A program made the translations under genes and the position numbers. Below the pieces are notes generated by a model, which made no database searches, had not been told where the DNA came from, and saw only the letters and a list, made by a program, of their open reading frames with translations. Of a DNA stretch of 64,000 nt, positions 1 through 64,000 are shown in pieces. Position 1 is the stretch's first letter. Each line of letters opens with the position of its first letter. This stretch comes from Amycolatopsis alba DSM 44262 (lineage in GTDB: Bacteria; Actinomycetota; Actinomycetes; Mycobacteriales; Pseudonocardiaceae), in contig NZ_KB913032.1 in NCBI RefSeq assembly GCF_000384215.1, forward strand, positions 3,923,665 through 3,987,664, read 5' to 3'.

Positions 1-266
1 CCTTCGCGAAGGAGCATGTACGAACCGACACCGAACATCGCGGCGACGATCGCTGTCACCAGTGTCTCCGGCAGCAAAGTGAGCACACTGCCGAAAGTGG
101 CGGCGATCGCACATTGCACGGCGAATGCGGCGGTGACCCCGACGAATACCGGCCACGCACGGAAACGGGTGGTGAGGACCAAGGTGGCGACGAGGGTCTT
201 GTCCGGCAGTTCCACCGCCAGTACCAGGCCGAACGCGCTGATGAGCGCCAGCATCGAGCCAGACAT
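1..266 (-). CDS. GDT1/TMEM165 (UPF0016) family membrane protein, C-terminus cut by window edge
   Basis: About 88 N-terminal residues are visible. The start ATG is at 266-264, preceded by a GGGGTGAGAG ribosome site. The chain is hydrophobic and carries the acidic signature AVELPDKT near residue 19, the first copy of the E-x-G-D-(K/R)-(T/S) motif of this family (here ELPDKT, with P in place of G). Predicted helices cover roughly residues 3-20, 35-60 and 65-85. Family members are Mn2+/Ca2+ cation transporters of about 190 residues with two repeats, so about half the protein lies off the left edge. It is divergent from the S41 peptidase. Substrate is not determinable from this fragment. Confidence 0.75.
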   Translation of the reverse strand, partial: MSGSMLALISAFGLVLAVELPDKTLVATLVLTTRFRAWPVFVGVTAAFAVQCAIAATFGSVLTLLPETLVTAIVAAMFGVGSYMLLRE

Positions 267-442
267 GATGATCTCTCACCCCTTTCGCTGCAACGATAAA
301 GGTGCGATTCAGAGAAAGGCAAGCTGATCGTTTTTCCGAATCGTGCGGCATGCGCGGGCGAATTGTGTTTCTCGGCGGGGCGGAAAGGAGATTTCGGCGA
401 ACCGAATTCTTTTTTCCGGCTTCGCTGGTAGCGTCCGCGATC

Positions 443-1396
443 GTGGACGAGAGAGCGCGGATCGACGACGTGTGCGGACGGTTGCGGAACCACTACGTGT
501 TCCCTGACATCGCCGAGAAGCTGACAGTGGTCTTGCAGGCGAAGCTGAGCGAGGGCGCGTACGCGGGGCTGGACGACGAGGCGTTCGCCGTCGCGGTCAC
601 CCAGGACCTGCAGTCGCTCAACGGGGACAAGCATCTGCGGCTGCGGCATCACGTCGACCCGCTGCCCGAGGTGGACGGGGAGTCCTTCGATCCCGAGCAG
701 TTCCGGCGCGAGGCGGAACTGAACGGTCACGGCATCGCGTCGGCGCGGCGGCTGCCGGGGAACGTCGGCTACCTGGAGACGAAGCTGCTCTACGGGCCGG
801 ACATCGCAGGCGAGGCCCTCTCCGCGGCGATGACGCTGCTCGCGACCACCGACGCGCTGATCGTCGACGTCCGGGAGAACCGGGGCGGCGATCCGATGGC
901 GGTCGCGTTGCTGATCAGCTACCTGGTCGACGAGCCCGTGCACTACAACAGTATTTATCTGCGCGACGGCGACGTGACGAACCAGTTCTGGACGCTGCCG
1001 TACGTGCCGGGCCGGAAGTTCGGCGCGGACAAGCCGGTGTGGGTGCTGACCGGGCCGACGACGTTCTCCGGCGCCGAGGACCTGAGCTACTCGTTGCAGC
1101 AACTCGATCGGGCGAAAACGGTGGGCGCGGTCACCGGCGGCGGGGCGAACCCGCGTCGGCAGTACAAAGTGGACACCTACCTGGACATCACCGTCCCCGG
1201 TGGACGGGCCGTGAACCCGGTCACGGGGACCAACTGGGAAGGCGTCGGTGTCCGGCCCGACATCGCCGTCGACGTCGAGGCCGCTTTCGACACCGCGTAC
1301 GCGTTGGCGCTGGAACACGTGCTGACACTGGGGGATTCCGGGGTGCGGCGGCCGGTCGCCGACGAGGCGCGGCTCACGCTCGCCCGGCTCGGCTGA
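443..1396 (+). CDS. S41 family (tail-specific protease-like) peptidase
   Basis: The protein has the S41 fold: an N-terminal helical part (HYVFPDIAEKL, then an NGDKHLRL segment), a core beta region (LIVDVRENRGGD) and the nucleophile motif TFSGAE, whose Ser is the expected catalytic residue. There is no PDZ domain, as in the short IRBP/tricorn-like secreted-enzyme subfamily, and no signal peptide is visible. The open frame extends upstream to an ATG at 302, but residues before 443 are low-complexity (FFF, Arg-rich) and unlike the family. A GTG at 443 starts just before the conserved VDERARIDDV. The start is therefore uncertain; 302 and 350 are alternatives. Confidence 0.8.
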   Translation: MDERARIDDVCGRLRNHYVFPDIAEKLTVVLQAKLSEGAYAGLDDEAFAVAVTQDLQSLNGDKHLRLRHHVDPLPEVDGESFDPEQFRREAELNGHGIASARRLPGNVGYLETKLLYGPDIAGEALSAAMTLLATTDALIVDVRENRGGDPMAVALLISYLVDEPVHYNSIYLRDGDVTNQFWTLPYVPGRKFGADKPVWVLTGPTTFSGAEDLSYSLQQLDRAKTVGAVTGGGANPRRQYKVDTYLDITVPGGRAVNPVTGTNWEGVGVRPDIAVDVEAAFDTAYALALEHVLTLGDSGVRRPVADEARLTLARLG

Positions 1397-1478
1397 ACCA
1401 GGGCGTGGGACCTACGTCCTGTCGAGATCAGGACCACTTGAACTGGCGGGTCCACCTCGGGTTGAGCAGGCTTGGGGC

Positions 1479-2990
1479 GTGGAGGTTCTCGATCTCGCTA
1501 GGTGGCAGTTCGGCATAACCACCGTCTATCACTTCCTGATGGTCCCGCTGACCATCGGGCTTTCGGTCCTGGTCGCCGGGATGCAGACGGCCTGGGTCCG
1601 CACGGGTGACGTGCGCTACCTGAAGATGACCAAGTTCTGGGGGAAACTCCTGCTGGTCAACTTCGCGATGGGCGTCGTCACCGGGATCGTGCAGGAGTTC
1701 CAGTTCGGGATGAACTGGAGCGCGTATTCACGGTTCGTCGGTGACGTGTTCGGCGCGCCGCTGGCGATGGAAGGGCTCGTCGCGTTCTTCGTCGAGTCGA
1801 CCTTCCTGGGGCTGTGGATCTTCGGCTGGGACAAGCTGCCGAAGAAGGTCCACCTGGCGTGCGCTTGGGCGTACTCGCTGGCGACCGTGGCGTCCGCGTA
1901 CTTCATCCTGGCGGCGAACTCGTGGATGCAGCATCCGGTCGGGGTCGAATTCGTCGACGGGAAGCCGACGATGAACTCGATCTGGGCGGTGCTGACGAAC
2001 AACACCGCGCTGGCCGCGATCCCGCATACGCTCGCGGGCGCCTTTTCGGTGGCGGCGGCGTTCCTGGTCGGTGTCGCGGGCTGGCAGTTGTGGCGCAAGC
2101 GTTCGGAGGACGACGAGCACCGCGCGGTGTGGCGTTCGTCGTTGCGTCTCGGCGGCTGGACCGGGGTGGTGGCGTTCGCGGTGCTGGCGATCACCGGTGA
2201 CATGCAGGGCAAGCTTATGTTCGAGCAGCAGCCGATGAAGATGGCTTCGGCCGAAGCGCTGTGCCACACGGAGAAACCGGCGAGCTTCTCGATCATCGCG
2301 ATCGGCGACGTCAGCGGCTCGAACTGCGAGGACGTCAAGACCTTCAACGTGCCCGCGTTGCTCTCCTTCTTGGCGCACAACGACTTCACGACCGAGGTCA
2401 AGGGCGTCGAGAACCTGGTGACCGAGTACCAGGCGAAATACGGCACGAACTACCCGGACGACCCGCAGCTCGGTTCGCTCGCGGGGAAGCCGATCGACTA
2501 CGTGCCCAACCTGCCGGTGACCTACTGGGGTTTCCGCGCGATGATCGGGTTCGGCGCGATTTCGGCCGGGATCGGGCTGCTCGCGCTGTGGCTGACCCGG
2601 CGCGGGCGGATACCGGGGCAGCGGTGGTTCCCGTGGCTCGTGCTCGGCGGGATCGCGACGCCGTTCATCGGGAACAGCGCCGGCTGGATCTTCACCGAGA
2701 TGGGGCGTCAGCCGTTCGTGGTGGTGCCGAACCCGACCGGTGTCGACGGCGTGTGGATGTTCACCGCGCAAGCGGTCTCGAAGTTGTCCACAGGCGAGGT
2801 GTGGACGTCGCTGATCGCTCTGACGACCGTCTACGCGGCGCTCGGCGTTGTCGAAGTCTTCCTGATGCGCAAGTACGTGCGCGGCGGTGTCGACGCCGTC
2901 ATGCCACCCAAGAAACCAGCCTCGACCAGCAAGAACGACGACTCCGAAGGCGGTGACAGCGATGACGACGCGCTGGCCTTCGCCTACTGA
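1479..2990 (+). CDS. cydA: Cytochrome bd oxidase subunit I (CydA)
   Basis: This is the haem-bearing subunit of the high-affinity cytochrome bd menaquinol oxidase, which reduces O2 to water in the membrane. The 503 residues, multiple membrane helices, N-terminal ARWQFGITTVYH (His18, b595 ligand), His183 in AIPHTLAG and Met408 in FTEMGRQP (b558 ligands) are all present. The quinol-binding Q-loop (EQQPMKMASAEA) holds Cys262 and Cys283, a spacing compatible with the Q-loop disulfide described for mycobacterial bd. The GTG start at 1479 places the conserved Arg/Trp at the right distance. It heads the cyd set, but cydB follows only after 390 bp of repeat-rich DNA. Confidence 0.97.
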   Translation: MEVLDLARWQFGITTVYHFLMVPLTIGLSVLVAGMQTAWVRTGDVRYLKMTKFWGKLLLVNFAMGVVTGIVQEFQFGMNWSAYSRFVGDVFGAPLAMEGLVAFFVESTFLGLWIFGWDKLPKKVHLACAWAYSLATVASAYFILAANSWMQHPVGVEFVDGKPTMNSIWAVLTNNTALAAIPHTLAGAFSVAAAFLVGVAGWQLWRKRSEDDEHRAVWRSSLRLGGWTGVVAFAVLAITGDMQGKLMFEQQPMKMASAEALCHTEKPASFSIIAIGDVSGSNCEDVKTFNVPALLSFLAHNDFTTEVKGVENLVTEYQAKYGTNYPDDPQLGSLAGKPIDYVPNLPVTYWGFRAMIGFGAISAGIGLLALWLTRRGRIPGQRWFPWLVLGGIATPFIGNSAGWIFTEMGRQPFVVVPNPTGVDGVWMFTAQAVSKLSTGEVWTSLIALTTVYAALGVVEVFLMRKYVRGGVDAVMPPKKPASTSKNDDSEGGDSDDDALAFAY

Positions 2991-3077
2991 TCGCCTCTTG
3001 ACCTCACCTGCCCAGCCCCCCGCCCTTCCCTGGGGGCGGCCCCACACCCAGCGTATCGGGGGTATCGCTCAGGCGGG

Positions 3078-3121
3078 TTACCCACAGCCAATCTGTGGAC
3101 AACTTGAGCGGTTGTGGATAA
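3078..3121. other. Cluster of three DnaA-box-like 9-mers
   Basis: TTACCCACA lies at 3078-3086 on the plus strand, one base from TTATCCACA. TTGTCCACA, the actinomycete DnaA-box form, lies at 3094-3102 on the minus strand. TTATCCACA, the classical consensus, lies at 3113-3121 on the minus strand. A further TTGTCCACA is inside the cydA end at 2784-2792. Motif matches are seen directly; DnaA binding is inference. Confidence 0.5.
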
Positions 3122-3178
3122 CTCAGGGCTACGGAGGCTTGAGGGGCCGGTTCGGGCGGGCAGGCGTGGTAGCGGCGG

Positions 3179-3231
3179 GTTGCGAAAGCCACTTTCGCAA
3201 CCTTGAACGTTGCGAAAGTGGCTTTCGCAAC
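3179..3231. repeat. Nested inverted repeat (two 23-bp hairpins, mutually reverse complementary)
   Basis: The first element (3179-3201) has 10-bp arms GTTGCGAAAG / CTTTCGCAAC around CCA. The second (3209-3231) has the same arms around TGG. Each element is a hairpin and the two are exact reverse complements separated by CTTGAAC, so the whole 53 bp can fold as two small stems or one long cruciform. There is no U-run, so it is not a classical terminator. Confidence 0.85.
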
Positions 3232-3380
3232 GTCCGGAGCGGGCAGGCGGCCGGGCACAAGCGTGAGCAGGGGGCAGGGCAGGCCGGAGGGACCCTTCAC
3301 CGCATCGCACGAGGCGAAGGCCTGAGGCCCACGCAGCCCAAGCCCACGCAGCCACGGGAAGCCAGGAAAGGGAACACCCG

Positions 3381-4388
3381 ATGACCCTCGAAACGATCTG
3401 GTTCTGCGTCATCGCCCTCTTCTGGCTCGGCTACCTCTTCCTCGAAGGCTTCGACTTCGGCGTCGGCATGCTCATGCCCGTCCTCGCGAAGGACAACACC
3501 GAGCGCCGCGTCATGGTCAACACGATCGGCCCGGTCTGGGACGGCAACGAGGTCTGGCTGATCGTCGCCGGCGGCGCGATGTTCGCCGCGTTCCCCGGCT
3601 GGTACGCGTCGCTGTTCTCGGCCGCGTACCTCCCGCTCCTGGTCGTCCTGCTCGCGCTCATCGGCCGCGGCGTCGCGTTCGAGTACCGCGGCAAGGTCGA
3701 CTCCGACCGCTGGCGCCGCAACTGGGACCGCGTCATCGGGATCGGCTCGTGGATCCCGCCGTTCGGCGTCGGCCTGCTCCTCGCGACCACCGTCCTCGGC
3801 CTCCCGCTCGACGCCGACGGCAACCGGGTCGGCGGCCCGTTCGCCGCCCTGAGCTTCGAAACGCTGCTCGGCGCGATCGCGGTCGTCGGGTTCTCGCTGG
3901 TCCACGGCGCCGCGTTCCTCGCCCTCAAGACCGAGGGCGACCTCCGCCACCGCGCGCGGAAGCTGGCCACACGCCTGCTCCCGGTCGCCCTGCTGCCGTT
4001 GCTCGCGTTCCTCATCGTCGTGCAACTGCGCTCGGGTGACCTGTGGACACTGCTCCTCATCGGCATCGCCGTCATCGCCGCGGTCCTCGCCTGGTTCCGC
4101 ATCCGCGTGGGCAGGGAAGGGCAGGCGTTCGCCGCGCTCGGCGGGGTCATCGGAGCCGCCGCGGTCGCGATCTTCGTGGCCCTGTACCCGAACGTCCTAC
4201 CGTCCACAGTGGACCCGGCGAACACGCTCACCATCGCCGGTGAGGCGTCGAGCCCGTACACGTTGACGGTGATGACCTGGGTCGCGCTCTTCGGCGCACC
4301 CGCCGTCCTGATCTACCAGGGCTGGACGTACTGGGTGTTCCGCAAGCGTATCGGCACCCGGCACATCCCACCGGTGCACGCACCATGA
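3381..4388 (+). CDS. cydB: Cytochrome bd oxidase subunit II (CydB)
   Basis: This is the structural partner of CydA in the bd oxidase membrane complex. It has 335 residues with about eight membrane helices. The N-terminal signature of the subunit-II family is clear (FWLGYLFLEGFDFGVGML, then GPVWDGNEVW and FPGWYASLFSAAYLPL), and length is normal. The start ATG at 3381 follows AGGAAAGGG by about ten bases. Its stop overlaps the cydDC start by 4 bases (ATGA), implying translational coupling with the exporter needed for bd assembly. The codon for Ser-Thr-Val-Asp at 4202-4214 forms one of the GTCCA-N3-TGGAC palindromes noted in the findings. Confidence 0.97.
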   Translation: MTLETIWFCVIALFWLGYLFLEGFDFGVGMLMPVLAKDNTERRVMVNTIGPVWDGNEVWLIVAGGAMFAAFPGWYASLFSAAYLPLLVVLLALIGRGVAFEYRGKVDSDRWRRNWDRVIGIGSWIPPFGVGLLLATTVLGLPLDADGNRVGGPFAALSFETLLGAIAVVGFSLVHGAAFLALKTEGDLRHRARKLATRLLPVALLPLLAFLIVVQLRSGDLWTLLLIGIAVIAAVLAWFRIRVGREGQAFAALGGVIGAAAVAIFVALYPNVLPSTVDPANTLTIAGEASSPYTLTVMTWVALFGAPAVLIYQGWTYWVFRKRIGTRHIPPVHAP

Positions 4389-7300
4389 CCGAACTTCCCG
4401 GCCGCGACACCCTTTCCGCCACGGAGTCCACAATGGACCCAGCGCGACCGGGGAAGGGTCCGCTCGGCGCGCTGGCTCCACTTTCGAGTGCGGCGCGCCG
4501 GGCGTTGATCCTCAGCGCGATCTTGTCCTTCTGCAACGCCGTACTGCTGGTGGGCCAGGCGTTCCTGCTGGCCGACGTCCTCTCCGCGGTCGTCCGCGGA
4601 ACCATGGGGGACCGCACCGCCCAGCTGGCCGTGCTGCTCGCGCTCGTCGCAGGGCGCGCGTTGACCGGCTGGGCGGTGCGGATCGTCTCCGCCCGCGCCG
4701 CCGCCCGCGCGAAGGAAGAACTGCGTGCCAAAGCCCTCGACCACGCACTGAAACTCGGCCCGGAATGGATCGCGCGCCGCGGTCACGGCGAGCTGACCTC
4801 GTTGACCACCAAGGGACTCGACGCGCTCGACGCCTACTTCACCCAGTACCTCCCGGCGCTGGTGACCGCCGCGATCGTGCCACTCGCCGCCGGCGCCGCG
4901 ATCCTGTTCGCCGACTGGCCGTCGGCCGCGCTCGTCGTGATCACCGTGCCGTTGATACCGCTGTTCGCCATCCTGATCGGCAAGCACACCGCCGAGCGGG
5001 TCGCCGAAGCCGCCGACGCCGAACAACGGCTGTCGGGACATCTGCTGGAACTCGTCCGCGCGCTGCCGATCCTCAGCGCGTTCCGACGCGCCGAGGCGCA
5101 GGCCGAGACGGTGCGGAAGATCTCCGAACGCCATCGCCGCGCGACGCTCAAAACCCTGAAGGTCGCGTTCGCGTCGGCGTTCGCGCTCGAACTGATCGCG
5201 ACGCTTTCGGTCGCGCTGGTCGCGGTCGTCATCGGCGTCCGCCTGGTCTCCGGAGAACTGCCGCTGGCCATCGGGCTCGGCGTCCTGATCCTCGTCCCGG
5301 AGTGCTACCAGCCGCTGCGCGCGGTCGGTGCCGCGTTCCACGCCAGCGAAGACGGCGTCGAAGCCGTGCGCCGGGTCGCGGACGTACTCGCGGAACCCTT
5401 GCCGCCCAACGGTTCCGAGACATTGGGCAAGGGCGAGATCCACGTCGGCGGGCTCCGCGTCGTCCGACGCGGCGGCTTCGCGCCCGACGGCGAGACGTTC
5501 AGCGCCCGGCCCGGCGAGATCACCTGGCTGCGGGCGCCCAGCGGCGGCGGCAAGTCGACGACGCTGGCCGTACTGCTCGGCTTCGTGCAGGCCGTCGACG
5601 GGACGATCACCGTCGACGGCACCAGCCTCGACGGCGCCGATCTCGACCGCTGGCGCGAGAACGTCGCCTGGGTGCCGCAGTCGCCGGTGTTCGGCGGGGG
5701 CACGGTCCGCGACGAGGTCGGCGCCGAAGACATCCTCGGCGAACTCGGCCTCGACGGACTGGCCGACCGGCCGGTTTCGAAGCTGTCACAGGGACAACGT
5801 CAGCGCGTCGCGGTGGCGCGGGCACTCGTGCGGGTCCGGTCGGGCGCCTGGCTGCTCCTGCTCGACGAGCCCACCGCCCATCTCGACGAGGCCAACGCCG
5901 GACTCGTCATGGCCGCCGTTTCCAGGGCCGTCGACAACGGCGCCGCCGCGATCATCGCCGCCCACGAACGCACCTCAGGTGTCGACATATCGACCGGTAT
6001 CGCAAAGGAAGCCGTCACGACCGAGGAGCGGGCGGAGACGAGGCCGGTGCCCTGGCGCGACCTGCTGCAGCCCCGGTTCTTCGGCGGGGCGCTGCTCGGC
6101 GCCGCCGCCTTGCTCGCCGGGGTCGCGCTGACCGCGCTCTCGGGCTGGCTGATCGCCAAGGCGTCGCAACAGCCGCCGATCCTGACCCTGACGGTGATGA
6201 TCGTCGGCGTGCGGACGTTCGGCCTCGGCCGCGCGGGGCTGCGCTACCTCGAACGGCTGGTCACGCACGACGCCGCGTTCCGGATCGCCGGGAGCCTGCG
6301 GGTCCGGCTGTGGGAGTCGCTCGTACGGCTCGGGCCGGCGCGGGCGCTTCGGGCGGGCGAGGAACAGCGGCGGCTGGTCGGCGACACCGACACGGTGCGC
6401 GATCTGCTGCCCAGGGTGATCACGCCGCTGATCGTGGTCGCGCTGGTGGCCGCCGGTGCCGTCGCGGTCCAGGCCGCCGTGCTGCCCGAAGCCGGGCTCG
6501 CGCTGGCCGCGGCCGTGCTGGTGAGCGCGTTCGCGCCGCTGCTCGCGCTTCGGGCAGAACGCCGCGCGACCAGCGCGCTGGCCGCCGGACGGCGTTCGGT
6601 GTCGGCGCAGGTGCTGAGCCTGTTCGAAGCCGCCGCCGAACTGATCGCGTACGGGACCGACAAAGTCCGGCGTCGTCGAATCGCCACCACCGATGCCGCG
6701 CTGACCGCCGAAGCACGGCGACAGGCTTTCGGCGCCGGAGCGGCTGACGCCCTGATCATCCTGGCGACAGGGGCTGCCACCGTCGTGAGCACCGGGTTCG
6801 CCGTGAGCGCCGTCGCCGCCGGCGCGCTGGACCCGGTGCTTGCGCCGGTGGTCGCCCTGGTGCCGCTTGCGCTGGCGGAGGTCCTCTCCCTTCTTCCGCC
6901 GGCCGCGCAGCACTGGGACACCCTGCGCCAGGCCCGGCTGCGCCTCGCCGCGTGCGATGAACGGTCCGTTCCTGGCAGATTCCGCAAGGAACGGACCGTC
7001 CACAGCGGCGGCGGGGTGCGGATCCGGAACGCGGACCTCGGCTGGCCCGGCACGGAACACCCGGTCCTCACCGGTGTCGACCTCGACATCGCGCCCGGCA
7101 CGCACGTCGCCGTCGTCGGCCCGAGCGGCGCCGGGAAGTCGACGCTCGTCGCGGCCCTGCTCGGCTTCCTCAAGCCGAGCAGAGGCGAAGTCGCCGCTCC
7201 CGAGAACGTCGCCTGGGCACCGCAGGAACCGATGCTCGTCTCGACCACCGTCGCCGAAAACCTGCGCCTCGCCAAGCCGACGGCGTCCGAGGCGGACCTG

Positions 7301-7636
7301 CGGAAAGCCTTGTACCAGGCCGTTCTCGAGGACGTCGAGCTCACCACGATGCTGGACAGCGCGGGCGCCGGGCTGTCGGGCGGGCAGGCGCAGCGGGTCG
7401 CGCTCGCGCGGGCCGTGCTCGGCGCCGCGCGAGCCGATCTCGTCCTGCTCGACGAACCGACAGCGCATCTCGACGAGCCCACGGCGAGGACCGTCCGTGA
7501 ACGGCTCGGCGAGGCACTCACCGGGAAAACCGTCGTCCACGTCACGCACAGCGCGGCCGAAGCCGACGGGGCCGACGTGATCCTGGAGGTACGAGAGGGC
7601 CGCGTCACAACGCGCGTACTGGCCGGAGCGGACTAA
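4385..7636 (+). CDS. cydDC: Single-chain CydDC-type ABC exporter for cytochrome bd assembly
   Basis: This is a heterodimeric-type thiol/haem exporter required for cytochrome bd maturation, here fused as one 1083-residue chain. The order is membrane domain 1 (about 35-320), ATPase 1 (Walker A Lys390 in PSGGGKST; signature LSQGQRQR; LLLDEPTAHLD), membrane domain 2 (about 555-840) and ATPase 2 (Walker A Lys918 in PSGAGKST; signature LSGGQAQR; LLDEPTAHLD). Both Walker B Glu residues are present, so both sites look intact. Mycobacteria encode cydD and cydC separately; the fusion resembles the streptomycete arrangement. The linker before ATPase 2 contains a 13-bp-arm inverted repeat (6961-6999). 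It overlaps cydB by 4 bases and shares TAATG with the kinase downstream. Confidence 0.95.
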   Translation: MTELPGRDTLSATESTMDPARPGKGPLGALAPLSSAARRALILSAILSFCNAVLLVGQAFLLADVLSAVVRGTMGDRTAQLAVLLALVAGRALTGWAVRIVSARAAARAKEELRAKALDHALKLGPEWIARRGHGELTSLTTKGLDALDAYFTQYLPALVTAAIVPLAAGAAILFADWPSAALVVITVPLIPLFAILIGKHTAERVAEAADAEQRLSGHLLELVRALPILSAFRRAEAQAETVRKISERHRRATLKTLKVAFASAFALELIATLSVALVAVVIGVRLVSGELPLAIGLGVLILVPECYQPLRAVGAAFHASEDGVEAVRRVADVLAEPLPPNGSETLGKGEIHVGGLRVVRRGGFAPDGETFSARPGEITWLRAPSGGGKSTTLAVLLGFVQAVDGTITVDGTSLDGADLDRWRENVAWVPQSPVFGGGTVRDEVGAEDILGELGLDGLADRPVSKLSQGQRQRVAVARALVRVRSGAWLLLLDEPTAHLDEANAGLVMAAVSRAVDNGAAAIIAAHERTSGVDISTGIAKEAVTTEERAETRPVPWRDLLQPRFFGGALLGAAALLAGVALTALSGWLIAKASQQPPILTLTVMIVGVRTFGLGRAGLRYLERLVTHDAAFRIAGSLRVRLWESLVRLGPARALRAGEEQRRLVGDTDTVRDLLPRVITPLIVVALVAAGAVAVQAAVLPEAGLALAAAVLVSAFAPLLALRAERRATSALAAGRRSVSAQVLSLFEAAAELIAYGTDKVRRRRIATTDAALTAEARRQAFGAGAADALIILATGAATVVSTGFAVSAVAAGALDPVLAPVVALVPLALAEVLSLLPPAAQHWDTLRQARLRLAACDERSVPGRFRKERTVHSGGGVRIRNADLGWPGTEHPVLTGVDLDIAPGTHVAVVGPSGAGKSTLVAALLGFLKPSRGEVAAPENVAWAPQEPMLVSTTVAENLRLAKPTASEADLRKALYQAVLEDVELTTMLDSAGAGLSGGQAQRVALARAVLGAARADLVLLDEPTAHLDEPTARTVRERLGEALTGKTVVHVTHSAAEADGADVILEVREGRVTTRVLAGAD
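6961..6999. repeat. Perfect 13-bp-arm inverted repeat inside cydDC
   Basis: ACGGTCCGTTCCT (6961-6973) and AGGAACGGACCGT (6987-6999) are perfect reverse complements around a 13-nt loop. The element encodes part of the poorly conserved linker between membrane domain 2 and ATPase 2 and keeps the frame open. A similar fragment, ACGGTCCTTTGCGGTCA, occurs just after the kinase stop (about 8803). This looks like a dispersed repeat caught inside a gene. Confidence 0.8.
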
Positions 7637-8796
7637 TGTCGATAGCGCTCATGGATCCCACGCTTGCCGCGCGCGCACTGTCCGCCGCCACCGAGATCAC
7701 CGGCACCGCCCTGTCGGGTGACGACCCTGGTGACGTGCTGGAGACCGTGGTCGCCCGCGCCGTCGAACTGGCCGAGGCCGACCTCGGTCTCGTCATGGTG
7801 CGCGCGGACGATGGCCAGGTGGTCGCCGAAGCCGCGCACGGGGCCGACATAACGGGACTTCGAGGACTGGCCTTTTCCGCCGATTCCGCCGCCGGACAGG
7901 TCGCCCGCGGCGGCGAACCCGTGGTCAGCGAGGATTTCACCGTCGATCCCCGCACGGCGCGGTTCGTCCCGCCGGAGCTCCAGGGCTTCGGGCCTTTCGC
8001 GGCATCGGCGTTCGGTGCGGGCGGGCGCGTCCTCGGCGCGCTCACCGTGTACCGGCGTCACGGCGGGGATCCGTTCTCCGCCAGCACGGTCGAGGTGCTC
8101 ACGGCCTTCGCGGCGCAGGCGGGCGTGGTGCTCGCGCTGGCGGAAGGCGCCAACGCCCGGCACCGCGTGACCCTTTACCAAGAGCGCGAACGCATCGCGC
8201 GTGAGCTGCACGACGTCATCGTGCAGCGGCTCTACGGCGCCGGGATGCAGCTCGACCGCGTCCGCAAGAACATGCGGAAGAGGTTCGCGCAGGCCGACGG
8301 CGTGCGGCTGTCCGAGGCGATCGACCAGCTCGACCAGACCATCGAAGAGATCCGCGGCACCGTACGCGCCCTGCGCAGCCCGGAACCGGCGAACGAGACG
8401 GTCATCGCCACCGACCTCGCCGAGTCCGCGCGGGGCGAGGTGCGTATCGCGGGTGAGCTGCTCGGCTACCCGCCGACCCTCGAACTGTCGGGAGAACTCG
8501 CCGACATCCCCGCCGAACAGGCGGACCACATCCGGGCCGCGCTCCGCGAAGCACTGTCCAATGTGGTCAGGCACTCCGGGGCGAGCGAGACCCGCGTGAC
8601 GCTCAGCCGCGACGTGGAAGGTGTCAAACTTCGCGTGCGGGACAACGGATCCGGGGTTCCGCAGGGGGTCGCCAAACGCGGTCTCCGTCATCTGGCCGAA
8701 CGCGCTACGACGTCCGGCGGGCGCTTTTCGATCAATTCGTCGCCGAGCCTGGGGACCTTGGTCGCCTTCGACGTTCCCCTCGATCAAACCGTGTGA
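7636..8796 (+). CDS. GAF-domain sensor histidine kinase, DevS/NarX-like (HisKA_3)
   Basis: This is a 386-residue cytoplasmic two-component kinase with an N-terminal GAF domain (about 30-165), the dimerisation/phosphoacceptor helix (ERERIARELHDVIVQRL, His192) and an HATPase_c domain with DNGSGVP and the N-box AALREALSNVVRHS. The LHDVIVQRLYGAGMQL segment closely resembles mycobacterial DevS/DosT. There is only one GAF domain, and the stretch around FVPPELQGFGPF lacks a His where I would expect the DevS haem ligand, so haem binding looks unlikely. No response regulator is adjacent; the best candidate is the DevR-like gene at 15809-16435. The start overlaps the cydDC stop (TAATG), suggesting a redox or oxygen-limitation role. 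Confidence 0.9.
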   Translation: MSIALMDPTLAARALSAATEITGTALSGDDPGDVLETVVARAVELAEADLGLVMVRADDGQVVAEAAHGADITGLRGLAFSADSAAGQVARGGEPVVSEDFTVDPRTARFVPPELQGFGPFAASAFGAGGRVLGALTVYRRHGGDPFSASTVEVLTAFAAQAGVVLALAEGANARHRVTLYQERERIARELHDVIVQRLYGAGMQLDRVRKNMRKRFAQADGVRLSEAIDQLDQTIEEIRGTVRALRSPEPANETVIATDLAESARGEVRIAGELLGYPPTLELSGELADIPAEQADHIRAALREALSNVVRHSGASETRVTLSRDVEGVKLRVRDNGSGVPQGVAKRGLRHLAERATTSGGRFSINSSPSLGTLVAFDVPLDQTV

Positions 8797-8837
8797 AATT
8801 AACGGTCCTTTGCGGTCATTCGAGTGACTGTCACGGA

Positions 8838-8855
8838 TTACGGATTAATCCGTAA
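8838..8855. promoter_or_regulatory. Perfect 18-bp palindrome upstream of the excalibur-sortase pair
   Basis: TTACGGATTAATCCGTAA is its own reverse complement and lies 41 bp after the kinase stop and about 54 bp before the excalibur gene start. Its AT-rich centre and length fit a dimeric regulator operator. A partial direct repeat (ACGGATT twice) overlaps its left half. The binding protein is unknown. Confidence 0.6.
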
Positions 8856-8908
8856 CAGTGGCGGCCGGGGCGCGATTCTAAGGGAAATTCCCAGTGAAAG
8901 GACTCCGC

Positions 8909-9388
8909 ATGTCCTCGGTTCGTCGCGCCATAGGCACGGCCGCGATACTCGCCGGTTTCTCTGTTTTCGGCCCGGTTTCCGTCGCATTCGCGCTGGAGTT
9001 GCCCGCTGTCGCCGACCAGGACTGTGAGGGCTTCCAGTTCGACGGAATCGCTTGTGAAACACGGCTGTCGCAATTCCCGGACAAGGACTGTGCCGATTTC
9101 CCCTCGCAGGCGGCCGCGCAGGCCGAACTCAAGAAGAACCCGCGTGATCCGTACAAGCTCGACGGTGACCACGACGGATACGCCTGCGAATCCCGGTTCG
9201 GCAAACCCGCGAGAGCCGAGCAGGTCAAGGTCAAACCCGTCGGCGGGGTCGCGACCGGCGGCGGGGAACCCGACGAACCCAACGGCGGTCTCCTGGAAAT
9301 CGGCGCGGTCGCACTGGCCGGCACAGTCCTGTTGACCGCGACGGCCACGGGCGCCTCCCTGCTGCTTCGGCGGCGTGTCGAGCGATGA
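8909..9388 (+). CDS. Secreted excalibur calcium-binding domain protein with C-terminal anchor
   Basis: The 159-residue exported protein has a signal peptide (RRAIGTAAILAGFSVFG...AFA), two Cys-paired segments and an excalibur motif DGDHDGYACE near residue 90 (D-x-D-x-D-G-x-x-C-E), which is expected to bind Ca2+. The C-terminus is a hydrophobic helix followed by RRRVER, the layout of a sortase-anchored or membrane-anchored wall protein. No LPxTG or LAxTG is visible; EPNGG precedes the helix. An ATG at 8909 with AAAGGA six bases upstream is preferred over the in-frame GTG at 8894. It overlaps the sortase gene by 4 bases (ATGA). Confidence 0.8.
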   Translation: MSSVRRAIGTAAILAGFSVFGPVSVAFALELPAVADQDCEGFQFDGIACETRLSQFPDKDCADFPSQAAAQAELKKNPRDPYKLDGDHDGYACESRFGKPARAEQVKVKPVGGVATGGGEPDEPNGGLLEIGAVALAGTVLLTATATGASLLLRRRVER

Positions 9389-10017
9389 CCAGGGCTTCCT
9401 GGTGCCGATGGCCGGTTCCGCTGGTCGTCGGCACGTTCATCGGGGTGGTGCTCGCGGCCGCGCTGACCGCTTGCGTCACCCCGGAGGCGGGCAGGATCGC
9501 GTCGCCGGCGGCGCCTTCCACCGTGACCGCGGTGGCGCCTTCGGCTCCCGAGACCCTTCCGCTCGCGCCCGCGGCACCGGCGACGCTCGAGATCCCCGCG
9601 ATCGGCGTCCGCACCGGCGAGATCGCCGACCTCGGCCTGGCCGGGGACGGCAGCCTGCAGGTGCCGTACGACGCGATCACCACCGGCTGGTTCACCGGCG
9701 GCCCGGCACCCGGCGAGATCGGGCCCGCGGTCCTCGCCGGGCACGTCGACTACAAGAAGATCCCCGGCGTCTTCGGCAGGCTCAAGGAACTCAAGACCGG
9801 CGACGAGGCCATCGTCCACCGTGAGGACGGGGTCGCGGCGGTGTTCACCGTGTACGCCGTCGAACGGCATCCGAAGACGTCTTTCCCCACGGAGAGGGTC
9901 TACGGCGACACGACCGGGCCGGAACTGCGCCTGATCACCTGCGGCGGGGATTTCGACTCCTCGACCGGCAACTACCTCGACAACGTCGTCGCCTTCGCGA
10001 AGCTGACCCGCACGTAG
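9385..10017 (+). CDS. Class F-like sortase
   Basis: This is a membrane-anchored transpeptidase of 210 residues: N-terminal helix, Pro/Ala-rich linker (about 35-70), then the sortase barrel. The catalytic His is in VLAGHVDYKK and the catalytic Cys in LITCGGDFD. The following segment, SSTGNYLDNVVAFA, lacks the Arg often seen there in class F relatives, so the third catalytic residue is not obvious by eye. Its 4-base overlap with the excalibur gene strongly suggests that protein is its substrate, or that the two act together at the cell wall. Confidence 0.85.
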   Translation: MTRASWCRWPVPLVVGTFIGVVLAAALTACVTPEAGRIASPAAPSTVTAVAPSAPETLPLAPAAPATLEIPAIGVRTGEIADLGLAGDGSLQVPYDAITTGWFTGGPAPGEIGPAVLAGHVDYKKIPGVFGRLKELKTGDEAIVHREDGVAAVFTVYAVERHPKTSFPTERVYGDTTGPELRLITCGGDFDSSTGNYLDNVVAFAKLTRT

Positions 10018-10026
10018 ATTCGCCGG

Positions 10027-10635
10027 ATGCGCACCGTCTACGTCGTCACGCATCCGGAGGCCACCCATCACGTCGATCGAGTGGTGGGCGGGTGGTTCGA
10101 TTCCGAACTCACTCCCGACGGCGAGCGCGCGGCCGCCGCCGTCGCCGAGTCGCTGCGCGCGAAGGTGCCGGGCGACGTCGAGATCCACTCGTCGGACCTG
10201 CGCCGCACCGCCCGGACGGCGGAGGTGATCGGCGAACGGCTCGGCGTGACACCGGTCCTGGACCGGCGGCTGCGTGAGAAGTCGTACGGGGAAGCCGGGG
10301 GCAAGCCCCAGGAGTGGCTGGACGCCCGGTTCGTCCCGCCGCCCGCCATCGGTGATCGGCTGGGGCACGACGAGGGCGTTCCCGGTGCCGAAACCAAGGG
10401 TGCGATGGCCGCCAGGGTGTACGCGGCGATGAAGTCGATCCTGGAAAGCCGCTGCGAGCACCAGATCGTCGTGACCCACGGCGGCGCGCTCACCTTCGTC
10501 ATCGCGGCGTGGATCCGGATGCCGCTCGAATCGGCGGGATACGTCGACTTCCGCGGTTCGCCCGGCAGCGTCACCGTGCTTCGTGAGGACGACTACTTTC
10601 ACAACCGGCAGGTCGTCACGCTCGCCGGGAAATGA
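10027..10635 (+). CDS. Histidine phosphatase superfamily protein with a variant active-site motif
   Basis: This 202-residue protein has the phosphoglycerate-mutase/phosphatase fold. The usual N-terminal RHGET is replaced by THPEAT ([10 protein letters not shown]), keeping the His that would be phosphorylated but losing the preceding Arg. Other family marks are [14 protein letters not shown], the acidic-loop region and the second His in [11 protein letters not shown]. Substrate is unknown. It starts 9 bp after the sortase stop and is probably co-transcribed with it. Confidence 0.8.
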
Positions 10636-10677
10636 CAGGATCTCCCCGGACAGCCGACGATCACGTGGGGAGATGAC

Positions 10678-11943
10678 ATGCCGAGGTTCCTGCGAGCCGT
10701 GGCCCTTGCCGCCGCCGTGGCGGTCGTACCGGTGGCTTTGCCCTCGGCCGCCACCGCTTCGACCACCCAGCGCTGCCCGCAGCTGCGGCTGGCCGAGAAC
10801 TGGTACGGCGGCAACGCGGCGAAGATCCAGCAGGTCATCGACGAACGCGGCCGCTGCGCCACGAACCACGGCGAGCGTCCGGTCGCGGTGTTCGACTGGG
10901 ACAACACGGTCGTCAAGAACGACATCTCCGACCAGACCGTCTTCTGGATGCTCCGGCACGACAAGGTCCTGCAGCCGCGGAACCAGGACTGGCGCACCAC
11001 CAGCCGGTTCATGACCGACGACGGCGCGAACGCGCTCAGCAAGGCCTGCGGTACCGCCACCACGGCCGGAAAACCGCTTCCGACCAGCAAGAACATCATT
11101 TGCGCGGACGAGCTCCTCTCGGTGCGGAAGAACGCGAAGACGACCACGGGCAAGGACGTCTTCGCGGGGAACAACCGGCGCTACATGGAGGCGGCCTACG
11201 CCTGGGTCGCGCAGATCAACGCCGGATACCGGCCGGACGAGGTCCGCGCGATCGCCCGGCAGGCCAGGGCCGCGGCGCTGCTCGCGCCGATCGGGGCGAC
11301 CCAGAAGGTCGGTTCGAGCACCCAGGTCGCGTGGATCCGTTACTACCCGGAGATCAAGGACCTGATCTCGACGCTGAACAAGGCGGGCTTCTCGACCTGG
11401 GTCGTCTCCGCGTCGCCCAAGGAGTTCGCGGACGTCTGGGGTTCGGCGGTCGGCATCCCGCCGAACCGCACGCTCGGGATCTACTCGCAGACCACGAACG
11501 GCCGGATCAACGGGCACCTCGAAGGCTGCGGCGGGCACGCCGACGGCGCCGACGAGATCATGACCTACATCGACGGCAAGCGCTGCTTCATCAACGAGCG
11601 GATCCTCGGCATCCGCGGCGCGAAGGCGATGGAAGCGGCACCGGCGGGCAAGCGGCAGGCGCTCGCCGGCGGCGACGCGACCACCGACGTCACGATGCTG
11701 CGCGACGCCACCGGAGTCCGCGTCACGCTCAACCGCAACAAGGACGAGCTGATGTGCCGCGCCTACGACAACGCGGACGGCAAGTGGGCGGTGAACCCGA
11801 TGTTCATCGAGCCCTTCCCTGCGCTGAACCGCACCTACCCCTGCTCGACGACGGCGTACGAGAACGCCGACGGCACCCACGGTCCGGTGCTGCGCGACGA
11901 CGGCACGGTCATCCCGGACCAGCGGGACACCGTCCACCCCTGA
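10678..11943 (+). CDS. Secreted HAD-superfamily phosphatase
   Basis: This 421-residue protein has a Sec signal peptide (FLRAVALAAAVAVVPVALPSA, cleavage near ATA) and HAD motifs: I in VFDWDNTVV (nucleophile Asp and acid/base Asp), II in TWVVSASPKEF, and IV in LAGGDATTDVTML. A large cap region separates motifs I and II. Several Cys pairs fit an extracytoplasmic enzyme. Substrate is not evident; extracellular phosphocholine phosphatases are distant relatives. The start ATG follows GGGGAG. It has its own 42-bp upstream gap after the histidine phosphatase. Confidence 0.82.
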   Translation: MPRFLRAVALAAAVAVVPVALPSAATASTTQRCPQLRLAENWYGGNAAKIQQVIDERGRCATNHGERPVAVFDWDNTVVKNDISDQTVFWMLRHDKVLQPRNQDWRTTSRFMTDDGANALSKACGTATTAGKPLPTSKNIICADELLSVRKNAKTTTGKDVFAGNNRRYMEAAYAWVAQINAGYRPDEVRAIARQARAAALLAPIGATQKVGSSTQVAWIRYYPEIKDLISTLNKAGFSTWVVSASPKEFADVWGSAVGIPPNRTLGIYSQTTNGRINGHLEGCGGHADGADEIMTYIDGKRCFINERILGIRGAKAMEAAPAGKRQALAGGDATTDVTMLRDATGVRVTLNRNKDELMCRAYDNADGKWAVNPMFIEPFPALNRTYPCSTTAYENADGTHGPVLRDDGTVIPDQRDTVHP

Positions 11944-12016
11944 GCGCGTTCACGATGCGTGACCCTTCCTCGCCCCGCTGCTACCGTGGCGTTCTTGGCT
12001 GAGTGAGGGGGAGGCC

Positions 12017-14209
12017 GTGGTTGACCTGTTGCAGGTCGTCGTGGACGAAGCCGCGAAAGCGGCCGCCGCCTCGGCGGTGGGGACGGTCTCCACAGCGACC
12101 CGGAACGTGGTGTCGCTGCTCAAAGAACGGCTCGGTACCCCGAAAACCGGCAAGGACGCGCTGAGTTCCCGTGCGCTGGCCGCCGCCCGCGCCGACAAGG
12201 AGTGGGCGGATCGCCTGATCGAGGCGGTGTCCGCGCTCCACGAGGACAACGCCTCGACGGCGACAGCGGGTATCGAGAACTTCCGCAACCACCTCGCCAT
12301 CCTCGCCGACCCGCCGAGGGCCGGGCTGAAACTGATCGTCGGCCAGGGCGGTTCGGGAAAGACCGAACTCGCCCGCCAGCTCGCGGACCGGGTCCAAGGG
12401 GACTTTCCGTCAGGACGGGTCGAGGTTTCGCTCGCCCGGTATCGCGACGGCGACGAATTCGACGCCGCCGCGGTGAAACGGTTCGTGCTCCAGGAGTTCG
12501 GGATCCCCCACGGTGAGATCCCGGTCGACGACGAACAGCTGGACCGGCAGTTCCTGTCGGTGCTGGTCACCCGGTCGTTCGTGCTGATCCTGGACGACGT
12601 CGAACTGGCCGCCGAGCTGGCCTTGTTCACCAGGTTCCGCACCAGCCTGGTGCTGGCGACGGCCTCGGTGTACAGCCGCGAACTGAAAGCGTGCGACCCC
12701 ACGGCCATCGAGCTGCGAGGGCTCGACGTCGAGGGCGCTCGGCAGCTGCTCATGGACTTCTGCGGCAAGGTCCGGCCGCAGGACGAACCGGTCGAGGCCG
12801 ATCGGCTGATCGCGCTCTGCGACCGGATGCCGTTCGCGCTCCGCGAGGTCGGGGTCACCCTCGCCGGTCGCGCCGGGGAAGCGCGGCCGGTGGCGACGCT
12901 GCTCGACGAGTACCACGCGACGGGTGTCGTCGACGCCGAAGGAGTCATCCAGGACTCCCTGCGGCGGACGTTCGCGCAGCTTTCGGACGCCGCTGTCGAG
13001 GCCTGCGCCCTGCTGGCCGAGCACCCCGGCGGATTCTTCACGCGGGCGACAGCGGCGGCGATGACCGGCGACCCGAAGGTCCTCGACGAGCTGATCGCCG
13101 CGCGGCTGACCCAGCAGGTCGGCGACTGGTATTCGCTCACGTTCCTCGTGGGCCAGTACGCGCGCACCCTGCCAGCGGACCGGGACGCGGGCTTCGACCG
13201 GTTGCTCGCGTATGTCCGTGACACGGCGGTCGCCGCGGACTTCCGGGAGAACTCCAAGCGTCTGCGCACTTACGTCGTTCCGCCGAATCCGGTCTGGGAA
13301 CTGCGTGTCGATCACATCGACTGGCTGGAGTGGCACCGGTCGCTGATCGGTGAGCTGGTGAAGCTCGCTTGCCTGCGCCGCCGCTACAAGGAAACCCTGC
13401 AGCTGGCCGGAGCTTTCGAGACGCTCGTGAACAAACGCTGGTACTGGCGCGAATTCATCGAGATCAGTGACTGGGCCGTGAAAGCCGCCGAAGCGGACGC
13501 GAAACCCGCGCAGCTCGCACGGGCGTTGATGATGCGCGGCAAGGCCCGCTACATGGCCCGCTGGTTCCCGGCCGCGCTGGAGGATCTCGCCAGGTCGTCG
13601 GAGATTCTCGCCGGTCCGGCGGCGGGCATCACGGAAAGCCGGTGGCGCAAGCTCCAGGCGTCGCTGGCGGAGTTCCGGGGACGGTTCCACGAAGAACGCG
13701 CGGACCTGCTCGTCCACCGCCACGCCGGGAACGCGGAAATCACGCGAGAGCTCGCGGAGGCCGTCCGTCAGCTCCGGGTCGCGTGCGCCCTGAGCACGGA
13801 ACTCGCCGATGGTCCCGCACTCGCCATTCATCCTCGGATGCTCGCGAACGTCCTGATCAAATCCGGCGAACCGGCCGAAGCGATCGCCGTCCTCGGCACG
13901 ATGACCGCCGCGGGACGTAATCAGGCCCGGATCGAGATGGTCTACGCCAACGCGTATCTGGCGCTCGGGGAATTCGCCGAAGCGCGGGCGCGATTCGACT
14001 CCGCGTGGAACCAGATGGCGGCCCAGCGAGCCACTCAGTACGTCTGGGAACTCAGGGAACTGCAAGCGCGGCTCATGACGGCCGAGGGTGACCCTGGCGC
14101 GATCGAGGTCTGGGGACGGCTCGCCTACGACGCGACGCGGATCGGCCACCCGCGGGCCGACCGGTACTTCACCGCACTCGAACCGTCACCGCCCGATCGC
14201 CGATCTTGA
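12017..14209 (+). CDS. STAND-type NTPase with C-terminal TPR-like repeats
   Basis: The 730-residue protein has a helical N-terminal region (1-100) and an NB-ARC/STAND ATPase: Walker A GQGGSGKT with Lys115, Walker B FVLILDDVELA, and a degenerate GxP-type motif (RMPFALREVGVTL). These are followed by a winged-helix-like region (about 310-370) and a long helical repeat region rich in Ala/Leu/Arg (about 450-720) of TPR type. Such proteins act as oligomerising switches in signalling, regulation or conflict. No DNA-binding or obvious effector domain is recognisable at either end. The GTG start at 12017 follows a strong GGGGGAGG. Its 3' end overlaps the convergent GT-B gene by 41 bp. Confidence 0.75.
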   Translation: MVDLLQVVVDEAAKAAAASAVGTVSTATRNVVSLLKERLGTPKTGKDALSSRALAAARADKEWADRLIEAVSALHEDNASTATAGIENFRNHLAILADPPRAGLKLIVGQGGSGKTELARQLADRVQGDFPSGRVEVSLARYRDGDEFDAAAVKRFVLQEFGIPHGEIPVDDEQLDRQFLSVLVTRSFVLILDDVELAAELALFTRFRTSLVLATASVYSRELKACDPTAIELRGLDVEGARQLLMDFCGKVRPQDEPVEADRLIALCDRMPFALREVGVTLAGRAGEARPVATLLDEYHATGVVDAEGVIQDSLRRTFAQLSDAAVEACALLAEHPGGFFTRATAAAMTGDPKVLDELIAARLTQQVGDWYSLTFLVGQYARTLPADRDAGFDRLLAYVRDTAVAADFRENSKRLRTYVVPPNPVWELRVDHIDWLEWHRSLIGELVKLACLRRRYKETLQLAGAFETLVNKRWYWREFIEISDWAVKAAEADAKPAQLARALMMRGKARYMARWFPAALEDLARSSEILAGPAAGITESRWRKLQASLAEFRGRFHEERADLLVHRHAGNAEITRELAEAVRQLRVACALSTELADGPALAIHPRMLANVLIKSGEPAEAIAVLGTMTAAGRNQARIEMVYANAYLALGEFAEARARFDSAWNQMAAQRATQYVWELRELQARLMTAEGDPGAIEVWGRLAYDATRIGHPRADRYFTALEPSPPDRRS

Positions 14210-15809
14210 CCACTTCGGCCGTCGACAACCGGTCCAGGTAGGCCAGCGAAGCGGCGATCAGCGGGTCGAGTGAAGTGCTCGCCAAGGTCAGTTCGTACCG
14301 GCCGCCGTCACGGGTCCGGACCAGACAGGTGCTCCTGCCGACCGTCGCCGCGGCCACCGAGGCGTCCGGCCACTGGCGGAGGATCTCCTCCGACCACTGC
14401 GGAAACCGGTCACCGTCTTCCAACCGGACGTAGACGATCGCCGCCGAGGCCAATTGCCGCAGTGTCGCCCTGGTTTCGTGCGCCACCAGGTGTTTGCCCA
14501 CCAGGTCGTGGCGTCGGCCGGTGCTCGGGAACCGCACGATCCTGATCGCGGGACCGTCCTCCTCCGCGCCGACGACGAAAGTGGCGACCTCTTGCGGTTC
14601 GACGTCGGGTACCTCGTGGGGCGGGAACGAGGCTTCGGTGGCGGGCTCGGAAAGCCGCATCAGCCGGTACAGCCACGGCCGCAGCAGGCCTGCCGACAGG
14701 TCCGCGGCGCCGACGGCCTGTTTGACGACGGCCGCGTGGTCGCCGGGGCTGTGCCGGTGGATCGCGAGATCGATCTGCGGTCCTAGCGCCTCGTCCGGGT
14801 CGAGCCGCGCGGTCTGTCCGGCGAGCGCGTCGATGGGCGAACCGGGCACCATGGTCTCGCCGCCGTCGCCGATCAGGAGCAACGGCCGGTCCACGGCGGC
14901 GGCGTACAGCGCCAGCGAACCGAAGTCCGAGATGACGCACGAAGCGGCGGTGAGCGCGGCCTGCCAGCCGGCTTCGGGCGGAAGCACCCGGAGACCCGCT
15001 TGCCGTGCTTCGGAAAGCCACGCGTCGACCTGCCAGGGACTGTGCGCCGCGGTGATGCCGGGATGGAGCACAGCGCAGCAGCGATAGCCGTCGTACTCGA
15101 GTTCGGAGACCAGCCGCAGCGGGAGATCGGGCACGGTCCCCAGCAGCGAACCGGGTCCCCAGGTGGAGGCGACGACCACCAGGGTGTGGCCTGCCGCACC
15201 GAGGGCCGCGCGGTAGGCGGAGGCGCGATGGAGTCCCGCTCGCAGGCGGTCGTGGCACGGATCCCCGACCATCACCGCGCGGGCCGCCGCTTCCGGACCC
15301 GCTTCCCGCAGGTGAGCGCGTTGCTCGGCGTGGGAGAGCGCGACCATGGCCGGGACGACCCGGCCGTCGCGCACGAGCCTGGCCGGATCCATCCCGGCGA
15401 CCGTCCGGCTGCGCGGGTAGTACTTCTGGAAACCGATCCCGTGGGGGACCAGGACGATCGGCGCGTCGAAGAGGTGGAGATCGTCGTTCTCGCTGGCCGC
15501 GATCACCAGATCGAAGCGGCTTTGGAGGGCTTGCCGCCACGGGACGACAGAGGCGCGGAGCGTGCCGAGGAACTCGGGGACACCGGCGCCGAAGATCGCG
15601 GTGCTGTCCGTGTCGTAGGTGAAGACCAGCTGGATACGGCGGTCGTTCTCGATCAGCGACAGGATGTCCAGCAACCTGGTCAGCGTCGTGACCGTGCGGA
15701 CGACGACCAGGACCTTGCGTTCGACGCCGATGGTGAGCCACTGGTCGAAATCGGGGTCGACCGGGACCTTCGCCCAAAACGACGGGGGGGGGGAGCCGTT
15801 CTCGCGCAC
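14169..15809 (-). CDS. GT-B-fold glycosyl/glycerophosphotransferase-like protein
   Basis: About 546 residues with a GT-B-like C-terminal half: VLVPHGIGFQKYYPRS, VGDPCHDRL, and CVISDFGSLALYAAAVDRPLLLIGDG, patterns shared with CDP-glycerol glycerophosphotransferase-type enzymes. Whether it is catalytically active or makes a teichoic-type polymer is unknown. The last 130 residues look like an added domain. The preferred start is GTG at 15809, which overlaps the regulator stop as TAGTG; an ATG at 15833 is in frame further upstream. A run of ten G (C on the coding strand) lies at codons 5-9, so a one-base slip would destroy the reading frame. Confidence 0.65.
   Translation of the reverse strand: MRENGSPPPSFWAKVPVDPDFDQWLTIGVERKVLVVVRTVTTLTRLLDILSLIENDRRIQLVFTYDTDSTAIFGAGVPEFLGTLRASVVPWRQALQSRFDLVIAASENDDLHLFDAPIVLVPHGIGFQKYYPRSRTVAGMDPARLVRDGRVVPAMVALSHAEQRAHLREAGPEAAARAVMVGDPCHDRLRAGLHRASAYRAALGAAGHTLVVVASTWGPGSLLGTVPDLPLRLVSELEYDGYRCCAVLHPGITAAHSPWQVDAWLSEARQAGLRVLPPEAGWQAALTAASCVISDFGSLALYAAAVDRPLLLIGDGGETMVPGSPIDALAGQTARLDPDEALGPQIDLAIHRHSPGDHAAVVKQAVGAADLSAGLLRPWLYRLMRLSEPATEASFPPHEVPDVEPQEVATFVVGAEEDGPAIRIVRFPSTGRRHDLVGKHLVAHETRATLRQLASAAIVYVRLEDGDRFPQWSEEILRQWPDASVAAATVGRSTCLVRTRDGGRYELTLASTSLDPLIAASLAYLDRLSTAEVVKIGDRAVTVRVR
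15784..15793. repeat. Homopolymer of ten G
   Basis: This is a G10 tract on the plus strand (C10 in the coding sense), about six codons into the GT-B-like gene. Tracts this long are rare in coding DNA and are prone to slippage and to sequencing error. Confidence 0.9.
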
Positions 15810-16435
15810 TACCTGTCCCGGCGCGCGATCCACGCCGCGGCCTGGGTGCGCCGTTGCATACCCAGCTTCGCGAGAACGGACGTCACGTAGTTCTTCACCG
15901 TCTTCTCGGCGAGGAACAGGCGTTCCGCGATCTCACGGTTGGACATGCCCTGCCCGATCAGGTCCAGCACCTCACGCTCGCGTTCGGTGAGCGAACCGAG
16001 CTCGTCCTCGGGCGGATGCCGCAGCTTGTCCAGCACCCGCGCGGTGGACAGCGGGTCGAGCAGCGACCGGCCTGCCGCGACCTCACGGACCGCGTTGACG
16101 ACGTCCTGCCCGCGGACCTGTTTCAACAGGTACCCGGCCGCGCCCGCCATGATCGCGCCGACCATGGCCTCCTCGTCGTCGAACGCGGTCAGCATCAGGC
16201 ACTGCGGCGGGTTCGCCTTCGAGCGCAGTTCGCGGCAGAGCGCGATGCCGTCACCGTCCCCGAGCCGCACGTCGACGACCGCGACGTCCGGCTCGACGTG
16301 CATCGCCACGGCGAGGGCCTCGTCGACCCCGCTCGCCTCGGCGACGACCTCGATGTCGGGCTCGTCGGTGAGGAGGTCGCGCAGACCGCGCCGCACCACC
16401 TCGTGGTCGTCGATGAGCAGCACCTGGATCGGCAT
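15809..16435 (-). CDS. NarL/DevR-family response regulator
   Basis: This 208-residue two-component regulator has a receiver domain with Asp9/Asp10 and phospho-acceptor Asp55 (VVDVR), and a LuxR-type helix-turn-helix (LTEREREVLDLIGQGMSN, REIAERLFLAEKTVKNYV). The linker YLLKQVRGQDVVNAVREVAA and the C-terminal LAKLGMQRRTQAAAW are very close to mycobacterial DevR/DosR, the hypoxia regulator. No kinase gene adjoins it; the DevS-like kinase 7 kb away beside the cyd genes is the natural candidate partner. It lies 9 bp after the M14 peptidase and overlaps the GT-B-like gene. Confidence 0.92.
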   Translation of the reverse strand: MPIQVLLIDDHEVVRRGLRDLLTDEPDIEVVAEASGVDEALAVAMHVEPDVAVVDVRLGDGDGIALCRELRSKANPPQCLMLTAFDDEEAMVGAIMAGAAGYLLKQVRGQDVVNAVREVAAGRSLLDPLSTARVLDKLRHPPEDELGSLTEREREVLDLIGQGMSNREIAERLFLAEKTVKNYVTSVLAKLGMQRRTQAAAWIARRDR

Positions 16436-16444
16436 ACCCCCACG

Positions 16445-18976
16445 TTACTTCGACGCGGCCCAGTAGATCGCCTTGGCCACTTGCGAGTACAAGCCCTTCG
16501 GGTGATCGCGGAACAGCGGTTCGGTGCCGAACAGCACCGCCCGGCCGCCGGGCCCCGAAGTCCCGGAGACGACGGCCGCCTGACCCGCCGCCTCCATCGG
16601 TCCGCCTGTCCCGTCGTCCCGCGGCCGCCAATGCCCCGCGACCAGCGGATTCCCGCTCGCGTAGCGCTGCTCGACCCGCACCGAGGAGCCGAGATCGGTG
16701 AACCAGAACGGCCCGTAGACGAACGAGTCAGGCAGCGCGCCGCCGCCCACCGGACCGGTCCCGCCGACCACCGAGACGACGCCGTTCCCGTCCTCCCAGC
16801 CCGCCACCGGACGCGCTTCGAGCAGTCCCGCGTCGGTGTTGAAACGCGCGCCCGTCGCACCGCGGGTGACCACGCCGCCACGAGCGAGGAAAGCACGCAA
16901 AGCGTCCTTCGCACCCTGGTCGAGGTCGGTGTACCGCAGTCCCGAAGAGACGAACAGCAGGTCGATCCGCGACCAGTCGAAGCCCGCGTTCAGCACCGCC
17001 GCCGACACCGGCCGGACGTCGAAGCCCATGTCCCGCAACGCTTTCAGCTCGTCCGGTCCGACGGCGCCCGCGATCGTCTTGCGGCCCAACGGCGCCGCCG
17101 TCCCGCTCGCCTCGGTGAACCGGACGCCGTAGCGATCCGCGACCTCGGCGGCGGCCGGACGCGCCGACGCGGGGACGACGACCGTGCCGTCGTCCGTGCG
17201 GCCCAGTGCGAAACCCCGGTTCAGCAGGTCGTTGACGGCGCTGACGTCCTTGCCGTCGACGAGCTTCAGCGCCAGGTCCCGGCCGGGCGCCGCGTCGATA
17301 CCGCCGATGGGAGAGGCCGCGGCGACGTCATGCGTACGGACGTCGAGCCTGCCTTGCTTGACGATGTCGACCGAAGCGCCCCAGAGGAGACGATGGCTCC
17401 AGCCGGAGATGTCGTACATGACCGGCACCTTCGCCGAGATGTCGCTGCCCTGCTCCAGCATCACGTTCGCCAGCCCGCGTTTCGGCTGGTGCATGTCGAC
17501 CAGGTACGAACCGGCCGGATACCGGCGTCCGGCCAGCGAGAACGGGCGCTCGGCCTGCCGCACCCGGACGTCGTTGGCCACCAGGTGATCGACGAGCCGT
17601 GAAGCGGCGACGGCCGAACGCTGGTCCGCGCCGGCGGGGATGACGTACGCGCGCGGGAACTCCGTGCGGTAGCGGTCTTCCGGCCCGAAGCCGGGCACGA
17701 ACCCGTCGGGGATCTCGCGCTGCGCCTCGCCCGCACCGCCGCGGCGGAACATCTCGATCTGGTTCGCGATCAGCTCACGGCGGTTGCGGTCGACGTAGGT
17801 CAGCGTGCTGCCGATGGTGGCCTCGACGACCTCGGTGTTGATCACCGAGCGTCGCCGGAGTTCCGTGACCGGCTGCGTTTCGTAGTCCGCGTTGTTCACC
17901 CGCATCGGGATCTCGACCGTGAACGACACCGCGCCGTGGTACATCGCGTACTGAGCGGTGTAGATCGGCGCCCAGCCGTCCCAGGTGCCGGGTTCGTAGT
18001 CGCGGAACGGGATCTCGGGCTTCGCCGTCTCCGGCCGTCCAAGCGCCTTGACAGCCTGCTCCATGCCGAGACCGTTGGCGTACCCGTGCTTGATGTAGAG
18101 GTCGAAATCGTAGTTCTGGCCGTGCGGCGGGGTGGTCGGCTCGATGAGCGTGTTCTCGACGTAACCGTGTTCGTCCAGCATCATCAGCGGCTGCTTGCCG
18201 ATGGCGATCGCGCGCATGGCCCGCACTTCCGGCTGCGACGCGGTGACGAAGTCGCGATTGGGATCGAAACCTTGCGCGGTTTGCCGCGTTCCGGCGACCC
18301 GGCCGTCCGGATTGGCGGTGACGTTGAAGTAGAAGCGGTTCCGCTTCAGCAGTTCGGCGGTCTTGGGATCGTTCGACGTCGCCAGCTTCTCGATGACGCG
18401 GAGCGCGCCGTCGGTGCCTTCCCATTCGTTGCCGTGGATGTTGTTGTTGATCCACACCGGCGCCTTGTAGCCGTGGCGCAGGAACGGGTCGCGCGCGGCA
18501 CGGGCCGGGTCGTTCTCGATCAGCGACCGCCACGCGTCCTGCTGTCGCGTTTCGAACCGGCTTTCGGGCGCGGTGACCGTCACCAGGTAGAGGTCACGGC
18601 CGAGGCCCGACTGCCCCGCGATCTCGACCGAGATCCGGTCGCTGCGCGCCTGCAACGCGTTCAGCTTCGGCGCGAGCGCGTGATACGGCGCGAGCCCGAG
18701 CTTGATCGACTTGTCGGCCGCGTTCTCCGGGTACACGCGCAACTTGGTCTTGCGCGGATAACCGGAATGGTCGCCCGCGACGTTCTCGCCGGTCGCTGCC
18801 CGCGCGGCACCCGTCGACGGGTCGGTCGCGGCGACGTCGTTGCGTTCCGGGCCGTTGCCGGGATCCCGGTGCGGCGCCGGCTGTGTCGTCGGCGGTGGTG
18901 CCGCGTACGCCGGAGCGGCGACCGCGCTCAGGGAAAGCATCAGGGCCAGGACCACGGTGCGAGCCGAACGCGACAA
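16445..18976 (-). CDS. Secreted M14-family zinc carboxypeptidase
   Basis: This 843-residue exported metallopeptidase has a signal peptide (TVVLALMLSLSAVAAPAYA) followed by a disordered Pro/Thr-rich stretch. The M14 domain covers about 75-420, with zinc ligands His181 and Glu184 in NIHGNEWEG, a downstream His in MLDEHGYV, and a C-terminal catalytic-Glu candidate in VSFTVEIPMR. The second half (about 500-843) is extra and includes a Rossmann-like amidotransferase/ThuA-type segment (IDLLFVSSGLRYTDLDQGA). Probably a peptide- or peptidoglycan-trimming enzyme. It stands upstream of the response regulator with only 9 bp between them. Confidence 0.85.
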   Translation of the reverse strand: MSRSARTVVLALMLSLSAVAAPAYAAPPPTTQPAPHRDPGNGPERNDVAATDPSTGAARAATGENVAGDHSGYPRKTKLRVYPENAADKSIKLGLAPYHALAPKLNALQARSDRISVEIAGQSGLGRDLYLVTVTAPESRFETRQQDAWRSLIENDPARAARDPFLRHGYKAPVWINNNIHGNEWEGTDGALRVIEKLATSNDPKTAELLKRNRFYFNVTANPDGRVAGTRQTAQGFDPNRDFVTASQPEVRAMRAIAIGKQPLMMLDEHGYVENTLIEPTTPPHGQNYDFDLYIKHGYANGLGMEQAVKALGRPETAKPEIPFRDYEPGTWDGWAPIYTAQYAMYHGAVSFTVEIPMRVNNADYETQPVTELRRRSVINTEVVEATIGSTLTYVDRNRRELIANQIEMFRRGGAGEAQREIPDGFVPGFGPEDRYRTEFPRAYVIPAGADQRSAVAASRLVDHLVANDVRVRQAERPFSLAGRRYPAGSYLVDMHQPKRGLANVMLEQGSDISAKVPVMYDISGWSHRLLWGASVDIVKQGRLDVRTHDVAAASPIGGIDAAPGRDLALKLVDGKDVSAVNDLLNRGFALGRTDDGTVVVPASARPAAAEVADRYGVRFTEASGTAAPLGRKTIAGAVGPDELKALRDMGFDVRPVSAAVLNAGFDWSRIDLLFVSSGLRYTDLDQGAKDALRAFLARGGVVTRGATGARFNTDAGLLEARPVAGWEDGNGVVSVVGGTGPVGGGALPDSFVYGPFWFTDLGSSVRVEQRYASGNPLVAGHWRPRDDGTGGPMEAAGQAAVVSGTSGPGGRAVLFGTEPLFRDHPKGLYSQVAKAIYWAASK

Positions 18977-19045
18977 GGGCCACCTCCAGGGACGTCGGCC
19001 CAGTGTTTCCGCTCGACCGAACGCCCCACAAGCGCCGAAAGGCGC

Positions 19046-19363
19046 CTAATCGGACGGTGGGAAACGGTGCTCGTTCCGGTCGATCTTGGCGTTGGCCGCC
19101 TCGATCAGATCCACCCCGAGGCTGTTCGCGAGCTGGAGGAGGTACAGCGTGACGTCGGCGATCTCGTCGACGACGTTGTGTGCCAGCTCAGGGTCGGAGC
19201 GCCACTTCGCGGACTCCTCCGGGGTGAGCCACTGGAACAGCGAAGTCAGCTCGCCGACTTCGCCGGACAGCGCCATGACCAGGTTCTTCGGTGTGTGGAA
19301 AGGTTCCCAGTCCCGTGCGGCGGCGAAGTCGCGGAGGCGCTGGTTGAGGTTCTCGAGAGTCAC
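19046..19363 (-). CDS. MazG-like nucleotide pyrophosphohydrolase
   Basis: This 105-residue all-helical protein belongs to the dCTPase/RS21-C6 type. The metal-binding signature is visible as SGEVGELTSLFQW (E-x-x-E) and VVDEIADVTLYLLQL (E-x-x-D). Family members hydrolyse (deoxy)nucleoside triphosphates to monophosphates and pyrophosphate, often cleaning non-canonical dNTPs. The length is typical. It reads toward the M14 gene across a 69-bp gap and is divergent from the NIT receptor gene. Confidence 0.85.
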   Translation of the reverse strand: MTLENLNQRLRDFAAARDWEPFHTPKNLVMALSGEVGELTSLFQWLTPEESAKWRSDPELAHNVVDEIADVTLYLLQLANSLGVDLIEAANAKIDRNEHRFPPSD

Positions 19364-19484
19364 ATGCCGTGCCTACCAGATCGTCACGGTGCGCTAACGG
19401 CCGTATGGCGGACGAGCGTTGACGGGCGATTCGCGATTTGCCTAACGTCGCTCCGCGTCGGGGAACCGATCCGGAAGGAAAGCC

Positions 19485-20408
19485 TTGACGTACCAGCGAA
19501 GCCTTCGCTCTCGCATCCTCTCCATCGCCTTCGTTCCGTGTGCGGCCTTGCTGCTCGTCGCGTTGTTCATCGGCGGGTTCCTCGTCCAGCAGGCCATCCG
19601 CGACCGGGACGACGCCGAGAACGGGGCGATGACCATGGCCGAGACGAGCCGGGGAATCGCGACGCTGCAACGGGAGCGGTCGATCGCGTTGCAGGCGCCG
19701 GGCAGCCGTTCCGCCACCTATCTCGCGTACGCCGATCGCATCGACACCTCGCTTTCGTCCCTGCGCGAGATCGCGAGGACGGCTCCCGACGCCGAGATCG
19801 GCTACCAGCAGACGATCGCTGTCGAAGTGCTCACCGCCGTCGAAGGCATGGACCGCAGCGACTCCCTCGCGGTCGCCGGGATCGACGACGAAGGACGGCG
19901 CTCCTATGCCGCGGCCGTCGGCGCCTACCGGTCCAGGCTCGACGCGGTCGCCGGGAAGCTGACGGAAAGTAATCGTCAGGCGTACCGGAATCTCGTCGCG
20001 AGTGAGGACTGGAGCCGGTTCGGCGCGGTCGAAACCGCGTTGAGCGCGGCCACGCCGCCACCCGTCGGCCAGGAGGCCTGGCGTGTCGCGGCCGGCGTCG
20101 TCGGCCGCACCCTCGGCCAGCTCGCCGCCCGCCAGATCGAGTACTCGGCGCAGCTCGCGATCGACGGCGGACGCCGCGTGCTGGGCGGTGCCCTCGCCTC
20201 CGCGACGGCGATTTCGCTGCTCGCGGGGGTGGTGATGGCGATCGCGATGCAGCTCGCCCGGCGGCTCCCGATCCCGGTCATCCGCTGCCCTTCGCGGGTC
20301 GAAGCGACGCCGGAGGCCTGGTCACGCCTGGTGAGCGATTACGCCGAAAAGAGCACGCTGTTGGCCCACACGAGTCGGGGAAGCGGTCGGGCAGACTTGT
20401 CCAGGTGA
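19485..20408 (+). CDS. NIT-domain membrane receptor lacking an output domain
   Basis: The 307-residue protein begins with a transmembrane helix (about 13-33). A helical extracytoplasmic region follows, with the nitrate/nitrite-sensing (NIT) mark IATLQRERSIALQ near residue 60, then a second helix (about 240-262). Only about 45 cytoplasmic residues remain; in related actinomycete proteins a HAMP and histidine kinase region would follow. The TTG start at 19485 sits after GGAAGGAAAG. The stop overlaps the next start (GTGA). It may be a degraded sensor or may signal through a partner. Confidence 0.7.
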   Translation: MTYQRSLRSRILSIAFVPCAALLLVALFIGGFLVQQAIRDRDDAENGAMTMAETSRGIATLQRERSIALQAPGSRSATYLAYADRIDTSLSSLREIARTAPDAEIGYQQTIAVEVLTAVEGMDRSDSLAVAGIDDEGRRSYAAAVGAYRSRLDAVAGKLTESNRQAYRNLVASEDWSRFGAVETALSAATPPPVGQEAWRVAAGVVGRTLGQLAARQIEYSAQLAIDGGRRVLGGALASATAISLLAGVVMAIAMQLARRLPIPVIRCPSRVEATPEAWSRLVSDYAEKSTLLAHTSRGSGRADLSR

Positions 20409-21718
20409 GTTCCACGACGGATCTGCGCCCCTACCTGCGCACCTTGGACGCGGAGACGCTGGCGGACCTGTTGCACGCCCAGGCTGAGCGTGACCCTGTG
20501 TTACGGCAGGCCCTGGAGAGCCGATTCGTCACCCAGGGGAGTGACCTCGCCGAGGCCCACCGCCTGCTCGACACCGCCGTGACGGCGGGCAACGTCGAGT
20601 ACGCCGCGAAGGTCGGCTCCGTCCTCGACACGCTTCAGCGACTCCTCGACGCCGGAAGCCGGGCCGATCTCGCCCCGCTCGCCCGCCGGACCGTGGACGA
20701 CATCAGCGAGATGCTGGAGCAGATCGACGACTCCTCGGGCGAGGTCGAGGACAGGCTGGACCGGGCCGTCGAGCTGTACGCGCGGGCCTGCGTCGCCCGC
20801 CCGCCGGATCCGGAAAGCCTGGCGGACTGGATCCTCGAAGTGGAGTTCGACGGACCCGGCCGTCCTGCCATCGAGCTGGCGGACTTCGCCTCCGCCTTGG
20901 GGGACAAGGGACTCGCCCGAATCAAGTCTACTGTGGACAGTGTGCTGGACGAGTATCCGTCCGGCGTGAAACGCGAGACGGCCGAGCGGTTGCGCGAGGA
21001 GCTGGCGGAGGTGTCCGGCGACGTCGACGCGCTCGTCGCGATCCTCGCCGCCAAACCGCCGCGGGTCGACGTCAGCCTCAAGATCGTGCGCGTGCTGCGC
21101 GCGGCGGGACGGCACAGCGAGGCCATCGCCCACGCGGCGCGGGCGCTCACGCACGACAAGAAGGAGGAGGCGCCTCCGCTCGAAGAGGAGCCAATTCCCT
21201 TGTCTCGCAAGGCTTTCGACGAGAATCCCGGCGCCGCGGCCTACCTCGCCCTGCGCGAGGAGTCGCTGGAAACGGGGCGGTGGGTCGCGCAGCGGAAGAT
21301 CGCGCTTGCCCGGTTGCGGGAACTCGCCGCCGGAAGCACGGAGGCCGCCGACGAGCTCGTCCGGGCGTTGCTCGGCGAGGACCGCACCGACGAGGCCTGG
21401 CGGGCGGCGGTGCGTTTCGAGGCTTCTTTGTCGATGCGCGTCGAACTCGCGGATTCGCGTTCCGTCGCCCATCCGGCCGAAACCATTCCCGTCTATCGGG
21501 ACCATGTCGAAGAATTGATCACGCAGAAAGATCCGAATTCCTATCGCGAGGCGGCCCGGCAGCTGCGCAAACTCCGCGCGGTGCACAAAAAGGCCGGTAC
21601 GGCTGGAGAATTCAGCTCCTACCTCGGCAACCTGGTGGAAATACACAAACGGAAGACGAGGCTGATCGCCGAGGTCAAGGCGGCGAGAATCGCCATTCCG
21701 AAACCGGTCAGGGCGTAA
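20405..21718 (+). CDS. Conserved helical-repeat protein of unknown function (DUF6880/SWIM-tail-like)
   Basis: This 437-residue, soluble, strongly helical protein is rich in Ala, Glu, Leu and Arg. The C-terminal third (VYRDHVEELITQKDPNSYRE, then LRKLRAVHKKAG and LVEIHKRKTRLIAEVK) resembles the TPR-like tails of actinomycete SWIM zinc-finger proteins, but no Cys/His zinc finger is present here. It is probably a protein-interaction scaffold. It is translationally coupled to the NIT receptor (4-base overlap), so the two may work together. Confidence 0.6.
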   Translation: MSSTTDLRPYLRTLDAETLADLLHAQAERDPVLRQALESRFVTQGSDLAEAHRLLDTAVTAGNVEYAAKVGSVLDTLQRLLDAGSRADLAPLARRTVDDISEMLEQIDDSSGEVEDRLDRAVELYARACVARPPDPESLADWILEVEFDGPGRPAIELADFASALGDKGLARIKSTVDSVLDEYPSGVKRETAERLREELAEVSGDVDALVAILAAKPPRVDVSLKIVRVLRAAGRHSEAIAHAARALTHDKKEEAPPLEEEPIPLSRKAFDENPGAAAYLALREESLETGRWVAQRKIALARLRELAAGSTEAADELVRALLGEDRTDEAWRAAVRFEASLSMRVELADSRSVAHPAETIPVYRDHVEELITQKDPNSYREAARQLRKLRAVHKKAGTAGEFSSYLGNLVEIHKRKTRLIAEVKAARIAIPKPVRA

Positions 21719-21917
21719 CCGCTCCCGGCTCCTCTCGTTATGCGAAGTGAACCGAGGGAAATCCGGCGAAGAAGGTCGAGCCGAACGAGCGGACCGACGA
21801 AGTCGCGGTGGTCCCGAACCGGTGTCCGCCAGCGTCCTCCCGGCGATCTGGACACCGCGTTTCGCGCACGGGACCACCGCGACGAACCGTTTCGGGGACG
21901 CGTGAAAACATGTCGCC

Positions 21918-23474
21918 ATGAGTCCGGTGAGCCGTGCCCGCAAGAAGGCAGCCCAGCCCTCCACCCCGAGTGTGACGGGCCTCTTCAAGGACGTCCTCCG
22001 GGACTTCTCGACCCTCGGTGCCGAACCCGAGGTGCTCGACGTCGAGCTGCTGACCTCCGAGGTGCTCGGCCAGTGGTGGGAGATCGAGATCGAGGAGGGC
22101 GAGCAGCCGCTGGGCATGGAGCTCATCGCGTTCGCCGAGCGGAAGATCACCCCCGCCGCGGCCGCGCTGCTCGCCGGCCTGCGGGTCTTCGCCGAGACCG
22201 ACGAGGAGCGCGAGGCGGCCGCCTCGGCGCTGAACACCGTGCTGGGCCGGGGGATCCCGGAACCCGAATGGGTCGCGGACCTGGCCGCGGTGACCGTCGG
22301 GGACTGCTGGCGGACCGGTGACGTCTTCGGCGACGAGTCCTCCTTGCTCTGCGTCTTCTCCCGCGCCGGTGTCGAGCACGGCCTGCTCGCGCTGGTCGAC
22401 TTCACCGAAGGCGGCCGGATCCGCGACGTCGTCGTGGTGGACAAGCCGCAGGACGTCCTGGCCGAGATGCGGCAGCAGGCCGCCGACGACCCGGACCTGG
22501 TCACGCTGGAGCGGGTGCTGCCCGAGCGCGCCCACCAGCTGCTCGCGGACGGGCTGGCCGCGACGGACGTCGTCGAGGAGCCCGACGTCAGCGAGGATTA
22601 CGCGCGGTTCCACGCGCTCGCGCTGGCCTGGATCCGGGCGCTTCCCGCTCCCGAGCCCTCGCCCGAGATCACCGAATGGCCCCAGCAGGTCCGCGAAGAA
22701 GTCGTCGCCGATTTCATCGGGTCCGGGCTCGTCGAAGACACGGAGGCGACGCGGTTCTACGCGCGCCTGCTCGTCGACTACGGCTGCGAGACCGAGCCGG
22801 GCAGCCCGCTGCGGGTCGGGCCCGAGAAGCTCGCCAGGTTCCTCGAGTCGCTGCTGGACGGCGAGTTCGAGGTCGACGAGGAGTACGAGGGCGCGCTGGA
22901 GCCCGCCCTGCTCGGCTGGGTCACCTGGGCCGCCGACCGCGCCGGGCTCCCCGAGGCCGCGCGCGTGGCGCTGCTGGAGAGCACGACCGAGTTCCTGGAG
23001 GAGTTCGCGCAGGACGAGGACTCCACGCTCGACGTCTACTTCGACGGTTCCGAGGGGATCGAAGACCCGGCGGACCTCGCGGAGGCGCTCGCTCGCCGGA
23101 TGTTCGCCGTCCCGACGGTCTACACGGAGATCGGCGACGAGGAGCTGGAGCTTGAGCCCGCCGACCCCGAGCAGCGCCGCCTGCTGGTGATCGGCGAGCA
23201 CCCCGAGTACCACGAGGCGCTGGCCGAAGAGACCTTCGACGGTGAGCCGAGGATGCGGCTCGCGCTCAAGACCACGATCGTCGACCAGCTCTGGGCCGAC
23301 GAGCCCGCCGAGGTCTGGCAGGCCGTGCGGCGGCTGAGCGAGGCCGGGCAGGAGCGCGACGAGATCTTCGAAAGCCTCATCGACGCGCTGTCCGCCCAGC
23401 TGACCGAGTCGGGCGAGCACGAGATGGACTACGACGTCGACGACTACCGGAAAGCCCTCGGCGACCTCGCCTGA
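21918..23474 (+). CDS. Acidic conserved actinobacterial protein, unknown function
   Basis: 518 residues, very acidic (Glu/Asp-rich, for example EFEVDEEYEGALEP), mainly helical, with no signal peptide or membrane segment. The C-terminal 80 residues (EHPEYHEALAEE, RLALKTTIVDQLW, EPAEVWQAVRRL) resemble the DUF1841 pattern of a conserved His/Glu helix pair plus a QLWxDxPxEVW motif. The function is unknown. The start ATG at 21918 has a weak ribosome site. The 199 bp upstream contain no clear feature. Confidence 0.65.
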   Translation: MSPVSRARKKAAQPSTPSVTGLFKDVLRDFSTLGAEPEVLDVELLTSEVLGQWWEIEIEEGEQPLGMELIAFAERKITPAAAALLAGLRVFAETDEEREAAASALNTVLGRGIPEPEWVADLAAVTVGDCWRTGDVFGDESSLLCVFSRAGVEHGLLALVDFTEGGRIRDVVVVDKPQDVLAEMRQQAADDPDLVTLERVLPERAHQLLADGLAATDVVEEPDVSEDYARFHALALAWIRALPAPEPSPEITEWPQQVREEVVADFIGSGLVEDTEATRFYARLLVDYGCETEPGSPLRVGPEKLARFLESLLDGEFEVDEEYEGALEPALLGWVTWAADRAGLPEAARVALLESTTEFLEEFAQDEDSTLDVYFDGSEGIEDPADLAEALARRMFAVPTVYTEIGDEELELEPADPEQRRLLVIGEHPEYHEALAEETFDGEPRMRLALKTTIVDQLWADEPAEVWQAVRRLSEAGQERDEIFESLIDALSAQLTESGEHEMDYDVDDYRKALGDLA

Positions 23475-23508
23475 CGTCCCTTTCCCGCCGGTCCCACCTC
23501 AGTCGAGC

Positions 23509-23543
23509 TTGCCAACCCTCCCCAGTCTGTCTAGTCTGTCTAG
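23509..23543 (+). promoter_or_regulatory. Promoter and tandem 9-bp repeat of the toxin-antitoxin operon
   Basis: TTGCCA (23509-23514) and TAGTCT (23532-23537) are spaced 17 bp, fitting a -35/-10 pair. The -10 lies 6 bp before the antitoxin ATG, so the transcript is probably leaderless. AGTCTGTCT is repeated exactly in tandem (23524-23532, 23533-23541) across the -10, a likely site for antitoxin autorepression. Confidence 0.5.
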
Positions 23544-23843
23544 ATGGAAGCAGCAACCTGGCAAGTGCAGGACGCCAAGCAGCGGCTCAGCGAGCTGCTG
23601 CGCCGGGCCGTGGCCGAAGGGCCGCAGTTCGTCACCAAGCACGGGGAGGAGGTGGCCGTGGTGCTGGACATCGCGGACTACCGCAGATTGACCGGAGGCG
23701 GTGAAGCCGTCGATTTCAAACTCGTGCTCTCCGGCGAGTATCACCACCCCGAGTACGGGGAGGCACTGGCCGACGTGCTCGAAGAGATCGCCGCCGAACG
23801 CGCGGAGGATCTGCCGAGAGATGCCGTGGAGGTGAGCGGGTGA
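23544..23843 (+). CDS. Phd/YefM-family antitoxin
   Basis: The 99-residue protein has a Phd/YefM N-terminus (WQVQDAKQRLSELLRRAVAEGP, then FVTKHGEEVAVVLDIADYRRL), which folds as the DNA-binding dimer. The acidic C-terminal part would neutralise the toxin. It overlaps the PIN-domain gene by 4 bases (GTGA), the standard order antitoxin then toxin. There is no ribosome site, in keeping with a leaderless transcript. Confidence 0.9.
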   Translation: MEAATWQVQDAKQRLSELLRRAVAEGPQFVTKHGEEVAVVLDIADYRRLTGGGEAVDFKLVLSGEYHHPEYGEALADVLEEIAAERAEDLPRDAVEVSG

Positions 23844-24256
23844 GCTTTCTGCTGGACACGAACATCGTGTCCGAGGCTCGGCGCCGCACCCAGAACCCTG
23901 GTTTCGCCCGGTGGTGGGGCGGGGTGTCGTCGAGCAGGCTCTATTTGAGCGCGCTGACCGTGGGCGAGATCGAGAGGGGGATAAGCAAACTCAAGCATCG
24001 AGGAGACCAGGACCGGGAACGGGCGGACACGCTGGCCGAATGGCTGGCCGGGCTCACCGCGCAGTTCTCGGAACGGATCCTTCCGGTGACCGCCGATATC
24101 GCGGCCGAATGGGGCAGGCAGTACGCGCCGCGGAAAGTGCCGTCCGTCGACGGGCTGATCGCCGCGACCGCCCGTGTCCACGACCTGACCTTGGTCACCC
24201 GGAACCTCGCCGACATGGCCGGACTCGGTGCGCAGGTGCACAACCCGTTCGACTGA
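23840..24256 (+). CDS. vapC: VapC-family PIN-domain toxin
   Basis: This 138-residue PIN ribonuclease carries the acidic metal-binding residues Asp6 (LLDTN), Glu43 (TVGEIERG) and Asp105 (SVDGLIAATA), plus Asn123 (VTRNLADM). The family cleaves tRNA or rRNA when freed from its antitoxin. The GTG start overlaps the antitoxin stop. The domain is complete, so the system looks functional. It is followed at once by a small hairpin (24259-24273) and a block of tandem repeats. Confidence 0.92.
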   Translation: MSFLLDTNIVSEARRRTQNPGFARWWGGVSSSRLYLSALTVGEIERGISKLKHRGDQDRERADTLAEWLAGLTAQFSERILPVTADIAAEWGRQYAPRKVPSVDGLIAATARVHDLTLVTRNLADMAGLGAQVHNPFD

Positions 24257-24258
24257 GG

Positions 24259-24273
24259 TCCCCGTTGCGGGGA
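24259..24273 (+). terminator. Short hairpin after the toxin gene
   Basis: TCCCCG-TTG-CGGGGA, 6-bp arms, starts 3 bp after the toxin stop. There is no U-run; it is a possible intrinsic-like terminator. Confidence 0.45.
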
Positions 24274-24295
24274 ACGGATCAAGACGTCCGGACGC

Positions 24296-24388
24296 CTTGA
24301 TCGGCTCTGTCTTGATCGGCTCTGTCTCGGTTGGCTCTGTCTTGACGGGCCCTGGTCTTGATCGGCCCTGGTCTTGACGGGCTCAGCT
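24296..24388. repeat. Six tandem 15-16-bp repeats
   Basis: Units resembling CTTGATCGGCTCTGT begin at 24296, 24311, 24326, 24341, 24357 and 24373. The first four are spaced 15 bp and the last two 16 bp. Variants alternate TGATCGGC with TGACGGGC. The last unit runs into the end of the 56-residue membrane protein gene, so on the minus strand the block is its 3' untranslated region. Confidence 0.8.
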
Positions 24389-24553
24389 CAGTGGGGCCGC
24401 GGGAGTGCTCTTGCTCTCCGTGACTTGCTGCTTCTTCCGGCGACGGTCCCCGCGGGCGTCGTCGAAGTCGACGACGAAAGCGCCGACGGCCATGGCCACC
24501 AGGAGTGCGAGTCCGAGAATCGAGCCGACCCAGGTCAGGATGATCGAGAACAT
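24383..24553 (-). CDS. Small 56-residue single-pass membrane protein
   Basis: ATG at 24553-24551 follows a strong GGGAGGAGG site. The product has one transmembrane helix (SIILTWVGSILGLALLVAMA, residues 3-22), an acidic DFDDARGD turn, then a basic RRRKKQQ stretch and a Ser/Pro tail. It is too short for most automatic callers but has good coding features: strong ribosome site, hydrophobic helix and positive-inside tail. No family is recognised. It stands alone on the minus strand between the toxin gene and coaA. Confidence 0.65.
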   Translation of the reverse strand: MFSIILTWVGSILGLALLVAMAVGAFVVDFDDARGDRRRKKQQVTESKSTPAAPLS

Positions 24554-24880
24554 CGTGAGCCTCCTCCCTGCTCAAGGTCCTTTTCGAGACCTCTTGAACC
24601 CCTGACACAAGGGTCGCCTCGGGGGGCTGTAGCCGGTATCGGCCAACCGGTTACACGTACCAAGCGTGGATCGGCCGATCGGCCGATCAAAGCCGCTCAC
24701 CGGTCGCGGTGCGCGACCGGCCCGTGACCAGGGCTAGCCGGTCGTGCGAAGGCTGGTCCCTGTGAGGGAACGGCCGGGAATCGCCCAGGTGATCGGCTTC
24801 CGGTGAAGTGATCTTGGATATCGCCGTGAACGCTAGCAGTGAGTAGAGATTCCGTGCGCGAACGATTACTCAGAGTACCG
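24554..24880. other. Gene-free region upstream of the small membrane protein
   Basis: No convincing gene or known riboswitch is seen. The region holds a perfect 20-bp palindrome (24669-24688) and several GACCGG/CCGGTC inverted pairs (24710-24755). It should contain the promoter of the minus-strand small gene. The 21-bp array follows at 24881. Confidence 0.4.
24669..24688. promoter_or_regulatory. Perfect 20-bp GATC-containing palindrome
   Basis: GATCGGCCGATCGGCCGATC is its own reverse complement, built of three GATC separated by GGCC, about 115 bp upstream of the small membrane protein start. It may be an operator or a cruciform site; no regulator is assigned. Confidence 0.4.
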
Positions 24881-24970
24881 TCACGTGAGTTCCGCCTTCA
24901 ATCACGCGAGTTCGCCGCCCAATCACGTGAGTTCGTCGTCTGATCACGCGAGTTCGCTGTCTGATCGAGA
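24881..24970. repeat. 21-bp-period array, locus 1 (downstream of coaA)
   Basis: Units TCACGTGAGT, TCACGCGAGT, TCACGTGAGT and TCACGCGAGT begin at 24881, 24902, 24923 and 24944, exactly 21 bp apart. A decayed fifth unit is at 24965. The inter-core DNA is also similar (TTCGCCGCCCAA-like). The array ends 17 bp before the coaA stop codon (coaA reads on the minus strand, so the array lies just past its 3' end). Confidence 0.85.
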
Positions 24971-24986
24971 ATCGGCCGGCCCCGGT

Positions 24987-25919
24987 TCAGAGCTTGCGCA
25001 GCCGGACCCGGTTGATCGCGTGGTCGGCGTCCTTGCGCAGCACGAGGGTCGCGCGGGGCCGGGTCGGCTTGATGTTCTCCATCAGGTTCGGCTCGTTGAT
25101 CGTGCGCCACAGGTGGCGGGCCTCGGCCCGCGCCTCGTCGTCCGGAAGGCCGGCGAAGTGGTGGAAGTGTGACGCGGGGTCCGCGAAAGCGGTGTGCCGC
25201 AGCTTGAGGAAGCGCTCGACGTACCAGCGTTCGATGTCGGTCGTCGCCGCGTCCACGTAGATCGAGAAGTCGAACAGATCGGAGACGCTGAGCCGAGGGC
25301 CGGGCTGGAGGACGTTCAGTCCCTCGAGGATCAGGATGTCGGGTTGCTGCACGACCTGTTCCTCGTCGGGAAGGATGTCGTAGGCGAGGTGCGAGTACAC
25401 CGGCGCGCTGACCCGTTCCGCCCCGGACTTCACCTCGGTGACGAAGCGCAGCAGCGCCCGCCGGTCGTAGCTCTCCGGGAAGCCTTTGCGGTGCATGATC
25501 CCGCGCCGCACCAGTTCCGCCCGCGGGTGGAGGAACCCGTCGGTGGTGACCAGGTCGACCCTGGGGTGGTCCGGCCAGCGGGCGAGCAGGGTGCGCAGGA
25601 TGCGCGCGGTGGTCGACTTGCCGACGGCGACGCTGCCGGCGATCCCGATGATGTACGGCACCTTGGTGCCCCGACTGTCTTCACCGAGAAAGGTCGTGGT
25701 GGCCTCGTACAACCGTTGCCGGGCGGCGACCTGGAGATTGATCAGCCGGGAGAGCGGCAGGTAGACCTCGGCGACCTCGGCCAGGTCGACCTGTTCGCCG
25801 AGACCGCGCAGCCGCAGCAGTTCCGCTGCGGTCAGTGGCAGGGGGGTCGCCCTGCGCAACTCGCGCCACTGCTCACGGTGCAGCTCGACGTAGGGACTGA
25901 GCTCACGGACCCGCGGCAT
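24987..25919 (-). CDS. coaA: Type I pantothenate kinase
   Basis: This enzyme phosphorylates pantothenate with ATP, the first and rate-controlling step of coenzyme A synthesis, in the cytosol. The 310 residues match the bacterial type I enzyme. The P-loop is [18 protein letters not shown], followed by [31 protein letters not shown] and [12 protein letters not shown]. The start ATG at 25919 fits the family N-terminus ([15 protein letters not shown]). It stands alone with no operon partner. Confidence 0.97.
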
Positions 25920-26078
25920 CGCACACTCCTCGCCCGTCGCCTGCGCTGGCGCCGTACAAAACCGTGTTGACGAGTTCTCGGCGGATGTGGACGTGCCGCG
26001 AACCGGATGAAGCCGCTTTAACGGTAGGGCTTACGGCTCGTGAACGCGCTGCGATGTGATGTACCCCGCTTCGGGGCG

Positions 26079-26720
26079 TTACCGTCCGTTACGGGGGCGG
26101 CCGGGGGCGAAGACTTCGTCCCACGCCGCCGCGACCTGCCGGGCGCAGGCGGCGGGCGCGACCCCGCCGAAACCGGTACCGAGACCGGGCATCGCGATCG
26201 TGTGCACGAGATCACGGATCCGGCCCTGGTCGACGCTGCCGTCGCGCCACTGCTGGAACACCGCCCTGGCGGCCAGGTACGGGTGCACGGTCTCGCGAGG
26301 GAGAAGCTCGCCGGGTTCCCGCATCGTCGGCGCGCTGATCAGCCAGGCGGGCTCCGCCTCGCCGGTGGGCACGATCACCGCTTCGCCGATCGGCAGTTCC
26401 CCGCCGTGGTAGGCGAGGACGGCGCTGCGCACGTTCTGCTCGACGTCGGGGTAGGCGCGGGCGTAGACGGCGTCGATGCCGCCGCGCATCCAGCCGTAGG
26501 AGTTCGCGGGGCTGACGACAGCCTGCGCGACGACGTCGAGAACGGATCCGCGGTGCACGAAGATCCGGCCGTCCACAGTGTCCGCGACGGTGGTCCAGGC
26601 TTGGGCGAGCAGGTCATCGACGGCGCACAGCACCAGCTCCGGAGTGGGACGGTCCGGCAGAGGAGCGAAAGAGGAGACGACGTCCTCGCGGCCGGTGTGC
26701 GTGCCCGGTTCGGCGGTCAC
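26079..26720 (-). CDS. Macro-domain-like protein
   Basis: The 213-residue protein has a macro (Appr-1"-p-processing) domain feel: DVVAQAVVSPANSYGWMRGGIDAVYA carries the N-A/S-N-x-x-x-x-x-G-G-x-x-x-x-I pattern of the ADP-ribose pocket. A later segment is GEAVIVPTGEAEPAWLISAPTMR, and PGLGTGFGGVAPAACARQVAAAW is the usual C-terminal phosphate loop. It is probably an ADP-ribose-binding or de-ADP-ribosylating protein. It uses a GTG start. It is divergent from pheA across 97 bp and has no toxin or transferase gene beside it. Confidence 0.78.
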   Translation of the reverse strand: MTAEPGTHTGREDVVSSFAPLPDRPTPELVLCAVDDLLAQAWTTVADTVDGRIFVHRGSVLDVVAQAVVSPANSYGWMRGGIDAVYARAYPDVEQNVRSAVLAYHGGELPIGEAVIVPTGEAEPAWLISAPTMREPGELLPRETVHPYLAARAVFQQWRDGSVDQGRIRDLVHTIAMPGLGTGFGGVAPAACARQVAAAWDEVFAPGRPRNGR

Positions 26721-26817
26721 GCCCTAAGCATGGCAAAAAAAGCCACTTGGCGTAACCGGTGCGCGTACCGGCTGTCCGAGTGAAAGTCATCGCCCGCGGC
26801 GTGCGTAATCTGGCGGG

Positions 26818-27726
26818 GTGTCTCGGATCGCGTACTTCGGCCCCCAGGGAACCTTCACCGAACAGGCCGCGCGGCGGCTCGCTCCCGGCGAGGAGCTGAT
26901 CCCCGCCGAGACCATCCCGGCGGCCTTGGCCGCGGTGCGCTCGGGTGCGGCCGACGCCGCCTGCGTCCCGATCGAGAATTCCGTGGAGGGCGCGGTCACC
27001 GCCACCCTCGACAGCCTGAGCGAGGCCGAACCGCTCGTCGCGGTGGCGGAAGTGTTGCTGCCGGTCCATTTCAGTGTGCTGACGCGGCCGGGCACGACCG
27101 AGATCCGCACCGTGGCGAGCCATCCGCACGCGCTCGCCCAGGTCCGGCACTGGGTCGAGGCGAATCTGCCCGGCGCGCGTCCGGTGGCGACGTCGTCCAC
27201 CGCGGCGGCCGCCGTGGCGGTGGACGACGGCGAGTTCGACGCCGCCGTCACCGCGCCGGTCGCCGTCGAGCACTACCCGCTTGAGGTACTGGCCACGGAG
27301 GTCGCCGACGTCCGCGACGCCAAGACCCGGTTCCTGCTGGTCCGCAGGCCCGGTGAGCTGCCGGAGCCGACCGGGGCCGACCGCACGTCGATCGTCGCCG
27401 CCGCGACGAACCGGACCGGGGCCCTGGCGGAACTGCTCACCGAACTGGCGGTCCGCGGGATCAACCTGACCAAGCTGGACGCCCGCCCGACCAGGAACAA
27501 CTTCGGCGAGTACCGCTTCTTCATCGACTTCGAGGGCCACGTGACCGAGCCGCGGATCGGTGACGTGCTGGCCGCGTTGCGCCGCCGGTGCCGCAACGTC
27601 CGGTTCCTCGGCTCCCACCCGCGCGCGGACAACGGCACGACCGAGATCGAGCCCGGCGCCGCCAACGAGGATTTCACCGAGGCGATCGCTTGGGTCGCGT
27701 CGGTACGGAAGGGAGCACAGGCGTGA
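26818..27726 (+). CDS. pheA: Prephenate dehydratase
   Basis: This enzyme converts prephenate to phenylpyruvate in phenylalanine synthesis. It has 302 residues with the periplasmic-binding-like catalytic domain (IAYFGPQGTFTEQAA; PIENSVEGAVTATLD; the conserved DAKTRFLLV Thr-Arg-Phe) and a C-terminal ACT domain (about 195-275; NRTGALAELLTELAVRGINLTKL, with LDARPT where ESRP usually lies) for feedback by phenylalanine. GTG start. It overlaps the next gene by 4 bases, the same pheA-phosphatase order seen in mycobacteria. Confidence 0.97.
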   Translation: MSRIAYFGPQGTFTEQAARRLAPGEELIPAETIPAALAAVRSGAADAACVPIENSVEGAVTATLDSLSEAEPLVAVAEVLLPVHFSVLTRPGTTEIRTVASHPHALAQVRHWVEANLPGARPVATSSTAAAAVAVDDGEFDAAVTAPVAVEHYPLEVLATEVADVRDAKTRFLLVRRPGELPEPTGADRTSIVAAATNRTGALAELLTELAVRGINLTKLDARPTRNNFGEYRFFIDFEGHVTEPRIGDVLAALRRRCRNVRFLGSHPRADNGTTEIEPGAANEDFTEAIAWVASVRKGAQA

Positions 27727-28343
27727 AACTTCTCCTCGTCCGCCACGGCCAGACCGACGGCAACGTGCGGGGCGCCCTCGACACCGCGTTGCCCGGCCCG
27801 CCGCTCACCGACCTGGGCCGCGAACAGGCCCAGGACCTCGCGACGCGGCTCGGTGGCGAGCCGATCGTCGCGGTCTACGCCTCGCAGGCCGTCCGTGCCC
27901 AGCAGACCGCCGCGCCGCTGGCTGCCCTGCTCGGCTTCGACGTCCAGGTCGTCGACGGCGTGCACGAGGTCGCCGCCGGTGACCTCGAAGGCAAGACCGA
28001 CAAGGACTCGATCACGACCTACATGAGCGTCGTGCGCCGGTGGACGCTCGGCGAACTCGACCCGCCGATCCCCGGCGGCGAGACCGGCGCGCAGGTCCGC
28101 GCCCGGATGCTCGACGCGGTCGCCCGGCTGCGGGCCAAGCACGAGCAGGCCGACCCGGACGGCACGGTGGTCCTGGTGAGTCACGGTGGCGCCATCCGGC
28201 TGGGCGGTGAGTGGCTCGCCGGCAACGTCACCGCCGGGATCGCCAACCAGGGCCTCATCCCGAACACCGGCGTCGTCGAACTCGTCGCGACCCCGGCCGG
28301 CTGGACCTGTCTCACCTGGGCGGACGCCCCCGTCGAAGGCTGA
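27723..28343 (+). CDS. Phosphoglycerate-mutase-like histidine phosphatase
   Basis: The 206-residue enzyme has the intact active-site motif LLVRHGQTDGN (phospho-His) near residue 8, plus YASQAVRAQQTAAPL, EVAAGDLEG and the second His in VLVSHGGAIRL. It belongs to the broad-specificity phosphatase branch rather than true glycolytic mutases. The GTG at 27723 overlaps the pheA stop (GTGA); reading further upstream would run through pheA. It is followed by a strong hairpin at 28381-28410. Confidence 0.9.
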   Translation: MKLLLVRHGQTDGNVRGALDTALPGPPLTDLGREQAQDLATRLGGEPIVAVYASQAVRAQQTAAPLAALLGFDVQVVDGVHEVAAGDLEGKTDKDSITTYMSVVRRWTLGELDPPIPGGETGAQVRARMLDAVARLRAKHEQADPDGTVVLVSHGGAIRLGGEWLAGNVTAGIANQGLIPNTGVVELVATPAGWTCLTWADAPVEG

Positions 28344-28380
28344 CCAGCGACGTTTGCCTCCGCTCTCGCCGGGGAATACC

Positions 28381-28410
28381 CCCCACAAGATCGATTAACA
28401 CCTTGTGGGG
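28381..28410 (+). terminator. Hairpin after the pheA operon
   Basis: CCCCACAAG (28381-28389) pairs with CTTGTGGGG (28402-28410), giving perfect 9-bp arms around a 12-nt loop, 38 bp after the phosphatase stop. No T-run follows. It could alternatively be an operator for the lipoprotein gene. Confidence 0.55.
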
Positions 28411-28488
28411 AATTAACCGGGGGAGCGCAACCCGCGCGGCGGACAACACGTCTACTAAGCGATGGGTCACCCGGCTACAGGGAGGCGA

Positions 28489-29142
28489 ATGACCATGGTT
28501 AGTTCGAAGATGATCTCCATCGGCGGTCTCGTCGCGGGCACCGCCGGGCTCCTGCTGCTCAGCGCCTGCGGTTCGGAAACCGCACCCGTCGCGCAGAACT
28601 CGTCCTCGTCCTCGTCCAGTTCGGCACCGGACACCTCGGCCGCGCCCAGCGCGAGTTCTTCGAGTCCGGCGCCGGCCTCGCAGCCGCCCGCGCAGGCCCC
28701 CGCCCCGGCGTCGAAGAGCGACGGGCTCTGCAAGGCGGGCGACGTCAAGCTGTCCATCGGGGGTGGCGACGCGGCCGCGGGAACGGTGTACCGGAAGCTC
28801 GTCATCACCAACACGAGCGGGCACCAGTGCACCGTCCAGGGCTTCCCCGGCGTCTCCTACGTGACCGGCGCGGACGGCCACCAGGTCGGCGAGGCCGCGT
28901 TCCGGGCCGGTGAAAAGGGCGGGCCGGTCCAGCTGAACAACGGCGAGACCGCGTTCGCCGACCTCGGTTTCGTGAACGTCCGCAACTACGACGAGGCGGC
29001 TTGCAAGCCCACCGAGACCCGAGGGTTGCGGGTGTACCTGCCGCAGGAGACGGCGTCGAACTTCGTGGCGCTGCAGGGGCTCGGCTGCTCGGGGAAGATC
29101 CCCGGCAACCAGCTCACCGTCAAGACGGTCCAGAAGGGCTAA
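28489..29142 (+). CDS. DUF4232-type lipoprotein
   Basis: This 217-residue exported lipoprotein has a signal peptide with lipobox LLSACGS (Cys near 25), a Ser/Pro/Ala-rich linker (about 30-75) and a beta-rich C-terminal domain with conserved Cys (LCKAGDVKLSIGG, HQCTVQGFPGVSYV, ACKPTETRGLRVYL, LGCSGKI) typical of DUF4232. The role is unknown; such proteins sit on the outer face of the membrane. The ATG at 28489 follows GGGAGGCGA; the frame is open a few codons upstream but without a ribosome site. It ends 4 bp inside a convergent gene. Confidence 0.85.
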   Translation: MTMVSSKMISIGGLVAGTAGLLLLSACGSETAPVAQNSSSSSSSSAPDTSAAPSASSSSPAPASQPPAQAPAPASKSDGLCKAGDVKLSIGGGDAAAGTVYRKLVITNTSGHQCTVQGFPGVSYVTGADGHQVGEAAFRAGEKGGPVQLNNGETAFADLGFVNVRNYDEAACKPTETRGLRVYLPQETASNFVALQGLGCSGKIPGNQLTVKTVQKG

Positions 29143-29573
29143 AGCTGGGTGCAGAGCTGTTCGGCCTGTGCCAGATGCCGCTGCCCGGCGATCTCGTTGA
29201 AGTGCAGGCTGAACACCATCCGGCTGACGCCGTCGATGTGTTCGGCCAGTGGCCGGTAGGTGTCGTTGGCGGCGGCCGCCGCGGCGGAGAGTTCACGCGC
29301 GGCCGTCATCCGGTGCAGCACCTCGGGGGCCAGCACGGCAACGGTCCGGTCGCCGGGGGAGTCGGTGGTGTCAGGGATCGTGCCGACCCTGGCCAGGGCC
29401 GAACACGCGTCTTGCGCGTCTTCGAGCGCTCCCGCGTTGACGCCCGAGAGCGCCCACAGCATGCCGATCACGCCGCCACCGATCACGAAGCCGGCGACGG
29501 CGGTGACCACTTGCGGACGTCTGGAAGGTTCTGTCGTCCCCACGCCGGCCTCCGGCACCAGTGTCTGCTGCAT
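29139..29573 (-). CDS. Hypothetical single-pass membrane protein
   Basis: The 144-residue protein has a short cytoplasmic N-terminus, one helix (VVTAVAGFVIGGGVIGMLWAL, about 22-42), then an exported helical domain with two Cys (DACSAL, EQLCTQL). No family is recognised. It overlaps the convergent DUF4232 lipoprotein by 4 bp and has no operon partner; a functional link to that lipoprotein is only a guess. Confidence 0.65.
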   Translation of the reverse strand: MQQTLVPEAGVGTTEPSRRPQVVTAVAGFVIGGGVIGMLWALSGVNAGALEDAQDACSALARVGTIPDTTDSPGDRTVAVLAPEVLHRMTAARELSAAAAAANDTYRPLAEHIDGVSRMVFSLHFNEIAGQRHLAQAEQLCTQL

Positions 29574-29633
29574 CGCGGACCTCCCGTCACCTGTGGCGGT
29601 GATGGGCTATTCCAGCACCAAAGGCCGGGGTTT

Positions 29634-30905
29634 TCACCGGTCTTGGTGGAGAACCCGCTCCTCCGTGGCCGTTTCGTCATCGAAGGCGCCTCGCCGTAAC
29701 GAGACGAACGCGAAACCGGCTACGCCGAACAGCAGAATCCCGGACGTCAGGAACGTCCGGGCGGGGGAACCGAGGACGTGGGTGAGGACTCCGCCGAGCA
29801 GCGCGCCGACCGGGATCGCTCCCCAGACGACGGTGCGCCACACGCCGAGGACCCGGCCGAGCAGTTCGCCGGGGACGAGGGTGTGCCGCGCCGTCCCCAG
29901 CACGATGTTCACCGCGACGACGGCGGCCGCGAACAGGCCGAACAGCGTCGCTCCCGCCACCGGCGAACTCGTCAGGCCCATGCCGGTGAACGCCACGCCA
30001 CAGAAAGCGGTGCCCCCGAGGAGCACCGCGCGACGGCTGGACACCTTCACCAGCCGCGGAGCCAGGCCCGCGCCCAGCAACCCTCCGATGCCGCCGACGA
30101 ACGCGAAGAGTCCGAAGGCCGCTTCGCTGAGACGCAGGTAGTCGATCGCGTACAGCACCAACTGTGCCTGCGCGAGCTCGCTGGCGAGGCTGATCAACCC
30201 GGCGACGACGACCAGGCGCAACACCAGACCGCTGCGCTTCAGCCAGCGGAAACCCTCCGCCAGCTCGGCACGAAGGGCGGTGCGTGAATCCTCGGAGGCT
30301 GTGGTCGAAGGACGAGCTCGGTAGCTTCCGGCAAGGCCGATCAGCACGACCGCCGCGATCGCGAAGCCCACCGAGTTGAGCAGGAACGGGAACGTCGCGA
30401 AGAGCGCGAAGGTGGCGCTGCCGACCGGCCCGCCGAGGAAGGTCTGACCGACGATCTCGCAGGCCTGGAGCTTGCTGTTCGCGCTGTCGAGCGAGCCCTC
30501 GCCGACGACGGCCGGGATGAGCACGTTCGCGGCGCTGTCGGCGACCACTTCCGCGACGCCGATGAGCAGGGCGGCGGCGTAGACCATCCAGATCGTCACC
30601 CCGCCGACCGCGACCAGGGCGGCCGTTCCGCCGACGACCACCGCGCGGGCGGTGTTCGCGAGGATCATCGCGCGCCGCCGGTCGATCCGGTCTAGTAGCG
30701 CGCCCGCCGGGAGCGCGAACAGCAGCCACGGCAGGAACTGGGTCGCCGAGAGGCCGGCGATGAGCAGCGGATCACGGGTCAGGGTGACAGCGAGCAACGG
30801 GAACGCGACCTTGCCGATCCCGTCGCCGAGGTTCGATGCCGCACTGGACGCGAGCAGCCAGCGCAACCGCCGGTCGCGCCGGCCGCGCACCGTCGACTCG
30901 GCCAT
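29634..30905 (-). CDS. MFS transporter, MFS_3/enterobactin-exporter-like
   Basis: The 423-residue protein has about twelve membrane helices. Family marks are SNLGDGIGKVAFPLLA, LPWLLFALPAGALLDRIDRRRAM (MFS loop 2-3 motif) and DSAANVLIPAVV. It probably exports a small molecule; the substrate is unknown. An open frame runs 45 codons further upstream, but the ATG at 30905 follows a strong GGGGAGG and gives the normal short N-terminus. It is monocistronic. Confidence 0.88.
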   Translation of the reverse strand: MAESTVRGRRDRRLRWLLASSAASNLGDGIGKVAFPLLAVTLTRDPLLIAGLSATQFLPWLLFALPAGALLDRIDRRRAMILANTARAVVVGGTAALVAVGGVTIWMVYAAALLIGVAEVVADSAANVLIPAVVGEGSLDSANSKLQACEIVGQTFLGGPVGSATFALFATFPFLLNSVGFAIAAVVLIGLAGSYRARPSTTASEDSRTALRAELAEGFRWLKRSGLVLRLVVVAGLISLASELAQAQLVLYAIDYLRLSEAAFGLFAFVGGIGGLLGAGLAPRLVKVSSRRAVLLGGTAFCGVAFTGMGLTSSPVAGATLFGLFAAAVVAVNIVLGTARHTLVPGELLGRVLGVWRTVVWGAIPVGALLGGVLTHVLGSPARTFLTSGILLFGVAGFAFVSLRRGAFDDETATEERVLHQDR

Positions 30906-31086
30906 GCACCGCCTCCCCAGGCATTCGCCGGCACCGGCCGACGACAACGTGTCGAAAAGTTTAGCGGGGCTGTCGCCCAAAGTGGTCGGGTTGTTACGGC
31001 CAGTTAAGAATCCGGAGAACCCTTGGTGCCCGACGCACAAAAATCACCCACCGTGCCACCTTCGGCACGAAATCCGCCAGGAAGGG

Positions 31087-31103
31087 AGCAAGGGACCTTT
31101 GCT
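31087..31103 (-). terminator. Small hairpin past the metallopeptidase gene
   Basis: AGCAAGG and CTTTGCT form a 7-bp stem (one G-T) around GAC, 17 bp beyond the metallopeptidase stop on the minus strand. It may be a terminator; there is no T-run. Confidence 0.4.
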
Positions 31104-31120
31104 ATCGCCCGTGCCGGGGT

Positions 31121-31471
31121 TCAGCCCCAGCCGAGTTCGTGCAGCCGTGCGTCGTCGATGCCGAAATGGTGGCCGACCTCGTGGACCACCGTGATCAGCA
31201 CCTCCTCGACGACGTCTTCCTCGGTGTCGCACATCTGCAGCAGCGGGCGCCGGTAGATCGAGATCCGGTCCGGCAGCACCCCGCCGTACTCGTGGGTCCG
31301 TTCCGTCAGCGCGACACCGTGGTAGAGCCCGAGGATCGTGGGCGACTCCTCGTTGAACTCCTCGACGAGGACGACGACGTTGTCCATGGCGTCCGCGAAT
31401 TCGGGCGGGAGCTCGTCCAGCGCCTCCGAAACCAGCTCTTCGAAGCGCTGCCGGGTCATCTCGACGGGCAC
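31121..31471 (-). CDS. Zincin-like metallopeptidase (DUF1025 type)
   Basis: About 116 residues with the zinc motif VVHEVGHHFGIDD (H-E-x-x-H-x-x-G-x-x-D) near the C-terminus. It is the small minimal-metalloprotease family found beside the septum-formation gene in mycobacteria. GTG at 31471 starts 5 bp after the upstream gene's stop. An ATG at 31561 is also in frame but would overlap that gene and adds an Arg/Pro-rich stretch unlike the family. Its substrate is unknown. Confidence 0.85.
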   Translation of the reverse strand: MPVEMTRQRFEELVSEALDELPPEFADAMDNVVVLVEEFNEESPTILGLYHGVALTERTHEYGGVLPDRISIYRRPLLQMCDTEEDVVEEVLITVVHEVGHHFGIDDARLHELGWG

Positions 31472-31475
31472 TCGA

Positions 31476-32504
31476 TCACCCGCCGGTCTTCGGAGCCGAG
31501 GAGGACGCCGGCGGGCTCGCCGGGCCGCCGCCGTCGGAGGGCGGGGCGTCGCCGTTGCCACCGCCGTTGCCGACCTTGACGCTGCCGGTGACCGGGGCGA
31601 GCCCCTTGTTGTCCGGCAGGACCGCCGCCACCTTGCAGTTCACCAGCGTGGACCCGGCGTCCCAGCTCTCCTGCTCGCGGACGTCCCAGCTGAGGATCAC
31701 CTTCTTCGCCGTCAGGTCCGCGTTGCCGGTGTACTCCTGCGCGGCCGTCGAGCATTCGGTGTCCAGCCAGGTGTTCTGCTGCTCCTGCGAGGGGTAGCCG
31801 TCCTTGAACTTCGTCTTGAGGTCGAGCGTCGCGATCATCTCGTACGAATGCGGCTGGGCGCAGTCGACGGGGTCGCCGAAGCTGTTGTTGAGCAGGGCGA
31901 GGCAGGTACCCGGCTCCCAGACTGCCGACTGGTTCTGTTCCTTCGCCGGTCCCTTGGTCGGCTGCAGCTTGCCGCCCTGGCCCGCCCATTGCAGGCCGCA
32001 CCGAAGCTGCCTGTCGCCGTCTTCCCACTGCGCGGGCGTCGGCCGGAGCAGGTTCATGCTCAGCTTGCCGTAGGGATCCAGCGTCCGGCCGAGGTACGGC
32101 TTGACGTCGACGGTGCAGCGTGACCGGGAGATCTCCTGCCACTGCTCCAGGTTCGGGCTGGGCACGCCCGCCGGGTACTGCGCGCCGATGTCGACGATGC
32201 TGGTGACCTCGAACAAGTGGGACTCCGTGCACGCCACGCGCTTCGCGTCGGTGGCGTCCGGGTTGTTCCAGGTAAGGCAGGTGCCAGGGGGAGACTGGAA
32301 CGCTTCGACCGCGGCGGGCGACAGTTTGGGGGCGCCGCCGCCCGCACCGCCCTCCGGGCCTACGTTCCACGAGAAAGCCACACTCAGCGAAAGCGCGATG
32401 ATCGCGCCCACGAACACACCGGCCATGACGAGCCGGGTGCGCAGGGTGCTCAGCGCGTTTCGCGGATCACGGAACCGCTCGGCCTGTTGAGACATCCACT
32501 CCAT
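31476..32504 (-). CDS. Septum-formation-family membrane protein
   Basis: The 342-residue protein has a cytoplasmic N-terminus, one membrane helix (RLVMAGVFVGAIIALSLSVAF, about 25-45), then two Cys-containing 'septum formation' repeats, each with PGTCLxxxN and a CxxxHxxE element (ACTESHLFEVTSIV, DCAQPHSYEMIATL), and a Gly/Pro/Ser-rich tail. The family name comes from actinomycete homologues; a direct division role is not shown by the sequence. ATG at 32504 or 32495. It lies directly upstream of the metallopeptidase, as in mycobacteria, and is divergent from the YgiB-like gene. Confidence 0.85.
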   Translation of the reverse strand: MEWMSQQAERFRDPRNALSTLRTRLVMAGVFVGAIIALSLSVAFSWNVGPEGGAGGGAPKLSPAAVEAFQSPPGTCLTWNNPDATDAKRVACTESHLFEVTSIVDIGAQYPAGVPSPNLEQWQEISRSRCTVDVKPYLGRTLDPYGKLSMNLLRPTPAQWEDGDRQLRCGLQWAGQGGKLQPTKGPAKEQNQSAVWEPGTCLALLNNSFGDPVDCAQPHSYEMIATLDLKTKFKDGYPSQEQQNTWLDTECSTAAQEYTGNADLTAKKVILSWDVREQESWDAGSTLVNCKVAAVLPDNKGLAPVTGSVKVGNGGGNGDAPPSDGGGPASPPASSSAPKTGG

Positions 32505-32589
32505 GATGCCCGCGCCGCACGTAAGGTGCGCGTACCGGGTGGTTAGTGTTGGACACGGGTTCGGGCCGGCGGGCGATTACGGAGCTTCG

Positions 32590-33195
32590 ATGACGCAGGA
32601 TGACAACCAGGGGGCACAAGCGCCTCAAGAGCCGCCCAAGCGCGGCACCATGCGCTTTCAGGACGGCAGCACGCAGGCACGTCAGCCGTCGCTGGCCGAG
32701 CAGCGGGCACGGCAGCAGGCGCTGGCGGATCAGGAACGACAAGAGGCGCTCGACGCCGAAGCGGCTCGCGCCGCCGAGAAGAAGTCTTCGACCAAGAAGA
32801 AACTCCTGATCGGCACGGGTGTGACCGTCGGGCTGGTCGGCTTGATCGCGACGTTCTACACCGTCGCGAAGCCGGAGAACGTCACGGCGACCTGCACTCA
32901 CGACGACATCGTCGACAACGACCAGAACTGCGACGAGAACTACGTACGGTCGCACGGCGGTCACGTCAGCGGCGGGTTCTTCTTCATCCCGATCGTCGGT
33001 GGCGGCTTCAACAGCTACCGGTACAACTACGGCGGCACCGGCGCGATCGGGCAGCGGGTGTCGGGCGGCTCGTACACCGCGCCGCCGAACGCGAACATCA
33101 GCACCAAATCGGGCAAGTCCGTCCAGCGCGGCGGGTTCGGCATCAGCGGCAAGAGCGGTACCTCCGGCGGTACCGGCAAGAGCGGGGGCTCGTAG
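32590..33195 (+). CDS. YgiB/YjfM (DUF1190)-like membrane-anchored protein
   Basis: The 201-residue protein starts with a charged Gln/Ala/Glu-rich cytoplasmic region (coiled-coil-like, 25-70) and one helix (about 75-95). A short Cys-containing exported domain follows (TCTHDDIVDNDQNCDENYV), then a Gly/Ser/Tyr-rich tail with SVQRGGFG, the hallmark tail of enterobacterial YgiB/YjfM. ATG at 32590 is chosen; the longer frame starting at 32503 would run back over the divergent promoter. The next gene, YgiC-like, begins immediately after the stop, repeating the ygiB-ygiC order of enterobacteria. Confidence 0.8.
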   Translation: MTQDDNQGAQAPQEPPKRGTMRFQDGSTQARQPSLAEQRARQQALADQERQEALDAEAARAAEKKSSTKKKLLIGTGVTVGLVGLIATFYTVAKPENVTATCTHDDIVDNDQNCDENYVRSHGGHVSGGFFFIPIVGGGFNSYRYNYGGTGAIGQRVSGGSYTAPPNANISTKSGKSVQRGGFGISGKSGTSGGTGKSGGS

Positions 33196-34362
33196 TTGTA
33201 TCGGGATTCCAAGCCGCCCCGGCGGGACTGGCAGAAGATCGTCGAGGAGCAGGGCCTGGTCTTCGGCACCCCCGCCCGTGACGGTGCCGGCAAGTCCAGG
33301 CCGTACTGGGACGAGTCGGTCCATTACGTCTTCGAGATGGACGAGATCCTGTCCGTCGAGGCGGACGTCGAACTACTGCACTCGATGTGCCTCGAAGCGG
33401 TCGACAATGTGATCACCACCGAGCAGTACCACCGCTTCGGCATCCCCGAGTGGGTCTGGCCGCATATCGCGGAGTCGTGGAAGCGGCAGGATCCGCACGT
33501 CTACGGCCGGTTCGACCTGCGCTACGACGGCAAGAGCCCGGCGAAGCTGCTGGAGTACAACGCCGACACCCCGACCTCGCTGCTCGAGGCCGCGGTGCTC
33601 CAGTGGCACTGGAAGACCGCGGTCTTCCCCGAAGACGACCAGTGGAACTCGATCCACGAGAAGCTGGTGGAGCGCTGGGGCGAACTCGCCGACAAGCTGC
33701 CCTCCAACGAACTGCACTTCACCTGGTCGTCGGCGGATCCGTCCGGTGAGGACCACGTGACGACGGCGTACCTGCAGGAGACCGCGGCCGAGGCCGGGCT
33801 CGACACCGTCGGCCTGTCGATCGAGGAGATCGGCTGGGACCCGGTGCTCAAGCGGTTCGTCGACCTCGAAGAGGCGCAGATGGCGACCGTGGTGAAGCTC
33901 TACCCGTGGGAATGGGTGGTCGACGAGGAGTTCGGCCGCTTCGCCGTCGAGACCATGCCGCGCACGCTGTGGGTCGAGCCGCTGTGGAAGATGATCCTCT
34001 CCAACAAGACGCTGCTCGCGATCCTGTGGGAGAACTACCCCGGTCACCCGAACCTGCTGCCCGCCTTCGCCGACGACCCCGGTCTGCTGACCGAGTACGT
34101 CCGCAAGCCGAAACTGGGCCGCGAGGGCGCGAACGTGCAGATCGTCGCCACCGGGTACGAGACGCAGACCGACGGTGTCTACGGCGCGGAAGGCTACGTC
34201 TACCAGGCGTTCGACCCGCTCCCGGAGTTCCAGGGGTACCGGCCCGCGCTGGGTGCGTGGATCGTCGGGGACCAGGCCGCAGGCCTCGGGATCCGGGAGA
34301 CCGCGGGACTCGTCACGGACGACGGTGCGGCGTTCGTCCCGCACCGCATCGTCGAGACGTGA
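33196..34362 (+). CDS. Glutathionylspermidine synthase-like ATP-grasp ligase (YgiC/YjfC family)
   Basis: The 388-residue ATP-grasp amidoligase shows LLEYNADTPTSLLEAAVLQW, the family substrate/metal loop, and KLYPWEWVVDEEFG, WVEPLWKMILSNKTLLAILWE and VRKPKLGREGANVQI for nucleotide and magnesium binding. The N-terminal amidase of the bifunctional E. coli enzyme is absent, as in YgiC/YjfC. The true substrate of this family is unsettled; mycothiol-making actinomycetes lack abundant glutathione, so another peptide or polyamine is likely. The TTG start directly abuts the preceding stop. A DUF350 gene follows. Confidence 0.9.
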   Translation: MYRDSKPPRRDWQKIVEEQGLVFGTPARDGAGKSRPYWDESVHYVFEMDEILSVEADVELLHSMCLEAVDNVITTEQYHRFGIPEWVWPHIAESWKRQDPHVYGRFDLRYDGKSPAKLLEYNADTPTSLLEAAVLQWHWKTAVFPEDDQWNSIHEKLVERWGELADKLPSNELHFTWSSADPSGEDHVTTAYLQETAAEAGLDTVGLSIEEIGWDPVLKRFVDLEEAQMATVVKLYPWEWVVDEEFGRFAVETMPRTLWVEPLWKMILSNKTLLAILWENYPGHPNLLPAFADDPGLLTEYVRKPKLGREGANVQIVATGYETQTDGVYGAEGYVYQAFDPLPEFQGYRPALGAWIVGDQAAGLGIRETAGLVTDDGAAFVPHRIVET

Positions 34363-34417
34363 TAGAAGCAACCGCACAAACCTGACATTTTCGCCTGTAT
34401 CTCTCCGGGAGCACCCT

Positions 34418-34870
34418 GTGACCACCACCCTTGCGCTGTCCGACACGTTCGGCTCCGACCTCGTGCGAGGGATCGGCGCGATCCTGCTGTACGGCGTCGT
34501 CGGCCTGCTGATGATGTTCGCCGGGTTCTGGGCGATCGACTGGACCACGCCCGGCAAGCTGTCCCAGCTGGTCACCAGGGGCCTGCCGAACGCGGTCATC
34601 GTCACCGCGTCGGGGCTGCTGTCGATGGCGTTCATCATCGTCGTGGCCATCGCGAACTCCGCCAGTGATCTGACCGAGGGCCTCATCACCTCGCTGGTCT
34701 ACGGCCTGCTCGGCATCATCGTGCAGGTGCTCGCGGTCCGGCTGCTGGAGTGGGCGACCCGCATCGACATCCGTTCGACCATCGAGAGCGAGAAGTTCGC
34801 CCCGGCCAGTGTCGTGGTGGCCTCCGCGCACCTGGCCCTCGGCCTGATCGTGGCCGTGGCCATCTCGTGA
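34418..34870 (+). CDS. DUF350 (YjfL-like) membrane protein
   Basis: The 150-residue protein has four membrane helices in two repeats (IGAILLYGVVGLLMMFAGFW; NAVIVTASGLLSMAFIIVVA; LITSLVYGLLGIIVQVLAVRL; ASVVVASAHLALGLIVAVAI), the DUF350 layout. The GTG at 34418 lies about six bases after CGGGAG. It follows the YgiC-like gene by 55 bp. DUF350 proteins recur beside YjfC-type ligases, so the three genes most likely form one envelope-associated system. Confidence 0.85.
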   Translation: MTTTLALSDTFGSDLVRGIGAILLYGVVGLLMMFAGFWAIDWTTPGKLSQLVTRGLPNAVIVTASGLLSMAFIIVVAIANSASDLTEGLITSLVYGLLGIIVQVLAVRLLEWATRIDIRSTIESEKFAPASVVVASAHLALGLIVAVAIS

Positions 34871-34924
34871 TCTTCTGACCTCCGAAACCGGCATAGGCGC
34901 ACGATTCCCACTAACGTGGGAGCC

Positions 34925-35830
34925 GTGCGCCTTTTGAGGACACCGGACGACCGGTTCTCGGACCTGCCCGATTTCGATTTCGAACCGCGTTACGCGGAAA
35001 TCGTCGACCTCCACGGCGGCGTGATCAGAGTGGGTTACGTGGAGGCCGGACCCGCGGACGGGCCGCCGGTTCTCCTGCTGCACGGCGAGCCCACCTGGTC
35101 CTATCTCTACCGCAAGGTCATCCCGGTGCTCGCCGACGCCGGACTGCGCGCCATCGCGCCCGACCTGGTCGGCTTCGGCCGGTCCGACAAACCCGGCGAC
35201 ATGGTCGACCACACCTACCAGCGGCACGTCGAGTGGATGCGCGCGTTCGCCTTCGACGTGCTCGACCTGACCGACGTCACCCTGGTCGGCCAGGACTGGG
35301 GCGGCCTGATCGGCCTGCGGCTGGTCGCCGAGAACCCCGACCGGTTTTCCCGTGTCGTCGCGGCCAACACCGGCCTCCCCACCGGGGACACCGACATGCC
35401 GGAGATCTGGCACAAGTTCCGGGACACCATGGAGAACGCCCAGGTCATCGACGTCGGGCGATTCGTCCAGTCGGGCTGCCAGACCAAGCTGTCCGAGGAG
35501 GTGCGCGCCGCTTACGACGCGCCCTTCCCGAACGAGATGTACAAGGCGGCGCCCCGCGCGATGCCGTCACTCGTCCCGATCACCCCGGACGATCCGGCGT
35601 CGGCCGCCAACCGGGCCGCGCTGAAGGCGCTCTCCGAAATGGACAAGCCGTTCCTGGTCTCGTTCTCCGACGGCGACCCGATCACCGCGCCGTGGGGCCT
35701 CGAATTGCGGGGCTCGATGCGCGGCGCCCGTGAACTCGAGCATCCGACGATCACCGGCGCGGGTCACTTCCTGCAGGAGGACGCGGGTGTGCGGCTGGGC
35801 GAGGTCATCGCCCGGTTCGCGGCCTCCTGA
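34925..35830 (+). CDS. Haloalkane dehalogenase (alpha/beta hydrolase, HLD-I type)
   Basis: This enzyme hydrolyses carbon-halogen bonds to alcohol plus halide. About 301 residues: oxyanion region LLHGEPTWSYLYRK, nucleophile elbow VGQDWGGLIGL (Asp nucleophile, halide-binding Trp next to it), catalytic His in ITGAGHFLQED, and a cap domain between. It is close to mycobacterial DhmA-type proteins, whose N-terminus (LRTPDxRF) fixes the start at GTG 34925 rather than GTG 34916. The natural substrate is unknown; related enzymes are promiscuous. Confidence 0.88.
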   Translation: MRLLRTPDDRFSDLPDFDFEPRYAEIVDLHGGVIRVGYVEAGPADGPPVLLLHGEPTWSYLYRKVIPVLADAGLRAIAPDLVGFGRSDKPGDMVDHTYQRHVEWMRAFAFDVLDLTDVTLVGQDWGGLIGLRLVAENPDRFSRVVAANTGLPTGDTDMPEIWHKFRDTMENAQVIDVGRFVQSGCQTKLSEEVRAAYDAPFPNEMYKAAPRAMPSLVPITPDDPASAANRAALKALSEMDKPFLVSFSDGDPITAPWGLELRGSMRGARELEHPTITGAGHFLQEDAGVRLGEVIARFAAS

Positions 35831-35841
35831 CGCTTGCCGGA

Positions 35842-35946
35842 AGACGCGTGATCGAAGGCCGAACACGCGTGTTTGGCGGCGGAACACTCGAGTTCCGCCG
35901 CCAAACACGCGAGATCCGGCCGGAGACACGCGTCTGACGGACGGAG
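35842..35946. repeat. 21-bp-period array, locus 2, between convergent genes
   Basis: Units begin at 35842 (AGACGCGTGA), 35863 (ACACGCGTGT), 35884 (ACACTCGAGT), 35905 (ACACGCGAGA) and 35926 (ACACGCGTCT), exactly 21 bp apart. The second unit core is a perfect 10-bp palindrome. The array fills the whole space between the dehalogenase stop and the aminotransferase stop. Confidence 0.85.
35866..35911. terminator. Perfect 20-bp-arm hairpin, likely bidirectional terminator
   Basis: The arms 35866-35885 and 35892-35911 are exact reverse complements around the 6-nt loop ACTCGA. The left arm begins CGCGTGTTTGG. It lies between two convergent stops, so it can serve both transcripts. It is embedded in the 21-bp array. 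Confidence 0.75.
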
Positions 35947-35959
35947 CGCGGACCGCTCG

Positions 35960-37243
35960 TCAGGAGATGGCGGCCAGCGCGTCCACGATGATCCCGAGGC
36001 CTTCGGCGGCCTCGTCGGCGGTGAGCGTCATCGGCGGCGCGATCCGGAGCACGTTGCCGTGCAGCCCACCCTTGCCGATCAGCAGCCCGCGCGCCTTGGT
36101 CTCCTCCATCATCCGCGCCGCGGCCCCCGTGTTCGGCGTCATACCGCCCGGCTCGACCAGTTCGACGCCGATCATCAGGCCCTTACCGCGGACGTCTCCG
36201 ATCAGCGGGTGACCCGAAGCGCGCAGGCCGGACAGCAGTTCGTTGCCCCGCGCGAGCGCGTTGGCCTGGAGGTCGTGGTCGGCGATGTGGTCGAGCACCG
36301 CGGCCGCACCCGCCATCGCGACCGGGTTGCCACCGAAGGTCGAGATCGAGTTCGCGGTCAGGCAGTCGACGAGGTCGCCGCGTGCCACGAGACCACCGAT
36401 CGCGAGACCGTTGCCGAGGCCCTTCGCGAAGGTCATCGCGTCGGGGACGACGTCGTGCGCCTGGATCCCCCAGTAGTGTTCCCCGGTCCGTCCCCAGCCG
36501 GTCTGGACCTCGTCGGAGATGAAGAGGATCCCGTACTGGTCGAGGACCTCCTTCATCGCCTTGAACAGGCCGTCCGGCGGTGAGCTGAAGCCGCCGACGC
36601 CCTGGATCGGTTCGGCGATCATGCAGGCGACGTCGCCCGAAGTGCCCGTCTCCAGCACGTCGACCAGGTCCGCGACGCAGGCGTCGATGTACTCGGTGTC
36701 CGAAAGCGCCCGGAACGGGCTGCGGTACTGGTAGCCGCCGTGCACGTAGCTCACCTTCACCGGGCTGAGCGACGAAGCCGACCAGCCCCGGTTGCCGGTG
36801 ATGCCGACCGTCGCGAACGACCGCCCGTGGTACGAGTTCCGCATCGCCAGCACCTGGTTGCTGCGCCGGTACTGGGTGGCGAGCATCAGCGCGGTGTCGT
36901 TGGCTTCGGTCCCGGAGTTGGTGAAGAACACCTTCGCGTCCGGGATGCCGGAGACCTTCGCGATCCGCTCGGCCAGTTCGACCTGCGAGCGGATCAGGTA
37001 CAGCGTCGAGGTGTGCAGGATCCCGGTGTCGAGCTGCTTGCGCACGGCGTCGCTGATCGCCGAGACGTCGTAGCCCATCGAGTTCGTCAGGATGCCCGCG
37101 AAGAAGTCGAGGTAGCTCCGCCCGGTCGAGTCGATGACCCGGCGGTCCTGCGCGTGCACGATCTCGATCGGCTCGTCGTAGTAGAGCGCCAGCCAGGACG
37201 GGAGTACCGCCTTGTGCCGCGCCAGCAGGTCCGCATCGGTCAT
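35960..37243 (-). CDS. Class III (ornithine/AGXT2-like) aminotransferase
   Basis: This PLP enzyme of 427 residues has a fold-type I, class III pattern: [17 protein letters not shown] (cofactor phosphate), [41 protein letters not shown] (Asp to pyridine N) and [14 protein letters not shown] (Schiff-base Lys). It resembles alanine-glyoxylate aminotransferase 2 and related omega-aminotransferases; the exact amino donor cannot be read from sequence. ATG at 37243 gives the family N-terminus; upstream codons are in the serS promoter gap. Confidence 0.88.
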
Positions 37244-37375
37244 CGAGTTTCTCCGTCCGCAGCAGGAGATCCCAGTATGGGGAGCGGCCGAAACGGGCGG
37301 CAACGATCAGACTGTCTGGTTATTCGCGCGGACCCGCACATTTTGTGCGACTCGTACGGACTACCCTCATCACTC

Positions 37376-38644
37376 GTGATTGACCCCAGGACTCTGCGCG
37401 ATGACCCGGACGTCGTGCGCGCTTCGCAGCGCGCCCGTGGCGAGGACGAAGGAGTGGTCGACAAGCTGCTCTCCCTCGACTCCCGTCGCCGGTCTTCGAT
37501 CGCCGCCGCCAACACGCTGCGCGCCGAGCAGAAGTCGCTGGGCAAGCTCGTCCCGAAGGCGCAGGGCGACGAACGGGCCGCGCTGCTCGCCAAGGGGAAG
37601 GACCTCGCCGCCCAGGTGAAGGCCGCCGAGGTCGAGCAGGCCGAGGCGTCGGAGGAGTTCGAGCAGCTGCACCGCGTGGTGCCGAACCTCGTCCACCCCG
37701 AAGCGCCCGAAGGCGGCGAGGACGACTACGTCGTGCTCAAGCACGTCGGCGAGCCGAAGAAGTTCGACTTCAAGCCGAAGGACCACCTCGAACTCTGCGA
37801 GGGCCTCGGCGCGCTCGACATGGAGCGCGGCGCGAAGGTCTCGGGTTCGCGGTTCTACTTCCTCACCGGCATCGGCGCCCAGCTGCAGCTCGGCCTGCTG
37901 AACATGGCCATCGCGCAGGCGACCGCGAACGGCTTCACGCCGATGATCACCCCGACCCTGGTCCGGCCGGAGATCATGGCGGGCACCGGTTTCCTCGGCG
38001 CGCACTCGTCGGAGGTCTACCGGCTGCGCGACGACGATCTGTACCTCGTCGGCACCTCCGAGGTCCCGCTCGCCGGCTACCACGCCGACGAGATCCTCGA
38101 CCTCGGCAAGGGCCCGAAGCGCTACGCGGGCTGGTCGTCCTGCTACCGCCGCGAGGCCGGTTCGTACGGCAAGGACACCCGCGGCATCATCCGCGTCCAC
38201 CAGTTCGACAAGGTCGAGATGTTCGTCTACACGCGTCCCGAGGACGCCGAGGCCGAGCACGCGCGCCTGCTGGACTGGGAAGAGCAGATGCTCGCCAAGA
38301 TCGAGGTCCCGTACCGGGTGATCGACACCGCCACCGGTGACCTCGGCACCTCCGCGTACCGGAAGTTCGACTGCGAGGCGTGGGTGCCGTCGCAGGACAC
38401 CTACCGCGAGCTGACCTCGACGTCGAACTGCACGACGTTCCAGGCCCGCCGTCTCGGCATCCGCTACCGCGACGACGACGGCCGCCCGCAGACCGTCGCC
38501 ACCTTGAACGGCACGCTCGCCACCACCAGGTGGATCGTCGCGATCCTGGAGAACCACCAGCTCGAAGACGGTTCGGTCCGGGTGCCGGAAGCGCTTCGTC
38601 CCTTCCTCGGCGGAACCGAGGTGCTCACGCCGACATCGAAGTAG
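37376..38644 (+). CDS. serS: Seryl-tRNA synthetase
   Basis: This enzyme charges tRNA-Ser with serine. Its 422 residues carry the N-terminal coiled-coil arm (about 30-105, Ala/Glu/Lys-rich) and class II motifs: motif 2 in [19 protein letters not shown], then [14 protein letters not shown] and motif 3 in [18 protein letters not shown]. The GTG at 37376 lies 8 bp after a TACCCT box (37362-37367), suggesting a leaderless or very short leader transcript. No T-box leader is visible. It is divergent from the class III aminotransferase. Confidence 0.97.
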
Positions 38645-38669
38645 GGTCCGCGCCGAGGAGGGACCCCGC

Positions 38670-39680
38670 ATGAACCGCCGCCGCAAGCCGATCGCCGTGC
38701 TGTTCGCGGTGGTCCTCCTGCTCGGCGGGTGTTCCGAGACGATCTCGGGTACGGCGTCGCCGGTGCCCGGCCAAGGGCCGGTGCTCACCAAGGCGGCGCC
38801 GTGCTCGTTGCTCACCCCGGAACACGCGGACGCGCTGGCCCTCAAGCTGCCCGGTGTCGAGACCAAGGGCGACAGGTCCCGGCAGCTCCCGCCGATGTGC
38901 CTGCTGTCCGAACGCGACGATTCACCGCACGGCGTGTCCCTCTCGATCACCCAAAGCGTCGACGTAACGCTGAACGAGTTCTACGCCGGTGCCCAGCCCG
39001 GCGAGAAGTTCGGCATCGGCGGCTTCACGTGGACGCGCTACCCGTCACCGCTCGGCCCGACGGCCTGCTCCCTCAGCACCGAACTCGGGCCGTCGTCGTT
39101 CGTCGAACTCGGCAGCGAGACCCAGCCGGGCGCGGCCGAAACCACGGCCTGCGACCTCGCGCTCGCCGCCGCCCCCGCGATCGCATCGAAGCTGCCCGGC
39201 GGGCAGCCTGCCCCGAAGATCGTCGCCCCTCCGGGGCAGAAGAAACCCGAGCCTTCCGGACCGCTGCTGCGGGTCGATCCGTGTGCGCTGCTGAAGCCGG
39301 ACGAGGCCGCGAAGCTGGCCATCGCCGCGGGAACACCCGTCGACCAGAAGTATCTCGCCAATCCCGAGGACAAGGGCTGCGAGTGGAAGGACTCCGACGG
39401 CGACAAGGGACAGCGTCCGCTGAACGTGACGTTCTTCCCCTCGACGGCCGTCGCCGACGTCGCCGGGCTCGAAGGCACTCCCGAGGAGACGGACCTCGCC
39501 GGTCGCAAGTGGACGGTCCGGTCCAACACCGCCCTCAAGTACTGCACGGCCGCGCTGCCGATCACCGGGACGTCCACCGTGAAGGTCTCCAGCGGTCATG
39601 GGGACGACGAGGCGAAGGCCTGTGACCTGCTGCGGGCCGCGCTGCCGACGGTGAGCGCCGCGCTGCCCGCCGATTCGTGA
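38670..39680 (+). CDS. Tandem-domain DUF3558 lipoprotein (first copy)
   Basis: The 336-residue exported lipoprotein has a signal peptide ending in lipobox LLLGGCSE. Two DUF3558-like halves (about 40-175 and 195-330) follow, each opening with a PCSLL/PCALL segment and containing paired Cys, joined by a Pro-rich GQKKPEPSGP linker. It is a paralogue of the next gene. Its function is unknown; it sits on the outer leaflet. It begins 25 bp after serS and may be in that transcript. Confidence 0.85.
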   Translation: MNRRRKPIAVLFAVVLLLGGCSETISGTASPVPGQGPVLTKAAPCSLLTPEHADALALKLPGVETKGDRSRQLPPMCLLSERDDSPHGVSLSITQSVDVTLNEFYAGAQPGEKFGIGGFTWTRYPSPLGPTACSLSTELGPSSFVELGSETQPGAAETTACDLALAAAPAIASKLPGGQPAPKIVAPPGQKKPEPSGPLLRVDPCALLKPDEAAKLAIAAGTPVDQKYLANPEDKGCEWKDSDGDKGQRPLNVTFFPSTAVADVAGLEGTPEETDLAGRKWTVRSNTALKYCTAALPITGTSTVKVSSGHGDDEAKACDLLRAALPTVSAALPADS

Positions 39681-39727
39681 ACGGCGGCCGCGCACAAGTA
39701 GTGTGCGAGCCGAAGAGGAGGGGACGC

Positions 39728-40732
39728 ATGCGGTTTCGGAATTCGCTCGCGATCGGACTGGCGGTGCTGACGCTCGGCGGCTGTACGTCGACGGTTTCAG
39801 GTACGGCCTCGCCGGTGCCGGGGCAGGGGCCGGTGGTCACGAAGGCCGAGCCGTGCGCGCTGCTGTCCCAGGAGCACGCGACGGCGCTGGGCGTCACGTA
39901 TCCCGGTGAGGAACGTGCCGCCAAGCCCGAACAGAAGGTCCCCGGAGTCTGCCGGTTCCGAAAGCTCGAGGACGTGCGCAAGGCGTCGAACCTCGAGGTC
40001 TCGTTGAGCAAGGACCTGTCCTTGAACGAGTACATGAGCGGCGCGCAGCCGGGGGAGAAGTTCGGGCTCGGCGGTTTCACCTGGACGCGGTACGCCACCA
40101 TCCTCGGTCCGAAATACTGCTCGCTGAGCACGGAGCTCACCCCGGACTCCTTCGTGGAGATCGCCAGCGAGAGCCCCGACCACACCGAGGGCAACGCGTG
40201 CGACCTGGCCAAGGCGGCGGCCCCGGCCGTGGCGTCGAAGCTGCCGGGTGGCCAGCCGAATCCGCAGATCACCGCTCCGCCGGGGCAGAAGCCCGCCGAG
40301 CCGGGCGGTCCGCTCGTGACCACCGACCCGTGCGCCATGCTCAAGCCGGAACAGACCGCCCAGCTGCGCCTCGGCCCCACCGGTGAGCCGATGAAGTCCT
40401 CCTCCGACCCGAACCAGGTCGGCTGCGAGTGGGCCGACACGGACGGCGAGAAGGGCGAGAAGGCTTTCGACCTGTGGTTCTACACGACGAAGGCGATCGA
40501 CGAGGCTCCGTCGCTGATCACGCAGGGCGAGCCGCAGGACTTCGACTCGGGCGACCGCAAGTGGAAGCTGTACACCGAGTCGGGCAGCAAGCTGTGCGCG
40601 GCGGGCATCTCGATCACCGCGACGTCGACGGTGGCGATCATCGCGGGCAACCTCGACGACCCCGCGAAGGCGTGCGACGTCATCAAGGCCGCCGTTCCGA
40701 TGCTGAACGGGAACCTGCCCGCGTCCTCCTAG
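39728..40732 (+). CDS. Tandem-domain DUF3558 lipoprotein (second copy)
   Basis: The 334-residue paralogue of the preceding gene shares the architecture: lipobox LTLGGCTS, the ISGTASPVPGQGP-like stretch (here VSGTASPVPGQGP) and the GAQPGEKFGLGGFTWTRY segment. They arose by tandem duplication and have since diverged. The ATG at 39728 follows GAGGAGGGGACGC. Its stop overlaps the convergent lhgO stop by 4 bp. A third, damaged DUF3558 gene lies at 53893-54550. Confidence 0.85.
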   Translation: MRFRNSLAIGLAVLTLGGCTSTVSGTASPVPGQGPVVTKAEPCALLSQEHATALGVTYPGEERAAKPEQKVPGVCRFRKLEDVRKASNLEVSLSKDLSLNEYMSGAQPGEKFGLGGFTWTRYATILGPKYCSLSTELTPDSFVEIASESPDHTEGNACDLAKAAAPAVASKLPGGQPNPQITAPPGQKPAEPGGPLVTTDPCAMLKPEQTAQLRLGPTGEPMKSSSDPNQVGCEWADTDGEKGEKAFDLWFYTTKAIDEAPSLITQGEPQDFDSGDRKWKLYTESGSKLCAAGISITATSTVAIIAGNLDDPAKACDVIKAAVPMLNGNLPASS

Positions 40733-41913
40733 TGCGAAACCTCATCGGCGATGTGCTTCGCGATCTCCAACGCGCTGGTCGCCGCCGGTGAGGGCGCGTT
40801 GAGGACGTGCACCTGGTTCCGCGCGGTCTCGATCAGGAAGTCGTCGACGAGCGCGCCGTCCGGGCGCAGCGCCTGCGCCCGGACACCGGAGCCGTGCCGC
40901 ACGATGTCGTCCTCGGTGACGGCGGGGACGAGCCGCGCGAGGCTTTCGGCGAAGCGGCGGCGGGAGAACGACCGGCGGACCTCGTCGAGACCGGTCGGGT
41001 ACGCGTACTTGCGCGCCAGCCGCCAGACGCCGGGGAAGCGGGCGACCTCGGCGAGGTCCTTCGCGGAGATGTCGCGCCAGGTGTAGCCCTCGCGGCGCAG
41101 CGCGAGCACGGCGTTGGGACCGGCGTGCACGCTGCCGTCGAGCATGCGGGTCAGGTGCACGCCGAGGAACGGCAGCGACGCGTCCGGGACCGGGTAGATC
41201 AGGCCGCGCACCAGATGGCGGCGTTCGGGCTTCAGCTCGTAGTACTCGCCGCGGAACGGCACGATCCGCGCGCTCGGGGTGAGCCCGGCGAGCCGTGCGA
41301 CGCGGTCCGCGTGCAGGCCCGCGCAGTTGACGAGCGCGTCCGCGTGGAGCACCTCGTCGCCGGTCGCCACCTCGACGCCGCCGGTGCGGCCGGGGCGGAT
41401 CCCCAGCGCGGGCGTGCCGAGGCGCAGGTCGGCGTCGGACTCGTCGAGCAGCCGCACCAAGGCGGCGCAGACGGCGGGGAAGTCGATGATGCCGGTGGAC
41501 TCCACGCGCAGGGCGGCGACGCACGAGACCTCGGGTTCGTACTCGCGGGCCTCGCTCGGCGTGATCAGCTTGGCCGGGACGCCGTTCGCTTCGGCCCGTT
41601 CGGCGAGCACCTTCAGCGCCGGGAGCTCCGCTTCGGAGGTGGCGACGACGAGTTTGCCGCACACCTCGACCGGCACCCCGTACTGCCGTGCGAAGTCCAC
41701 AATGGACCGATTGCCCGCGGTGGACATCCTCGCCTTGAACGAACCCGGCTTGTAGTAGAGCCCCGCGTGCACGACGTTCGAATTGTGCCCGGTCTGGTGG
41801 ACCGCCCAGCGGTCCTCCTTTTCGAGCACCGTGACGTCCAGGCCTCGTTTGGTCAGTTCCCAGGCTGTGGCGAGACCGACGATCCCGCCCCCGATGACTA
41901 CGACTGTGCGCAC
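40729..41913 (-). CDS. lhgO: L-2-hydroxyglutarate oxidase (LhgO)
   Basis: This FAD enzyme oxidises L-2-hydroxyglutarate to 2-oxoglutarate, passing electrons to oxygen or the quinone pool. 394 residues: N-terminal dinucleotide fold VVVIGGGIVGLATAWEL, then QTGHNSNVVHAGLYYKPGS, a family hallmark, and C-terminal GVRAQALRPDGALVDDF and LNAPSPAATSALEIAKHI. GTG start. It is divergent from the TetR gene, whose two operators fill the 65-bp gap, so that regulator probably controls it too. It contains one exact GTCCACAATGGAC palindrome (41695-41707). Confidence 0.93.
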   Translation of the reverse strand: MRTVVVIGGGIVGLATAWELTKRGLDVTVLEKEDRWAVHQTGHNSNVVHAGLYYKPGSFKARMSTAGNRSIVDFARQYGVPVEVCGKLVVATSEAELPALKVLAERAEANGVPAKLITPSEAREYEPEVSCVAALRVESTGIIDFPAVCAALVRLLDESDADLRLGTPALGIRPGRTGGVEVATGDEVLHADALVNCAGLHADRVARLAGLTPSARIVPFRGEYYELKPERRHLVRGLIYPVPDASLPFLGVHLTRMLDGSVHAGPNAVLALRREGYTWRDISAKDLAEVARFPGVWRLARKYAYPTGLDEVRRSFSRRRFAESLARLVPAVTEDDIVRHGSGVRAQALRPDGALVDDFLIETARNQVHVLNAPSPAATSALEIAKHIADEVSH

Positions 41914-41937
41914 GATCGACCAGGTTACCCGGAATGC

Positions 41938-41957
41938 AACCTGACAGTCGTCAGGTT
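41938..41957. promoter_or_regulatory. TetR-type operator 1
   Basis: AACCTGAC-AGTC-GTCAGGTT has perfect 8-bp arms around a 4-bp centre. It sits between the divergent lhgO and TetR starts, 25 bp upstream of the lhgO start codon. Confidence 0.75.
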
Positions 41958-41968
41958 GACTGGTAGCG

Positions 41969-41988
41969 TACCTGACCGATGTCAGGTA
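41969..41988. promoter_or_regulatory. TetR-type operator 2, overlapping the regulator start codon
   Basis: TACCTGAC-CGAT-GTCAGGTA has perfect 8-bp arms, the same half-site (ACCTGAC) as operator 1, with centres 31 bp apart, about three helical turns. The TetR ATG (41979) is inside the site, giving tight autorepression. Confidence 0.75.
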
Positions 41989-42590
41989 AACGGTTGAGCA
42001 AGGACGAACGCCGGGAGCGGATCCTGGCCGCGGCGGCGCGGGTGTTCGCCGCGTCCGGGTACGACGCGGCCGGGATGCGCGAGGTCGCGACCGCGGCCGG
42101 GATCAGCACTCCCGTGCTCTACGACCATTTTCCGTCCAAGGCGGAGCTGTACGCGGGACTACTGGAGTCCGAAGTGGACAGTCTGCTGGCAGGCTGGGAC
42201 GGGCTGCCGCCGTCGGACACCGCCGAAGAGCTGCTGCGCGCCCGAGTCGCGGCGATCTTCGCCTGGATGGAGACGAACGAACGCGGCTGGCGGATGATCT
42301 TCGCCGAGACGCCGTCCGACGAGGGTGTCGCCGAGGTACACCGGCGCGGCCAGGCCAGGGCCACCGGGCAGCTGACCGAGGTGTTCGCCAGGATCCCGCG
42401 CCTGGCGCTGACCGCGGACCTGCCGCGCGACCGCGCGAACGAAGCGCTCGCCGAAGCGGCGAAGAGCGCGCTGAACGCCATCGCCACCTGGTGGTGGAGC
42501 AACCGCGACATCCCGCGGGACCAAGTCGTCGCGCTCACGACGGATCTGTTGTGGCGTGGTCTGGGGAATCTGATCCAGGAGGACACATGA
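41979..42590 (+). CDS. TetR-family regulator
   Basis: The 203-residue repressor has an N-terminal helix-turn-helix (RERILAAAARVFAASGYDAAGM, then REVATAAGISTPVLYDHFPSKAELYAGLL), with a ligand-binding C-terminal region. Two near-identical operators lie in and just before its start, so it autoregulates and probably also controls lhgO and the coupled NTF2-like gene. The effector is unknown. Confidence 0.92.
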   Translation: MSGKRLSKDERRERILAAAARVFAASGYDAAGMREVATAAGISTPVLYDHFPSKAELYAGLLESEVDSLLAGWDGLPPSDTAEELLRARVAAIFAWMETNERGWRMIFAETPSDEGVAEVHRRGQARATGQLTEVFARIPRLALTADLPRDRANEALAEAAKSALNAIATWWWSNRDIPRDQVVALTTDLLWRGLGNLIQEDT

Positions 42591-43078
42591 GCATCGACAC
42601 CACCGAGCGGTACCGCCGGGCCCTCGAGACCAAGGACGTCGAACTCGCGCTGAGCGCCTTCGCGCCCGACGCGGTCATTCACTCCCCGCTGACCAGCCGG
42701 GTCCGCTTCACCGGGCACGCGGAACTCAAGCCGCTGCTGGAAGTCGCCTACTCGCATCTGCGCGACGTGCGGTTCCACACCGACACCGGCGACGCGTCGA
42801 CGCGGGTGGTCGTCTACGCCGCGCGGATCGGCGAGGAGGAGATCGAAGAGGCGGCGGTGCTGAAACTCGGCGAAGACGGGCTCATCACCGAGGTGACGCT
42901 GTTCGTGCGGCCGCTGCCGGGGATCGTCACGCTGATGAACGCCTTCGGCCCGGACGTCGCGCGCCGCAACGGGCGCACCTTCGCGGCCCGGCTGCTCTCG
43001 GTCGCCACGAAACCGCTGCTGGCCATGGTGCGGTCAGGCGACCGTCGCGCCGTCCCGCTCGCCGGCCCCCGAACCTGA
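42587..43078 (+). CDS. NTF2-like (SnoaL-type) protein
   Basis: The 163-residue protein has an alpha+beta cone fold: YRRALETKDVELALSAFAPDAVIHSPLTS, then a beta strand-rich half. Members act as small-molecule isomerases, hydrolases or ligand binders. ATG at 42587 follows CCAGGAGG and overlaps the TetR stop (ATGA), so they are coupled; it may process the ligand the regulator senses. Its last 45 bp overlap the convergent efflux gene. Confidence 0.78.
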   Translation: MSIDTTERYRRALETKDVELALSAFAPDAVIHSPLTSRVRFTGHAELKPLLEVAYSHLRDVRFHTDTGDASTRVVVYAARIGEEEIEEAAVLKLGEDGLITEVTLFVRPLPGIVTLMNAFGPDVARRNGRTFAARLLSVATKPLLAMVRSGDRRAVPLAGPRT

Positions 43079-44620
43079 CGCATCCAGAGGACTAAAAGCA
43101 TCCGAAGCGTCTTCGGGGTCTTCGAGCACCTTCGGGACCCCGCGCAGCGTGAACAGCGCGCTCACCGCCACCAGCGCCATCAACCCCGCCGAGCACAGCA
43201 TCGTCACCTGCAACCCGTCGACGAACGCCGTTTTCGCCGTGGTGAGGACCAAGGCGCCCTGCTCGGGCGGTAGCTGCGCCGCGACCTGGACGGCGCCGCC
43301 GAGCGTGTCCGAGATCGCCCCGGCGGCCTCGGGCGGCACGCCGTCCGGGATGACGAGTTCGCGCCGGTACAGCGCGCCGAGCGCACTGCCGAGGATCGCG
43401 ATCCCCAGCGCCCCGCCGAGTTCGGTCGCCGTCTCGGAGATCGCCGACGCCGCGCCCGCCCTGTCCTTCGGCACGACACCGAGCACCGTGTCCGTCGCGA
43501 CGGCGAGGACCAGCGAAAGCCCGACCCCGAAGATGATCATCGCGAACAGCAGGTCCGAGTAGACGATCGTCACGCCGATACCCGAGTACATCGCGAAGCC
43601 GACGGCCGAGAACGCGCAGCCCAGCGCGATCGTGACCGCCCGGCCGAGCGCCTTGATCGCCAGCGGCGCGAGGACACCGCCGAGGATCGCGCCGCCCATC
43701 CCCGGCAGTCCGGCGAGCCCGGACTTCAGCGGTGACCAGCCCACCACCAGCTGCAGGTACTGCGCGAACATCAGCGAGACCGCGAGCTGCGCGAACATCG
43801 CCAGGATCGTGGTGCCCACGGTCGCCGAGAACGCCCGCTGCGCGAACAGCTTCAGGTCCATCAGCGGCTCGGCCAGCCGCGGCTGGCGCAGGACGAACGC
43901 GATCAGGCAGCCGAGCCCGAGCACCGCGGCGACGGCGATGTCCCAGTGCCCCCAGCCCTGGTACGCGACTTCCTTGATCGTGTAGACGATCCCGACCATG
44001 CCGAGGACGGACAGCAGCACGCTGGGCACGTCGATCCGGCCCGGCGCGGGGTTCTTCGATTCGGGCAGGATCAGCGCGCCGGCGATCACCATGACCACCA
44101 CCACCGGCACGTTGACCAGGAACACCGAACCCCACCAGAAATGGTCGAGCAGGAAACCGCCGACGAGCGGTCCCATGCCGAAACCGAGGATCGTCAGCCC
44201 GCTCGAAACCCCGATCACGGCCGCGCGTTCCTTGCCGGTGAACACGTTCCGCACGATCGACAGCGTCGACGGCATCAGCGTCGCGGCGGCGATCCCGAGC
44301 AGCGCGCGGGCGGCGATGAGGAGTTCCGGCGTCGGCGCGTACGCGGTGATCACCGAAGCGGCACCGAACAGCGACGCCCCGATCAGCAGCAGCTTCTTGC
44401 GGCCGACGCGGTCGCCGATGTTCCCCATCGTGATCAGCAGTCCGGCGAGCGCGAACCCGTACGCGTCGGCGATCCACAGCATTTCCGTCGTCGACGGATG
44501 CAGCTGCTCCGAAAGCGACGGCAGCACGAGATGCAGCACGGTCAGGTCGATCGCGATCAGCAGCTGCGCCAGCACGCAGACCGCGACGGTGCCGATCTTG
44601 CGGCCCTTGCCGATGTTCAT
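43034..44620 (-). CDS. DHA2 (EmrB/QacA-type) multidrug efflux transporter
   Basis: 528 residues, about fourteen membrane helices. Motifs: IAIDLTVLHLVLPSL in helix 1 (Asp typical of DHA2), MGNIGDRVGRKKLLLIG (MFS motif A) and LGFGMGPLVGGFLLD (motif C of antiporters). It most likely exports a lipophilic drug or a home-made metabolite in exchange for protons. ATG at 44620 overlaps the stop of the upstream C45 gene, so the two are made together. The end overlaps the convergent NTF2-like gene by 45 bp. Confidence 0.92.
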   Translation of the reverse strand: MNIGKGRKIGTVAVCVLAQLLIAIDLTVLHLVLPSLSEQLHPSTTEMLWIADAYGFALAGLLITMGNIGDRVGRKKLLLIGASLFGAASVITAYAPTPELLIAARALLGIAAATLMPSTLSIVRNVFTGKERAAVIGVSSGLTILGFGMGPLVGGFLLDHFWWGSVFLVNVPVVVVMVIAGALILPESKNPAPGRIDVPSVLLSVLGMVGIVYTIKEVAYQGWGHWDIAVAAVLGLGCLIAFVLRQPRLAEPLMDLKLFAQRAFSATVGTTILAMFAQLAVSLMFAQYLQLVVGWSPLKSGLAGLPGMGGAILGGVLAPLAIKALGRAVTIALGCAFSAVGFAMYSGIGVTIVYSDLLFAMIIFGVGLSLVLAVATDTVLGVVPKDRAGAASAISETATELGGALGIAILGSALGALYRRELVIPDGVPPEAAGAISDTLGGAVQVAAQLPPEQGALVLTTAKTAFVDGLQVTMLCSAGLMALVAVSALFTLRGVPKVLEDPEDASDAFSPLDASGSGAGERDGATVA

Positions 44621-45714
44621 CGCGAAGCGCCGAAGGTGAGTTCCGGCGAGTGCCGCGCGGTGCCGTGCTCGCCGTCGCCCAGGTAGAACCGGGTGCTCAT
44701 GGTGCGGGCCGCCGGGTCGAGGACGGTGCGCCACAACGTCCGCCACGGCGCGCCGGGCTCGATCGCGACGGACACCGCGTCGAGCGCGTCGCGCGGCCCG
44801 GACTCCGCCTCCTTGGTGAGGGTGCGCAGCCGCTGGTAGGTGAGCATGGTCTCCGGTGTGTCCTCGGGCAGTGCTTCGAGGTCCGGATGGCGGTGCAGCA
44901 GGTGGTTCGTGACGCACAGCGGTCCGTCTTCGACCTCGACGAAGTACTCGATGTCGTGCGCCCCGCGCTCGTAGACGAAGCCGCGGCCGGAGGCGTCCGC
45001 GACGATGTAGTGGCAGGGCGCGCCGTGCGTGTACTGCTTGGCCAGCATCAGCGCTTCCTTGGCCTCGTCGACGTTTTCGCAGGTGTCGAGCAGGTATCGG
45101 CAGACCTGGGGCACCGAAAGCCCCGCCTGCGGCCCCGGATCGTGATCCAGCGGCGTGGCCGCTTCGAGGTCGGCCATCAGCAGCGCGACGACGAGTCCCG
45201 CCTCGTTGACCCCTTCCATCGCACCGTCCACTGTGGACATCGAAAGCGACGTCGAGGCGAGGCCGTCGTCGGGGATCGTGGTCAGGACGTAGGGTCGCGA
45301 CGCCATCGGGACGGCCCCGTCGTCGACCGGCTCCGCGCCCGCCATCACCGCGCCGAGCTGGGACCAGCTCAAGGTGAAGAAGTCGTAGTTCCGGCCGAGC
45401 GTGCTCCCCGTCCACAGCGCAGAACAGCCCGATCCGGCGGGCAGGGCCGAAGCGTTGTCGAAGCAGACCGCCGCGTCGGCAGGCAGCCCGTAGGCCTCGG
45501 CGAACCCGGCCGTGCGTTCGGCGTACTGCGGCCAGTTCCGCGCGAACCAGGTCCGCCGCGCCCTGGCGACGATCGGGTCGACCGGCGGCGGCGACCAGTC
45601 CGAACGCGCCTTCGTCTCGGCGCCGAGGGCATGGCCGATCTCGGTCTGGGTGCCGCGCAGCGTCAGGTGCCGTACGGCGAGGAAGTCTTCGGGAGAGCCT
45701 GCGAGGTAGGTCAT
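44617..45714 (-). CDS. C45-family (acyl-CoA:6-APA acyltransferase-like) Ntn hydrolase
   Basis: The 365-residue protein belongs to the linear-amide C-N hydrolase/isopenicillin acyltransferase clan. The autocatalytic nucleophile is Cys97 in GSGCSALWTGSTLGRNYDFF (G-C cleavage site followed by the conserved G-R-N-x-D). Later marks are GVNEAGLVVALLMAD and VTNHLLHRHPDLEAL. Members transfer or hydrolyse acyl amides, including on beta-lactam nuclei. ATGA overlap with the efflux pump suggests the pair modifies and exports, or detoxifies, an acylated compound. No signal peptide is visible. Confidence 0.85.
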   Translation of the reverse strand: MTYLAGSPEDFLAVRHLTLRGTQTEIGHALGAETKARSDWSPPPVDPIVARARRTWFARNWPQYAERTAGFAEAYGLPADAAVCFDNASALPAGSGCSALWTGSTLGRNYDFFTLSWSQLGAVMAGAEPVDDGAVPMASRPYVLTTIPDDGLASTSLSMSTVDGAMEGVNEAGLVVALLMADLEAATPLDHDPGPQAGLSVPQVCRYLLDTCENVDEAKEALMLAKQYTHGAPCHYIVADASGRGFVYERGAHDIEYFVEVEDGPLCVTNHLLHRHPDLEALPEDTPETMLTYQRLRTLTKEAESGPRDALDAVSVAIEPGAPWRTLWRTVLDPAARTMSTRFYLGDGEHGTARHSPELTFGASR

Positions 45715-45767
45715 GCCGGGAGCGTGTCCGCCGCCGCTGACCGTCCGCGCACCAAGCGCTGACGGCT

Positions 45768-45784
45768 TGTCATCCGAATGTCAT
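45768..45784. promoter_or_regulatory. Direct repeat TGTCAT with 11-bp period
   Basis: TGTCAT occurs at 45768-45773 and 45779-45784, one helical turn apart, in the gap between the C45 gene and the small membrane gene. Spacing of 11 bp is typical of SARP and OmpR-type sites, and a SARP gene lies 1 kb away. Confidence 0.35.
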
Positions 45785-45836
45785 GTGCTCCGCGGGAAGG
45801 TGCTCTCACCACGGTAAACGAACAAGCGAGGGAACC

Positions 45837-46034
45837 ATGCTGAGCAACAAGGTGTACATCATCGCCGGAGGCGTGTTCACCGTCCTCTTCATCGTGCTCG
45901 CGATGACCGAGTTCTCCACCGGCTACCCCGACGACGGTCTGCAGGACCTGTTCTACGCCGCGCTGAGCGCCGGCGCGGGCACCCTGCTGTACGTCCTCGA
46001 CCGCCGCCAGCGCGAGCGTCGTGACGCCCGATGA
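45837..46034 (+). CDS. Small 65-residue membrane protein
   Basis: ATG at 45837 follows CGAGGGAACC. Two hydrophobic stretches (VYIIAGGVFTVLFIVLAMTEF and DLFYAALSAGAGTLLYVLD) are followed by a basic tail RRQRERRDAR. No family is recognised. It overlaps the next membrane protein gene by 4 bases, suggesting a two-component membrane complex. The frame is open 18 codons upstream but without a ribosome site. Confidence 0.7.
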   Translation: MLSNKVYIIAGGVFTVLFIVLAMTEFSTGYPDDGLQDLFYAALSAGAGTLLYVLDRRQRERRDAR

Positions 46035-46726
46035 GGAACATCGACGGCGGTTTTCTCGCCGCCCCGGACCAGGCCGCGCTCGAACTCCGCGAGCGGGAGG
46101 TGCGCAAGGGCAAGGGCGCGCTGCTCCTGACCGTCGCGGGCGGCTTCGTCGCGCTGATCGCCGGGTACAACGCGCTGGTCGACTTCACGCCGGGATCGCT
46201 GGTGGTGACGCTGATCGCGCTGGCCGCCGCGGTCGGTGGCGGGGCACTCACCAAACACCTGATGCGCAACGTGCGCTTCCGGGTGCACAAACCGAACGCG
46301 GGCCTCGTCGGCGCCGCGAAGCTGACCGGGCTCCTGGTGGCCTTCTTCGGGATCGCCGCCCTGCTCGGGTCGATCGGGGCTCCCAGTCCACTGCGCTTCG
46401 TCCTGATCGCGGGCGGCGTCGGCACCATCGCCTACGTGAAGTCGCTGCACGATCAGCAGTGGGTGCTCTTCGAACTGGACGCGGTGGGCGTCCGGGTCGA
46501 GCGGACGATCGTGCCCTGGCGTGACGTCACCCGGCTCACCACCGACCCGGTCGGGCCGGGAATGACGCGGCTCGGCGCGGTCGGAGCCGACGCGGAACCG
46601 CTGTACGTCGCGGTCCAGGACAGCGAACTCGACCCGCGGCTGCTCACCGAGGCCATCGGCCGCTTCGCGCCGCAAGGGGTCCGGCTGACCCGCGCTCAGG
46701 ACTCCCTGGGCAACCCGGCCAGCTGA
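46031..46726 (+). CDS. Membrane protein of unknown function with PH-like cytoplasmic tail
   Basis: 231 residues. An amphipathic N-terminus (AALELREREVRKGKGA) precedes three or four helices (about 28-48, 55-75, 95-115, 120-135). A beta-rich cytoplasmic segment follows (VLFELDAVGVRVERTIVPWRDVTRL) that resembles bacterial PH-like domains. The role is unknown. It is coupled to the small membrane gene upstream and its 3' end overlaps the convergent SARP gene by 31 bp. Confidence 0.65.
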   Translation: MRNIDGGFLAAPDQAALELREREVRKGKGALLLTVAGGFVALIAGYNALVDFTPGSLVVTLIALAAAVGGGALTKHLMRNVRFRVHKPNAGLVGAAKLTGLLVAFFGIAALLGSIGAPSPLRFVLIAGGVGTIAYVKSLHDQQWVLFELDAVGVRVERTIVPWRDVTRLTTDPVGPGMTRLGAVGADAEPLYVAVQDSELDPRLLTEAIGRFAPQGVRLTRAQDSLGNPAS

Positions 46727-49700
46727 GCGGCGCCGCGGACGCCGAGCCCTCGGCGATAGGCCAGGTCGAAGTCGTCGCCGAGCCGCTTCCGCGTGGACGT
46801 CCGGAGCAGGGCGGCGTCCAGGTCGACGGCGAACGGGGTGCCCCGGATGGTCACCGCGGCGCCGATCAGGACCGCCGCCCGCTCGGGGTCGTCGCGGAGC
46901 AGCGCGACCCCCGCGAGGCCTTCGACGGCGCAGGCCGCGGTGGTGCTGTCGTTCCACTGGTCCGCCGACAGGAGCGCCTGCCGGTGCAGTTCCTCGGCCT
47001 GGTCAACGTCGCCCTCGGCGGCCGCGACCCAGCCGAGTGAGATCCGTGCCCCGGAGCGGCCACCCTCGGACGTGAAAGAGCCACCGGAGCACTCCGAAAG
47101 CGCGAGTTCGCTCAGCGCGCGAGCCGTGGCCAGATCACCTCCGTGCCGCGACAGGGTGGCGAGGCCGACGTACCCGAATGCCCGGCTTTCCGGCATCCCG
47201 GCGCGGCGCGCGATCTCGATGGCGAATTCGAAGTCGGCCCGCGCTCCCGCCGGGTCGCCGTGGAGCAGCTTGCTGGTGCCCCGGCGGCACAGGAGGTCCG
47301 CGTTGTCGTCGGACGCGCCGAGTTCCCGCATCAGCCGGAGCGCCTCGTCCATCATCTCCAGGGCTTCGGCCTGCCGGTTCGTCCAGATCAGGATCTGCGA
47401 CAGATGGTCGAGCGCCATCGAAAGGCCCCAGCGTTCCCCGATCGCGCGGAACGCGGCCTCCCCTTCGCGCAGAAGTCCTTCCGCCGCTTCGAGTTTGCCC
47501 TGCATCAGCATGCGCAGCCCGTAGCCGGTCGGCACCAGCGCGAGGCTCCACGCGTCACTGCGCGCCAAGAGGGCCTGGCCGCGCTTGAGCAGCTCGTCGT
47601 CGTCACCGGGTGGCCCGGTCACCACGCCCATCAGCATCAGCAGCGCCGGGTTCCTCGGCGCACTGACCATGTTCCGCACGAGGCTGTCCACCTCGGGAAA
47701 GTGACGGCCGAGGGCTTCATGTTCAGCGCCGCCGCGGAGTCCGGCGGCGGCGTTGAGCACGCAGAGCTGGTACTCCTCTTCGAGGCCGTCCGGCGGCTTC
47801 GAGTCGAGGTTCTTGACCACTTCCAGGCACAGCGTCGAACCTTCGAACCGGCGCCCGCGCATCCACCAGTACGTCACCAGCGAGGCCGAAAGCCGGAGCG
47901 CGATCCGCACGTCGGCTTCGGCGGCCCAGCGCAACGCGGCCAGGAGATCGTCGTAGGCCGCGTCGAGACGGCCGAGCCAGACCAGCTGGTCGCCGGTGCG
48001 CAGGAGCGGGTCCGCTTCCTCGGCGAGGGCGAGGAAGTGTTCGGCGTGCGCGCGCCGCATCTGTTCGGTTTCACCGGCTTCGGTGAGTTTCTCGGCGAAG
48101 AAGGCTCGGATGGTTTCGAGCATCCGATACCGGTCACGGGTGCGTTCGACCAGCGATCTGTCCACAAGGGACGGAAGCAGCTCCGCGGTGTCCGTGACGG
48201 CGCAGACCGCTTCGGCGTCGGCGAGGGTCGTGCCGCCCGCGAAGACGGTCAGCCGCCTGCCGAGCAGGCGTTCGTCCTCGTCCAGGAGATCCCAGCTCCA
48301 TTCGACGACGCCGCGCAGCGTGCGATGCCTGCTCTCGGCGCCCCGGCTTCCTCGTGAGAGCAGCTTGAACCGGTCGTCCAACCGGGTGGCGATCTCGCCG
48401 ACGGGCAGCGTCCGCACCCGCGCGGCGGCGAGCTCGATGGCCAGCGGGAGCCCGTCGAGCGCGGCGCAGACACGCTGGACGTCGCCCGCCGTGGTGTCGT
48501 CCACGGCGAAGCCCGGATCGTTGGCCAGCGCGCGGTCGGCGAACAGCCGGATCGCGGCGAACTCCAGCGACCGGGCGGGCGGCGTGCCCGGCGGCGGTAC
48601 GGCGAGCCGCGGCACGGGGGAGACGACCTCGCCGGTGATCCCCAGCGGTTCCCGGCTGGTGGCCAGCACACGCAGCGCCGAGGCCGCGCCGAGCAGCCGG
48701 GCGACCAGCTTCGCGGCGGCCTCGACCAGATGCTCGCAGTTGTCGAGCACCAGCAGCACCGCCCGGTCGGCCAGCGCGTCGATCAGCCGCTCCAGCGGGG
48801 CGTTCTCCACGGTGACCGCCCCGAGCGGGACCGTCCGCAGGCCGAGCGCGGTCAGCACGGCGTGGGCGACGTCGGCGTTCTCGCTGTAGGGCGCGAGTTC
48901 GACGAAGACCGCCGGGAGGTCCGACGCGGTGGCGGTCTCGACGGCCAGCCGCGTCTTGCCCGCCCCGCCTGGACCGGTCAGCGTCACCAGCCGCGAGCGG
49001 TCCAGCTGGCCGAGTACGTGCCGAAGGTCGCCTTCGCGGCCGATGAAGCTGGTGAGCTGCGCGGGGAGCGGCGCCGTCGTGGTTTTGACAGGCGGCGTCT
49101 CGCCGCGAAGCACGGCAAGGTGCGCGGCGGCGAGCTCCGGTCCGGGGTCGGCGCCGAGTTCGTCGGCCAGGACACGGCGGGCGTCCTCGAACGCGGTGAG
49201 CGCGTCGGCCTGGCGTCCGGCGGCGTGCAGCGCGCGGATCAGCAGCGCCCGTGGCCGTTCCCGCAACGGCTGCTCGTCGATGACCTCGCGAAGCCCGGCT
49301 AGGACGTCTTCGTGTCTTCCCAGCTTGAGTTCGGCCTCGGCGCGGTCCTCGATCGCCGACGTCTTCAGCTCGTTCAGCCTGGTGACCTGCGGATCGCGGA
49401 ACGGCGCGTCGGTGATGTCCGCGAACGCAGGTCCACGCCAGAGACCGAGAGCGTCGCGAAGCAGTTCAGACGCTTTCGCAGCGTCTCCCGCCACTAGAGC
49501 GCGTCGGCCTTCGGCGGCGAGCCGCTCGAAGCGGTGCACGTCGACGTCGCCGGGGTCCACGGCCAGCCGGTAGCCCGCCGGGCTGAACTCGACGGGCGCG
49601 AGATCCTTCAGCGCGCCGCGCAGCCGCGAGACCTGTGATTGCAGCGCGTTCGCCACCCCTTCGGGTGGCTGTTCGCCGTAGAGACCGTCGATGAGCCGCT

Positions 49701-49830
49701 CCGCCGGGACGCCCCGGCCCGCCTCCAGCGCGAGCAACGCGAACAGCGTCCGGACCCTGGGGCCGCCGAGTCCGACGACGGTGCCGTCGTCGCGGCGCAC
49801 CTCCGTCGCCCCCAGAACGCCGAATCGCAT
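46696..49830 (-). CDS. AfsR/SARP-type transcriptional regulator with NTPase and TPR domains
   Basis: The 1044-residue regulator carries an OmpR-like winged-helix DNA-binding domain (1-95; QSQVSRLRGALKD), BTAD helical domain (about 95-245), NB-ARC/STAND ATPase (Walker A in LVTLTGPGGAGKTRLAVE; Walker B in AVLLVLDNCEHLVEAA; GLPLAIELAAARVR) and a C-terminal TPR region (about 640-1020). These large SARPs bind direct heptamer repeats and activate secondary metabolism or morphogenesis, modulated by phosphorylation and nucleotide. The ATG is preceded by TAACCTCTAACC rather than a ribosome site, so the message may be leaderless. The nearest candidate targets are the C45/efflux pair and the 50-kb sugar cluster. 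Confidence 0.92.
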   Translation of the reverse strand: MRFGVLGATEVRRDDGTVVGLGGPRVRTLFALLALEAGRGVPAERLIDGLYGEQPPEGVANALQSQVSRLRGALKDLAPVEFSPAGYRLAVDPGDVDVHRFERLAAEGRRALVAGDAAKASELLRDALGLWRGPAFADITDAPFRDPQVTRLNELKTSAIEDRAEAELKLGRHEDVLAGLREVIDEQPLRERPRALLIRALHAAGRQADALTAFEDARRVLADELGADPGPELAAAHLAVLRGETPPVKTTTAPLPAQLTSFIGREGDLRHVLGQLDRSRLVTLTGPGGAGKTRLAVETATASDLPAVFVELAPYSENADVAHAVLTALGLRTVPLGAVTVENAPLERLIDALADRAVLLVLDNCEHLVEAAAKLVARLLGAASALRVLATSREPLGITGEVVSPVPRLAVPPPGTPPARSLEFAAIRLFADRALANDPGFAVDDTTAGDVQRVCAALDGLPLAIELAAARVRTLPVGEIATRLDDRFKLLSRGSRGAESRHRTLRGVVEWSWDLLDEDERLLGRRLTVFAGGTTLADAEAVCAVTDTAELLPSLVDRSLVERTRDRYRMLETIRAFFAEKLTEAGETEQMRRAHAEHFLALAEEADPLLRTGDQLVWLGRLDAAYDDLLAALRWAAEADVRIALRLSASLVTYWWMRGRRFEGSTLCLEVVKNLDSKPPDGLEEEYQLCVLNAAAGLRGGAEHEALGRHFPEVDSLVRNMVSAPRNPALLMLMGVVTGPPGDDDELLKRGQALLARSDAWSLALVPTGYGLRMLMQGKLEAAEGLLREGEAAFRAIGERWGLSMALDHLSQILIWTNRQAEALEMMDEALRLMRELGASDDNADLLCRRGTSKLLHGDPAGARADFEFAIEIARRAGMPESRAFGYVGLATLSRHGGDLATARALSELALSECSGGSFTSEGGRSGARISLGWVAAAEGDVDQAEELHRQALLSADQWNDSTTAACAVEGLAGVALLRDDPERAAVLIGAAVTIRGTPFAVDLDAALLRTSTRKRLGDDFDLAYRRGLGVRGAAQLAGLPRES

Positions 49831-49951
49831 GGTTAGAGGTTAGGCCTGGAAGCGCAGCTTCTCCGTTGAGGGCGGTGGCGGGGGCATGGATGGACTAGAG
49901 CGTCGTTGACCTGGGCGGATCCAGCCCGCCCGAGATCCGCCGAATGGCGTC

Positions 49952-49957
49952 TATACA
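49952..49957 (+). promoter_or_regulatory. Probable -10 element upstream of the first sugar module
   Basis: TATACA lies 32 bp before the aminotransferase ATG in otherwise GC-rich DNA. No good -35 is seen at 16-18 bp; TTGACC at 49906 is too far away. Confidence 0.35.
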
Positions 49958-49988
49958 CTTCGCCGGGTCCCCACGCAATGGGAGAGAT

Positions 49989-51119
49989 ATGTCAACGCAG
50001 GAACCTGTGGTCCTCGGTCAGCCGACCGTGGGCGAAGAAGAACTCGCTGCGGTAGCGGAGGTGTTCCGGTCCGGCTGGCTGGCCGGTGCCGGCCCCGCGT
50101 GCCGCCGTTTCGAGGAACGCTTCGCGAAGACCGTCGGCACCGCGCACGCCTTGACCACCAGCAACTGTGGGTCGGCACTCTTCCTCGGGCTGAGTGTGCT
50201 CGGCGTGAAGCCGGGCGACGAGGTCATCGTCGGCGACTACACCTTCCCCGCCACCGGCCACGCCGTGCTCCAGGCGGGTGCGACGCCGGTGTTCGCGGAC
50301 ATCCGCCCGGACGACTGGAGCGCCGACCCGGCGTCGATCGAAGCCCTGATCACCCCGCGCACGGTCGGCATCCTCGCCGTCGACGTCGCCGGGCAGCCGG
50401 GCGACTTCGACGCGTACCGCGCCATCGCCGACAAGCACGGCCTGTGGCTCTTCGAGGACGCCGCCTGCGCCGCGGGCGCGACGTACAAGACCCGCCCGGC
50501 AGGAAGCCTCGCCGACCTGGCCGCGTTCTCCTTCCACGGCCGCAAGGGCATCACCGCGGGCGAAGGCGGCGCGCTGGTCTCGGACCGCGAAGACCTCATC
50601 GCACGCGCGCGCAAGCTGCACACCTACGGCATCGAGCCCGCCATCACCCGCGAGGGTTCCGGCGCGCTGCCGATCCCGGAGTTCCACGAGCTGGGCTACA
50701 ACTTCCGGCTCTCGGACGTGCAGGCCGCGATCATGAACGTCCAGCTGGACCGCCTTCCGGACCTGCTCTCGGCCCGCCGTTCGGTGGCCAAGCGCTACCA
50801 CGAGGCGTTCGAAAACCTGCCCGGTCTCGACGTCCCGGTGGAACTGCCGGACCGCGAGCACCCGTGGCAGGCCTACATCCTCACCGTGGCCCCGGAGATC
50901 GATCGCGACGCGCTCGCGCTGCGGATCCGCGAGCAGGGCGTGCAGTGCAACTTCGGCACCTACTCCTCGCATCTCCAGCCCATCTACGGCAAGAAGCAGA
51001 CCTTGCCGGTTTCGGCGGACCTCTTCGCCCGTCATCTCGCCATCCCGATGCACGCCAACCTCACCGATGACCAGGTCGACCGGGTCATCGGGACCGTCAG
51101 CGCCGCACTGCCGAGCTAG
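49989..51119 (+). CDS. DegT/DnrJ/EryC1-family sugar aminotransferase (first copy)
   Basis: This PLP enzyme puts an amino group on a keto nucleotide-sugar. 376 residues: TSNCGSALFLGLSVLGVKPGDEVIV, VFADIRPDDWSADP, LFEDAACAAGATY (Asp to pyridine), and the Schiff-base Lys in SFHGRKGITAGEGGA. The C-terminal QGVQCNFGTYSSHLQPIY is typical of the family. ATG at 49989 follows GGGAGAG. Its active-site sequence differs from the second DegT enzyme at 58248-59354, so the two probably act on different sugars. First of four tightly spaced genes. Confidence 0.92.
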   Translation: MSTQEPVVLGQPTVGEEELAAVAEVFRSGWLAGAGPACRRFEERFAKTVGTAHALTTSNCGSALFLGLSVLGVKPGDEVIVGDYTFPATGHAVLQAGATPVFADIRPDDWSADPASIEALITPRTVGILAVDVAGQPGDFDAYRAIADKHGLWLFEDAACAAGATYKTRPAGSLADLAAFSFHGRKGITAGEGGALVSDREDLIARARKLHTYGIEPAITREGSGALPIPEFHELGYNFRLSDVQAAIMNVQLDRLPDLLSARRSVAKRYHEAFENLPGLDVPVELPDREHPWQAYILTVAPEIDRDALALRIREQGVQCNFGTYSSHLQPIYGKKQTLPVSADLFARHLAIPMHANLTDDQVDRVIGTVSAALPS

Positions 51120-51126
51120 GAGAGAA

Positions 51127-52056
51127 ATGCCCGACAAGAAGGTCCTCTTCACCGGGGGCGGCGGCTTCATCGCCGCGCACGTCATCCCGATGCTGATCGA
51201 GGGCGGCTACACCGTCCGCGTCTTCGACAACATGACCCGCGGCGACCGCGCCCGGATCAACGAGTTCGTCGCCACCGGCAAGGTCGAACTGGTCGAGAAG
51301 GACGTGCGCTACGGCGGCGCCGTGCGCGAGGCCATGCGCGGTTGCACCCACGTCATCCACTTCGCGACCGTGTCGATCAACAAGTCGGTCGCGGATCCGC
51401 ACGAGTCGATCGACATCAACATGGTCGGCAACCACAACGTCTTCGCCGCCGCGGCGGACGAGGGTGTCGAGCGGGTCGTGTTCGCTTCGACCGCGTCCGT
51501 CTACGGCGAACCGAAGCGGCTGCCGATGCACGAGGACGACGAGCTCAAGCCACTCACGCCGTACTGCATCTCGAAGCGCGCGGGCGAGGACATGCTCGGC
51601 TTCTACGAGCGCACCCAGGGCCTGTCCTGGAACGCGCTGCGGTTCTTCAACGTGTACGGCCCCGGCCAGAAGATCGAGGCCTACTACACGTCGGTGATCA
51701 ACCACTTCATCCAGCGTCTGCGCGCCGGCCAGCCGCCGATCATCGACGGCCGCGGCGACCAGTCGATGGACTTCGTGCACGTCACGGACCTGGCCCGCGC
51801 CGTCGTCGCGGCGCTCGAGTCGGAGCAGGCGAACCTGCCGATCAACATCGGCACCGGGATCGACACCTCGATCGCGACGCTGGCGAAGATCCTCATCGAC
51901 GCCGTCGGCGTCAACGTCGAGCCGCTGTTCAACGAGCGCGACGTGCTCGTTTCGCGGCGTGCCGCGGACATCACCCGTGCCCGCGAGGTCCTCGGCTGGG
52001 AGCCGAAGATCTCCGTGGAAGAGGGCATGCACGAACTGGTCAAGGCTTCGGAGTGA
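51127..52056 (+). CDS. NAD-dependent nucleotide-sugar epimerase/dehydratase
   Basis: The 309-residue extended SDR has the NAD-binding TGGGGFIAAHVIPMLIEGG near the N-terminus and the catalytic YxxxK in TPYCISKRAGED, with Ser in FASTASVYGE. Closest in look to UDP-glucose/GlcNAc 4-epimerases (NVYGPGQKIEAYYTSVINHF; IGTGIDTSIATLA). It may supply the 4-keto or 4-epimer sugar for the aminotransferase. ATG at 51127 lies 7 bp after the aminotransferase stop with GGAGAG upstream. Confidence 0.92.
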   Translation: MPDKKVLFTGGGGFIAAHVIPMLIEGGYTVRVFDNMTRGDRARINEFVATGKVELVEKDVRYGGAVREAMRGCTHVIHFATVSINKSVADPHESIDINMVGNHNVFAAAADEGVERVVFASTASVYGEPKRLPMHEDDELKPLTPYCISKRAGEDMLGFYERTQGLSWNALRFFNVYGPGQKIEAYYTSVINHFIQRLRAGQPPIIDGRGDQSMDFVHVTDLARAVVAALESEQANLPINIGTGIDTSIATLAKILIDAVGVNVEPLFNERDVLVSRRAADITRAREVLGWEPKISVEEGMHELVKASE

Positions 52057-52082
52057 GTGCCGGGCCAGGGGAGAGCCGCCCC

Positions 52083-53279
52083 ATGCGCATCGCGGTCGTG
52101 AACAACTTCTTCCCGCCGAGGGTGGGCGGAAGCGCGCACATGGCGGCGTCCCTGGCCGAGCAGTACGCGGCGCGCGGGCACGAGGTGCTCGCGATCACCG
52201 CGGCCTATGCCGACGCCCCGGCCGACGAGACGAAGGACGGCTACCGCGTCGTCCGCCTGCCCGCGGTGAAGATGCCGCAGCTGGGCCTGTCGATCGACTT
52301 CGACATGAGTTTCGCCTCGCTGCGGCCGGGGAACTGGCGGCGGCTGCGGAAGCTGCTGGACGAGTTCAAACCCGACGCGATCCACCTGCACGGGCAGTTC
52401 TTCGACCTGTCGTGGCTGGCCGGGCGGTACGCGCGGCGGCACAAGCTGCCGATGCTGCTGACCATCCACACGCTGCTGATCAGCGACAACAAGCTGTACG
52501 GCGGTGTCTTCCGGTTCCTGGACACCGTGCTGGTGAACCCGATCCTGCGCTACCTCAAGCCGCGGTACGTCATCCTCGACAAACTCGGGGTCGACTACTG
52601 CGTCGAGCGCTACGGCACCAGCGACGCGAACTCGGACTACTTCCCGATCGCCGTCGACACCGGGAACTTCGAGAAGCCGCTCACCCTCGATGTGCGGGCG
52701 GAACACAAGCTCGGCGACGGTCCGGTGATCGTCTCGCTCGGGCACGTGATCCCGCTGCGCAACCGGCTTCCGCTGGTCGAGGCGCTGCCGTCCATTTTGG
52801 ACAAGCACCCCGGCGTGAAGGTGGTCGTCGTCGGCCGCGTGTACCACGACGTCTTCCTGAAGCGAGCGGAAGAACTCGGTGTCGCGGACGCCATCATCGT
52901 CACCGGCGCCGTGCCGAAGGCGGACGTCCCCGCGTACTTCGCGGCGGCCGACATCGTCACGCACGACCTCAACGGCGGCTGCGGCACCGCTTCGCTGGAG
53001 GCGATGCTCTCGGGCACCGCGACCATCGCTTCGGTCACCGAGGACAACTATCCCGGCATCGAACTCCGCAACGGCGAGAACATCCTGCTGGTGCGCCCGG
53101 ACGACAGCGAGGCTGTGGCGAACACCGTCATCGAACTGCTCGACGACCCGGAAAAGCGGGCTTTGGTGGCACAGCGCGAAAGCGCGATGGTGCGGGCCAA
53201 CTTCGGCCTCGACGTCGTCGCGGAGGAACACCTGCGCACCTTCGAGAAACTGGTGACCGAGGCCGATGTTCTTCGATGA
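52083..53279 (+). CDS. GT4-family glycosyltransferase
   Basis: This 398-residue GT-B retaining transferase shows VVNNFFPPRVGGSAHMAASLA at the N-terminus (acceptor-side Gly-rich loop) and a donor-site region, CGTASLEAMLSGTATIASVTEDN, followed by GENILLVRPDDSEAVANTVI. The N-x-G-C-G-T sequence replaces the more common E-x-F-G-x-x-x-x-E spacing, but the downstream Glu of SLEAM is kept. ATG at 52083 follows GGGGAGAG. It overlaps the acyltransferase by 14 bp. Donor is presumably the sugar made by the two genes upstream. Confidence 0.9.
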   Translation: MRIAVVNNFFPPRVGGSAHMAASLAEQYAARGHEVLAITAAYADAPADETKDGYRVVRLPAVKMPQLGLSIDFDMSFASLRPGNWRRLRKLLDEFKPDAIHLHGQFFDLSWLAGRYARRHKLPMLLTIHTLLISDNKLYGGVFRFLDTVLVNPILRYLKPRYVILDKLGVDYCVERYGTSDANSDYFPIAVDTGNFEKPLTLDVRAEHKLGDGPVIVSLGHVIPLRNRLPLVEALPSILDKHPGVKVVVVGRVYHDVFLKRAEELGVADAIIVTGAVPKADVPAYFAAADIVTHDLNGGCGTASLEAMLSGTATIASVTEDNYPGIELRNGENILLVRPDDSEAVANTVIELLDDPEKRALVAQRESAMVRANFGLDVVAEEHLRTFEKLVTEADVLR

Positions 53280-53892
53280 CGAGCGCAGCAACCGGCTGCG
53301 CCCGCAGATCCTGACCGAACTCGTTTCGCAGTACATGAACGACGCCGAGCGCGCTCGTTTCTACGGGCTGCCGGAGTCGACGCGGGTCCGCGAACGGGTC
53401 AAGATCATCAGCCCGGAGAACCTCACGATCGGCGAACACTGCTGGATCGGCGAGGGCGCCGCGCTCGACGCGAGCGGTGGGCTGGAGATCGGCGAGCACA
53501 CCAGCATCGGCCTGAACACGCTGATCTTCACGCATTCCAGCTGGCTCGCGAACATGACGCTGCAGAACCACTCCGGCAGCGACCTCATCGAACGCAAGCC
53601 GGTGAAGATCGGCAAGGGCTGCTTCATCGGCGGCCTGGTCGTGATCATGGCAGGCGTGACGATCGGCGATTTCGCCACCGTGCAGCCGAACTCCGTGGTC
53701 GCCAAGGACGTCCCGCCGCGCACCCTGGTGGCGGGCAACCCGGCGCGTGTCTTCCAGCGCTACGACGACGAGTACATCCAGTCCGAAGTGGAGCGTGTGC
53801 GCGGCGAGAACGCGCGGCGGCGCGCGCTGGCGGAGGAGCGGGGGGACGCTTCTTCGTCCTGGGGCGCACCGGCAGGCGACTTCACGGAGTAG
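53266..53892 (+). CDS. Left-handed beta-helix (hexapeptide) O/N-acetyltransferase
   Basis: The 208-residue transferase has hexapeptide repeats (ISPENLTIGEHCWIGEGAAL; IGEHTSIGLNTLIFTHSSW; VKIGKGCFIGGLVVIMAGVTIGDFATVQPNSVV) and the end cap VPPRTLVAGNPARVF, with a charged C-terminal helix. Related to maltose/galactoside and polysaccharide acetyltransferases that use acetyl-CoA. It is translationally coupled to GT4, so it probably decorates the same glycan. Confidence 0.88.
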   Translation: MFFDDERSNRLRPQILTELVSQYMNDAERARFYGLPESTRVRERVKIISPENLTIGEHCWIGEGAALDASGGLEIGEHTSIGLNTLIFTHSSWLANMTLQNHSGSDLIERKPVKIGKGCFIGGLVVIMAGVTIGDFATVQPNSVVAKDVPPRTLVAGNPARVFQRYDDEYIQSEVERVRGENARRRALAEERGDASSSWGAPAGDFTE

Positions 53893-54550
53893 TCAGAGGC
53901 GTTCGGCGAGCAGCTTCGCGATCGTTTCGTAGACGTCCGCGCGGTACTTCGGGAGGTCGACGAGGGCGAGCCGGACCTGTCCGTTGCTGAGCTTGTCGAC
54001 GGCGACGTACGCCCGCGTGGAGTCCTGGCCGTGCTCACAATGGACGGTCCTGTCGCCCACGCCGCCGACGGTCGTGATCGGCTCACGGCAGAACGCCTTC
54101 GCCGTGTTGTCCACCGCCGCGGTGCTGTCCGCGCCGATCTCCGGCGCGACGGTGATGTGCAGCCGCGGTGCGCCGTCGGGCGACTGATGGATGTCCTCGT
54201 AGAGACAGCTGTACCGCTTCTCGGTGCCTTCCACGTCCGCGGACTGTTCCTTCGCCTGGATTTCCGCCGAGGTGCCGAGGATCTGCGCGAGTTCGCCGAC
54301 GGCGATGAACGGGCACGCGTCGGTGACCGTGGCGGGCGACGCGGGTATCGGCGTGGCGGCCTTGAGCGAAGACCTCGGAGTCGTCTGCGAGCGGACCGGG
54401 ATCTCGATCTCGATGGAACAGGCCGCGGCGAGGAAGAGCAGGCCGACGGTCAGGAACCCTCAGGGTCTTCTCGTGCTGGAAATTTAGCTGACCTGCGGAA
54501 AACCGGTGATCACGACCGGACAATCGGCTTGCTGCCACGCAACTCCTCAC
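53893..54550 (-). pseudogene. DUF3558-type lipoprotein gene broken by a frameshift
   Basis: The mature part is open from 54459 down to 53893: lipobox FLAAACSIEIEIPV, DACPFIAVGELAQIL and a Cys-containing C-terminal half typical of DUF3558. No start codon exists in this frame between the lipobox and an in-frame TGA at 54462-54460. The missing half of the signal peptide (QHEKTLR) is in the neighbouring frame, open up to GTG 54550. Deleting one G in the GGG at 54457-54459 would join them as HEKTLR-FLTVGLLFLAAAC, a normal lipoprotein signal. So this is a natural pseudogene, a sequencing slip, or recoded. It is a third DUF3558 gene beside the intact tandem pair. Confidence 0.65.
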
Positions 54551-54638
54551 CGTAATGATTCACTACTTTCCGTGTTGCTACGTTGTCGGCGATCCCGTGG
54601 GAAGATGGTCTGGTGATCGCAGGCGAAGGAGGAGTTCG

Positions 54639-55214
54639 ATGAGTGTCGTGCATTGGCATCACCGCCTCTTGACGCTCGATGACTGGGCCACGTTGCCGGA
54701 AGATCCGGAACACCGCGCAGAAGTCGTCGAAGGAGTGCTGGTCGTGGCCCCCCGGCCTATGTCGTTCCACCAGCTTGCGGTCACTCGCCTGGGCTACCTG
54801 CTCAACGAGCAGCTGCCCGAATCGCTCATGGCTCTCTCGGAAGCCGAGTTCGTCGTCACGGAACTTCCGTTGACGGTTCGGGTCCCGGATGTCCTCGTCG
54901 CGGCGACCGAGCTCGTGGAAACGAACCCGGCACGTTATGCGGCTCAGGACGTGAGTCTCGTGATCGAGGTCCTGTCCGAGGGCACCGTCCGCACCGACCG
55001 GGTCACCAAGTTCTCCGAGTACGCCGAAGTCGGCATCGAGCACTACTGGATCGTCGACCTCGAAGACCCGGCCAGCATGGTCACCTACCGCTTGGTCGAC
55101 GGCGAGTACGAGAACTTCGGCGAGCACACCGGAAAGGTGAGCTTCGACTTCGACGGCACCCCGCTCACCCTGGACCTCGACGCGCTGACCACCCGCCACG
55201 CCCAGCGCCCCTGA
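54639..55214 (+). CDS. Uma2-family (DUF820) putative endonuclease
   Basis: The 191-residue protein has the PD-(D/E)XK nuclease-like core: AEVVEGVLVVAPRP, the metal-binding Asp in VRVPDVLVAATEL, Glu in SLVIEVLSEG, and Lys in VTKFSEYAEVGIEHYWIVD. The family is widespread and multi-copy in actinomycetes and cyanobacteria; its role is unknown. ATG at 54639 follows GAAGGAGGAGTTCG; the longer frame from 54555 is not supported. Its stop directly abuts the third 21-bp array. Confidence 0.85.
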   Translation: MSVVHWHHRLLTLDDWATLPEDPEHRAEVVEGVLVVAPRPMSFHQLAVTRLGYLLNEQLPESLMALSEAEFVVTELPLTVRVPDVLVAATELVETNPARYAAQDVSLVIEVLSEGTVRTDRVTKFSEYAEVGIEHYWIVDLEDPASMVTYRLVDGEYENFGEHTGKVSFDFDGTPLTLDLDALTTRHAQRP

Positions 55215-55298
55215 CACACCGAGATCGCCGTCCAATCACGCGAGTTCCGCCTCCAATCACGCGAGATCGCCGTCTGATCACGCGAGTCGCGCCTCCGC
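55215..55298. repeat. 21-bp-period array, locus 3, abutting a stop codon
   Basis: Units begin at 55215 (CACACCGAGA, decayed), 55236 (TCACGCGAGT), 55257 (TCACGCGAGA) and 55278 (TCACGCGAGT), exactly 21 bp apart, with ATCGCCGTC- or TCCGCCTCC-like DNA between. The array starts at the base after the Uma2 stop codon. Confidence 0.85.
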
Positions 55299-55393
55299 CG
55301 GCCGCTGAGCCCCGACGCCGACGGGAACCACCACCCCTCCTGAGCCGACTACTAGGCTCAGCAATGCGAGTTTCCCGGCCGGAGGGTGGTCAG

Positions 55394-55957
55394 ATGAGGT
55401 TCAAGCGGTTCGGTGCGTCGTTGCTGGTCACCGGGTTGGCCCTGCTGGGCGCCGCGACACCGGCGCTGGCCCACTCGGAGCTGAAGAGCAGTGACCCGGC
55501 CAGGGGCGCGTCGCTGGCGACGCCTCCGACACAGATCAAGCTGACCTTCACCGGCCCGGTCACGCTCGCCGAGAACCCGATCCAGATCACCGGACCCGAG
55601 AACGCGTCATGGACGGTCGGCCGGGCGGAGGTCGCCGGCGCCGTCGTCACGGCGCCCGTCCAGGCCGTCGGACCCGCGGGCGAGTACACCCTTCGCTACA
55701 AGGTCGTCTTCGAGGACTCGCACGCCGCGAGCGGCTCGGTGAAGTTCAACCTCAGCAACCCGGTCGCGCCGCCGTCCAGCCAGGCCCAGAGCAGCCAGGC
55801 CCCGGCGAGCAGCCAGGCCAGTGCCACCCCGGCGCCGTCGACGGACGAGACCACTCCCGGAGGGCTGTTGCCGGTCTGGGTGTGGATCGTCCTCGCGGTC
55901 GCCGTGGTCGCCGCCGGTATCGTCGTCGCTCTCCGGTTCACTCGACGGAAGGACTGA
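55394..55957 (+). CDS. CopC-domain copper-binding secreted protein with C-terminal anchor
   Basis: The 187-residue exported protein has a signal peptide ending ATPALA-H, so the mature N-terminal His (AHSELKSSDPA) can form the CopC Cu(II) site with the later DSHAASG His. A beta-sandwich (about 27-120), a Ser/Gln/Pro-rich linker and a terminal helix with RFTRRKD tail follow. It probably buffers or delivers copper on the outer membrane face. No CopD or YcnI partner adjoins it. ATG at 55394 follows GGAGGGTGG. Confidence 0.88.
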   Translation: MRFKRFGASLLVTGLALLGAATPALAHSELKSSDPARGASLATPPTQIKLTFTGPVTLAENPIQITGPENASWTVGRAEVAGAVVTAPVQAVGPAGEYTLRYKVVFEDSHAASGSVKFNLSNPVAPPSSQAQSSQAPASSQASATPAPSTDETTPGGLLPVWVWIVLAVAVVAAGIVVALRFTRRKD

Positions 55958-55974
55958 GCCTTCACGCAACGACA

Positions 55975-56008
55975 ACGGTTGAGGCAACCTTTCAGATGGT
56001 CAACCGTC
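55975..56008 (+). promoter_or_regulatory. Possible ECF-type promoter and inverted repeat before the sigma factor
   Basis: ACGGTTGA (55975-55982) and TCAACCGT (56000-56007) form a perfect 8-bp inverted repeat. Inside it, GGCAACC (55983-55989) and CCGTC (56004-56008) have the look and spacing of an ECF -35/-10 pair, which would allow the sigma factor to drive its own gene. Confidence 0.35.
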
Positions 56009-56028
56009 GAACGGAGATGAGGACCAGG

Positions 56029-56538
56029 GTGGCTCGCGGCGATGACGAGTTCGTCGAGTTCGTGCGGAACTCGACGACCCGTCTTCAGCATGCGGCCTAC
56101 CTGCTGACCAGCGACCGCCATCAGGCCGAGGACGCCGCCCAGACGGCGCTCGCCAAGACGTATGCGGCTTGGTCGCGGGTACGTCGCAAGGACGCCTACG
56201 CCTACGCGCGGCAGGTCCTCGTCAACCATGTCATCGACGGCTGGCGGCGTCCGATTCGCGAGAACGCCACCGAGGACATCCCCGAGCAGCCGAGCGGGCT
56301 GGACGTCGCCGGGGCCGTTGTCCAGCGGAAATGGCTCCTTGACGCGTTGCGTACGCTCACAGACCGGGAGAGAGCCGTCGTGGTGCTCCGGCACTTCTTC
56401 GACTTGAAGGAATCCGATGTGGCCGGTGAGCTGGGTGTCTCGGTGGGCACCGTGAAGAGCACCAACTCCCGCGCCCTGACGAAGCTGCGGATTACCGCGG
56501 AGGACGGAACGGAACTGATCGGGGGGCTGGGACGATGA
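56029..56538 (+). CDS. ECF sigma factor, SigE-like SigL/SigE family
   Basis: The 169-residue sigma-70 family factor has region 2 (EFVEFVRNSTTRLQHAAYLL, then HQAEDAAQTALAKTYAAWSRV) and region 4 (LTDRERAVVVLRHFFDLKES, then DVAGELGVSVGTVKSTNSRAL). It is of the actinomycete SigE-family type. GTG at 56029 gives the usual VARGDDEF start and follows GGAGATGAGGA; in-frame ATGs at 55996 and 56017 are alternatives, but the first lies inside a possible promoter. It overlaps the next gene (ATGA), its likely regulator. Confidence 0.9.
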   Translation: MARGDDEFVEFVRNSTTRLQHAAYLLTSDRHQAEDAAQTALAKTYAAWSRVRRKDAYAYARQVLVNHVIDGWRRPIRENATEDIPEQPSGLDVAGAVVQRKWLLDALRTLTDRERAVVVLRHFFDLKESDVAGELGVSVGTVKSTNSRALTKLRITAEDGTELIGGLGR

Positions 56539-57290
56539 CCGACCTCGAGACGCTGCGCTCGGCTTTGCGGGAACCGCCTGCCGAGGAGTTCACCGAGCCC
56601 GACCTCGGCGCGATCATGACCAAGGGCAGGAGTATCCGTCGCCGTCGCCGTCTCGCGACCGGCGCGGGCGGGGTCGCCGCCACCGTGGTGACGGTGCTGG
56701 TCATCGTCGGCGCGGTCGCGCTGAGGAAACCGCCGCCCGCCCAGCAGCAGCCGCTTCCGCCCGCCGCGAGCGCCCCGTCCTCGTCGTCGTCGGTGGCGCC
56801 GACGCCCGCACCGCGGCCGACGAGCACCAAGGCGCCGTCGACCTCGACGCCCTTCGGCAACATCATCTCCCTCGAGACCAGGGGTGACGGTGACCGGGAG
56901 ATGGTGCTCTACGCTTCCGCGCTCGACGAGCCCGATCTGCCGAACGTCGCGTTCGGCCTGCGGATCGCCTATCGGAACGGCGACGGTTCGTACGAGGACC
57001 TGATGATGAGCAACGAGTACAAGAAATCCGACCGGTCGTTCGGCTTCCACGCGGTGGACGGCGGAGATGTGATCCGGGGCGCGTTCGTCCCCGTGTTCGG
57101 CTACTTCGTCGGCGGCGCGGAGCGGATCACCAGCACGGTCCGGGGAAAGCCGGTCGAGGCGAAGGTGGTGCGCTGGAGCGAAGACCCGTCGGTCGCCCTC
57201 TTCTGGTTCGACGGTTCCCAGGTGGAGTCGGCGGGAGTGCTGACCCCTCTCATCGCTTACGACGCGAGGGGCCAGCGCCTCACCAAATAG
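56535..57290 (+). CDS. Putative membrane anti-sigma partner of the ECF factor
   Basis: The 251-residue protein has a short N-terminal cytoplasmic part (1-45, with RSIRRRRR before the helix), one helix (about 50-68), a Pro/Ser/Thr-rich stalk (70-110) and an exported beta-rich domain. No zinc-binding anti-sigma (HxxxCxxC) motif is present, so the anti-sigma role rests on gene position: 4-base overlap with the sigma gene. Lipid- or wall-damage sensing is possible but unproven. It is convergent with the oxidoreductase, only 1 bp apart. Confidence 0.65.
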   Translation: MTDLETLRSALREPPAEEFTEPDLGAIMTKGRSIRRRRRLATGAGGVAATVVTVLVIVGAVALRKPPPAQQQPLPPAASAPSSSSSVAPTPAPRPTSTKAPSTSTPFGNIISLETRGDGDREMVLYASALDEPDLPNVAFGLRIAYRNGDGSYEDLMMSNEYKKSDRSFGFHAVDGGDVIRGAFVPVFGYFVGGAERITSTVRGKPVEAKVVRWSEDPSVALFWFDGSQVESAGVLTPLIAYDARGQRLTK

Positions 57291-57291
57291 C

Positions 57292-58251
57292 TCAGGCCGC
57301 GGCCTGCGTCAGCACCTGGTCGACGACGGCGTGCGAAGGCAGGATCAGGTCGCGCTCGGTGTCGGCGTCGATCTTGCCTTCGAGCAGCTCCAGGAACCGG
57401 TCCAGCTGGGTCGCCAGCGGCTCGCGCGCGGTGACCAGTTCCGGGATCTCGATGACGGTCTGCTGCCGGTAGCCGAGGCCGTCCGGGGTGACCGAGTCGT
57501 GCGAGACGTGCCGGTAGATGGTGACGTCGCGGCGGAGCAGGTCGATCTCGATCATGCGGTCCAGCTCGGACACCCAGAGCGAACGGACCTTGCGCTGCCC
57601 GAGGCGGGAAGCGGAAACCGTGGCGAGCCCAGACTCGAACGACAGCACCGTCTCGATGGTGTCTTCGGCGCCTTCGACCGAATTCGGGTGGAAGTAGCCG
57701 GCGCCGGAGGCGACCCGCTGCGGGGTCGCGCCGCCGAAGAACTGGATCGCCAGGTCGACGTCGTGCACCAGCAGGTCCCACGCGACACCGGTCTTGATGC
57801 GCGGCGCGTAGGGGCCGTGGCGACGGGCCATCAGGTGGATCGGCTCGTTGACCAGCGCCCGCGCGGTCATCACGGCCGGGTTGTAGCGCTCCAGGAGCCC
57901 GCACATCAGCGGGACGTCCTTCTTCGCCGACAGCGATACGATCTCCTTGGAGAATTCGAGGCTGTTGCAGACCGGCTTCTCGACCAGCAAAGGCTTGCCC
58001 TGGCCCAGGATCTCCTGCGCCAGCTCGTAATGCGCCTCGGTGGCCGAAGCGAGCACGACGGCATCCACATCGGACAGTGAGCCGATTTCGGGCGTCCACT
58101 GGGTTTCGTAGCGCTCGGCGACCTTGCGGCCCGCCTCTTCGCGCGGGTCGATCACGCGGACGAGGTCCACGCGCTCGTTCGCGGCGAGGACACGGGCGTG
58201 CAGCGAACCCATGTTCCCGGTGCCGATGAGGGCGATCTTGTGCGTCGTCAT
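57292..58251 (-). CDS. Gfo/Idh/MocA oxidoreductase, GnnA/WbpB-like
   Basis: The 319-residue NAD-dependent sugar dehydrogenase has a Rossmann start (IALIGTGNMGSLHARVLAA), ASATEAHYELA, and the family signature GKPLLVEKPVCNS with catalytic Lys. The C-terminal alpha/beta domain contains DLLVHDVDLAIQFFG, where the His is the usual active-site base. With the adjacent aminotransferase it forms the classic pair that oxidises and then aminates C3 of a UDP-sugar (GnnA/GnnB on UDP-GlcNAc, WbpB/WbpE on its uronic acid). Four-base overlap with the aminotransferase. Confidence 0.9.
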   Translation of the reverse strand: MTTHKIALIGTGNMGSLHARVLAANERVDLVRVIDPREEAGRKVAERYETQWTPEIGSLSDVDAVVLASATEAHYELAQEILGQGKPLLVEKPVCNSLEFSKEIVSLSAKKDVPLMCGLLERYNPAVMTARALVNEPIHLMARRHGPYAPRIKTGVAWDLLVHDVDLAIQFFGGATPQRVASGAGYFHPNSVEGAEDTIETVLSFESGLATVSASRLGQRKVRSLWVSELDRMIEIDLLRRDVTIYRHVSHDSVTPDGLGYRQQTVIEIPELVTAREPLATQLDRFLELLEGKIDADTERDLILPSHAVVDQVLTQAAA

Positions 58252-59354
58252 GCGCCGAGTACCTCGCGAACCGTTTCGATGATGGTGTCCAGATCGGACT
58301 CGGAAAGGTGCGGGTGCACCGGCAGCGAAAGCGCCTGCGCGGCGACGGAAGCGGCCACCGGGAAGTCCTCGACCTTCGCGTCGGGGATCAGCGGGTTGTT
58401 CCGGTAGCAGTCGTAGTCGAAAACGATCTTCGGGTAGTAGATCCCGTTGCCGATGCCCTTTTCGGTGAGGGCGGCGGCGAGTTCGTCGCGCGAGAGGAAG
58501 GCGTGCGGGCCGACCAGCACGGTGTACTGGTGCCACACGTGTTCACGGCCCGGCAGGACCTGCGGGATGTCGAGACCCGGCGTGCCGGCGAGGCCCTCGG
58601 AGAGGCGCTTCGCGTTGGCCTGGCGCGCGGCGGTGAGCTGGTCCAGCTTCTCCAGCTGCGGGATGCCGACGGCGGCGTGCAGGTCGGTCATCCGGTAGTT
58701 GTGCCCGGCGACCTCGTACTGGTACCGGGCGCGCATGCCCTGGTTGCGCAGCACACGCAGCGCGTCGGCCAGCTCGTCGTCATCGGTGGTGATGACGCCG
58801 CCCTCGGCGGTGGTGATGTTCTTGGTGGCGTACAAGGAGAAACAGCCGATCCCGAAGGAGCCGGCCTGCTTGCCCTCGAACGACGCGCCGACGGCCTGCG
58901 CGGAGTCCTCGATCACCTTGAGACCGTGCTCGGCGGCCAGCGGCGCGAGCTTGCCCATGTCCGCTGTCTGCCCGTAGAGGTGCACGGGCATCAGGACCTT
59001 GGTGCGGTCGGTGATCACGGCGGCGACGGCGTCGGGGTCGATCGCGAAGTCGTCGCGGCGGATGTCGGCGAAGCGGACGGTCGCGCCGGCTTCCAGGATC
59101 GCGTTCAGCGTCGCCACGAAGGTGAACGGCGAGGTGACGACCTCGTCGCCCGGTTTGAGGTCGAGCGCCTGGATGGCGGCGACCAGCGCGGTCGTGCCGT
59201 TGTTGACGGCGATCGCGTGCTTCGTGCCGGAAACGCTCGCGAACGCGTCCTCGAAGCGCTTGACCATCGGTCCCTGTGCGATGGCGCCGGATCGCAGCAC
59301 CTCGACGACGAGGTCCTCCGCGTCACGGACGTCGACCACGGTAATGGGGATCAT
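58248..59354 (-). CDS. DegT/DnrJ/EryC1 aminotransferase, GnnB/WbpE-like
   Basis: The 368-residue PLP enzyme has AVNNGTTALVAAIQALDLKPGDEV, VIEDSAQAVGASFEG (Asp to pyridine N) and the Schiff-base Lys in LYATKNITTAEGGVI. The C-terminal GIGNGIYYPK and LSLPVHPHLSESD are typical of the VioA/WbpE group that makes 3- or 4-amino sugars from UDP- or dTDP-keto sugars. ATG at 59354 is preferred; a longer frame to 59444 reads into the divergent promoter. It overlaps the oxidoreductase (ATGA), and the pair is divergent from the LpxA-like operon across 158 bp. Confidence 0.92.
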   Translation of the reverse strand: MIPITVVDVRDAEDLVVEVLRSGAIAQGPMVKRFEDAFASVSGTKHAIAVNNGTTALVAAIQALDLKPGDEVVTSPFTFVATLNAILEAGATVRFADIRRDDFAIDPDAVAAVITDRTKVLMPVHLYGQTADMGKLAPLAAEHGLKVIEDSAQAVGASFEGKQAGSFGIGCFSLYATKNITTAEGGVITTDDDELADALRVLRNQGMRARYQYEVAGHNYRMTDLHAAVGIPQLEKLDQLTAARQANAKRLSEGLAGTPGLDIPQVLPGREHVWHQYTVLVGPHAFLSRDELAAALTEKGIGNGIYYPKIVFDYDCYRNNPLIPDAKVEDFPVAASVAAQALSLPVHPHLSESDLDTIIETVREVLGA

Positions 59355-59512
59355 CTGCAAGTCTCTCTCGACTGGGCGTTCTGGTGCGTCCGGTACAGTG
59401 AGCCGCCGGTTCTGCGCCCGGCCGCCCTCTCTGGCGCGGGCCACACGTTACCGGGACCGCCGAAGCGCCCATTACCCCAGGCTGCCTCCCAGCCACGACG
59501 AACGGATCTCAC

Positions 59513-60244
59513 GTGGTGAACCGCATCCACCCGACAGCGATCATCGGCGAGGGTGTCGAGCTCGGCGAAGACAACGTCATCGGGCCGTACACGGTCATCG
59601 TGGGCCCCGCGCGCATCGGCGACGGCAACTGGATCGGCCCGCACGTGACCATCGGGACCCCCGGCGAGGACCGCGGCCGCGAACACCCCGCGGCCTGGGA
59701 ATCCGCGCCGAACGGTGATCCGGATCACGACGGCCACGGCGTCGTCATCGGCAGCCGCAACCGGATCCGCGAGTACGTCAGCGTCCACCAGGGCACCTGG
59801 CGCACGACCACGATCGGCGACGGCGGCTACTTCCTCCGCGGCTCCCACATCGCGCACGACTGCCTGGTCGAGGACGTCGTCACGGTCGCATCGAACGTCA
59901 TCACCGGCGGCCACTGCCACATCTGGTCCGGCGCGAACCTCGGCATGGGCGCGATCCTGCACCAACGGGTCGTCATCGGCCCCGGCGCGATGGTCGGGAT
60001 GAGCTCCGCGGTCCGCAAGGAGGTGGGCGCGTTCACCATCGCCGTCGGCAACCCCGCACGGGTGACAGGCGTCAATACCGTTGGGCTGTCCCGCCGCGGG
60101 CTGGACGAGGCCACCATCGAGGCCTTGGGACCGTGGCTGAAGGGTAAGGCCGGTCTCCCTGAGGACGGGCTGGCCGACCGGCTGCCCGGCGACCTCTCTA
60201 CCTTGGTGAAGGCGTGGGACGCCCGTCCACGCGACGATCATTAG
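59513..60244 (+). CDS. LpxA-like acyl-ACP-dependent nucleotide-sugar acyltransferase
   Basis: The 243-residue left-handed beta-helix enzyme is strongly LpxA-like rather than merely hexapeptide-like: IHPTAIIGEGVELG at the start, VIGSRNRIREYVSVHQGT (compare IGDRNRIRESVTIHRGT in E. coli), the active-site GSHIAHDC with His112 and His115, NPARVTGVNTVGLSRRG, and a helical C-terminal tail of about 45 residues as in LpxA. LpxA moves 3-hydroxyacyl groups from ACP to C3 of UDP-GlcNAc; with a 3-amino sugar the product would be an amide. Next is a dedicated ACP 10 bp on. Striking in a Gram-positive lineage lacking lipid A. GTG start. Confidence 0.88.
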   Translation: MVNRIHPTAIIGEGVELGEDNVIGPYTVIVGPARIGDGNWIGPHVTIGTPGEDRGREHPAAWESAPNGDPDHDGHGVVIGSRNRIREYVSVHQGTWRTTTIGDGGYFLRGSHIAHDCLVEDVVTVASNVITGGHCHIWSGANLGMGAILHQRVVIGPGAMVGMSSAVRKEVGAFTIAVGNPARVTGVNTVGLSRRGLDEATIEALGPWLKGKAGLPEDGLADRLPGDLSTLVKAWDARPRDDH

Positions 60245-60254
60245 GAGTACGGAC

Positions 60255-60494
60255 ATGGCGGAAGTCGCCGGCAAGCTGCGTGAGGTCTTCGTCGAGGCGC
60301 TGGACCTCGATGGCGAGGTCGACGTCGAAAACCTGAAGTACCGCGACATCGAGGCGTGGGACTCGGTCGGTCACATGGCGCTCGTCGCGGCCATCGAGGA
60401 CGAGTTCGATGTGGAATTCGACACCGACCAGGTGATCGACATGTCCAGCTTCAAGGTCGCCGTCGACATGGTCACCGACCTCCAGTCCAAGTGA
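60255..60494 (+). CDS. Dedicated acyl carrier protein
   Basis: The 79-residue acidic four-helix protein has the phosphopantetheine-attachment motif AWDSVGHMALV, Ser37. The sequence around it (WDSVGHM in place of the DSLxxVE of housekeeping AcpP) is typical of specialised carriers. ATG after AGGAGTACGGAC. It sits between the LpxA-like gene and the SDR, overlapping the latter as TGATG, so it most likely carries the acyl chain used by the cluster. Confidence 0.93.
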   Translation: MAEVAGKLREVFVEALDLDGEVDVENLKYRDIEAWDSVGHMALVAAIEDEFDVEFDTDQVIDMSSFKVAVDMVTDLQSK

Positions 60495-61219
60495 TGCTGG
60501 ACGGCAAGGTCGCCCTGGTCACGGGTGGTACCCGTGGCATCGGGCTCGCCACCGCGCGGGCGCTCGCCGAGGCGGGCGCCACCGTCGTGCTGACCGGTCG
60601 TGACGAGGCCAAGGCCAAGGAAGCGGCGGCCGCGGCGGGGGCCGCGAGCGGGCTCGCGCTGGACGTCACCGACGCCAAGGCCGTGTCGACGCTGGTCCGC
60701 GGCGTGGCCAAGGAGCACGGCAAGCTCGACATCGTGGTCGCCAACGCCGGGATCATGGAGGACGCGCTCCTCGGCATGATCCGCGAAGAGCTCGTCGACA
60801 CCACGCTGAGCACGAACGTCGCCGGCACGCTGCACACCGTCCAGGCCGCGGCCAGGGCGATGATGCGCAAGAAGACCGGCGCCATCGTCGTTCTCGCCTC
60901 GATCGTCGGTGAGCACGGAAGCGCCGGTCAGACGGTGTACGCGGCCTCGAAGGCGGCGGTGGCGAACATCGCGCGTTCGGCCGCGAAGGAACTCGGCCGC
61001 TCCGGGATCCGGGTCAACGCGGTGGCGCCCGGCGTCATCGACACTGACCTGACCTCGGGCCTGACCGAAGACGCGAAGGCCGAGAACATCGGCAAGACGC
61101 CTCTCGGACGGCTCGGGACGCCCGAGGACGTGGCGAACGCGATCCGGTTCCTCGTCAGTGATGACGCTTCGTTCATCACCGGCCAGGTGCTGGGCATCGA
61201 TGGAGGACTTGTTCTCTGA
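60494..61219 (+). CDS. Short-chain dehydrogenase, 3-oxoacyl-ACP reductase-like (FabG family)
   Basis: The 241-residue classical SDR has VTGGTRGIGLATARAL, NAGIM, catalytic Ser in VVLASIVGEHG, the YxxxK of TVYAASKAAVANIA, and PLGRLGTPEDVANAIRFLVS with GQVLGIDGGL at the end. It fits FabG-type 3-oxoacyl-ACP reductases using NADPH. Position after the ACP suggests it sets a 3-hydroxyacyl chain on that carrier. It overlaps both neighbours by 1 base (TGATG). Confidence 0.92.
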   Translation: MLDGKVALVTGGTRGIGLATARALAEAGATVVLTGRDEAKAKEAAAAAGAASGLALDVTDAKAVSTLVRGVAKEHGKLDIVVANAGIMEDALLGMIREELVDTTLSTNVAGTLHTVQAAARAMMRKKTGAIVVLASIVGEHGSAGQTVYAASKAAVANIARSAAKELGRSGIRVNAVAPGVIDTDLTSGLTEDAKAENIGKTPLGRLGTPEDVANAIRFLVSDDASFITGQVLGIDGGLVL

Positions 61220-62628
61220 TGACCCTTTTGGGTGTGGGTGCACGACTGATAGACGTCACGAGCGGCAAAACGCTCGCGGGCGAGGAGCTCGACGCCGAGG
61301 TCACCCGCGTGGGGGCCGCGCTGGGGCTGCTGCCGCCGGGCGCGCTGTTCGCGCGGATGTCGGTGGACCTCCCCAGCGTGCTGAACTACCTCGGCGCTTT
61401 CGAGGCGGGCCGCGCGATCGCGCTGATCGACCCGGCGCTCGACGCCGACGTCCTGGCGGGGCTCATCGAGCGTTTCCGCCCGGCCGCCGTGCTGTCCGCG
61501 CCGGACGCGCCCGCACCCGAGGGTTACGGCGTCTCCGACGGGCACTGGGTCCGGAAGTCCGCCGAAGGGGTCGAACCGCATCCGCATCTCGCGGTCCTGC
61601 TGCCGACCAGCGGTTCCACCGGAAATCCGAAGCTGGTCCGGCTTTCGCGCGGCGCGGTGTTCTCCAACGCCGACGCGATCGCGCAGGTGCTCGGCATCGA
61701 CCGCGACGAGGTCGCGCCGACCAGCCTCCCGCTGCACTACAGCTACGGCCTGTCCGTGCTGAACTCACACCTCGTCCGCGGCGCGACAGTGGTCATCGAG
61801 CCCTCCGGCGTGCTCGGACGCGGGTTCTGGGACGCGGTCAACGAGCACAAGGTCACCTCGCTCGCGGGCGTGCCGTACCACTACGAGATGTTGCGGCGTC
61901 TCAAGTTCGACCCGGCGAAGTACCCGACATTGCGCACGCTGACGCAGGCGGGCGGCAAACTCCGCGACGACCTCGTCGCCCAGTTCAACGACAAGATCCG
62001 CGAGGTCGGCGGGCGGATGTTCGTCATGTACGGGCAGACCGAGGCCGCCCCGCGGATGACCACCGTCCCGGCGGAACGGCTCGCGGAGAAGCTCGGCTCG
62101 GCCGGGCCCGCGCTGCCCGGCGGCTCGTTCGCTGTCCGGCGCGAGGACGGTTCCGAGACCAAGCATCCGAAGATCGTCGGCGAGGTCGTCTACCGCGGGC
62201 CCAACGTGATGATGGGGTACGCCGAAGACGAGGCCGGGCTGGCCGCGGGCGACGAGTACGGCGGCGTGCTGGCCACCGGCGACCTCGGCTACCTCGACGA
62301 GGACGGGTTCCTCTACATCACCGGGCGGTTGAAGCGGATCGGCAAGGTCTTCGGGAACCGGGTCAGCCTGGATGATCTCGAGCACGCCGTGCGTTCTGCT
62401 TCGGTGGGGATCGACGTCGTGGCCGCCGTCCCGGCCGGGGACAAGGTCGTCCTGTTCGCGGAGCTGCCGGAAGGCGACGGCGCCAAGGAGATCTGCAAGG
62501 ACGCCGCGAAGGCGCTGTCCGAGCGGCTGCACCTGCACACCAGCGGGTTCGACGTCCGCCCCATCGACACCGTGCCGCTGCTCGCCAGCGGCAAGATCGA
62601 CTACCGGTCGCTGGAGGCCCAGGTATGA
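61219..62628 (+). CDS. AMP-dependent acyl/aryl-acid ligase
   Basis: The 469-residue ANL-superfamily enzyme has the P-loop LLPTSGSTGNPKLVRLS, YGQTEAAPRM (A5), ATGDLGYLDEDGFLYITGRLKRIGKVFG (A7/A8) and the C-terminal catalytic Lys in LLASGKIDYRSL. It is shorter than fatty-acyl-CoA ligases in its N-terminal domain. It probably activates a carboxylic acid as the adenylate and loads it on the ACP. Coupled to the SDR (TGATG) and to the LuxE-like gene (ATGA). Confidence 0.9.
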   Translation: MTLLGVGARLIDVTSGKTLAGEELDAEVTRVGAALGLLPPGALFARMSVDLPSVLNYLGAFEAGRAIALIDPALDADVLAGLIERFRPAAVLSAPDAPAPEGYGVSDGHWVRKSAEGVEPHPHLAVLLPTSGSTGNPKLVRLSRGAVFSNADAIAQVLGIDRDEVAPTSLPLHYSYGLSVLNSHLVRGATVVIEPSGVLGRGFWDAVNEHKVTSLAGVPYHYEMLRRLKFDPAKYPTLRTLTQAGGKLRDDLVAQFNDKIREVGGRMFVMYGQTEAAPRMTTVPAERLAEKLGSAGPALPGGSFAVRREDGSETKHPKIVGEVVYRGPNVMMGYAEDEAGLAAGDEYGGVLATGDLGYLDEDGFLYITGRLKRIGKVFGNRVSLDDLEHAVRSASVGIDVVAAVPAGDKVVLFAELPEGDGAKEICKDAAKALSERLHLHTSGFDVRPIDTVPLLASGKIDYRSLEAQV

Positions 62629-63677
62629 GTGTGTTCACGCTGTCGCAGGCGGAGCGTGAGAAGCACCTGCTTCCGCAGCTCGCCGAGCTCACCGCGCACC
62701 ACCGCGAGAACTCCGAGGGCTATGAACGCATCCTCTCGTCGCTGGGTATCGCGCGGGACGCGGAGTTCGCCTCCATCGCGGACCTGCCGTGGCTGCCGGT
62801 GCGGATGTTCAAGACCCACGACCTGCGCAGCATCCCCGAGTCCGAGATCTTCAAGACGCTGACGTCCTCGGGCACCACCGGTGCGGGCGCGTCGCGGATC
62901 TACCTGGACAAGGCCGCCGCCGGCGCGCAGACCAAGCAGCTCGGTGCCACGCTGCAGGAAGTCCTCGGCAACGAGCGGCTGCCGATGCTGATGGTCGACA
63001 CGATCGGCATCATCAAGAACCGCCGCTCGTTCTCCGCGCGCGGCGCCGGTGTGCTGGGCATGGCGAACTTCGGCCGCAAGCACACCTACGTGCTCGACGA
63101 GAACGACCAGCCGGACGTCGAGGCGGTCAAGACCTTCCTCGCGACCTACGGCGACAAGCCGTTCCTGATCTTCGGCTTCACCTTCATGGTGTGGCAGTAC
63201 CTCTACGAGGTCGCGCGCGAGCACAAGCTCGATCTGTCCAACGGGATCCTGATCCACTCCGGCGGCTGGAAGAAGCTGATCGACCGCGCGGTGGACAACA
63301 CCGAGTTCCGCCGCCGCTTCAAAGAGGACACCGGCCTCACCCGGATCCACAACTACTACGGGATGATCGAGCAGATCGGCACCGTGTTCCTCGAAGGGCC
63401 TTCCGGGAACTCGCTGTACTGCCCCGATTTCGCGGATGTCGTGATCCGGAACCCGGAAACCTGGGAAGAGCAGCCGGTCGGCGAGCCGGGTGTGATCGAG
63501 GTCGTCAGCACCTTGCCGCATTCGTATCCGGGGCACGTCCTGCTCACCGAAGACCTCGGTGTCTACAACGGGATCGACGACGGCGACTGGCCGGGCAAGC
63601 ACTTCTCCGTCATGGGCAGGCTGCCCAAGGCCGAGGCCCGCGGTTGCTCGGACACCTTCCAGGGGGCGGCGGCATGA
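62625..63677 (+). CDS. LuxE-like acyl-protein synthetase
   Basis: The 350-residue protein matches the LuxE/PaaK-like adenylate-forming fold: LTSSGTTGAGASRIYLDK (ATP loop), FGFTFMVWQYLYEV, ILIHSGGWKKLIDRAVDN (GGWK, a LuxE hallmark), and IHNYYGMIEQIGTVFLEGP. LuxE activates a fatty acid and passes it to the LuxC reductase. The following gene is LuxC-like, so the fatty-acid reductase pair is complete, but no luciferase genes are in the window. Confidence 0.9.
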   Translation: MSVFTLSQAEREKHLLPQLAELTAHHRENSEGYERILSSLGIARDAEFASIADLPWLPVRMFKTHDLRSIPESEIFKTLTSSGTTGAGASRIYLDKAAAGAQTKQLGATLQEVLGNERLPMLMVDTIGIIKNRRSFSARGAGVLGMANFGRKHTYVLDENDQPDVEAVKTFLATYGDKPFLIFGFTFMVWQYLYEVAREHKLDLSNGILIHSGGWKKLIDRAVDNTEFRRRFKEDTGLTRIHNYYGMIEQIGTVFLEGPSGNSLYCPDFADVVIRNPETWEEQPVGEPGVIEVVSTLPHSYPGHVLLTEDLGVYNGIDDGDWPGKHFSVMGRLPKAEARGCSDTFQGAAA

Positions 63678-64000
63678 CTCTCAACCAGCGTTTTCCGCTC
63701 GGCGACGCGATCGAGGTCTCCTCGTTGGTCGACGAGCTGCGGGCCGAGCCCGTCGGCGGACGGCTGCGTGTGGGCGACCCGCGAGTCGTCGAGTTCCTGA
63801 CGAAGTTCGCGCGCAAGCTGCTCGCACCCGCGACGGCTCGACGTTTCCCGGAGCTGGCATCGCTCGGTTTCTTCCTGCGCAAGGGAGAAATCGCCAAAGC
63901 ATTGTCCACTTTGGATACTTCGGGTGACGCGCTGCGCTTCCCGCGCGGGCTCGTCTTCCACGTCCCGCCTGCCAACGTCGACACGATCTTCGTGTACTCG
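63674..64000 (+). CDS. LuxC-like acyl-CoA/acyl-protein reductase, C-terminus cut by window edge
   Basis: 109 N-terminal residues are visible: ELASLGFFLRKGEIAKAL, LRFPRGLVFHVPPANVDTIFVYS. This is the N-terminal region of the LuxC family, which reduces acyl thioesters to aldehydes with NADPH through a Cys further downstream (not in view). ATG overlaps the LuxE-like stop by 4 bases. It contains near its middle a variant (GTCCACTTTGGAT) of the GTCCA-N3-TGGAC palindrome. Confidence 0.85.
   Translation, partial: MTLNQRFPLGDAIEVSSLVDELRAEPVGGRLRVGDPRVVEFLTKFARKLLAPATARRFPELASLGFFLRKGEIAKALSTLDTSGDALRFPRGLVFHVPPANVDTIFVYS

Follow-up and report, generated by a model that had tools for sequence, protein, structure and literature searches.

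In Acidithiobacillus, Campylobacter and Leptospira, GnnA, GnnB and LpxA give rise to a lipid A with acyl groups amide-linked to GlcN3N. A second described system is that of Vibrio cholerae O1, where we take VC0248-VC0252 to be the genes named rfbKLMNO; the tetronate set presumably also comprises a LuxC part, an alcohol dehydrogenase and an acyltransferase, and we assume that its reductase is an iron alcohol dehydrogenase and that RfbN is a fusion. In the available text of the relevant papers, VC0248-VC0252 are assigned to the synthesis of tetronate (2,4-dihydroxybutyrate), RfbL is described as activating 2,4-dihydroxybutanoate, putatively onto CoA or the carrier RfbK (PMC3441752, PMC12208996), and a LuxE domain is noted in RfbN (PMC4772473). 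According to the accessible part of their description, Aeromonas Group II islands contain genes for an acyl carrier protein (ACP), a 3-oxoacyl-ACP reductase and an AMP-synthetase together with luxE and luxC, and in strain AH-3 these five genes lie downstream of pseH, a gene for a sugar N-acyltransferase (PMC7874193). The same text reports an unassigned pseudaminic-acid derivative of 376.14 Da and an unknown 102 Da moiety on the same glycan (PMC7874193). A liposugar component is suggested in the accessible parts of the papers on the Aeromonas and enterobacterial islands (PMC7874193, PMC4875605). Within the available text of the open PMC literature, we found neither a link between this cassette and a dihydroxybutyryl group in Aeromonas nor a description of it in actinomycetes, which does not prove absence.

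We analysed a window of 64,000 nucleotides from Amycolatopsis alba (the whole stretch of DNA under study), in which the preliminary description had named six genes at 57292..62628. All six are open reading frames at those positions, all were recovered by the gene-call script, and their families were matched in profile searches. On the minus strand, a GnnA-like Gfo/Idh/MocA dehydrogenase (57292..58251; match to that family), predicted to be a UDP-GlcNAc 3-dehydrogenase, is overlapped by 4 bases by a GnnB-like DegT/DnrJ/EryC1 aminotransferase (58248..59354; PF01041, 398 bits). The latter reading frame reaches 59444; because several GnnB-like orthologues begin with MIPIT, which corresponds to ~59354, the gene probably starts there. 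These two genes face a plus-strand operon whose members are separated by short gaps or overlap. Its first gene encodes an LpxA-like left-handed beta-helix acyltransferase (59513..60244; hexapeptide and LpxA C-terminal domain matches), followed by a dedicated ACP (60255..60494; PF00550, PP-binding), a FabG-like SDR reductase (60494..61219; PF13561; TIGR01830 at 247 bits, below its cut-off of 298) and an AMP-forming acyl ligase of 469 amino acids (61219..62628; PF00501; best NCBIfam match TIGR03098 at 167 bits, cut-off 592). An operon end at 62628 was not borne out. Two plus-strand genes that were absent from the earlier account of the module join the operon by overlapping ends: a LuxE-type acyl-protein synthetase (62625..63677; PF04443, 153 bits; NCBIfam LuxE NF052244, 61 bits, cut-off 550) and a LuxC-type acyl reductase (63674..64000, cut by the window end and complete in L003:1339-2580; PF05893, 111 bits). 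After LuxC, just beyond the window, the operon continues with a gene for an LPG_synthase_TM membrane protein. Also on the plus strand, a block at 49944..53892 encodes a second DegT aminotransferase, an NAD-dependent epimerase/dehydratase, a glycosyltransferase and a hexapeptide transferase; it is kept near the module in some relatives and may play a role in it.

Among solved structures, the oxidoreductase profile matched A. ferrooxidans GnnA best, at 135 bits, with the next structure at 112 and WlbA at 48. Against the archaeal UDP-GlcNAc 3-dehydrogenase model NF040723 it scored 141 bits, below the curated 450. This top match and the family assignments uphold the earlier view that a GnnA/GnnB/LpxA-like trio with its own ACP is present in an actinomycete. 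The aminotransferase can be assigned to the DegT family only, and the PDB and NCBIfam rankings leave its substrate classes unseparated. This is compatible with a sugar other than UDP-GlcNAc3N, either UDP-GlcNAc3NA (Wbp-type) or a dTDP-6-deoxy-3-amino sugar. Such a sugar also finds support in Pcryo_0615 (PDB 8e62), whose entry title describes an N-acetyltransferase acting on a diacetamido sugar of the 2,3-dideoxy type; a cited title gives this sugar as the glucuronic acid. We consider this alternative improbable. The statement that no other lipid A genes are seen holds for LpxC and LpxB, the two lipid A genes searched; neither PF03331 nor PF02684 had a match in the A. alba genome at E 0.001.

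The LpxA-like protein (243 amino acids) contains both motifs previously quoted as LpxA active-site signatures, one of them GSHIAHDC, and its C-terminal helical tail was confirmed as two predicted helices (199-209 and 228-237). It retains the E. coli LpxA residues H122, H125, H144, H160, Q161, N198, R204 and R205, but not K76 and N137. Across the LpxA-like group (34 rows, including the A. alba protein and its duplicate), H125, H160 and Q161 are present in every row, R204 and N198 in 33, H144 in 32 and H122 in 25; the second arginine of the R204-R205 pair occurs in just 13. At the acyl-length position, G173 in E. coli LpxA, the A. alba protein has a methionine, as do 32 of the 34 rows, and the other two have leucine. 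Going by inferred numbering, this methionine would be equivalent to Met169 of P. aeruginosa LpxA, which limits chains to 10 carbons according to the accessible text of PMC6820557.

The LpxA-like enzyme is near canonical LpxA but outside it in the best tree. Its best NCBIfam match is LpxA NF003657 at 174 bits, below the curated cut-off of 226; TIGR01852 gave 156 bits (cut-off 231), and the next match outside LpxA was NeuD at 84 bits. Canonical LpxA formed its own clade in the best tree (126 columns; support 99/95), although one clade uniting it with the LpxA-like group was not rejected (p-AU 0.163). Pcryo_0615 fell inside the LpxA-like group on a long branch, and its placement with canonical LpxA was likewise not rejected (p-AU 0.131). 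Pcryo_0615 is 36% identical to the LpxA-like model, compared with at most 35% for LpxA among the matches listed, and has the stretch LGMG...HQR...M.GM in common with the A. alba protein. Profile scores were 162 bits for the best LpxA, 140 for 8e62, 40 for WlbB (3mqg) and 36 for QdtC. Thus, the profile check proposed earlier put WbpD-type enzymes and QdtC far off, and we rejected them as nearest kin; a grouping with acetyl-CoA-dependent enzymes finds partial support in Pcryo_0615 and none in the distant WlbB. The LpxA signatures might be taken to point to lipid-A-type acylation. The Pcryo_0615 match and the tree position, with the alternatives not rejected, speak against that reading, and the presence of such motifs is not in itself proof of fatty acylation of the lipid A type. 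A simple lipid A reading was discarded on the tree position, the LpxA scores under cut-off and the lack of LpxC and LpxB matches.

The enzyme could instead be a plain acetyl-CoA 3-N-acetyltransferase that yields UDP-GlcNAc3NAc, with the cassette acylating another part of the same glycan. The identity, common stretch and tree grouping with Pcryo_0615, which we take to use acetyl-CoA, favour this alternative, whereas the other placement of Pcryo_0615 weakens it. So does the A. alba protein itself, which retains the tail helices and an R194-R195 pair, although the second arginine is not general.

Gene order around the cassette was counted automatically in the 80 best LuxE-bearing records. The order ACP-SDR-AMP-ligase-LuxE-LuxC was found in 76; among the remaining four, an overlapping ORF call breaks the order in L086, and no SDR was detected in the other three. 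The LpxA-like gene lies directly upstream of the cassette on the same strand in 61 of the 80, and these two counts rule out chance gene order. GnnA and GnnB are both within ~10 kb in 64. Even where GnnA and GnnB are not adjacent (L096, L101, L122 and L144), the LpxA-like gene directly precedes the ACP gene, and this recurrent position argues against a plain acetyltransferase. The WDS motif of the ACP and the cysteine of AAC.SPR in LuxC are invariant in 17 aligned sequences, as is the C-terminal cysteine of LuxE (RGC.DT) in alignments of nine and 17 sequences.

The cassette pairs with different amino-sugar N-acyltransferase types. Twelve of the 80 loci are without both GnnA and the LpxA-like gene, and nine of these have a nearby PseB, PseC, PseH or PseI match. 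The cassette adjoins a PseH-like gene in Ponticoccus and a NeuD-type gene in Deinococcus and Rhizobium. The PseB and PseI matches and the Deinococcus NeuD match are above curated cut-offs; every PseH match, the single PseC match and the Rhizobium NeuD match are below. The Rhizobium neighbour, recorded as LpxA, scored 153 bits with the NeuD model versus 50 with LpxA, and was rejected as an LpxA-like parallel. With the Ponticoccus LuxE as query, a protein search returned a wide family with no informative names.

This recurrence beside PseH-like and NeuD-type genes also bears on the possibility that a 3-hydroxy fatty acyl group of up to about C10, amide-linked to GlcN3N, anchors a glycolipid. It argues against such an anchor, as do the bulky methionine or leucine at the acyl-length position, the genome without LpxC or LpxB matches and the presence of LuxE-LuxC, for which we know of no evident role in making 3-hydroxyacyl-ACP from what is known of these families. 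We regard a lipid-A-like anchor as very unlikely.

We counted co-occurrence in 150 genomes of the family, as raw counts that include shared ancestry, with the lists taken as one draw and the cuts set after the lists had been seen. A close LuxE was present in 24 genomes, only where GnnA occurs, and 23 of them have the LpxA-like enzyme; three more distant LuxE (50-52%) fall outside the GnnA and LpxA-like lists. Strict dependence of the enzyme on the cassette was rejected, as 17 of the 40 genomes with the enzyme had no LuxE match at E 1e-40, six of them holding only a second LpxA-like subgroup by scores. In such genomes the enzyme must therefore use another donor. Strict dependence of the cassette on the enzyme was also rejected. 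In Lentzea and Umezawaea (L087, L088, L090 and L091) the cassette directly follows GnnB, and at three of these four loci an LpxA-like gene of a 44-48% subgroup is a few genes away; within the stretches examined, no LpxA-like gene was found in L087, L116 or L129. A gene alike in L116 and L129 sits between GnnB and the ACP gene, and the L129 copy matches ATP-grasp PRK12767 models at 90 bits, below the cut-off of 218. Thus, the cassette can stand without an LpxA-like enzyme nearby, and our guess is that an ATP-grasp ligase could form the amide another way. Both kinds of exception would fit a plain acetyltransferase; with the gene order weighed against them, we judge that alternative unlikely, yet still a serious rival.

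We lean towards the view that the product of the locus is a nucleotide-activated diamino sugar, 3-N-acylated with a short polar group. Judging from homology, UDP-GlcNAc would be oxidized at C3 by the GnnA-like enzyme and then aminated there by the GnnB-like enzyme, giving UDP-GlcNAc3N. We drew the roles of the cassette steps from general knowledge of the enzyme families and from what is assigned in V. cholerae. LuxE may activate a carboxyl group of a small dicarboxylate, which LuxC would reduce to an aldehyde and the SDR to an alcohol; malate would yield 2,4-dihydroxybutyrate. The AMP-ligase would then load the hydroxy acid onto the cassette ACP. Gene order, fold and catalytic residues suggest that the LpxA-like enzyme moves the acyl group from the ACP to the 3-amino group. 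Incorporation of the sugar into a glycan or glycolipid of the envelope might fall to the glycosyltransferases and the LPG_synthase_TM protein. As LuxE and LuxC are present, the acyl group likely shifts from a fatty acyl to a short hydroxyacyl. In our best reading, the N-acyl group is a short hydroxyacyl from the cassette ACP and not a lipid-A-like fatty acid; we infer the acyl identity, the donor and the final glycan.

A wider hypothesis, which we offer tentatively and with considerable doubt, is that the cassette is a general, so far unrecognized supplier of a four-carbon dihydroxyacyl group (C4H6O3) for amino-sugar N-acyltransferases. In Pseudonocardiaceae it might supply an enzyme derived from LpxA, whose product would be UDP-2-acetamido-2,3-dideoxy-3-(dihydroxybutyramido)-glucose. 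This compound would combine a lipid A sugar with an acyl group of the O-antigen kind and would serve an envelope glycan whose genes lie beside those for arabinogalactan. The masses reported for Aeromonas count in favour of our main reading as well. C4H6O3 has a mass of 102.032, compared with the 102 Da moiety of Aeromonas. Exchanging one acetyl of the Pse5Ac7Ac residue (316.127) for C4H6O3 gives a computed 376.148, compared with the reported 376.14 Da, although C4H6O3 could also stand for isomers, O-methylglyceroyl among them, and a value of 376 would result from other C2H4O2 additions too. Our reading would replace the vague ‘liposugar’ label by something specific that can be predicted, namely a short hydroxyacyl produced through LuxE-LuxC chemistry, and would tie to genes the flagellin masses that are in print without explanation. 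A further prediction is that Amycolatopsis and its relatives make a new sugar nucleotide.

Each known system thus resembles a part of this locus. By gene list, and as far as the available texts go, the flagellin glycosylation island of Aeromonas (orf1-3, luxE, luxC) has the same five gene types as the A. alba cassette in the same listed order, and the enterobacterial islands (PMC4875605) have the same five types; unlike A. alba with its GnnA and GnnB, both carry sugar genes for pseudaminic acid. The V. cholerae O1 tetronate genes, compared by gene type only and from partial texts, share a carrier protein, a 2,4-dihydroxybutanoate ligase and a LuxE domain with the cassette, but that set acts on perosamine, and the A. 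alba reductase is an SDR instead. Pcryo_0615, at 189 amino acids, has a much shorter tail than the LpxA-like protein. The lipid A route has the same three enzyme types, with the LpxA fold and catalytic residues, whereas in A. alba the best tree sets the acyltransferase apart from canonical LpxA, LpxC and LpxB have no match and a short-chain acyl cassette is added. In this soil actinomycete and its relatives, the cluster probably unites a lipid A sugar pathway with an acyl-making set known from flagella and O-antigens.

All six genes named in the preliminary description are present in the window (G000:C1:3923665-3987664, in an actinomycete genome of 9.8 Mb), and the genes run on beyond the operon end that it had given. 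Among named organisms, close relatives of its proteins come from Amycolatopsis. The GnnA-like (57292-58251) and GnnB-like (58248-59354) genes lie on the minus strand and oppose a plus-strand operon that starts at 59513 with the gene for the LpxA-like enzyme. The additional genes of this operon encode LuxE (62625-63677), LuxC (from 63674; the whole gene is 1339-2580 of the genomic locus L003) and an LPG_synthase_TM protein (2615-3586 of L003). Farther downstream are what appear, by their sequences, to be arabinogalactan genes: glf, galactofuranosyltransferase, UbiA and DprE1/DprE2. Elsewhere in the window (23565-24256), a small gene pair resembles, by eye, a Phd/YefM-type antitoxin and a PIN-domain toxin.

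The ACP, SDR, AMP-ligase, LuxE and LuxC genes form one unit. A LuxE profile of nine rows, the first from the actinobacterial locus L076, was run against the genome_contigs collection, and we used the best 80 of 477 relatives. Because all 80 loci are actinobacterial by title, the cassette counts are biased to actinobacteria. Among these best 80, counted automatically, the five genes stood in the order ACP-SDR-AMP-ligase-LuxE-LuxC in 76, and in one further locus (L086) the order was broken merely by an overlapping ORF call; the SDR was undetected in three. An LpxA-like gene was found in 65 of the 80, and in 61 it immediately preceded the ACP gene; GnnA and GnnB were both within ~10 kb in 64. The genes are real, and their association is strong.

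No LpxA-like gene was found in 15 of these best 80 of 477 loci, and 12 of the 15 (Actinomadura, Nonomuraea, Actinoplanes, Dactylosporangium and others) also lacked GnnA. Scans of neighbouring genes took in 11 of the 12 (L159 was left out). In nine, a neighbour matched PseB, PseC, PseH or PseI; the PseB matches (four loci) and PseI matches (two) exceeded the curated cut-off, and those to PseC (one) and PseH (four) fell below it. In L145 and L158, a neighbour scanned in each gave no hit. The other three loci (L087, L116 and L129) kept both GnnA and GnnB. In two Amycolatopsis loci, other genes lie between GnnB and ACP in place of the LpxA-like gene (L129, 5826-7522; L116, 5892-7534). The L129 protein scores 90 bits with ATP-grasp (PRK12767) models, whose cut-off is 218; by eye, L116 carries a similar gene in the same slot, and in both an apparent HAD hydrolase follows. 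It is possible that these two genes replace the acyl-transfer step.

Three plasmid records carry the cassette with other acyltransferases. In Deinococcus, the cassette is in order and a NeuD-type acetyltransferase follows; in Ponticoccus, a PseH-like gene follows LuxE and LuxC is displaced to the other strand; in Rhizobium, the gene order differs and the acyltransferase, named LpxA in the record, is of NeuD type. The same acyl cassette thus accompanies amino-sugar N-acyltransferases of three kinds: LpxA-like, PseH-like and NeuD-type. In L076/L080, from an actinobacterial MAG (2-8108), a flagellin gene (PF00669) adjoins the LpxA-like, ACP, SDR, ligase, LuxE, LuxC, GnnB and GnnA genes, which suggests a flagellin-glycan version of the locus.

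Judged from sequence, the proposed mechanism, in which the LpxA-like enzyme would act as a 3-N-acyltransferase on UDP-GlcNAc3N, is plausible. We somewhat favour the transfer of a small hydroxyacyl group from the cassette ACP onto the diamino sugar; the poorly kept R205 (E. coli LpxA numbering), L087 and the ATP-grasp slot weigh against it. The alternative is a plain acetyl-CoA-dependent 3-N-acetyltransferase, and the distribution bears on it. We surveyed 150 family genomes, taking the LpxA-like, GnnA and LuxE searches as drawing the same genomes. The LpxA-like list held 48 genomes at E 1e-15, reduced to 40 by a 165-bit cut set after a gap was seen. GnnA (E 1e-60) occurred in 41 and both in 37. 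Of the 24 genomes with a close LuxE, every one is also on the GnnA list and 23 are on the LpxA-like list; three further genomes, on neither list, have a LuxE that is more distant (50-52%). These co-occurrence counts reflect shared ancestry and carry no valid p-value. Phylum-wide, the LpxA-like enzyme matched at E 1e-20 in 5 of 396 genomes, the window's own included. No LuxE match was found in 17 of the 40 family genomes with the LpxA-like enzyme (for example, those of L040, L042 and L067). These 17 would need another acyl donor, and this keeps acetylation alive as an explanation.

Other LpxA relatives were also seen. A truer LpxA occurs in other Pseudonocardiaceae (272 bits in L059, cut-off 226), with LpxD beside it (315 bits in L064 and 324 in L059, cut-off 207; by eye in L063); these regions span L059 8486-10355, L063 9706-12163, and L064 10455-12235 plus a preceding LpxA-like match. 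LpxC (PF03331) was above cut-off in five of nine Pseudonocardiaceae genomes searched, in two pieces in one of the five, and LpxB in none of the nine. Together, LpxA, LpxD and LpxC make up the first half of the lipid A pathway, here in actinomycetes. In a second LpxA-like subgroup (L052-L058, 42-48% identity), all seven rows read YVAHD, with Tyr at the position of E. coli H122, and H125 is kept. In the GNPA motif, Val or Ala replaces Asn in five related cassette-free rows (L040-L043, L067), and most cassette-bearing rows have Asn. As the cassette-free rows L048, L049 and L051 also keep Asn, the replacement probably reflects lineage, not function. The locus L081 (JOAA01000035.1), titled Rhodococcus rhodnii, has the arrangement of Kibdelosporangium and is possibly from a mislabelled assembly.

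With the formula that we take Pse5Ac7Ac to have, its computed residue mass is 316.127, and replacing one acetyl with C4H6O3 gives 376.148; the acyl of 3-deoxytetronate (2,4-dihydroxybutyrate) is C4H6O3 too. We hold this specific composition only tentatively. According to excerpts of PMC7874193, the glycan of A. piscicola AH-3 includes a 376.14 Da derivative of pseudaminic acid as well as a 102 Da moiety of unknown nature, the fgi-1 mutant of AH-3 retains the 376 Da sugar, and the Figure 2 legend colours the cassette genes apart from those deleted in the larger mutant. In these excerpts, the five cassette genes are also listed for the Group II flagellin glycosylation islands of Aeromonas, in AH-3 downstream of pseH, and excerpts of PMC4875605 describe the same gene types in several enterobacterial islands; both suggest a liposugar component. 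In V. cholerae O1, as excerpted, VC0248-VC0252 are assigned to tetronate (PMC3441752), 2,4-dihydroxybutanoate is activated by RfbL, with CoA or the carrier RfbK as the putative acceptor (PMC12208996), and a LuxE domain is present in RfbN (PMC4772473). The likeness of the Aeromonas islands and the V. cholerae genes to the cassette is at the level of published gene types and assignments. By this analogy, the Aeromonas mass match and the V. cholerae tetronate assignment both point to a C4 hydroxyacyl as the acyl of the cassette, a mass that isomers or other C2H4O2 additions would fit equally.
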